Part shown: in pieces, positions 1-26,617 of the stretch
How positions within the stretch are numbered: the first letter of the stretch is position 1
Layout: each line of letters begins with the position of its first letter
IMG/VR virus record: IMGVR_UViG_3300017987_001680
Location: 1-26,617 of that record
Direction: 5' to 3' (one strand)
Origin: a virus
Length of the DNA stretch: 26,617 nt
Translations under genes and position numbers: made by a program
The notes under the pieces: model-generated
Database searches by the model: none
What the model saw: only the letters and a program-made list of their open reading frames with translations
What the model was told of the DNA's origin: nothing

Positions 1-2
1 GG

Positions 3-68
3 ACCTGCCATTGGGATTACGGTCGCTGGCTCGGTGAGCTGGGCTGGGAACCGGAGGCATTGACATGA
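3..68 (+). CDS. C-terminal end of an unidentified gene (partial)
   Basis: The frame starting at base 3 is open from the window edge to a TGA at 66-68 and reads TCHWDYGRWLGELGWEPEAL plus a final T. Its stop overlaps the ATG at 65 in an ATGA arrangement, the same stop-start overlap used several times elsewhere in this window, which is why I prefer it. A competing frame (from base 1) is open to a TGA at 61-63, so the assignment is not certain. Too little is visible to suggest a function; its position before a connector-like gene suggests a head or packaging gene, which is inference. Confidence 0.45.
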   Translation, partial: TCHWDYGRWLGELGWEPEALT

Positions 69-355
69 CCACGCCCGAAGTAAAAGCAATCCTTGCTGGC
101 CTGCCAGATCTGAGCGGAGCCCCTAACTACGTCGAGGCCGAATCGGCCTATGTTGTCGAGGGCCCTGGTGGTGTGAAGTTCTTTGGTAACGAGGTGTTCG
201 ACGAGATCTACAACCCCGATGAAGGGCGAAACGAGCCGGTGGCCCGGTACTGGAAGTTCCACGCCCAGACCAAGGAGTTCAAGGGCGGACCGTGGATCTT
301 GACTCAGCCTCAGTTTGACCGACTGGCCCCGCATTTGGAGGTTAGCAATGGCTGA
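65..355 (+). CDS. Small phage protein of unknown function, 96 aa
   Basis: The ATG at 65 has a GGAGG ribosome site at 53-57, seven bases away, and overlaps the preceding stop. The 96-residue product is soluble-looking and moderately acidic, without a signal peptide or membrane segment. It has an aromatic, charged centre (GGVKFFGNEVFDEIYNP, then RYWKFH). I do not recognise the family. The gene overlaps the following connector-like gene by eight bases, so the two are probably translationally coupled and part of the virion-assembly operon. A small head-tail or scaffolding role is possible but only suggested by position. Confidence 0.75.
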   Translation: MTTPEVKAILAGLPDLSGAPNYVEAESAYVVEGPGGVKFFGNEVFDEIYNPDEGRNEPVARYWKFHAQTKEFKGGPWILTQPQFDRLAPHLEVSNG

Positions 356-1136
356 ATCGACCTTGAATCTTGATTACAGCGACCTCATGAACCTCGTGGG
401 GCACTTCCTGTACGGTGAGCAGCAGGCCGAAATGAGCACAGAGCATGAGCGGCAGGCCGATAATGCTGTCCAGGCCGGCTACCGTGGGCTCCTGTACCCC
501 AAAGCCGCCCCGGGTATCGAGGCTGGCTACGAGTGGAGCTTCCTGCAGCATGTGGCGACGATCACGACCGTGGCCGACGCCGGGGATCAGGATCTACCCG
601 ACAACTTTGGGCGCCTCATCAACGGATTCACCTTTGCGGCCAATGCCCAGAAGTGCCCGGTGGTTGCCGATGTGGGTGAGGGTAAGATCCGGCACCTACG
701 GTCCTCCATGTCGGAGACCGGGGAGCCACGGGTGGCCGGGATCAAGTACAACGCCACCTACGACGGCACCGAGAGCATCAGGAAGCAAGTTCTCTGGTAT
801 CCGACCCCGGACGACGCATACGAGCTTTCCTACCGCTACGAGGTTCAGATGCAGCGCCTCACGGAGGCGAACCCGTACCCGGTTGGCGGTCTGAAGCACG
901 CCGAGACCTTGCGGCTGTCCTGCTTGGCCGCGGCAGAGGCTATCGAGAACGATGGGCACAGCACCCACCGGGACGACTTCATCGCGGCCCTGGCCGCGTC
1001 GATCAAGAGGGATAAGGCCGAGGCCCCGAAGTTCTACGGGCGTATCGGCAGGCGACGGGATGAGGGATCGGTTGACCCCGATACCTACTATGGGAACTAC
1101 TCGCTCAGGGTGAGCGGCGTAGACATTCAAACATGA
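348..1136 (+). CDS. Putative head-to-tail connector / tail adaptor protein, 262 aa
   Basis: I start this at the ATG at 348, which has GGAGG at 337-341 six bases upstream; the frame also extends back to a TTG at 315 with no ribosome site. The product is 262 residues. It has an N-terminal helical part, then the pattern EWSFLQHVATITTVADAGDQ followed by a DLPDNFGRL segment, a VGEGKIRHLRS strand and WYPTPDDAYELSYRYEV. This pattern is familiar from virion proteins placed between capsid and tail genes of short-tailed phages, usually labelled adaptor, head-tail connector or unknown structural. The specific role is inferred from this resemblance and from its position upstream of tail genes. No catalytic motif is visible. 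Confidence 0.6.
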   Translation: MAESTLNLDYSDLMNLVGHFLYGEQQAEMSTEHERQADNAVQAGYRGLLYPKAAPGIEAGYEWSFLQHVATITTVADAGDQDLPDNFGRLINGFTFAANAQKCPVVADVGEGKIRHLRSSMSETGEPRVAGIKYNATYDGTESIRKQVLWYPTPDDAYELSYRYEVQMQRLTEANPYPVGGLKHAETLRLSCLAAAEAIENDGHSTHRDDFIAALAASIKRDKAEAPKFYGRIGRRRDEGSVDPDTYYGNYSLRVSGVDIQT

Positions 1137-1149
1137 AGGAGGCAGTAGC

Positions 1150-1377
1150 TTGAGTAAGAAGACGAAGAAGCTCATTGTGGGGATCGCCATGATCCTCGCC
1201 GCCATGGCTGGAGCCGCGATTGCGGTCTTCGACGATGATCCCAACACCAAGGTCGATGTGAAGGAAACGATCGAGAAGGTCAACGAGGGCGTTGACACAA
1301 TCAAGGACGCCAATACCCCGGAGAGCGACGAGGCGGCCCCGGAGGTGCCTACCGAGCCTGCCCCTGAGGGTGAGTGA
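1150..1377 (+). CDS. Small single-pass membrane protein, possible lysis-cassette member, 75 aa
   Basis: The start is a TTG at 1150, chosen because AAGGAGG at 1136-1142 lies seven bases upstream and because it gives a positively charged N-terminus (KKTKK) before a hydrophobic helix of about 20 residues (LIVGIAMILAAMAGAAIAVF). An internal ATG at 1189 would cut off that charge. The remaining ~45 residues are acidic and rich in Asp, Glu and Pro, and are predicted to face outward. Its stop overlaps the next ATG (ATGA at 1377). Size and topology fit a holin, pinholin or antiholin-like protein, but no family is recognised; it is the first of four small membrane or exported products in a row. Confidence 0.7.
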   Translation: MSKKTKKLIVGIAMILAAMAGAAIAVFDDDPNTKVDVKETIEKVNEGVDTIKDANTPESDEAAPEVPTEPAPEGE

Positions 1378-1523
1378 TGAAGGCATTGGTCGAGGTGGTG
1401 ATTGGGCTGTTTCGTGTGGTGCTGGAGTTCTTTGGCTCCAAGCCGGTTGAAAGGAAGGAGGTCTACCGTGATTCGGACGGCGATGCTGATAGCGACGATG
1501 TGTTCGATGATTCTGATTGGTAG
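1377..1523 (+). CDS. 48-aa amphipathic/membrane peptide with Asp-rich tail
   Basis: The ATG at 1377 overlaps the previous stop and is preceded by a GAGGGTGA-like ribosome site at 1366-1373. The peptide begins with a hydrophobic stretch (ALVEVVIGLFRVVLEFFG) long enough to lie in or on a membrane, then a short basic turn, then a tail dominated by Asp (DSDGDADSDDVFDDSDW). The last 18 codons and the stop overlap the next gene (start 1468) in a different frame, so the Asp codons (GAT/GAC) and the Ile/Met codons of the neighbour's signal peptide share the same bases. It could be a small lysis peptide, or an open frame existing mainly because of that overlap. No known family. Confidence 0.5.
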   Translation: MKALVEVVIGLFRVVLEFFGSKPVERKEVYRDSDGDADSDDVFDDSDW

Positions 1524-1728
1524 TGGTTGCTTTCTTCAGCCTACGACCCGCGTCGAGCTTCGATACACCTTCATCGACCTGGATGCCCCCGCGCTCCGGC
1601 TTGCGGACCCGGTGGAGGCCGAGCTTCTTGAGAAGCGAGATGGGGAATGGGTCAGGATCGGAAGAGGAACAGTACCAGCCGGAGCCTACATCAAAGGGCG
1701 ATCCCCGGTTGAGAGAGAGAGTCGATGA
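1468..1728 (+). CDS. Predicted outer-membrane lipoprotein, possible o-spanin-like protein, 86 aa
   Basis: The GTG at 1468 has an excellent ribosome site (AAGGAGGT, 1455-1462) five bases upstream. The N-terminus is a lipoprotein signal peptide: Arg, a hydrophobic run (AMLIATMCSMILI) and a lipobox ending GSGC, with Cys at residue 21. The mature part is about 66 residues, mixed charge, with a short beta-like stretch (TRVELRYTFID). A small lipoprotein next to small membrane proteins and overlapping an upstream gene out of frame is reminiscent of Rz/Rz1 spanin pairs. It lacks the Pro-rich character usual for Rz1, so the spanin idea is tentative. Confidence 0.7.
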   Translation: MIRTAMLIATMCSMILIGSGCFLQPTTRVELRYTFIDLDAPALRLADPVEAELLEKRDGEWVRIGRGTVPAGAYIKGRSPVERESR

Positions 1729-2036
1729 TGGAAACGTTGGTGGCTGAATTTGGGCTTCCCATTGCCCTGGTGATCTACTTCATCTACCGGGATTTTCAGC
1801 GGAGCAAGGATGATCGGTCTGAGAAGCAGGCGATCACCGGGCGGCTGCAGGGAGTGGAGGACTACCAGAAGAACAAGCTCGAAGGATTGGCTGTCAATGC
1901 GACTGCGGCCATAACAAAGAATGCCGAGATCAACGAGGAGTTGGTCGAATCCAACCGCGCAATGACCACGGCCATTCTGAACCGACCTTGCATGAAGGAT
2001 TCGGAGGTCAATGTCAAGGTGAGAAGTGGTGACTGA
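1725..2036 (+). CDS. Holin- or i-spanin-like protein: N-terminal membrane helix plus coiled coil, 103 aa
   Basis: It starts ATGATG at 1725 (either Met possible), overlapping the stop of the lipoprotein gene, so translation is probably coupled. Residues about 3-22 form one transmembrane helix (LVAEFGLPIALVIYFIYRDF). The rest is a charged helical domain, largely heptad-like, running to the C-terminus. The topology resembles small BhlA-type holins and also inner-membrane spanin subunits; sequence alone does not decide. Together with the three preceding genes it forms a compact cluster of membrane or exported products typical of lysis modules, though no endolysin is present nearby. Confidence 0.7.
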   Translation: MMETLVAEFGLPIALVIYFIYRDFQRSKDDRSEKQAITGRLQGVEDYQKNKLEGLAVNATAAITKNAEINEELVESNRAMTTAILNRPCMKDSEVNVKVRSGD

Positions 2037-2104
2037 GCCGCGTTGGCATGGGGCCAGCGCCGGGCCTTGGGGCCTTGGCCGGTTGCACTGATTAGGAGAT
2101 AGGG
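2037..2104 (+). other. Short intergenic region with GGCC-rich imperfect hairpin
   Basis: This 68-base gap between the lysis-like cluster and the next gene contains a GGCCTT-GGGGCCTT near-tandem repeat and the arms CCGGGCC (from about 2061) and GGCCGG, which can form an imperfect stem. There is no T-tract, so I do not call a terminator. An AGGAG ribosome site sits just before the next ATG at 2105. I see no convincing promoter. Confidence 0.35.
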
Positions 2105-2317
2105 ATGATTCGGAGAATCTGTCGAGGCCTCGGCCTGGCTCCCAAGGCGTTCGTTGAGCGCACCGGGAAGAAGTGGGACGAGGGCGACACGGTGCCGACT
2201 GATGGCGCCAGCGGCTACGCCAAGGGCTGCATCTTCATCAAGACTGATGGCGGTGCTGGCACGACCCTCTACATCAACGAGGGTTCCGAAACTTCGTGCG
2301 ACTTCAACGCGAAGTAG
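2105..2317 (+). CDS. Small conserved-type virion-associated protein, 70 aa
   Basis: The ATG at 2105 follows an AGGAG-type ribosome site. The product has a basic N-terminus, then a compact core with the pattern VPTDGASGYAKGCIFIKTD, GTTLYINEGS, ending SCDFNA. This pattern (DGA-GYA-G-FI-TD-G-G-TLY-NEGS-TSCDF) is familiar from small proteins in the structural regions of many phages, where it is left unnamed. It is probably a small beta-rich capsid- or tail-associated protein, but I know no demonstrated function. Just downstream is a strong hairpin at 2330-2352. Confidence 0.7.
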   Translation: MIRRICRGLGLAPKAFVERTGKKWDEGDTVPTDGASGYAKGCIFIKTDGGAGTTLYINEGSETSCDFNAK

Positions 2318-2329
2318 AGACTGAAACCG

Positions 2330-2352
2330 GGGGCGGGCATAGGGCCCGCCCC
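2330..2352 (+). terminator. Strong GC hairpin without U-tract (weak terminator or mRNA stability element)
   Basis: GGGGCGGGC at 2330-2338 pairs perfectly with GCCCGCCCC at 2344-2352, a nine-base-pair GC stem with a five-base loop. The bases that follow are ACAACAGT, so the U-run of a classical intrinsic terminator is missing. It lies between two same-strand structural genes and could attenuate read-through or protect the upstream mRNA 3' end. Confidence 0.5.
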
Positions 2353-2372
2353 ACAACAGTGAGAGGCAGCAA

Positions 2373-2708
2373 ATGTCAAAGGTAGAGAAGGTGAAACTGG
2401 CGGTCAAAGAGCGGATCATGCTCCTGAACATTCTCCCCAAGGCCGGGGACATCCTCACCATCAAGCTGGTGCGGGAACTGAAGGAGGAGCTTTCTATCGG
2501 CGAGGCCGAGGGCAAGACCCTCGATCTCAAGATCTCTGACCAGGGCGCGATCCAGTGGAACGCAGAGGCGGCTGAGAAGGCCGGTGACAAGGGCATCGAG
2601 ATCGGTGATACCGCCAAGGAACTCATCGTGAAGACCCTCAAGGAACTCGACAAGCAAAAGGAACTGTCAGAAGACCACATCCTCCTGTGGGACAAGTTCT
2701 GCCAGTAG
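2373..2708 (+). CDS. Phage structural-region protein of unknown function, 111 aa
   Basis: The ATG at 2373 follows an AGAGG-type ribosome site. The product is highly charged and mostly helical: KVKLAVKERIMLLNILPKAG, then ILTIKLVRELKEEL, a short beta segment, then a C-terminal helix pair ending LSEDHILLWDKFCQ. The ordering (LxVKERxxLxNILPK-G, LxxKxVRxLxEEL, IEIGDxAxxxIVxxLxxLxxxxxLxxDH) is one I associate with small unnamed proteins in phage structural operons. No catalytic or membrane motif is present. It ends six bases before the next start, in the same transcription unit as the tail genes. Confidence 0.65.
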   Translation: MSKVEKVKLAVKERIMLLNILPKAGDILTIKLVRELKEELSIGEAEGKTLDLKISDQGAIQWNAEAAEKAGDKGIEIGDTAKELIVKTLKELDKQKELSEDHILLWDKFCQ

Positions 2709-2714
2709 AGCTAT

Positions 2715-4301
2715 ATGGCTTCAAGGCCGCATCAAATTCGGGTGCTATTTCCCCTCGGCGGTCAGAACCGCCGAGGGGGCTACGCCCAAAAGACTGAGCC
2801 GTATTCCACCCCCCGCGCGCTGAATGTGCGCGGGGTGGGCCCGCTCGAAAAACGTGGTCGCGGTGGTGTGCGCCCCGGGCTGTCAAAGCTCGTGGATAAC
2901 GACTTCGGCGACACGATCCGGGCTCTCTCATCCTTGACCTATATCGACGGGGACGGGGACCGCCAGCAGCATATCGTGGTGGTCTGTGACGGCTCGTTCT
3001 ACATCGTGGATGGGACATCCATTACCGAGTCGCTGGCTACCATCGAAGGCGACGACGTGGGGGCCTGGACGGACGACGGGGACGATCCATGGATCTTCGA
3101 CAGCACCGTGGCCTCCACCGCACCTTTCGGCGAGAGCATGGCGTTCCAGCTTGCTCAGTGGAATGGCAAGCTGTTCCTGGCCGATGTGACCCTCAAGCGG
3201 TATGACCCGGTGGGGCATCAGGTGGACGAGATCGCGGGCTCCCCGCAGAACATGCCCCTGATCTGTATTTTCAAAGAGCGCGTGATCCTGGCGGGCGCAG
3301 ATCACATGTGGTACGCCAGCGGGCAGACCGATCCCTACGATTGGGACTTCGGGAAGGAACTTGGCGACGTTTCCCGGGCTGTGGCCGGCTACGTCGGGCA
3401 CTCGGGCGTGATCGGCGAGAAGATCCTGTGTCTACACAACTATCAAGACGATGCGCTGATCTTCGGGTGCCGCGATAGCATCTGGGCTATCTATGGGAAT
3501 CCGACCGAGAATCGCAAGGTCAATGTGAGCCCGCACAGCGGGATTATCGCACCCCGCGCCCTGGCGGTCACTCCCGATGGGCTGGTGATCTTCCTCACCC
3601 GGCGCGGCCTCTACACTTGGACGGTGGGCAGCACCTCCGATCCGGCGCCGTTCAGCAAGTACGTGGTGCCAGAAGAACTCCTCGCCATCGACACCAGCAC
3701 GACCGAGGTGCTGATGCAGTACGACCACCGCAACCGGGGCGTGCATCTGTTCTTGACCCCGACCGAGGGCGAGGGTACGCACTGGTGGATCGACCTTGAG
3801 TACCGGGCCCTGTGGCCCGAGAAGTACCCCGTAGACCAGCAACCCATTGTTTCCGGCGTGATTACAACGGACGGCTACAGCGATGTGGTGTTTGGCTGCA
3901 AGGACGGGTATATCCGGCAATTTGACGATCAGGCAGCAACTGACGATGGCACCCAGATCACCAGTGAACTCCTGCTTGGGCCCTTCCATGTGTCAAGGGC
4001 CGAGGGCGTTGACGGTCAGGTGGCCGAAATGGTGGCCGCATTTGCGGCTGGTAGCGGCGAAGTGACTTGGAAGCTGGTCATGGGGAAATCCGCAGAAGAA
4101 GCCGTCGATGCTGCAGAAGCCGCCCTCGATGGTGATGGCCTTTCAGGTGTGGACAAGATTGGAGACTGGCAGGCCGGGCAGAACAAGGTGGTATATCCGC
4201 GCTCTCGCGGCCCTTGGGCTGTACTTTGGCTGTCCTCCAAGGAACAATGGTCCTATGAGGCAATTTCGATGTTCAACAGGCGGCTCGGGAGACTTAGATA
4301 A
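2715..4301 (+). CDS. Tail tubular/nozzle-type beta-propeller virion protein, 528 aa
   Basis: The ATG at 2715 lies six bases after the previous stop. It has almost no ribosome site of its own, which suggests coupled translation. The N-terminus carries FPLGGQNRRGGYAQ, then PRALNVRGVGPLEKRGRGGVRPGL, the pattern typical of phage tail proteins that fold as a beta-propeller (T7 gp12-like or P22 gp10-like). The rest is repeated beta strands with blade-like phrases (DGSFYIVDG, GKLFLADVTLKRYDP, DALIFGCRDSIWAIYG, DGLVIFLTRRGLYTW, SDVVFGCKDGYIRQFD). The family is assigned by this pattern, not by a search. Its first 130 bases contain two strong inverted repeats (separate entries). The stop overlaps the next start (TAATG). 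Confidence 0.6.
   Translation: MASRPHQIRVLFPLGGQNRRGGYAQKTEPYSTPRALNVRGVGPLEKRGRGGVRPGLSKLVDNDFGDTIRALSSLTYIDGDGDRQQHIVVVCDGSFYIVDGTSITESLATIEGDDVGAWTDDGDDPWIFDSTVASTAPFGESMAFQLAQWNGKLFLADVTLKRYDPVGHQVDEIAGSPQNMPLICIFKERVILAGADHMWYASGQTDPYDWDFGKELGDVSRAVAGYVGHSGVIGEKILCLHNYQDDALIFGCRDSIWAIYGNPTENRKVNVSPHSGIIAPRALAVTPDGLVIFLTRRGLYTWTVGSTSDPAPFSKYVVPEELLAIDTSTTEVLMQYDHRNRGVHLFLTPTEGEGTHWWIDLEYRALWPEKYPVDQQPIVSGVITTDGYSDVVFGCKDGYIRQFDDQAATDDGTQITSELLLGPFHVSRAEGVDGQVAEMVAAFAAGSGEVTWKLVMGKSAEEAVDAAEAALDGDGLSGVDKIGDWQAGQNKVVYPRSRGPWAVLWLSSKEQWSYEAISMFNRRLGRLR
2751..2778 (+). repeat. Perfect 12-bp inverted repeat inside the start of the tail gene
   Basis: CCCCTCGGCGGT (2751-2762) is perfectly complementary to ACCGCCGAGGGG (2767-2778) with a four-base loop CAGA. 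It lies 36 bases into the coding region and encodes PLGGQNRRG. A stem this strong near a start codon with no clear ribosome site could affect initiation or early elongation. Confidence 0.75.
2806..2838 (+). repeat. Second GC-rich hairpin in the tail gene 5' region
   Basis: The arm from 2806 to 2818 (CCA, six C, GCGC) pairs with GCGCGGGGTGG at 2828-2838 to give an 11-bp stem with a two-base C bulge and a nine-base loop. It starts 28 bases after the first inverted repeat. The two together could form tandem hairpins in the nascent mRNA. Confidence 0.6.
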
Positions 4302-7150
4302 TGGTCAAGGTATCCGAACTTCCCCTCGATGACGCTATCGGCGGTGCCGAGATCATGCCGGTGCTGGACGCCGGTACTTCCAAGCGCATCGACCCCGACA
4401 TGGTGGCCGAGTTCATCATCGACACTATCGAAGCTATTACCCCGGCAGTGGCCGTGGATGGCAACGACAGCATCATCATCATCGACAATACTGATGGCGA
4501 GTTGAAGCCTGTAGACATCGACCTCGTTGCCCAGCACGGCATTGACACGATGTGGGCCAAGCCCGCGGAAACCGCAGTCGATGGCGCCGATGTAATGCTC
4601 CTGAAAGATGGAGCAACCGAGAAAACGGTCACTGCGGCGAAGCTCGCTGAGTACATGCTGGGGGGGCTGGAAAGTGATATTCTGGACGTTTCGGATTTGC
4701 CCAATGGCACCGGCACCCTATCTGCTGCCGACCTTCTTCTCATCAACCAGGGCGGGGCCGCGAAGTACACAACCGTTACCGGGCTGAATTCTGTGGTCTA
4801 CGCCGGGCTCAAAACCCGCACCCTGGCACTCCCCACCGTAACAGTGGCCGCGCAGACCGATGTGTTCTACGTCATTCAGGGTGGCGTGGAGAAGCAGGCG
4901 ACCCTCGAAACGATCCGCAACTTCTTCGGCAACCCCGTAGGTGGCCCGGAAAGCACCACTGAGAACTATATCCCGCAGTGGGACGCGACCGATGGGGAAC
5001 TCAAGGACGGGTTAGCCAAGGTAGTGTCGCTGGACGGCGAGAACGGCACCGACAATCAGATCCCCACGGCCAAGGCAGTTGAGGATCGACTGAGTCTCGG
5101 CTTTCGTATCGAGGAGGATAACGTCCTTCATCTGGGCGATGCGACTGACGACGAAGTCACTGTGGCCTTTGACGGCACCAACGTGGTGATTCGGGTAAGG
5201 GATAATGACAACGTGGCTGGATCGAGTCATATACTGACTCGATCTGGCATCAATGTTTATGCCGACAGTGACGAGGCTGCGATTGTTGACGTTCGCGCCA
5301 ACGCCAGCGCGACTGGGTATTCCAGAGGCGCGAGAATCTATCTGCGTAACTGGAACGGCGATGTTGGCCAACTCAGCATGTACGGCGATGAGAGCTATGG
5401 CGATGAGCGCGATGAGGCAATGACCCTTATCTCTGCTGGCGATTTTGTGATTTATAACTCTGACACATACCTCTTGGCCTGTGATCTATTCATCAAGACC
5501 GGCGACATCAACATTCGCCAGAATGGCAAGCTGGTGCTGGATTACAACACCACCAACGACTCGGCCATCTGGTGTGACGGCACCACGATGTTCCTGGGCG
5601 CGGAAACCAACGATAACGCGCAGTCGTCTGGCGACCGGATGATTGCTCAGAATGACAACGGCGTCTACATCTTCGGCAGTACCACTGGTGTGGCTCAATT
5701 GACGATCCGGTCCCCGTTGGCGGCGCAGACTCCGACCTACGGGTACGCGCTCATCAACATGTGGAATCAAGAGGGTGATCAAGCCCAGATCCAATTGAAC
5801 GACGACACCGTGGGTTCCCCCGGCGACAAGCGGCGACGGTCGCTGATGCTGACCAATCAGGCCGGTGGCTCCGTGTCGATCTATGCGACCCCGTTGCGTA
5901 TCATTAGCACCTACATGGACTTCACTGAGATTGCGAGTCCTGGCAACCCGGCTGATGCCCAGACTGGCCGGTTGTGGGTAGGTGACCTTGGCGGCGGTGG
6001 CTCCAAGCTCATGTTCCGAGATGTGAATGGAGAGGGCGACCTCGACATTGGCGGTGGGATTGAGTGCGGTGGCCGCGTCTATATCGACGGGAAGCAGGAC
6101 GAAAAGCAACTTATCGTCGAAGGGCTGACTGGCCAGACCAGCCAGATCATGGTTGTGCAGGAAGGGGACGGCAGTGATCGATTCGTAGTTGCTCCAGGCA
6201 GTGTCTCCGTTTACACCGGCAACCTCAACCTTCATGGCATAGATGCCATCGACGACCCGCGATTCAGCTTTGAAGAGTTCGGCGGGAACATTCGTGCGCG
6301 TCTTGCCTATAGCGTTTCTGGTGATCGGTTTGAAATCTACACTGATGATGTAAGTGGAAGCAACACTCTCCGTTTCATCATCGACGGTGAGCAGAACGAT
6401 ACCCAGGTGTACGTCGGGCACACGACCGGCGATGCGGCTTTCAATGTCAACAACGAGTTGAACGCGGTGAGCCGGGTGCCGTTTGCGATTTACGGCGCTG
6501 ACGCCCAGACGGCCCAGCACTACAAGATCGTTGACTACTCCAATGATGTGATCTCAGAGCTTTACCCGCAAGGATGGCTGTTCGTCCGTGGCCGGTCTGA
6601 TTCAGACGCTCGATTCACCATTTCTTCTCAGTATGCCAGCGGCACGGCTCCTTCTCGTTTTTACATGCAGAACGACCAGGGCACGAATAACCACTATTAC
6701 GTTCAGCGTATGCCGTCTAATTCTGCAACGCCTGGGGTTCAGTTCCAATTGAACGACTCGATTGCTTCGCAGTACGCCTTTCAGTGGTACTTCGCTGGGG
6801 CTGGGGCTTGCATGGCCCTGCGGAAGCACTCGGGTGACGATTTTGGCGACCTGATCATTGGAGATAACGTCAACACGGCTACGGCAAATGCCCGGCTCGA
6901 CGTTCGCGGGACCGGGTACTTCCAGGGCGTCCTTGAGGCTGCGGCCGGGATCAAGGTCTTGCAGGACACCACGAACATTGCCGGCGCTGTTCCTACTGAT
7001 TCGGAACTCGATGCTGCCTTTGGCCAGCCGGCTGCGCTCGGGGATGGGTTCGTGGCGACTTTGGATGACAATGGTGCTGGCACCACCTCTTTCGTCGTAT
7101 GGACAAGCGGCGGCGCATGGTTCCATGCTGCCGGAACCAAGGCAGTCTAA
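4301..7150 (+). CDS. Large tail fibre / receptor-interaction type virion protein, 949 aa
   Basis: The ATG at 4301 overlaps the preceding TAA. The first ~210 residues hold about four degenerate copies of a ~40-residue unit with the pattern (S/A)-L-P ... (G)ADLLL-(D/N)-G-G--K--T---L: for example VSELPLDDAIGGAEIMPVLD, AVDGADVMLLKDGATEKTV, VSDLPNGTGTLSAADLLLIN and QTDVFYVIQGGVEKQATLE. Such units occur at the virion-attachment end of phage fibres. The long middle (to about residue 880) is Asn/Asp/Gly/Ser-rich beta-strand sequence of the fibre/spike kind. The C-terminus has PTDSELDAAFG and a small beta domain (GDGFVATLDDNGAGTTSFVV). No intramolecular chaperone or glycan hydrolase motif is obvious. 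It is probably trimeric; receptor binding is inferred. Confidence 0.65.
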   Translation: MVKVSELPLDDAIGGAEIMPVLDAGTSKRIDPDMVAEFIIDTIEAITPAVAVDGNDSIIIIDNTDGELKPVDIDLVAQHGIDTMWAKPAETAVDGADVMLLKDGATEKTVTAAKLAEYMLGGLESDILDVSDLPNGTGTLSAADLLLINQGGAAKYTTVTGLNSVVYAGLKTRTLALPTVTVAAQTDVFYVIQGGVEKQATLETIRNFFGNPVGGPESTTENYIPQWDATDGELKDGLAKVVSLDGENGTDNQIPTAKAVEDRLSLGFRIEEDNVLHLGDATDDEVTVAFDGTNVVIRVRDNDNVAGSSHILTRSGINVYADSDEAAIVDVRANASATGYSRGARIYLRNWNGDVGQLSMYGDESYGDERDEAMTLISAGDFVIYNSDTYLLACDLFIKTGDINIRQNGKLVLDYNTTNDSAIWCDGTTMFLGAETNDNAQSSGDRMIAQNDNGVYIFGSTTGVAQLTIRSPLAAQTPTYGYALINMWNQEGDQAQIQLNDDTVGSPGDKRRRSLMLTNQAGGSVSIYATPLRIISTYMDFTEIASPGNPADAQTGRLWVGDLGGGGSKLMFRDVNGEGDLDIGGGIECGGRVYIDGKQDEKQLIVEGLTGQTSQIMVVQEGDGSDRFVVAPGSVSVYTGNLNLHGIDAIDDPRFSFEEFGGNIRARLAYSVSGDRFEIYTDDVSGSNTLRFIIDGEQNDTQVYVGHTTGDAAFNVNNELNAVSRVPFAIYGADAQTAQHYKIVDYSNDVISELYPQGWLFVRGRSDSDARFTISSQYASGTAPSRFYMQNDQGTNNHYYVQRMPSNSATPGVQFQLNDSIASQYAFQWYFAGAGACMALRKHSGDDFGDLIIGDNVNTATANARLDVRGTGYFQGVLEAAAGIKVLQDTTNIAGAVPTDSELDAAFGQPAALGDGFVATLDDNGAGTTSFVVWTSGGAWFHAAGTKAV

Positions 7151-7160
7151 GGGGTGAATG

Positions 7161-8069
7161 ATGGATAAAATCAATCCGGCTCTCTATATCACCGATACTG
7201 ACCCGATCCCGCAGGAGATCTTCGACACGACCGACTGGTACGAGTCGCAAGAGACCACCATTCAAGACCCGGATCAGCTTCCGTGGATGATGGCGCAAGG
7301 GTGGATCATCGACGAGGCCGTGGTCACCGGGTACTGGACCTCCACCGGCAAGCCAATTGGTACATGGACGCTCAGCCGGCGAGTCCTGAAGCCCGAGGAG
7401 GCGCTGAAGGATCTCACCGAATCGTTCATCGAGGCCTACAACACCGGGCGTGAACTCAACGACACCCGGTACGATGAGATCGTCACCCTCTACTCGGTCA
7501 TGCTCGACAAGACCGAGGATGAGTTGAATAGCCTGGAGTCTGACGACACCACCTATGACGATCTGATTGACAACATCCTCGCGGCCATGGAGACCGACTT
7601 TGCCGAGTACGACGGCAACGTGGACGGCCTGTTCGACAGCTACGGGAATGCCCAGCGCACCCGCATCAATCAACAGTTCGACAATCAGGTGGCCGAGCAG
7701 CGGTCCAGCTTAATCGACAGGGGGATGTATAACTCGACCCTTTGGAACACCACCGAAGCCGGGATCGAGCGTGAACGTGCCCGCGCCCTAACTGACCTTG
7801 AGGACAGCATCCTCGAACGCAAGGTGGGCCTCGAGGATCGTCAGTACACCCTAAAGAGCGAGATGCGGGGCCGTATTCTGGCTGCGCGCGATCGGCTGCG
7901 GGCCTCGCTGCAGGATCGGGACACCAACCACATCACACTTCGGAACAACGTCCTCAATGCTCTGCTGGCATTCATGGAGCGGCGAGAGGATGGTTACCCG
8001 GACATTGGTTCGGTTGGCCAGTTGACCTCCAATTTGGGGGCGAGTTCACCTACATACCCGGCGCCGTAG
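7161..8069 (+). CDS. Helical virion-associated protein of unknown function, 302 aa
   Basis: The sequence reads ATGATG at 7158-7163; the second ATG (7161) is better spaced from AAGGGG at 7149-7154. The N-terminal ~80 residues form a mixed domain with Trp-rich text (GYWTSTGKPIGTWTLSRRV). From about residue 95 onward the protein is almost entirely helical and charged. It contains RINQQFDNQVAEQRSSLIDRG, MYNSTLWNTTEAGIERERARALTDLEDSI and LEDRQYTLKSEMRGRI. I associate this helical pattern with proteins of tail and internal-virion regions in phages with no assigned function. The position between fibre and ejection-type genes makes a tail or ejected role plausible. No membrane segment is seen. Confidence 0.6.
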   Translation: MDKINPALYITDTDPIPQEIFDTTDWYESQETTIQDPDQLPWMMAQGWIIDEAVVTGYWTSTGKPIGTWTLSRRVLKPEEALKDLTESFIEAYNTGRELNDTRYDEIVTLYSVMLDKTEDELNSLESDDTTYDDLIDNILAAMETDFAEYDGNVDGLFDSYGNAQRTRINQQFDNQVAEQRSSLIDRGMYNSTLWNTTEAGIERERARALTDLEDSILERKVGLEDRQYTLKSEMRGRILAARDRLRASLQDRDTNHITLRNNVLNALLAFMERREDGYPDIGSVGQLTSNLGASSPTYPAP

Positions 8070-8078
8070 GAGGGGACT

Positions 8079-9023
8079 ATGGGGATCAAGGTCACCCACG
8101 CGAGCGAAAAGAACCAGCCTGGCGTCCAGCGCAAGCCCAGGCCTGGGCGCCCGTTTGGTATGCAGCGCACCCCGTTTAACCCTATGACGGGGAAGTACAT
8201 GCCGCTGGGCCCGGAGGAGCAGCCGGCTGCTAGCGGAACCAGTGACATTGAGGTGCAGGCCTTCAAGATCTATGACGAGTCCACTGAGGATCTGATTTGC
8301 CGGGAATGGGACCATGAAACAGAGGTCGAAGGCACCGAAAACGTGTTTGTGGCCAAGCCCATCCTGTATCGCGGGTTCTTTGATGAGGTAGAAATTGACG
8401 GGTTGACCTACAAGCAGCAGGGCCTCGGCCGGAGAAAGGTTACGGACCAGCAAGGCAACGAGTGGTTCGAGGTTCTTACCCCTAAGTACAGTGACGGCGA
8501 TGTAATTTTCGCCAAGAGGCCAATTGAGGGTGGGACTGGGGTCGTTCGGTCTGAGCCTGACCAGTTGGAGTGGATTGAGGATTCCGGCCTGACTGGTGGG
8601 CGTATCTGGATTAGGGAGGACACCCATGTATTTAGGTCAATCCTTTCGGCTGAGTATCCAGATTATTTGAGTGTCTACACTGAGGATGAGAATGGCGAAA
8701 ATCGAGAGACATTCAATGTGGCCAAGCCGTACCTCCTCCGGCAAGAGCCGTTTCACGGGCAAACCCGGAAAGGGATCACATACACCTATGAAACGAGCGT
8801 CCCCGGCTATGGTTTGGCTATCGTCCGAACATGCTCAAAGCCGGGGTATAACTCGATTAAAGAGGTTATCACTCCGAGCTACCAGCAGGGCGATGAAATC
8901 TATGTGAAGGGGCCGATTCACCGGGGAACTGGTGTAGCTCCGTTTAGCGGGTCCGGGGAGTTGGAGCTTATCGAAGACGCTGGCCTTGGCGGCTGCAGAG
9001 TGTGGGCGCAGTTGAACATATGA
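8079..9023 (+). CDS. Virion-associated protein built of two tandem copies of a ~100-residue module, 314 aa
   Basis: The ATG at 8079 follows TAGGAGGGG. After a Pro/Gly/Arg-rich N-terminus of about 55 residues the protein contains the same module twice. Copy A starts near residue 89 (FVAKPILYRGFF ... LTYKQQG ... VLTPKYSDGDVIFAKRPIEG, GTGVV, LEWIEDSGLTGGRIW). Copy B starts near residue 212 (FNVAKPYLLRQEPF ... ITYTYET ... VITPSYQQGDEIYVKGPIHR, GTGVA, LELIEDAGLGGCRVWA). The ending ED-GL-GGR-WA resembles C-termini of small unnamed phage structural proteins. The duplicated module is probably beta-rich; decoration or tail-associated function is inferred. The stop overlaps the next ATG (ATGA at 9020). 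Confidence 0.65.
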   Translation: MGIKVTHASEKNQPGVQRKPRPGRPFGMQRTPFNPMTGKYMPLGPEEQPAASGTSDIEVQAFKIYDESTEDLICREWDHETEVEGTENVFVAKPILYRGFFDEVEIDGLTYKQQGLGRRKVTDQQGNEWFEVLTPKYSDGDVIFAKRPIEGGTGVVRSEPDQLEWIEDSGLTGGRIWIREDTHVFRSILSAEYPDYLSVYTEDENGENRETFNVAKPYLLRQEPFHGQTRKGITYTYETSVPGYGLAIVRTCSKPGYNSIKEVITPSYQQGDEIYVKGPIHRGTGVAPFSGSGELELIEDAGLGGCRVWAQLNI

Positions 9024-10273
9024 GCCAGATCATTCGCAATCAGCCGTGGGATTCGCACATGGCGACTCAATTCGATTCCATCTTTCACGATAAGTTCGAT
9101 GGGCTGGGCTTTAGCCTTGCGGCGACCCTTGTGTCTTCTGGCAGTGTCCTTGCCAGCGACGGGGTTCGTAAGATCAGTCGTGGGTCTGGAGCCCTCATCG
9201 ACCCGGATGCTTACTGGAACGTCCTTGATACTGATGAGCCCGCTTATCAGGGATCGGCTGGGCAGCAAGTTCTTTACCATCCCACCCAGAAGAAGCTCTA
9301 TGCAATCATCGCCTATCGGCTTTATGAGTGGAGCCACGAGCATGACATCTGGGAAGCCGTGAAGCCGAATGGGTCAGACACGGTTGAATTCGTCGGACAT
9401 ATGGTGGTGTTTGGTTATGATCTTGTGATTTTCAGCCGAAGCCTACAACCAGGCCATCGAGCGTGGGGAGGATGCCAAGAGCGCGGCAGTGATCGCAGCC
9501 GTTGGGGCGGGCCAATCTCAAACTGCCCTATAAGCAGTGAGGTGGTTGGCTACAACCCAGACCAAGGATTCTACACCGACTACGGATGGCCAGGCGACGA
9601 GCCCGATCAGGCTATCGTCTTCAGTGACGATCTCTATGTGTGGCGCGGCCAGAGCCTTTGGCGATATAACGGCACCGATTGGACGGACCTTCTCTTTATC
9701 GAGGAGCCCGTCGACGAGGACGACGATGGCGCAAGGCGAATTCAGAGTGGTGGCCCGATGGGGGTGTGGGGCAATAACCTTGTGATCGGGTACTACGCCT
9801 ACTGTGGCGGATCGCAGGCTAAAATCAGGACTCTAGGAGATGAGTCAGGGACCACGAAGAGCTGGGGGACAGTGATCGCCTACAATGGTAGCGATGTAGT
9901 GAGCCTCGCTGACGTGGGTACCATGTACGGATACATTCAGGACTTCGTTGACCATCATGGCACTCTCTATATGGTTGGCCCCACTGGCAGTTCGTTGGGA
10001 TTGCGCTTTGCCAAATATCTCGGGGGCAAGGCCTGGACGCCAATCGGTGATGTAAAGGGCTATCCGAGCTTTGGGGTGGTCATTGACGATCTGATTTATA
10101 TAGGCGGCATCTACATGGACGAGGCAGGGGGCATCGAGCTTGATCGGCCACTTGTTTCTTTTGACCCGTCTGCGAACGACTGGGAGCAGGTCGGAGATGC
10201 TCGAAATAACGGTGGCGGGGAGTTCACATCTCTGGTGAAGTATGACCCGTTCCAAGACCCCGATGAGGAGTAA
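9020..10273 (+). CDS. Kelch-like beta-propeller phage protein, possible receptor-binding protein, 417 aa
   Basis: I use the ATG at 9020, which overlaps the previous stop; the frame extends a few codons further upstream to a GTG without support. The protein has repeated blade-like strands with a Tyr/Trp rhythm typical of Kelch or BNR propellers: KKLYAIIAYRLYEWSHEHDIW, DDLYVWRGQSLWRYNGTDWTDL, NNLVIGYYAY, VIAYNGSDVVSLADVG, GTLYMVGP and LVSFDPSANDWEQVGDA. Position among tail genes suggests an adhesion or tail-decoration role. Residues about 141-160 are odd: their bases are a perfect 59-base copy of part of the giant gene, read here in a different frame, and the encoded Arg/Gly/Cys-rich text does not look like propeller sequence. 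Confidence 0.6.
   Translation: MSQIIRNQPWDSHMATQFDSIFHDKFDGLGFSLAATLVSSGSVLASDGVRKISRGSGALIDPDAYWNVLDTDEPAYQGSAGQQVLYHPTQKKLYAIIAYRLYEWSHEHDIWEAVKPNGSDTVEFVGHMVVFGYDLVIFSRSLQPGHRAWGGCQERGSDRSRWGGPISNCPISSEVVGYNPDQGFYTDYGWPGDEPDQAIVFSDDLYVWRGQSLWRYNGTDWTDLLFIEEPVDEDDDGARRIQSGGPMGVWGNNLVIGYYAYCGGSQAKIRTLGDESGTTKSWGTVIAYNGSDVVSLADVGTMYGYIQDFVDHHGTLYMVGPTGSSLGLRFAKYLGGKAWTPIGDVKGYPSFGVVIDDLIYIGGIYMDEAGGIELDRPLVSFDPSANDWEQVGDARNNGGGEFTSLVKYDPFQDPDEE
9441..9499 (+). repeat. 59-base perfect direct repeat, copy 1 (inside the propeller gene)
   Basis: Bases 9441-9499 are identical to 21625-21683. Similarity seems to continue imperfectly outward: GCCGAA precedes both, with a nine-base gap in this copy, and GCGGGCCAA versus GCGGCCAA follows. 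Here the bases are read one position out of phase with copy 2, so the encoded peptide is unrelated. Confidence 0.95.
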
Positions 10274-10276
10274 TTC

Positions 10277-11938
10277 ATGGCCATCCGAGTAAGTAACGAT
10301 CCCAATGCTTCAGTCCTTCTCGCCGCGCGGTTCGGCTCCGGGCGTGAACTCCAGCGCAAGCGGGCAGAGATCCCGGCGATTCAGGCGCAGGAGGCCCGTG
10401 CCGCCAGCAAGGAGCGCATGGCCTTTCAGGACGCACTCGATGCCCGGCGTAGCGCGTGGAGCTACTTCATGCAGGAGCAGCGCGGGGAGCGGGCCGACGC
10501 CGTCCGCACCCAGGCGCGAGAGTGGCAACTTGCCGACCAGAAGGCCCGGATGGCGCAGGCCGACAAGGACCGGAAGATGAAGGCCACCGACTCGGAGGCT
10601 GAATGGGCCCGGAAGATCCAGGCCGATAAGGATGAGCGTGCTTTCAAGGAGGCCCAGGACAAAGCTGCCCATCGACGCAAGATTGCCGAGAAGCAGTCTG
10701 CTTCCGATCTCCGCAAGAGCGAATGGGAGAGTAAGTTCACAAAAGAACAGGAAGCCCAGGACGAGAAAGACGCCAATGCGATCAACGACATCAAGAACCG
10801 GGACGACCTGACCGACCACGAGAAGCGGTGGGCTATCGAGCAGATCGAGGCCCGGCGTGCGAACCGGGAACCGATCCCGATGCGGACGAAACCGGAAATG
10901 ACCCCGCAGGAGATGCGCGACAAGTACAGCATCTACAACGAGGCCACCGGCCAGCGCACCTACTACGACCCCGAGAACCCCGGTAAGGTGGTTAAGGTCG
11001 AGCAGGAAGGCATGGGCGTAAAGGACCGAATGGAAGCGTGGAAACTGGCGAACGAGATGGCTTCCATGGGCGGGACAGTCAACCCCACCAAGGAGCAGAT
11101 CCAAGAGAAGTTCGACCTCATTACTGGCAGCGGCAATCGAGAACCGCAGTGGTGGGATCAGGACCAGGCACTCCCTAACAGCCTCGCGATGGGCGCCCCG
11201 GAGCCCCCGTCCGGTGGTGGCCCGGCGCCGTTGGCCCCGACAGCCCCCGCGGCCCCGGCTGGCCCGGCTGCAGTGGCGCCGGAGGACATGACCCCGCGGG
11301 AGAGAGCCATGTCCCTTGACCCATTGGAGCGCGCCAAGGAGATGATTCTGGACCCGGATCGCCCGATGTATGCCGAAGAAGAAGTTCCGACTGCTGAGGA
11401 GTTCGGGCAGGCTATCGCAAACCTCACTCCCGAAGAGCGCAAGGAATTCGATCTGCGCGGGCGCATGGAAAAGAGCCCGCATGTCCCTCAGAATGTGAAA
11501 AAGTACCTCGACAAGATGAGTTCTCTCACTGACCAGGAATGGCAGACAGGAGCCGGTGCGAAGGTGATCGCCGACGCCATGGAGTTGGATGCGATGGGCA
11601 CCAGATTGAGCGATATACCCGGCAATGAGGAGGAAGCCCGGTACAGGATCAAGGACATAGAGCCTTCCGAGATCAAGGATCAGGCCACCCTCGACCGCCA
11701 GATCGAGATCGCGGAGCGCCGGGCCAATAAGCTCAAGAAGGAAATCAGTGGATCTGACATGGGCCTGCTACCTGTCATGAGGCGCAGTTCCAGCCGTGAC
11801 AGCTTCAACAACACCAACGAGCGAATCAAGGTCTTGAAGGCGCGAAAGAAGGAACTTCGGGATGAAGAACGGACTTTGAAGGATAGTATGGCTAAGGCTA
11901 AGCTGAGAATCGCCAAGCAGATGAAGAAAGGCCAGTAA
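10277..11938 (+). CDS. Coiled-coil internal virion / ejection-type protein, 553 aa
   Basis: The ATG at 10277 follows a GAGGAG site and a three-base gap. Residues about 25-190 are an almost uninterrupted charged helix rich in Ala, Gln, Lys, Arg, Asp and Glu (long coiled coil). Next comes a short domain with the phrase EATGQRTYYDPENPGKVVKV, an Ala/Pro-rich flexible linker near residues 310-335, and further helices ending in a Lys-rich tail (KLRIAKQMKKGQ). There is no membrane segment or enzyme motif. It lies two bases upstream of the giant polyvalent gene. Long helical proteins in this position in short-tailed phages are often internal or ejected proteins; that role is inferred here. Confidence 0.55.
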   Translation: MAIRVSNDPNASVLLAARFGSGRELQRKRAEIPAIQAQEARAASKERMAFQDALDARRSAWSYFMQEQRGERADAVRTQAREWQLADQKARMAQADKDRKMKATDSEAEWARKIQADKDERAFKEAQDKAAHRRKIAEKQSASDLRKSEWESKFTKEQEAQDEKDANAINDIKNRDDLTDHEKRWAIEQIEARRANREPIPMRTKPEMTPQEMRDKYSIYNEATGQRTYYDPENPGKVVKVEQEGMGVKDRMEAWKLANEMASMGGTVNPTKEQIQEKFDLITGSGNREPQWWDQDQALPNSLAMGAPEPPSGGGPAPLAPTAPAAPAGPAAVAPEDMTPRERAMSLDPLERAKEMILDPDRPMYAEEEVPTAEEFGQAIANLTPEERKEFDLRGRMEKSPHVPQNVKKYLDKMSSLTDQEWQTGAGAKVIADAMELDAMGTRLSDIPGNEEEARYRIKDIEPSEIKDQATLDRQIEIAERRANKLKKEISGSDMGLLPVMRRSSSRDSFNNTNERIKVLKARKKELRDEERTLKDSMAKAKLRIAKQMKKGQ

Positions 11939-11940
11939 GC

Positions 11941-14900
11941 ATGTCCGAATCCCTGTTTGACCCCAATGGCCCGAGCCCCCAGACCGTAGACAGCTTCCTT
12001 ATCGACGGATTTACCGATCCGGACGAGATCCTGGAGGTCGCAGAAGACCTGACCACGGAACAGAAGAAGCGGTGGGCAAAGGGGTTCAAGGACAAGCTAC
12101 CAGGGGCCAAGAAGCGCCTGCAGGGCAAGGTGGACCAGTACGAGAGGGAGAGGGCAAAGGAGAATGAGGAGCTTCTCGATCTGGGCGTCGAGATCCTTGA
12201 TGTGGCCGAGCAGGCGCCCGGTATCCGCGATGTGAAATTCGGTGTATCTGCAGGGGCACGCGATATTGCATCCCTAGTTGCGAGGCCATTCGCTCCTAAA
12301 TTGTCCGATGAGATCAACCGGGAAGTGGGGTTCGAGGCCCAGGCCCACGAGTTTGCCAGCGAGGACCAGGCGCTTTCGCTGGTGACTGGTGGCCTTCGTG
12401 ACGCTACCCGGTCAATGACTCTGGCTATCCCCGCCTCTATGGCGGGCGCCCCAGCCATGATCGGGATCTTCGGTGCGTCCGAAATGAACCAGGCATGGAC
12501 GGAATCGACCGATGCCGGGCTGCGGGGCAAAGAGCGGTGGAAGTATGTTGGCCGGGCTGGCGCTATCGAAGTCTTGGTTACCGCGGCCATGCAGAAGATC
12601 GGTGCTGGTGGTATGGAGAAGATGCTGAGTGCCAATGGCCGGCTGATGAAGCCCGGCGCTGTGGAATGGGTCAAACGACTCGGCATCAACATACCCCCGG
12701 AGTCGATTGAGGAAAATGCGATTGAGATCATGCACCTCTACAACTCGCAGATCAGTGGCATGGGCCCGGATGTGACCATGGACATGATCGCCGAGACCCT
12801 GAAGCGCACCACAGTCAGTACGATTTTCTCCACTGGCGGTATCGGCACCATGCAGGGGGTCATGTCCCAGAAGGGCCTGAAGCAGCGCGAACCCCTCGTC
12901 CAGGGCATGATGCAGATCCATGGTTTCACCCGCGAACAGGCTGTAGGGGTGCTGGACCGCGCGGCCAAGGGTGAGAACTTCGATGAGGGCTATGCCAAGG
13001 AAATCCAGGCTGAGCGCATGAAGACCCCCGCGGGCGCGGTGGAGTGGGCCGCGACCAACCGGGACAAGGCCCGTGAACTCGCTAGCAAAGAGAAGCCCAG
13101 CCGCAAGGACTTCGAGAACGCCGACCTCCCAACGATGGATGCCAAGCAGCGGCAGGACTTCGCGAACAATGTCGAGCGGACGATGAACGAAATCGACCAG
13201 AGCAAGGCCGAGCTCGAGGACACCTACCAGCTTTCCGACTACGAGCCCAGCAATGAGATGATGATGCTCCGGGCTGAACACAACCAGATCCGGTTCGATA
13301 TTCTTGACGCACAGGAGTTCATGGCGAACCTCCCCGAGGACAGCGACCAGCGTGAGGTGGTCCAGGCCCAGATCGACGCCATGGTGGAGCAGTTTGCGGC
13401 CATCGACAGCGCCATGGAGGCTCTGCTTGTGGAGGAGGGCGCCATCGAGGCTCCGGCCGAGCAGGCTGTTGAGCAGCCGCCAGTGCAGGAGCCGGCCCCA
13501 ACCGTCGAGCCCGAGTCGGTGGCCCCGGACCCTACCCAGCCCACTGAGGTAGCGCCTGAACCGGAGCCAGTAACCCCCGAGGAAGAGATCCCGGCAGAAG
13601 CGGATACCCTCGTGCCCCAGATCGAGTCCATGATCGGGCACCACATCCAGCAGGGGTTGGACGAGGGGATTACCCGCGTTGACATCGCAGACGACGGGGA
13701 GACTTCAGAAACGGCCCTTAATCTGGACGACTTCGAGATCGACCTCGATCGATTGGCGATGAAGGCCGAGCGGGGCACCCTGACCAAGGCCGACATCGTG
13801 AACTCGAACCTCGGGCAAGTCCTGGCAATCAATGAGTTGGATGATGCCCTGGCCGCGATTCAGCAAGACCCCACCCTCCTCGATCGCGTGGGTGGCTACC
13901 TGAACGATCTGGACGACGCCGCCCAAGCCGAGGCAGCGATTGAGGCCGAGGATGCGGCCCCAGAGTTGGTTGTCCGAAAGCCCGGCGACCCCCATCAGCA
14001 TGACGACCTGTTCAGGCAGCAGTATGAGGAAATGGATCTGTCCGTCCTTGAGATGAGGCAGCACATTCGCGAGAACCAGCAGTTCATCGAAGATGTGAAG
14101 AAAATTCGCGTTGAGGACTTGGGGCAGGAGATCACCCAAAAAGACCAGTATGAGATGGAAATCTCTGAACGGCGCATTGAGATCTTGGAGGAGATGATCG
14201 AGAAGGCTGAACAGGCCGACGAGGTGCCAGCCGACGACTCCGACATCAATTCCATGATGCTGGATGCCAAGCTCCGGCAGGCCGAAAAGGAATTGGAGGG
14301 GATGAAATTCCCCACCAACGCCAAGAAGCAGAAGCAGGCAGAGGTGGAAGACCTCAAGAGGCAGATCGCCGAGGCAAAGGGGCAGGAGGTCAAGCCAGAA
14401 CCCGAACCGGAGCCCCAGGCAGAAGAGGAACTCGACCTCGCCGAGATTCCAGAAACCATCGAGGAAATGAGTGAGGCTCAGATCGAAGCCTTGCTGGTGG
14501 ACGCCATCAACGCCGAGACCGACACCTTTCGGGATGAGACCGGCGAACTCGACCCGGAGATTGAGGTCGAGGCCCGCGAGGCCACTGAACAGGGCATAGA
14601 GGCCTTGAAGCGCGCCCAAAAGGAACAGAGCTTCAGGCAGGAGAAGCGAGAGAAGGTCCAGCAGGCCAAAGAAGAACTCAATCAGGAGATCAGCAACCTT
14701 GCCCGGATGTTCCGCGAGAAGGGCATGATGGCAAACGCCATGCTCGACCCGGAATTGGTCAAGGGTACCGGCATTGTCTTGGCGAAGGCCATCAAGCTGG
14801 GGTTCTACAAATTCGATGAGGCTTTCTCGCTGTTTCGGGATCAGTTCAAGGGTAAGAGCCAGATAGAGGCCCTGTATCCGTATGTAGCGAGGGCATGGAA

Positions 14901-17900
14901 CAACCTCCGAAAGACCCACAAGGCTTTCGAGGTGCTTGATGAGGCTCCCGAGGATGTGCGGGCCCCGTCCGCAACCGAGCAGGCCGAGCGCACAACCCCG
15001 GACGCCCGTCTGGCCGAGAACATCGCGACCTTGCTGGTCAATACCGAGGGTGAGATCACCGAGGACCGGATGTTCGAGTTGGCCGACGAGGCGTTCGAGG
15101 GCACTCGGGCAGAGGGCAAGTACGGGCCTTCAGACGCCTACGACGCCATGGAGCTTGGCGTCAACATGGCGATCAAGCAGCAATTCGACCTCGAACTCGA
15201 CCCGGCCATCGAAACGATGGAGCCCGAGAACGTGATGAAGGTGATCGAGCGGATCGACAAATTGCTGGCCAGAATCCCCAAGCAGAAGAACCGGAGTGGC
15301 GAGAAGGATGCCATGCAGCAGTTCTCGACGCCTCCGGCCTACGCCCTGGCGGTCAATTGGATTGCCGGTATCTACAGCAATGATACCGTCTTGGAGCCCT
15401 CTGCCGGTACTGGCGACCTGGCCGTATGGGCCAAGGTGTTCGGGGCCACCGTGATCGGGAACGAACTCTCGGCGCGGCGTGCCGATCTGCTTCGCCAGCT
15501 TGGGCTGGATCTGGTGACCACCGAGAACGCCGAGCAGATGCACAACATCATGCCGGGCCGGTTGGAGAAGGAAGGGATGCCCGCGCCCACCGTGGTCGTG
15601 ATGAACCCGCCCTTCTCGCGGGCTGCACACCGGATGGGCAATAAGCGGATCATTGGCACCGACCTGAAGCATATCTCGTCTGCGCTCAAGGCCCTGGCGC
15701 CGGGTGGCCGGCTGGTGGCAATCACCGGCTCCCCCCTCCAATTGGACAAGCGGGGCGAGAATAAGAGCTTCTTGGCATGGCTGGAAGAGATCTCAGACGA
15801 TTACAACGTCCGGGCAAATGTCCATGTCGGGCGCGAGGTTTACGGCCAATACGGCACGAATTTCCCCACCAGGGTGCTTGTTATCGACAAAACCGGGCCC
15901 ACCACGGCCCCGGTGGAGTCGCAACAGGTGGCCGACATCAAAGAGTTGGTGTATGCTTTAAGTGAGGTACGCAATGAACGAGAAGCTCCAGAAGGCACTG
16001 GCGTCGATCAGCGAGATACAGGGGTGGAACCCTCCGACACCGGAGGAAGACCCGAAGCTGGAACTGGCGAGGTACGCCCTACTGATGATGGCTCTGCCGC
16101 CGACAGTGAAGCCGCTACAGGAACGACTGGAGTACCTGATTCAGGACAATCAGGAAAAGGCGATCAGGATGCTCGAAGAGGCAAGCGAGGCGACACTGGT
16201 CGCCGAGGGGAATCCCGAGCAGACCGCGATGAATTGTCTGGAAGCACTGAACAGCAGCCTGCTACTGGAACAACCGGACCTCGCTCTGAATCTGGCCTGA
16301 AGCGCGGCGAAGCCCAGAAGGCCAAGCAAGAAGAACTCAGTGATCGCGGCTACGAGGAGTACACCGTCCAGAAGGCGGTTTTCGATAACTCCAAGCCGCA
16401 CATGGCCTCGCTGGACGAGTCCGCGGCAATGGCTGCGGTTGAGTTGCCCGACCTGACCTACACCCCCAACCTCCCCACGGATGTGATCGAGTCCGGGGAA
16501 TTGTCGGATGTGCAGCTTGAGCGCGTGGCCTATGCCGGTGAATCGCACAGCAAGACCCTCCCGCCCGACAAGGATGGGGTGGAGCGCCGTCGAGGCTTCA
16601 TGATCGGCGACGGTACCGGGACAGGGAAGACCAGATCCATCTTGGGCATCTTTCGCGACAACTACCGCCAAGGCCGAAAGAAAGCCATTCTGGTCTCGAA
16701 GAACGCGGACCTCCTGGCCGGAGCCCGGTCAAACATGGGCCCGGTGTGGGAGGGTGAAGGAAAAGACCCCAAGAAGTTCATTTTCGAGTTGGGCAAGACC
16801 CCTGCATCCATGAAGGACGAGGCCGGGAATAAGTTGCCGGGCATCCCCCAGGTGAAGCAGTCCGAAGGTATTATCTACACCACCTACGGCACCCTCGGGC
16901 ACTCAGCCGGCCAGACCCGCCTACAGCAGCTTGTGGATTGGGTTGGCGAGGACTTCGACGGCGTTCTGGTGTTCGATGAGGCGCACACCATGGGCAACGC
17001 CCTTGAAGGCGACGGCAAGCTGGGCGGCAAGGGGCCGTCCAAAGCCGCGCTCATGGGGATCGAGTTGCAGAAGATGCTACCCAATGCCCGCGTGGTCTAC
17101 GCCACCGCCACGGCCGCGACTGAGGTGCGGAACATGGTGTACGCGGATCGGCTGGGCCTGTGGGGGCCCGGCACCCCGTTCATCGACGCCAAGACCTTTG
17201 TATCCCAGGTATCGGCTGCAGGGCTGGCCGCTATGGAACAGGTGGCCCAGGACCTCAAGGCCCGCGGCCTCTACATGGCCGCGCAGATCACCCTGAACGA
17301 CGGCACCCCGGAAGGGACCGTCGAGTACGAGCGGGTGCAGCACGATTTGAGCGAAGAACAGACCATGATGTACGATCGCATGGTCGAGGCTTGGAACGTG
17401 GTCCTGCAGAACATCGAGGAGGCCTTGGGCATCACCGGGGCGAACTCGCGCGCGAAGTCCTACATCCTCTCACAGTTCTGGAGTTCTAACCAGCGGTTCT
17501 ACCAGCAGATCATGTCGGTAATGAGTATGCCGAGCGTTCTGGCCAAGATCCGTGAGGACATCGACAACAACAGGTCAGTGGTGATCCAGCTTACCGATAC
17601 CGGGGATGCGGCCATGGAACGCGCCCTGGCGAACCAGAAGGAAGGAGAGGAGATCGACCTCTCCCCGTTCAACATGCTGGTGCAGTACGTCAAAAACACC
17701 TTCCCGGTGCAGGAGTTCGAGCCATACATTGACGATAACGGCAATAAGCAGACTCGCCCGGTAGTGGATGCAGACGACAAGCCGGTGCTGAACCGGGAGG
17801 CCGTGGCGAAGCGGGACGCCCTGATCGCGGACCTTGAGAGCATGGCGAGTGAGTTCGGCATGTTCAACCCCATCGACATGATCTACAACGAGTTCAGCGA

Positions 17901-20900
17901 CAAGATGGTGGGCGAGGTGACCGGGCGCAAGAACCGGGTCTATCGCGACCCCCGGACCGGCGAACGCAAGGTGATCCCGATCAAGGGCAAGTATAAGAAT
18001 GCCAGTATGCAGGACTTCCAGAATGGGCAGAAGCGCATCCTGATCTTCTCTCGGGCCGGAGGCACAGGGTTCTCATACCACTCCGATTTGCGGGTGCCCA
18101 ACCAGCAGCAGCGGTCCCACTACATCCTGCAGCCGGGGTGGTCGGCCAGCGAAGCCCTGCAGGGCCTTGGCCGCACCCACCGGACCAACCAGGCCTCGGC
18201 CCCCCAAGTGCGCCTTGTGTCCACCGATCTGCCGAGCCAAAAGCGATTCTTGTCCACCATTGCCAAGCGCCTCGACCAGCTTGGGGCCCTGACCAAGGGA
18301 CAGCGGGACGCGGGCAGCGGTGGTGTGTTCAGCGCAGCCGACAGCCTCTCCAGCCAGCAGGCCAGTGATGCGTTGCGCCTGTTCTACGAGGGGCTGTTCG
18401 ATGGGAGCCTTGGGATCGAGGTTATGGACTTCGAGGCCGCAACCGGCCTGAAGCTCACGGACGAGGACGGGCGCCCCCTGCAGAGCGCACCCCCGGCCAT
18501 GGAGCAGTTCTTGAACCGGATGCTCAATATGCCGGTGACCATGCAGAACGATGTGTTCAGCGCGTTCGAGGGAATCCTCAAGGAGCGCGTTCGGATCGCG
18601 GAAGAGGCCGGAACCATCGACGCGGGCATGGAGACCATCAAGGCCGAGAGCGTAGAGGTGCTTGACGAAGAGGTGGCATGGTCGGATGAGGCCTCCGGGG
18701 CCTCGGTGATCGCCCGGAAGCTGGACATTAGCCGGAAGGTGCGCCCCACGCGCTTTGACGAGATCTCCAACAAGGCCAGCGGGCGCAGCCCGTCCGAGTA
18801 CATCAGGAACATCAAGAACGGCAATCTCTATGCCGTAGTGTTCATGAGCCCAGAGTTTGATGCCAAGAGCGGGAAGATGATCGAGCGTGCCCGGCTGGTC
18901 AGTCCGCACTCAGTGAGGACCGAGCCGGCCAAGGATGTGCGCCGCCGTATGGCCAGCGAAGGCTGGGAGCGCCTGAACCGCGAGGAGGCCCGCGGCGAGT
19001 GGGAGAAGAAGGCAGATGCCCTCGAAGGCTCCCTGGCCCACGATGAGGCCTACATCTTCAGCGGGGCCCTGCTGTCGGTCTGGGACCGCATGAAACAGAC
19101 AGGGAACCGGCTCTATCGCGTCCTCACCAACGACGGACAGGTATTGCTGGGGCGATTGGCCTTTGCCGAAGATGCCGATGTGATCCTCCACCAGTTCGGC
19201 ATGAAGGGCGGGGTATCGGCAGATCGGGCATGGGACACCATCATGGCCCATGGCCGCGTAGCCCTGAACAACGGCTGGGTGATCTCTATAAACGAGGTCA
19301 ACGACGAGGACCGCATCGAGATCAAGGGGCCCACGTTCGCCTATGCCAGCAAGCTCGAAGGCATGGGGGCATTTGTGGAGCGGATCAACTTCAAGCAGCG
19401 TTACTTCATCCCGGTGGGCGAGAAAGCCCGCGGGATCTTTGACGCGCTGGCCCAGGAGTACGGGATCAAGCAGGTGTTCACAGCCAAGCCGCCATCGAAC
19501 GACGGCTCCGAGGACGCCCCTGGCTCCCCCGATGCGCTCAACGCCCCGGATGTGGGGTTCCCCGACTCCGACACCCCGGCAATGACGGCAGAAGCACAGG
19601 AAGCCGCGACCCGTGAGCGCCTGAAGCGCGATCCTGTCCAGAAGCGGGACATTATCGACTTCATCAGAAAGCACTGGATGATCCCGATCCGCAGCAAGGG
19701 TACGTTCAGAAAGAGGGCGGCGGGCTGGTTCAGCCCCGGGGCCACGGAGATCCGGCTGCGCGACGACCGTGATATTGTGACCGCGTTCCACGAACTCGGG
19801 CACCACATCGACTGGACGACCAACAAGCGGTGGAGCAAGCACCAGAAGAACCAGTCCATCGCGAAGGAACTGGTGCAGTTGGGCAAGGATCTCTATGGCG
19901 ACCGGAAGCCCCCAGGCGGGTACAAGTCCGAGGGTATGGCCGAGTTCATCGCGGCGTGGATCGCGGAGGAGTCGGACCTGAAGGAGCGGGCGCCCAATCT
20001 CTATGCCTACTTTGTAAATGAGTACCTCCCGGCCCATCCCAAGACCGCCGAGGGGCTGAACAAGCTGCAGGGCTTGCTGAAGGACTGGATCGCCATGGGC
20101 GACATCGCCCAGGTGAAGGCCTTTATTACCCCGTATCGCAAGGCGTGGTCTACCAATGACATTCTCTCCCGAGCATGGGAGTGGGTGGACGAGAAGCTGA
20201 TCGACATCAACTCGGCAGTCGTCCGGGCTATGGAGGCCGGTGGCGTGGATCGCAGTATGCTCAAGGCCAAGGACGATCCGTTCATGCTCTTGACCAAGTG
20301 CAGCATGGCTGCGGGCGGGAAGCTCTTGCACGCGGCCACTTCGGCAACCACGGATCTGGCCGATCAGGTGACCGGCGAATCTCTGCGGGATGCCCTGTCC
20401 CCGGTGACCCAGCAGGGCAACGAGGCCTACGAGAACTTCAAGCTCTACATCGTGGCGCTCCGGGCCAGAGACCTGATGGAGCGTGGCATCCAGTCCGGGT
20501 TGACTGCTAAGAACATCGAGACCACCATCGAGGCCTTTGACAGCCCCGCGTTCATGGATGCTGCCGAGCGGGTGTCGGCCTGGAGCCAGAGAATCCTTCG
20601 GCTGCTTGTAGAGTCTGGCAAGATCGACAGCGCGACCTACCGGCGCATCGTCGAGGCCAACCCGATCTACGTACCCTTTATGCGCCAATTCGAGGATGGT
20701 GAGATCCGGGCCGATCTGGGCAAAAGCAAGACCGGTAAGGGGCTCTACCAGATCCGCGGCAGTGGCCGCGAGATCCACGATCCCATCGAGGCCTTACTGA
20801 TGCAGGCCGAGAAGGTGATCAGCATGGCCATGAGTACCGATGTGCTGCGGGCGCTCGTGAAGGTCTACGGCGACAATATCGTGACTCGGGATCAGGTGAA

Positions 20901-22884
20901 CCAGGGCTTTGAGGGCGCGAACGACCCCGGCATCGCCAATATGATGGTGGAAGTGCCCGCCCCCAGGCAGTCAACCACCTTCGGGGCCGAGCAGATCAAG
21001 AAGGACGTTGCCGGTATCCTCGCCAAGAAGGGCGCCGACATGGACGAGCTTTTCTCGGCGTTCCTCGACAATTGGGACGAGAGCTTGACGGTCTTTACCG
21101 ATGCCCCAGAGTACCGTGGGCGCCACAATATCGTAGCTATCGACATCGACGGCACCCGGCGCTGGTTCGAGGTCTCCCCGAAGCTCTACAAGGTGATCCG
21201 GAACCTCAACCGGCGCGATGTGCTGCCGGGCGGGTTGGGGTGGCTGTCGCGCAAGGCCGTGGGCCTGCAGCGCCTCGGTGCCACCGGCCTGAACCCCGGC
21301 TTCGGCCTGATTCGGAACTTCCAGCGAGATGCGGTGACCTCGATGGTCACTGCCGACTTCTCGAAGGGTGGCCCCCTGGCTCCGTTCCGTGGGCTCATCA
21401 ACCACATCCGGGACACCGAGATGAACCAGCGATACCACGCGGCAGGCGTCCAGCTTGCTGGATGGATCGGGCAAGACACCAGACGGGCCGGGAAGCTTAT
21501 TAAGAAGGTGAAGGCGGTCACCAAGGGGCAGCGGCGCATGGTGACAGTCATGGAGCCAATTGAGGCGCTCAGAGAGCTTTTCAGCATTACTGAGGTAGGC
21601 CCGCGTCTTGCCGAATACGCCGACGCCTACAACCAGGCCATCGAGCGTGGGGAGGATGCCAAGAGCGCGGCAGTGATCGCAGCGGTCGCGGCCAAGGACA
21701 TCACCGTGAACTTCACCAGGGCGGGCGAGTATGGCCGTTACCTGAACGAAATCTTTCTGTTCTTCAATGCGGCAGTCCAGTCCATCGACAAGATGGGGCG
21801 GTCCTTCAAGGAGGCCCCGAAGCGCACTGTTGCCCGCGGATTGGTCTACATCACCTTCATCTCGATGCTCAACTACTGGCGCAACAGGGACGAGGAGTGG
21901 TGGAAGGAATACCCAGCCTACGAGAAATGGCGCTACACCCACTGGCGCATCCCCGACACCGATACCGTGCTGCGCGCGCCCCTGCCGTTCGAGTTTGGGG
22001 CCCTGTTCGGGGCCCTGCCGGTAGCCATGATCGAGGAGGCCCGGACCCCGGGTTCACTGATCGAGGCCGTGAAGCTGGCACTCGAAGGCGCGATCCCGAA
22101 CGACTGGCCGGCGGTTATCGGGCCGATCATCGACGTTCTGACGAACGAGGATTGGGCCGAGCGCCCCATCGTGCCCCAGAACATCAAGGAGAACCGGAAG
22201 CCCGAGGACCAGTACACCCAGCACACGACCGAGTTCGCGAAGATGCTGGGCGCGATGATTAACGAGTCACCGGCCCAGATCGAGCATTTGGTGAATGCCT
22301 ACAGTGGTGGGCTTTACCGGCGTCTGGCCCGGACCCTCGAAAACATCGGCGATCCGAGCTTTTTCCTCGAAGAACCGGCCAATATCCCGGTTGTTGGCAC
22401 CCTGTTCGCCCGGAAGGACACCTCTCGAGTCGCAGGGGACTTCTACAAGCGCAAGAAGGAGCTGCAGCAGTCGATAGGCTCCGGTGATGCCACCCTGGCA
22501 GAACGTGGCGAATACAGCGCAATGCAGAGCCTCAGTAGCGATCTGAGCGAGAAGTGGGCCGAGATCCGTGGCCTGCAGGGAGAGAACACCCCTGAAAACC
22601 GTGCCAAGGGCAAGGAGATCCGGCGCCAGATCAGCGCAGACATCAAGAAATTGCGGGAAATGACCGAGCAGGAGCGGGAAGACCTGGCCCTGCAGAAGGC
22701 GGCTTACGCGATCTCGGGGCCGACCCCGAGCGAAAAGCAGGCCGATCTGAAGGCGCTGCTGAAGGGGCAGGAACCCAAGAAATTGTACGCTTTGCTGGCG
22801 AAAGAGTACAAAAAGCCCTTCGGCAACAAGCACTACGCGGCCAGAATCCGCAGGCTAAACAAGGTCATGGGAATTGGTCGTTGA
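11941..22884 (+). CDS. Giant polyvalent protein: ejection-type N-terminus, N6-adenine methyltransferase, DarB/strawberry-notch helicase, zinc peptidase and LPD38-like regions, 3647 aa
   Basis: One uninterrupted frame covers about 41% of the window. Visible order: helical, partly membrane-seeking N-terminus (about residues 150-310); coiled coils and Pro/Glu-rich linkers (near 500-557 and 817-843); a methyltransferase with LEPSAGTGDL at 1151 and NPPF at 1222; a disordered Gly/Thr/Ser/Asp linker (1345-1453); a superfamily-2-type helicase with GDGTGTGKT (1556-1564), DEAH (1679-1682) and QGLGRTHRTNQ (2074-2084); HELGHH (2617-2622); and a long helical C-terminus. This architecture matches the polyvalent proteins described in phages and conjugative elements, of which P1 DarB is the best-known relative and is an injected antirestriction factor. 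Injection and protection of entering DNA are inferred here. The ATG at 11941 lies two bases after the previous stop. Gene symbol left blank because orthology to darB is not shown. Confidence 0.85.
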   Translation: MSESLFDPNGPSPQTVDSFLIDGFTDPDEILEVAEDLTTEQKKRWAKGFKDKLPGAKKRLQGKVDQYERERAKENEELLDLGVEILDVAEQAPGIRDVKFGVSAGARDIASLVARPFAPKLSDEINREVGFEAQAHEFASEDQALSLVTGGLRDATRSMTLAIPASMAGAPAMIGIFGASEMNQAWTESTDAGLRGKERWKYVGRAGAIEVLVTAAMQKIGAGGMEKMLSANGRLMKPGAVEWVKRLGINIPPESIEENAIEIMHLYNSQISGMGPDVTMDMIAETLKRTTVSTIFSTGGIGTMQGVMSQKGLKQREPLVQGMMQIHGFTREQAVGVLDRAAKGENFDEGYAKEIQAERMKTPAGAVEWAATNRDKARELASKEKPSRKDFENADLPTMDAKQRQDFANNVERTMNEIDQSKAELEDTYQLSDYEPSNEMMMLRAEHNQIRFDILDAQEFMANLPEDSDQREVVQAQIDAMVEQFAAIDSAMEALLVEEGAIEAPAEQAVEQPPVQEPAPTVEPESVAPDPTQPTEVAPEPEPVTPEEEIPAEADTLVPQIESMIGHHIQQGLDEGITRVDIADDGETSETALNLDDFEIDLDRLAMKAERGTLTKADIVNSNLGQVLAINELDDALAAIQQDPTLLDRVGGYLNDLDDAAQAEAAIEAEDAAPELVVRKPGDPHQHDDLFRQQYEEMDLSVLEMRQHIRENQQFIEDVKKIRVEDLGQEITQKDQYEMEISERRIEILEEMIEKAEQADEVPADDSDINSMMLDAKLRQAEKELEGMKFPTNAKKQKQAEVEDLKRQIAEAKGQEVKPEPEPEPQAEEELDLAEIPETIEEMSEAQIEALLVDAINAETDTFRDETGELDPEIEVEAREATEQGIEALKRAQKEQSFRQEKREKVQQAKEELNQEISNLARMFREKGMMANAMLDPELVKGTGIVLAKAIKLGFYKFDEAFSLFRDQFKGKSQIEALYPYVARAWNNLRKTHKAFEVLDEAPEDVRAPSATEQAERTTPDARLAENIATLLVNTEGEITEDRMFELADEAFEGTRAEGKYGPSDAYDAMELGVNMAIKQQFDLELDPAIETMEPENVMKVIERIDKLLARIPKQKNRSGEKDAMQQFSTPPAYALAVNWIAGIYSNDTVLEPSAGTGDLAVWAKVFGATVIGNELSARRADLLRQLGLDLVTTENAEQMHNIMPGRLEKEGMPAPTVVVMNPPFSRAAHRMGNKRIIGTDLKHISSALKALAPGGRLVAITGSPLQLDKRGENKSFLAWLEEISDDYNVRANVHVGREVYGQYGTNFPTRVLVIDKTGPTTAPVESQQVADIKELVYALSEVRNEREAPEGTGVDQRDTGVEPSDTGGRPEAGTGEVRPTDDGSAADSEAATGTTGVPDSGQSGKGDQDARRGKRGDTGRRGESRADRDELSGSTEQQPATGTTGPRSESGLKRGEAQKAKQEELSDRGYEEYTVQKAVFDNSKPHMASLDESAAMAAVELPDLTYTPNLPTDVIESGELSDVQLERVAYAGESHSKTLPPDKDGVERRRGFMIGDGTGTGKTRSILGIFRDNYRQGRKKAILVSKNADLLAGARSNMGPVWEGEGKDPKKFIFELGKTPASMKDEAGNKLPGIPQVKQSEGIIYTTYGTLGHSAGQTRLQQLVDWVGEDFDGVLVFDEAHTMGNALEGDGKLGGKGPSKAALMGIELQKMLPNARVVYATATAATEVRNMVYADRLGLWGPGTPFIDAKTFVSQVSAAGLAAMEQVAQDLKARGLYMAAQITLNDGTPEGTVEYERVQHDLSEEQTMMYDRMVEAWNVVLQNIEEALGITGANSRAKSYILSQFWSSNQRFYQQIMSVMSMPSVLAKIREDIDNNRSVVIQLTDTGDAAMERALANQKEGEEIDLSPFNMLVQYVKNTFPVQEFEPYIDDNGNKQTRPVVDADDKPVLNREAVAKRDALIADLESMASEFGMFNPIDMIYNEFSDKMVGEVTGRKNRVYRDPRTGERKVIPIKGKYKNASMQDFQNGQKRILIFSRAGGTGFSYHSDLRVPNQQQRSHYILQPGWSASEALQGLGRTHRTNQASAPQVRLVSTDLPSQKRFLSTIAKRLDQLGALTKGQRDAGSGGVFSAADSLSSQQASDALRLFYEGLFDGSLGIEVMDFEAATGLKLTDEDGRPLQSAPPAMEQFLNRMLNMPVTMQNDVFSAFEGILKERVRIAEEAGTIDAGMETIKAESVEVLDEEVAWSDEASGASVIARKLDISRKVRPTRFDEISNKASGRSPSEYIRNIKNGNLYAVVFMSPEFDAKSGKMIERARLVSPHSVRTEPAKDVRRRMASEGWERLNREEARGEWEKKADALEGSLAHDEAYIFSGALLSVWDRMKQTGNRLYRVLTNDGQVLLGRLAFAEDADVILHQFGMKGGVSADRAWDTIMAHGRVALNNGWVISINEVNDEDRIEIKGPTFAYASKLEGMGAFVERINFKQRYFIPVGEKARGIFDALAQEYGIKQVFTAKPPSNDGSEDAPGSPDALNAPDVGFPDSDTPAMTAEAQEAATRERLKRDPVQKRDIIDFIRKHWMIPIRSKGTFRKRAAGWFSPGATEIRLRDDRDIVTAFHELGHHIDWTTNKRWSKHQKNQSIAKELVQLGKDLYGDRKPPGGYKSEGMAEFIAAWIAEESDLKERAPNLYAYFVNEYLPAHPKTAEGLNKLQGLLKDWIAMGDIAQVKAFITPYRKAWSTNDILSRAWEWVDEKLIDINSAVVRAMEAGGVDRSMLKAKDDPFMLLTKCSMAAGGKLLHAATSATTDLADQVTGESLRDALSPVTQQGNEAYENFKLYIVALRARDLMERGIQSGLTAKNIETTIEAFDSPAFMDAAERVSAWSQRILRLLVESGKIDSATYRRIVEANPIYVPFMRQFEDGEIRADLGKSKTGKGLYQIRGSGREIHDPIEALLMQAEKVISMAMSTDVLRALVKVYGDNIVTRDQVNQGFEGANDPGIANMMVEVPAPRQSTTFGAEQIKKDVAGILAKKGADMDELFSAFLDNWDESLTVFTDAPEYRGRHNIVAIDIDGTRRWFEVSPKLYKVIRNLNRRDVLPGGLGWLSRKAVGLQRLGATGLNPGFGLIRNFQRDAVTSMVTADFSKGGPLAPFRGLINHIRDTEMNQRYHAAGVQLAGWIGQDTRRAGKLIKKVKAVTKGQRRMVTVMEPIEALRELFSITEVGPRLAEYADAYNQAIERGEDAKSAAVIAAVAAKDITVNFTRAGEYGRYLNEIFLFFNAAVQSIDKMGRSFKEAPKRTVARGLVYITFISMLNYWRNRDEEWWKEYPAYEKWRYTHWRIPDTDTVLRAPLPFEFGALFGALPVAMIEEARTPGSLIEAVKLALEGAIPNDWPAVIGPIIDVLTNEDWAERPIVPQNIKENRKPEDQYTQHTTEFAKMLGAMINESPAQIEHLVNAYSGGLYRRLARTLENIGDPSFFLEEPANIPVVGTLFARKDTSRVAGDFYKRKKELQQSIGSGDATLAERGEYSAMQSLSSDLSEKWAEIRGLQGENTPENRAKGKEIRRQISADIKKLREMTEQEREDLALQKAAYAISGPTPSEKQADLKALLKGQEPKKLYALLAKEYKKPFGNKHYAARIRRLNKVMGIGR
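12391..12990 (+). other. Domain: Ala/Gly-rich helical, membrane-seeking N-terminal region of the giant protein
   Basis: Residues about 150-310 contain hydrophobic, small-residue helices (LAIPASMAGAPAMIGIFGAS, AGAIEVLVTAAMQKIGAGGM, TTVSTIFSTGGIGTMQGV) interspersed with ESIEENAIEIMHLY. Similar N-terminal regions occur in polyvalent and internal virion proteins thought to help cross the host envelope. The assignment is by composition and context only. Confidence 0.45.
15280..15900 (+). other. Domain: N6-adenine DNA methyltransferase-like region of the giant protein
   Basis: QFSTPPAYALAVNWIAG leads into motif I, LEPSAGTGDL (residue 1151 on), the S-adenosylmethionine-binding loop. An acidic-turn strand ATVIGNEL follows, then the catalytic motif NPPF at 1222-1225. 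All key residues for an N6-adenine enzyme are present, so it looks active. A DNA target-recognition domain is not obvious. Confidence 0.85.
15974..16300 (+). CDS. Candidate overprinted gene inside the giant gene, 108-aa acidic helical protein
   Basis: This frame lies wholly inside the giant gene, one base off its frame. Its ATG at 15974 has GAGG at 15964-15967, six bases upstream, and it runs to TGA at 16300. By hand count the third codon position is G or C in 80 of 108 codons (74%), while the giant frame over the same bases has 38 of 108 (35%). A 40-codon sample of the giant frame just upstream (from 15301) has about 75%. So codon preference switches to the embedded frame. The product looks like a folded helical protein (KLQKALASISEIQGW, LELARYALLMMALPP, LQERLEYLIQDNQEKAIRML), with 18 acidic and 8 basic residues. 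The giant frame here encodes a low-complexity linker between methyltransferase and helicase. I recognise no family; small acidic anti-defence protein is speculation. Confidence 0.6.
   Translation: MNEKLQKALASISEIQGWNPPTPEEDPKLELARYALLMMALPPTVKPLQERLEYLIQDNQEKAIRMLEEASEATLVAEGNPEQTAMNCLEALNSSLLLEQPDLALNLA
16460..19490 (+). other. Domain: DarB/strawberry-notch-type helicase region of the giant protein
   Basis: A lead-in, YTPNLPTDVIESGELSDVQL, precedes Walker A GDGTGTGKT (1556-1564). Then come DEAH (1679-1682), motif III-like YATATAATE (from 1720), and a C-terminal half with GGTGFSYHSDLR and motif VI QGLGRTHRTNQ (2074-2084). The following block with YIFSGALLSVWDRM and RLYRVLTNDGQVLLGR is characteristic of the strawberry-notch C-terminal region seen with DarB-like helicases. 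All motifs appear intact. Confidence 0.85.
19610..20100 (+). other. Domain: zinc metallopeptidase-like region of the giant protein
   Basis: TAFHELGHHIDWTT places an HExxH zinc motif at residues 2617-2621. EGMAEFIAAWIAEE follows about 43 residues later and offers Glu2664 or Glu2668 as third ligand, the gluzincin arrangement. The preceding strand GATEIRLRDDRDIVTAFHE fits the edge strand before the active-site helix. It could process packaged proteins or cleave a host protein on entry; substrate unknown. Confidence 0.7.
20260..22420 (+). other. Domain: C-terminal helical region with LPD38-like signature of the giant protein
   Basis: Residues about 2775-2930 carry a helical block (LYIVALRARDLMERGIQSGL, ... 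ANPIYVPFMRQFEDGE) and about 3110-3490 carry GLNPGFGLIRNFQRDAVTSM, the Asn-Phe-x-Arg-Asp pattern, and TVNFTRAGEYGRYLNEIFLF. This is how I recall the large polyvalent-protein-associated domains at the C-terminus of phage polyvalent proteins (LPD38 group). No enzymatic function is known to me. It contains copy 2 of the 59-base repeat (residues 3229-3248). Confidence 0.6.
21625..21683 (+). repeat. 59-base perfect direct repeat, copy 2 (inside the giant gene)
   Basis: These bases are identical to 9441-9499. Here they are read in the giant gene's frame as AYNQAIERGEDAKSAAVIAA (residues 3229-3248; the last codon is completed just outside the repeat). This helix fits its surroundings, so this copy is most likely the donor. 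Confidence 0.95.
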
Positions 22885-22909
22885 CCCCTCGGTGAGAACA
22901 GTGTAATAT
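22881..22909 (+). promoter_or_regulatory. Sigma70-like promoter before the early/recombination module
   Basis: TTGACC (22881-22886) is separated by exactly 17 bases from TAATAT (22904-22909), five and four matches to the -35 and -10 consensus. The -35 overlaps the stop codon of the giant gene. Transcription would begin near 22916 and read the HTH gene and the recombination genes. Confidence 0.55.
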
Positions 22910-22919
22910 TGTATCAAGC

Positions 22920-22956
22920 AGTCTCATGCTGGTGCATTGAGTCTCACATTGTCTTA
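22920..22956 (+). promoter_or_regulatory. Possible operator: three phased GTCTYA repeats
   Basis: GTCTCA occurs at 22921 and 22941 and GTCTTA at 22951, spacings of 20 and 10 bases, thus on the same face of the helix. They lie just after the predicted transcription start and before the ribosome site (GGAGGG, 22960-22965) of an HTH gene. The arms ATGC and GCAT between the first two form a short palindrome. Binding by the HTH product is inferred. Confidence 0.35.
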
Positions 22957-22970
22957 TTTGGAGGGCAGCG

Positions 22971-23216
22971 ATGGATGTGAAAGAGCAGGAGGAACTCAGC
23001 CGGGAGGACCTCCTGAGTGCTGCGGAGCTTGCGCGACTGTTCGACATGTCGCGGGCGACGCTTTACCGGCATCTACGTGGTGGGCCTCCCCCGGTCAGAA
23101 AGGGGAAGACGACGGCCGACCTTCGTCAGATCCCCGATACCTACATCGGCGGGCGGCGGTACTGGTACAGGAAACTGGCACAGCGGTGCCTGAGCAAGGC
23201 GCTGGGCCTGGAATAG
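22971..23216 (+). CDS. Small helix-turn-helix DNA-binding protein, 81 aa
   Basis: The ATG at 22971 has GGAGGG at 22960-22965. Residues about 16-37 read LSAAELARLFDMSRATLYRHL, a clear helix-turn-helix of the AlpA/excisionase or MerR-like kind (S/T-x-x-E-x-A-x-x-F-x-x-S-R-x-T-L-Y-R). It is followed by a short wing-like basic part (PPVRKGKTTADLRQIP, then GGRRYWYRKL). It is the first gene after the promoter-like region and probably regulates the module or its own promoter. No integrase is nearby, so an excisionase role is less likely than transcriptional control. Confidence 0.8.
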   Translation: MDVKEQEELSREDLLSAAELARLFDMSRATLYRHLRGGPPPVRKGKTTADLRQIPDTYIGGRRYWYRKLAQRCLSKALGLE

Positions 23217-23231
23217 GAGAAGTGGGAAGTC

Positions 23232-24014
23232 ATGGCTTTTGATTTAAGCAGCATTCAGTTGGCCCGGAGAGATCGCCCTAAGCGGGTGGTTTGCCTTGGC
23301 CGGCCAAAGGTGGGCAAGAGTACCTTTGCGGGCGAAGCGCCCAATCCGGTATTTCTGCCCATCAAAGGCGAGGAAGGCATCGACGCACTGAACGTCCAGG
23401 CCTTTCCCGTCGTGAGTTCGATTTCCGACCTAGAGGAAGCTCTGGGCACCCTCTACAACGAGGACCACGAGTTCAAGACGGTCGTGATCGACTCGATCTC
23501 GGCGCTCGAACTCATCATCTGGGATCGAGTGTGCAAGGAAGATGGAGCAGGATCTATCGAGAAGGTTGGCAAGGGCTACGGCAAGGGCTATCTGGAAGCC
23601 CTGAAGTGGTGGCGCTACCTTCTGACCATGCTCGACGCGATGCGCGACGACCGGAACATCGGTTGCATCCTGATCGGGCATGTCCGAGTCAAGAAGTTCA
23701 ACGACCCGCAGATGGAGCCCTACGACCGCTACTCTTGCGATGTGAATGAGAAGGCTGTCGAACTCATCACTCGGTGGGCCGATGGCACCCTGTTCCTGCA
23801 GCGCAAGGTGAAGGTGGTCAAGGAAGGCGAGGGGTTGAGTGAAGTGGCACACGCCAAGGACATGACTCCGGGCAGGCCCTACATGTATACGCAGGAGCGC
23901 CCGGCTCATCCGGGTGGCGGGCGTGGTCTGTGGGGGAATCTCCCCTACGAGTTGCCTCTCAGTTGGGAGGCTTTGAACAATGCCCTGGCGCAAGTCGCCG
24001 CGGCAGCACAGTAA
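23232..24014 (+). CDS. Sak4-like RecA-fold ATPase (phage recombination), 260 aa
   Basis: The ATG at 23232 follows AGGAGAAGTGGGAA. Walker A GRPKVGKST is at residues 23-31 and Walker B TVVIDSI ends near Asp87. Later text, WWRYLLTMLDAMRDDRNIGCILIGHV, is the sensor-like strand of RecA-fold proteins, and RYSCDVNEKAVELITRWADG follows. Length and motif spacing fit the phage Sak4 group of single-strand annealing or RecA-like ATPases, commonly labelled AAA-family ATP-binding protein. The next gene is a DUF669-like protein, a usual partner of Sak4, which supports the call. It acts on phage DNA during replication-linked recombination. Confidence 0.8.
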   Translation: MAFDLSSIQLARRDRPKRVVCLGRPKVGKSTFAGEAPNPVFLPIKGEEGIDALNVQAFPVVSSISDLEEALGTLYNEDHEFKTVVIDSISALELIIWDRVCKEDGAGSIEKVGKGYGKGYLEALKWWRYLLTMLDAMRDDRNIGCILIGHVRVKKFNDPQMEPYDRYSCDVNEKAVELITRWADGTLFLQRKVKVVKEGEGLSEVAHAKDMTPGRPYMYTQERPAHPGGGRGLWGNLPYELPLSWEALNNALAQVAAAAQ

Positions 24015-24030
24015 CGGGAGGCATTGGAAC

Positions 24031-24579
24031 ATGGTAGATCTGACCAGATACACGAACGGCGTCCCTCTGGACACCGACAACGTGCCGGAGCCGGATACTT
24101 TCGAGCCGCTTCCGGCCGGGCAGTACGAAGCGATCGTCACCGAGGAGGGCATCAAGAACTCCGACTCGGCTGGCGACATGGTGAAGGTGGTCTTCACCGT
24201 CACCCAGGAGCCCTACAACGGGCGCAAGGTGTTCCACTACCTGTGCGTCGAGCATCCGAAGCAGGATGTGGCCGACCGCGCCTGGAAGCAGCTTGCCCAG
24301 CTTTCGCGGGCCGTGGGCATCCAGCACTTGAGCGACACCGCTCACTTGCTGGACAAGGGTCTCGTGATTACCCTGAACGTGAAGGACGACGGCAAGGGCT
24401 TCGGGCCCCAGAATAACGTCACGAACTGCCGTCCCATTGGAAGTGCGCCTCCCGCGCAGACGCTTTCCGCGCCCGTGTCGCCAGGCACGGCGTCCACCCC
24501 CGAACCGCAGCGGGCAACCCAGCGCCCCTCGGGTCCGCCTGCTGACGGCCAGCCGGTGTGGATGCAAAATCGCGGATAG
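24031..24579 (+). CDS. DUF669-like single-stranded DNA-binding protein, 182 aa
   Basis: I choose the ATG at 24031, with GGGAGG at 24016-24021; an upstream TTG in frame overlaps the previous gene and lacks support. The core FEPLPAGQYEAIVTEEGIKN, ... VKVVFTVTQEPYNGRKVFHY, ... VADRAWKQLAQLSRAVGI is the pattern of DUF669, an OB-fold-type protein encoded beside phage recombination ATPases. Residues from about 135 on are a Pro/Ala/Ser/Thr-rich disordered tail ending VWMQNRG, similar in role to the flexible tails of single-strand binding proteins. It is followed by an intrinsic terminator. Confidence 0.8.
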   Translation: MVDLTRYTNGVPLDTDNVPEPDTFEPLPAGQYEAIVTEEGIKNSDSAGDMVKVVFTVTQEPYNGRKVFHYLCVEHPKQDVADRAWKQLAQLSRAVGIQHLSDTAHLLDKGLVITLNVKDDGKGFGPQNNVTNCRPIGSAPPAQTLSAPVSPGTASTPEPQRATQRPSGPPADGQPVWMQNRG

Positions 24580-24589
24580 CGTCACCCCC

Positions 24590-24633
24590 GGTGCCGGGGC
24601 ACATGCCCCGTGTTAGCCCCGGCACCACTTTTT
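24590..24633 (+). terminator. Intrinsic terminator with nested alternative hairpin
   Basis: GGTGCCGGGGC (24590-24600) pairs perfectly with GCCCCGGCACC (24616-24626), an 11-bp stem, followed two bases later by TTTTT (24629-24633). A competing hairpin GGGGC-ACAT-GCCCC (24596-24609) uses the top of the left arm and would break the terminator stem. It closes the HTH-Sak4-DUF669 unit. Confidence 0.85.
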
Positions 24634-24652
24634 CTGATGGAGCAGCAGCAAG

Positions 24653-24964
24653 ATGAAGAATGGCTGTCGGCATAGGCAAGGAATCGTTGGTCGCCATGAA
24701 AAGGTGTATGGCGGCTGGACATGCAAAAATTGTGGCCGACGCATTTGCCGATGGTGCGGCAAGGTAATTACCAGCGCCCTGGCTACCTCTTACTGCTCAA
24801 AGGCATGCAGGCTGAATGGGAGAAGGCGCAATGCAAGGCTCGACGGGGCGATGGAAAGGTATCTCCCAGGGGTCGATTTTGAGGACTGCCCGATTGACTT
24901 GCGGGTAACGGCCCTGACGCTTCTTGATGTATGGAGCTTGGTGAATGGGCACAGGGTTTCTTAA
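24653..24964 (+). CDS. Zinc-ribbon-like small protein, 103 aa
   Basis: The ATG at 24653 has GGAG at 24639-24642. Cysteines are arranged C24-x2-C27, C32-x2-C35 and C48-x3-C52, in the phrases WTCKNCGRRICRWCGK and YCSKACR, the pattern of small zinc ribbons (CxxCgK ... CSxxCR). The zinc part ends in a basic run (GRRRNARLDG) that could contact nucleic acid; the C-terminal 35 residues are helical. It starts just after the intrinsic terminator, so it may depend on read-through. It overlaps the next gene by 20 bases. No specific function is known. Confidence 0.7.
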   Translation: MKNGCRHRQGIVGRHEKVYGGWTCKNCGRRICRWCGKVITSALATSYCSKACRLNGRRRNARLDGAMERYLPGVDFEDCPIDLRVTALTLLDVWSLVNGHRVS

Positions 24965-25160
24965 TCTAGCTAATGTGGATAAATACAAAGAGGTGCGCAT
25001 TGCTAAGGAAGGGGATGGCTCTGGGCTGATGCCGTACCCGACCATGGAAGAGATCTGCCTTGCGAAGCTCAACCTGTGGCGGTTGGGGATCTCAACCAAA
25101 GACGAAGAGATACTGAAAACATGGATTCTTTTACAGCGGATAAGAAAGTGGGAGGCCTGA
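24945..25160 (+). CDS. Unknown small protein, 71 aa
   Basis: The ATG at 24945 has GGAG at 24933-24936 and overlaps the previous gene by 20 bases. The product is soluble, with the helical text TMEEICLAKLNLWRLGISTKDEEILKTWILLQRIRKWEA and no recognisable motif. Codon use and the ribosome site support it being real. The overlap suggests co-translation with the zinc-ribbon protein. Confidence 0.6.
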   Translation: MGTGFLNLANVDKYKEVRIAKEGDGSGLMPYPTMEEICLAKLNLWRLGISTKDEEILKTWILLQRIRKWEA

Positions 25161-25162
25161 TT

Positions 25163-25384
25163 ATGGCAGCAAAGAAATGGAGCAGCAGTGCCGATTTGAG
25201 AAGGAGCGCGGAGGAGATCTTCAGTGCTCTGCAAGAAAAGGAGATCACGCCCGAAACGGCAAAGGTCCTGGGGGCGCAGATCCGCACCGCAGTCTCTACG
25301 ATTGGGCACGAACTCGCAATGACCAAGCTGACCGGCCAGAAGCCGGTCAATGGCAAGCTGAAGGCAATCAAACTTAGCGATTAG
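25163..25384 (+). CDS. Unknown small helical protein, 73 aa
   Basis: I choose the ATG at 25163 because GGAGG at 25151-25155 lies seven bases upstream; longer starts at 25121 or further back overlap the previous gene. The product is a basic helical protein (DLRRSAEEIFSALQEKEITP, ETAKVLGAQIRTAVSTIGHE) with a Lys-rich C-terminus. I do not recognise the family. It lies between unknown genes and the Gp157-family gene in the DNA-metabolism module. Confidence 0.65.
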   Translation: MAAKKWSSSADLRRSAEEIFSALQEKEITPETAKVLGAQIRTAVSTIGHELAMTKLTGQKPVNGKLKAIKLSD

Positions 25385-25404
25385 CAAGAAGGGAAGGCAG
25401 CACT

Positions 25405-25950
25405 ATGGGTAAGCAAACCCTGTTTCAGATCAGCGAAGACCTCATGGCTTTCGATCAGTTACTGGCCGACCACGACAACGACATCGAAGACCCCGAAGTC
25501 CAAGCGGTCCTCGTCCAGTGGGCAAACGAGATCAAGGACAACATGGAATGGAAGGTAGACAACTACGTCGCCTTCATCCAGATCCTGCTCGCCCGCGCCG
25601 ACGCCCGCAAGGCTGAGAGCAAGCGCCTCGCGAACCGGGCCAAGGTGGATGAGAACACCGCCAAGAAGCTCAAAGAAAACCTGATGCACATCTTCGAGTT
25701 CCACGGGATCAAGAAGATGGAGACCGCCCGCTTTCAGGTGGGCGTCCAGGCAAATGGCGGCAAGGCCCCGCTCGAAGTGGACCTCGACCCGGAGCAGTTG
25801 CCCGATTGGGCGCGCATCGAGGAAACGGTCTACAAGCAGAACTCCGACGCCATTCGCGAGAAGTTGGACGAGTTCGACAAGGCCGGTGATGGTGAGATCC
25901 TGCCGTTCGCCCGGATCGGGGAGCGTGGCAAGGGGTTGCGGATCAGGTAG
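25405..25950 (+). CDS. Gp157-family protein, 181 aa
   Basis: The ATG at 25405 follows a GGGAAGG site. The protein has the organisation of the phage Gp157 family (Siphovirus Gp157): an N-terminal TLFQISEDLMAFDQLL, a long coiled-coil-like helix (VDNYVAFIQILLARADARKAESKRLANRAKVDENTAKKLKENLMHIF, in two parts), the turn HGIKKMETARFQVGVQANGG, then a C-terminal PDWARIEETVYKQNSDAIREKL with RGKGLRIR at the end. The original family member comes from Streptococcus thermophilus phages and has been linked to phage resistance. In phages these genes sit beside Sak4/DUF669-type recombination genes, as here, so a role in DNA metabolism is likely. Confidence 0.75.
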   Translation: MGKQTLFQISEDLMAFDQLLADHDNDIEDPEVQAVLVQWANEIKDNMEWKVDNYVAFIQILLARADARKAESKRLANRAKVDENTAKKLKENLMHIFEFHGIKKMETARFQVGVQANGGKAPLEVDLDPEQLPDWARIEETVYKQNSDAIREKLDEFDKAGDGEILPFARIGERGKGLRIR

Positions 25951-25957
25951 GAACGCT

Positions 25958-26037
25958 GGAGTGCGCTTGTGGTCGTGATCGGCACTGCCCGAAAGGGTAG
26001 GGGTTCGACTCCCCAGACCACTCGCGCACTCCTTTTT
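25958..26037 (+). ncRNA. Structured RNA element: tRNA-like T arm plus GAAA hairpin inside stacked stems ending in a U-tract
   Basis: GGAGTGCGC (25958-25966) pairs perfectly with GCGCACTCC (26024-26032), which is followed by TTTTT (26033-26037). Inside, after a TT/TC internal loop, GTGGTC (25969-25974) pairs with GACCAC (26016-26021). The enclosed part holds TGCCC-GAAA-GGGTA (25986-25999) and GGGG-TTCGACT-CCCC (26000-26014), whose loop matches the tRNA T-loop consensus at every position. A full tRNA does not fit: only about 53 bases lie between the GTGGTC and GACCAC ends and there is no D arm or anticodon loop. It fills the gap between the Gp157-family and YfiM-like genes. At minimum it can act as a terminator; it may be a tRNA relic or a tRNA-mimicking small RNA. 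Confidence 0.6.
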
Positions 26038-26052
26038 GCACGGGAGGCAAAA

Positions 26053-26367
26053 GTGATCGGACAAGACAAGCTCTGGCATTTCAGCATTTGCGCGGCCCTG
26101 ACCATCTTTGGGGCCGTGCTTGTTTCGTTGCCGTGGGGCACCACGGTGGCTGCGGCCTGGGGGATCGGCAAAGAGGCTTACGACCTGTACCTCGGCAAGG
26201 TGAAGAACGTGCCGGGGAAGTACTGGTCGTGGGCTGACCTCGTTGCCGACGCCGTGGGGATCGCGGCCGGTATCGTCGTGGTTCACATGCAGCAGACCCC
26301 GGCCATCGTGGTGTGCTGCATGTGGGCTATCCTGATGATGTCCGTACTGGGGGGGGGGAGACAATGA
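26053..26367 (+). CDS. YfiM/DUF2279-like membrane protein, 104 aa
   Basis: I choose the GTG at 26053, with GGGAGG at 26042-26047 five bases upstream; the frame extends back to 25969 but that part is the structured RNA. The protein shows GQDKLWHF (3-10), GKEAYD (39-44) and WSWADLVADAVG (58-69), the spaced motifs of E. coli YfiM and relatives (GQDK-x2-HF, KE-x2-D, WSWxDxxxDxxG). YfiM is a short lipoprotein; this version has no lipobox and instead has hydrophobic helices before and after, ending AIVVCCMWAILMMSVL. Function of the family is unknown to me; a membrane role is clear, a lysis or superinfection role is speculation. It ends in a G10 tract and overlaps the next start. Confidence 0.65.
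   Translation: MIGQDKLWHFSICAALTIFGAVLVSLPWGTTVAAAWGIGKEAYDLYLGKVKNVPGKYWSWADLVADAVGIAAGIVVVHMQQTPAIVVCCMWAILMMSVLGGGRQ
26349..26358 (+). repeat. Homopolymer tract of ten G
   Basis: Ten consecutive G lie near the end of the YfiM-like gene and supply the Gly-Gly-Gly of its C-terminus. The tract and the following GGAG also form the ribosome site of the next gene (ATG 26364). Slippage of one base would change the C-terminus and uncouple the stop-start overlap. It may also be a sequencing error site. Confidence 0.9.
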
Positions 26368-26617
26368 GTAAACACGAGAGCGACTGTAATTGTCAGGCCT
26401 GCCTGATGGACGAGCGCAATGGGCTTGAGGCACGCATCACCGAGCTTGAAGCCAAGAACAGGCGGCAACGGGAGGCGTTGGAGATCGTGCGCGATTGCGA
26501 GGACTGTCCAGACCCGGACGGCAAGTGCGAAGGCGACGACCCGGACGTCTGGTATTCTGGTAAGTGCTTGTACTGCATCTGTGTGGATGCCCTCGCCGGG
26601 GAAGGGGGAGAAGATGA
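26364..26617 (+). CDS. Cys-rich protein with central coiled coil, partial at window end
   Basis: The ATG at 26364 overlaps the previous stop (ATGA). The frame stays open to the window edge, 84 complete codons. The N-terminus has C-x-C-x2-C (DCNCQACLMDE), then a charged helix (LEARITELEAKNRRQREALEIV), then a second cysteine group (DCEDCPDPDGKCEGDD, GKCLYCICVDAL). The arrangement suggests metal binding on both sides of a coiled-coil helix, as in small phage zinc proteins of the nucleotide-metabolism region. No family recognised. An ATG at 26614, after GGGGGAG, might be the start of the next gene. Confidence 0.6.
   Translation, partial: MSKHESDCNCQACLMDERNGLEARITELEAKNRRQREALEIVRDCEDCPDPDGKCEGDDPDVWYSGKCLYCICVDALAGEGGED

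Follow-up and report, generated by a model that had tools for sequence, protein, structure and literature searches.

Comparative sequence analysis indicates that a real second gene almost certainly lies nested at positions 15974-16300, in the +1 frame of a giant gene that joins a DNA-adenine methylase to a Strawberry-notch (Sbno)-type helicase. The window, i.e., the whole stretch of DNA analysed, is a 26.6-kb virus record (IMG/VR IMGVR_UViG_3300017987_001680, positions 1-26,617). Direct support comes from gene-like conservation, start and stop signals, selection, the predicted fold and linkage to the host gene. Taken as a whole, we consider it fairly probable that the linker between the two enzyme domains contains a complete second gene in the +1 frame, with a product that partners the methylase-translocase.

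Results

The giant host gene and its linker

The host of the nested gene is a polyvalent-type gene of 3647 aa (11941-22884; + strand, as for all window features below) that combines a methylase, a Strawberry-notch-type helicase and LPD38. Its adenine-methylase core (15319-15891; QFSTPP ... NPPF ... VIDK), placed by alignment and of the family described in PMC5512222, lies directly 5' of the nested gene, and the Strawberry-notch-type NTPase domain (PF13872, E 2e-91; 16396-17379) and Strawberry-notch C-terminal helicase domain (PF13871, E 4e-71; 17866-18633) follow 3' of the linker. Fusion of an NPPF adenine methylase to a Strawberry-notch ATPase is the arrangement of the polyvalent methylase-helicase dyads, and a putative antirestriction role is assigned to the giant gene by this type. 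The linker from methylase to helicase measures 402 nt, and the giant reading of the nested region within it (15973-16299) is Gly/Thr/Asp/Arg-rich and has low third-position GC (GC3).

The window phage is of a poorly known lineage. In the methylase-helicase tree it forms a deep branch, with at most 54% identity to any other row. The six genes 5' of the giant gene (2715-11938; 528, 949, 303, 314, 423 and 553 aa) gave no PHROG match and no firm Pfam match, and positions 315-1136 match the SU10 adaptor family.

A complete +1 frame with an inverted third-position bias

The original prediction described a 108-codon frame, offset by +1 and equipped with its own ATG and Shine-Dalgarno site, and this frame was recovered exactly: in phase +1 to the giant ORF, it starts at ATG 15974, ends with TGA at 16298-16300 and encodes a product of 108 aa (P0001). 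A GAGG Shine-Dalgarno-like site (15964-15967; giant codons Glu-Val) stands 6 nt 5' of the ATG, and a TAA in the nested frame (15959-15961) leaves 4 codons between itself and the start. The predicted GC3 values of 74% for the nested and 35% for the giant frame were reproduced on recount (0.74 and about 0.35). In a sliding profile of the 10.9-kb gene, giant-frame GC3 is 0.68-0.88 elsewhere and falls only at the nested linker; synonymous resampling of the same giant residues gave an expected giant GC3 of 0.80 ± 0.04, against about 0.36 observed (z = -11.9). Openness of the +1 frame is by itself unremarkable, as synonymous resampling of the window linker leaves it open in 68% of cases, and it is therefore the comparative evidence that decides.

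The nested family in phages and plasmids

Used as a direct query, P0001 found no match in phages, plasmids, viral contigs, genome contigs, PHROGs, Pfam or NCBIfam; the nested family was reached only by way of the host gene, through a methylase-helicase query. This query led to plasmids 41% alike, three of which (Methylomonas, Methylotuvimicrobium) contain a 114-codon +1 ORF in the matching linker, with products clearly related to one another. A profile of these three and a fourth plasmid retrieved 12 more members in bacterial genomes, and each of these 16 initial homologues, from plasmids and genomes, sits within a methylase-Sbno gene in +1 phase. A scan of viral contigs with the plasmid nested alignment gave no match; an alignment of methylase, linker and helicase led to 80 viral contigs, where "viral" is the IMG/VR label and some contigs (e.g., L092) nearly match a plasmid. 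Many contigs are near-copies, such that 79 nested proteins reduce to 67 non-redundant ones.

Among the 95 loci with both domains, drawn from phages and plasmids, 86 carry a GC3-switched +1 ORF of at least 95 codons in the methylase-Sbno linker; elsewhere in the giant frame, 22 such ORFs were counted in 818 kb total. Stop codons, which the original prediction had named as a potential refutation, thus do not invade the nested frame, which these 86 relatives keep. The genomes that have the nested gene span 33% to 70% GC, and the giant frame is open from methylase through helicase in 94 of 96 loci. On the methylase-helicase tree, presence and absence imply 5 changes versus a shuffled mean of 11.5, a count in which L077 was scored as being without the nested gene even though a fitting +1 frame is present in its linker.

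The nested gene is absent from the alphaproteobacterial plasmids examined, L005, L006, L071, L086, L092, L093, L101 and L103-L106; as these methylase-Sbno genes are without it, it is dispensable for the enzyme in some lineages. Linkers in lineages without the nested gene are mostly short, a pattern compatible with an insertion, with loss, or with a fusion that enclosed an old small gene.

A single copy of the family is present in each of the 12 bacterial genomes and 36 virus records that were searched whole, and in samples of 201, 398 and 369 genomes each neighbourhood-checked family match again lay in a methylase-helicase linker. The original prediction had also proposed a search for stand-alone copies; none outside the linker was found in the genomes, virus records and genome samples searched (the last being samples only). 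Two relatives of the window were traced via its 949-aa protein (4301-7150), and since the methylase-helicase module was detected in neither, they are unusable as a test of the nested gene. One of them, the related phage contig L009 (2274-8483), encodes a 2069-aa giant protein that shares the first ~400 residues only of the window's giant protein, a case of modular exchange. Neither the module nor the nested family was detected in the related phage G001.

Several further loci are recorded as observations in their own right. The polyvalent protein encoded from 4818 on in L090 (1925 aa) has the methylase and is without the Sbno helicase; after its methylase the nested frame is reduced to 52 codons, as if lost along with the helicase. 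In the cultured Bacteroides phage BS-TP4 (L121:3153-3512), with a host gene 27% alike, a 119-codon +1 ORF occupies the matching place; its GC3 is 0.66 versus 0.33 for the giant frame, it is without a Shine-Dalgarno site and its product does not match the family profile. A 137-codon GC3-switched ORF elsewhere in the giant gene of L047 (9108-9521) has an ordinary-looking product and is possibly a second nested gene. L102 contains a 233-codon +1 ORF (6198-6899) that opens with a Cys-rich, zinc-finger-like segment and may be a homing-endonuclease-like insertion into the helicase region. Related GC3-switched embedded ORFs in L013 (9465-9800) and L018 (9711-10157), near the 3' part of the available stretch, may be by-products of the conserved giant frame.

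Start signals

Across the family, the nested start is anchored on the giant motif LEG[IV]RN[DE]: the ATG overlaps the giant Asn/Asp/His codon that follows [IV]R, and the Shine-Dalgarno site coincides with the giant codons Leu-Glu-Gly that precede [IV]RN[DE]. The window has ALSEVRNERE at this place in its giant frame and shares the family start. ATG is found at 66 of 68 nested starts, and the preceding in-frame stop lies a median of 8 codons 5' of the start (within 10 codons in 40 of 68). Because start choice used the Shine-Dalgarno site, counts of that site lean upward; at the site, 43 of 50 Glu codons are GAG, where the codon usage of the individual genes predicts 25.8, a test that shares part of the same bias.

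Selection on the two frames

According to the original prediction, constraint on the nested gene dictates the linker sequence, and the relatives bear this out: the nested frame is open, conserved and under purifying selection, whereas the giant reading of the same bases drifts. Mean amino-acid identity over the shared bases in the plasmid clade is 0.61 for the nested and 0.38 for the giant frame. For 14 pairs, dN/dS by the Nei-Gojobori method, which is biased in overlapping frames, was 0.11-0.73 in the nested frame, 1.16-2.74 in the giant frame over the same bases and 0.06-0.24 in the methylase flank. The giant values above 1 do not signify positive selection, because giant third positions are nested second positions, from which selection on the nested frame purges changes. 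Substitutions at nested codon positions 1, 2 and 3 numbered 386, 333 and 617, respectively (position 3 versus position 2, P = 2e-20). Such a conserved second frame under purifying selection is the pattern of an embedded overlapping gene, and the unusual make-up and rapid divergence of the giant linker are best read as side effects of it.

Family membership and predicted structure of P0001

Against a profile of the 67 nested proteins with the window left out, P0001 scored 16.8 bits, and 2 of 5000 shuffles did as well; its best single match is a Thioflavicoccus plasmid protein (L010; phmmer E 1.3e-4). Against the narrow plasmid family alone it was not significant, and it was not among the family-profile matches at E < 0.01 in all six-frame ORFs. 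The similarity of P0001 to the family is real but weak, and position, phase, start context and modelled fold agree with it. In L010 itself (Thioflavicoccus mobilis plasmid pTHIMO01, 3839-10448), a frame change apparently interrupts the methylase-Sbno gene, the downstream parts of which seem rearranged, with the nested frame intact.

The folded, acidic, helical product foreseen in the original prediction is also what AlphaFold2 and composition suggest. P0001 is predicted to form a mainly helical bundle (pLDDT 82.7, pTM 0.77) and has a net charge of -10 and a pI of 4.3, and a plasmid-type member from Methylobacter is likewise predicted to be mainly helical (pLDDT 90.2, pTM 0.83). A fold search of the PDB gave no match at E <= 0.001 for the nested proteins, predicted viral structures gave no significant fold match for P0001, and there was no convincing family match for the nested proteins in Pfam, PHROGs, NCBIfam or PADLOC; a stray Pfam match was seen in 1 of 50 nested members (E 0.003). 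Weak sequence matches to telomeric repeat-binding factor 2 (E 0.04) were rejected as chance. The nested proteins are a new family.

Discussion

We propose that a second gene, complete in itself, lies in the +1 frame of the linker that joins the DNA-adenine methylase to the Strawberry-notch (SWI2/SNF2-type) translocase. On it, ribosomes would start at ATG 15974 from a Shine-Dalgarno site inside giant codons, yielding a helical protein of ~12 kDa. The giant frame over these bases would also be read; stop-free and itself little constrained, it would supply no more than a flexible spacer. Made from the same mRNA beside the nascent enzyme, the nested product would serve as an assembly, recognition or regulatory subunit and would help modify or protect incoming phage or plasmid DNA. 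Since the family was found only inside methylase-Sbno genes, with one per genome, the most likely function is that of a dedicated partner of the methylase-translocase, a reading to which we give slightly better than even chances; the linkage is indirect evidence of partnership, because nesting by itself would fix it. The broader statement, on which we are evenly divided, is that the methylase-translocase of phages and plasmids has an overlooked subunit overprinted on its linker, the linker being a by-product and the pair co-inherited across several bacterial groups.

Among the alternatives, the one that survives best assigns the product another role in the spread of the element, e.g., as a stabiliser, host-takeover protein or virion component, that involves no contact with the giant enzyme. 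The lack of a match to known families leaves room for such a role; however, phages and conjugative plasmids share the nested gene, which goes with a single enzyme, and phage G001, in which it was not found, is also one in which the methylase-helicase module was undetected, and we regard this reading as unlikely. An independent anti-defence factor, such as an acidic DNA mimic that blocks restriction enzymes and merely shares the giant-gene mRNA, would suit both a host gene of the antirestriction-type methylase-helicase dyads (PMC5512222) and the acidity of P0001 (charge -10, pI 4.3), with pI below 6 in 84% of the family. Yet charge ranges from -19 to +6 across members, 12% of which are neutral or basic, and the PDB fold search returned neither a DNA mimic nor any other significant match; neither the family-wide strong negative charge nor the mimic fold of the Ocr and ArdA type was thus found. 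A free-standing factor should, moreover, sometimes occur outside the giant gene, and none did so in the genomes and records searched. With charge varying across the family and the gene not found elsewhere, a free DNA mimic is the less likely reading, and we deem it a slim prospect.

Programmed frameshifting from the giant frame, which would yield a shortened methylase ending in the nested sequence as a C-terminal domain, is a distinctly improbable explanation. Shine-Dalgarno-like sites are able to stimulate frameshifting, one is present at the nested start, and the nested frame comes directly after the methylase; against this, frameshifting requires no ATG, although one stands close behind the Shine-Dalgarno site in 66 of 68 members, and the in-frame stop within 10 codons 5' in 40 of 68 leaves little room for it. 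An accidentally open +1 frame in a GC-rich disordered linker, for all that 68% of resamples are open at this GC, is refuted by the comparative data, namely the GC3 z of -11.9, conservation across 33% to 70% GC, purifying selection and confident folds. Likewise refuted are two compensating indels, whether errors or real, that shift a normal giant-protein domain temporarily out of frame: they would explain why the GC3 switch is sharp at both ends, but the arrangement recurs in unrelated assemblies and in isolates with conserved nested ATG, Shine-Dalgarno site and stop, and in 94 of 96 loci the giant frame has no interruption between methylase and helicase.

Deeply conserved embedded out-of-frame genes are few in prokaryotes and their elements, and annotation pipelines drop such genes; the nested family was found in phages as well as conjugative plasmids, some of them from cultured methanotrophs. 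Carriers in culture include Methylotuvimicrobium alcaliphilum 20Z, with the nested gene at 105156-105497 (- strand) of plasmid MEALZ_p, and M. buryatense 5G. Its recurrence as the same hidden gene at the same spot in most related genes suggests an overlooked partner of an anti-restriction machine, and studies of methylase-helicase proteins may have missed a component. In many members, the nested start is removable by a substitution, such as Asn AAT to AAC, that leaves the giant protein unaltered, making a clear test possible.

Modification or protection of invading DNA is the presumed task of the methylase-helicase dyad (PMC5512222). The polyvalent dyad described there (DarB-like; Methylomonas WP_020485828.1 with a Strawberry-notch ATPase) has the same architecture as our giant host gene, which adds LPD38; no gene inside the linker is described in PMC5512222, and the word "overlap" is absent from its text. 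We found no description of the nested gene in the literature (open-licence papers only), and it is in none of the annotated plasmid and phage records examined, among which the plasmid gene tables are incomplete. Embedded genes are already known as a kind; the nested family itself is new.

Within srfAB of Bacillus subtilis, a gene for a very large multidomain enzyme, comS encodes a small out-of-frame protein, which resembles the present arrangement of a small out-of-frame gene in a giant enzyme gene. ComS, a short regulator of competence, belongs to a single bacterial group, whereas phages and plasmids of several groups carry the nested family. The lambda gene Rz1 lies wholly inside Rz, on the same strand, out of frame and with its own start, and the Rz and Rz1 products act together (PMC5295617). 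Our nested gene is also same-strand, fully embedded and provided with its own start; unlike in Rz/Rz1, the host is a giant DNA enzyme with a passive linker frame, and the helical product belongs to a new family. Cas11, a small subunit whose translation begins inside a larger cas gene (PMC11899642, PMC10212523), keeps the frame of that gene, unlike the +1 nested product with its putative role; as a small subunit made from inside the gene of a large protein, it offers a works-like analogy for how the nested product might partner the methylase-translocase.
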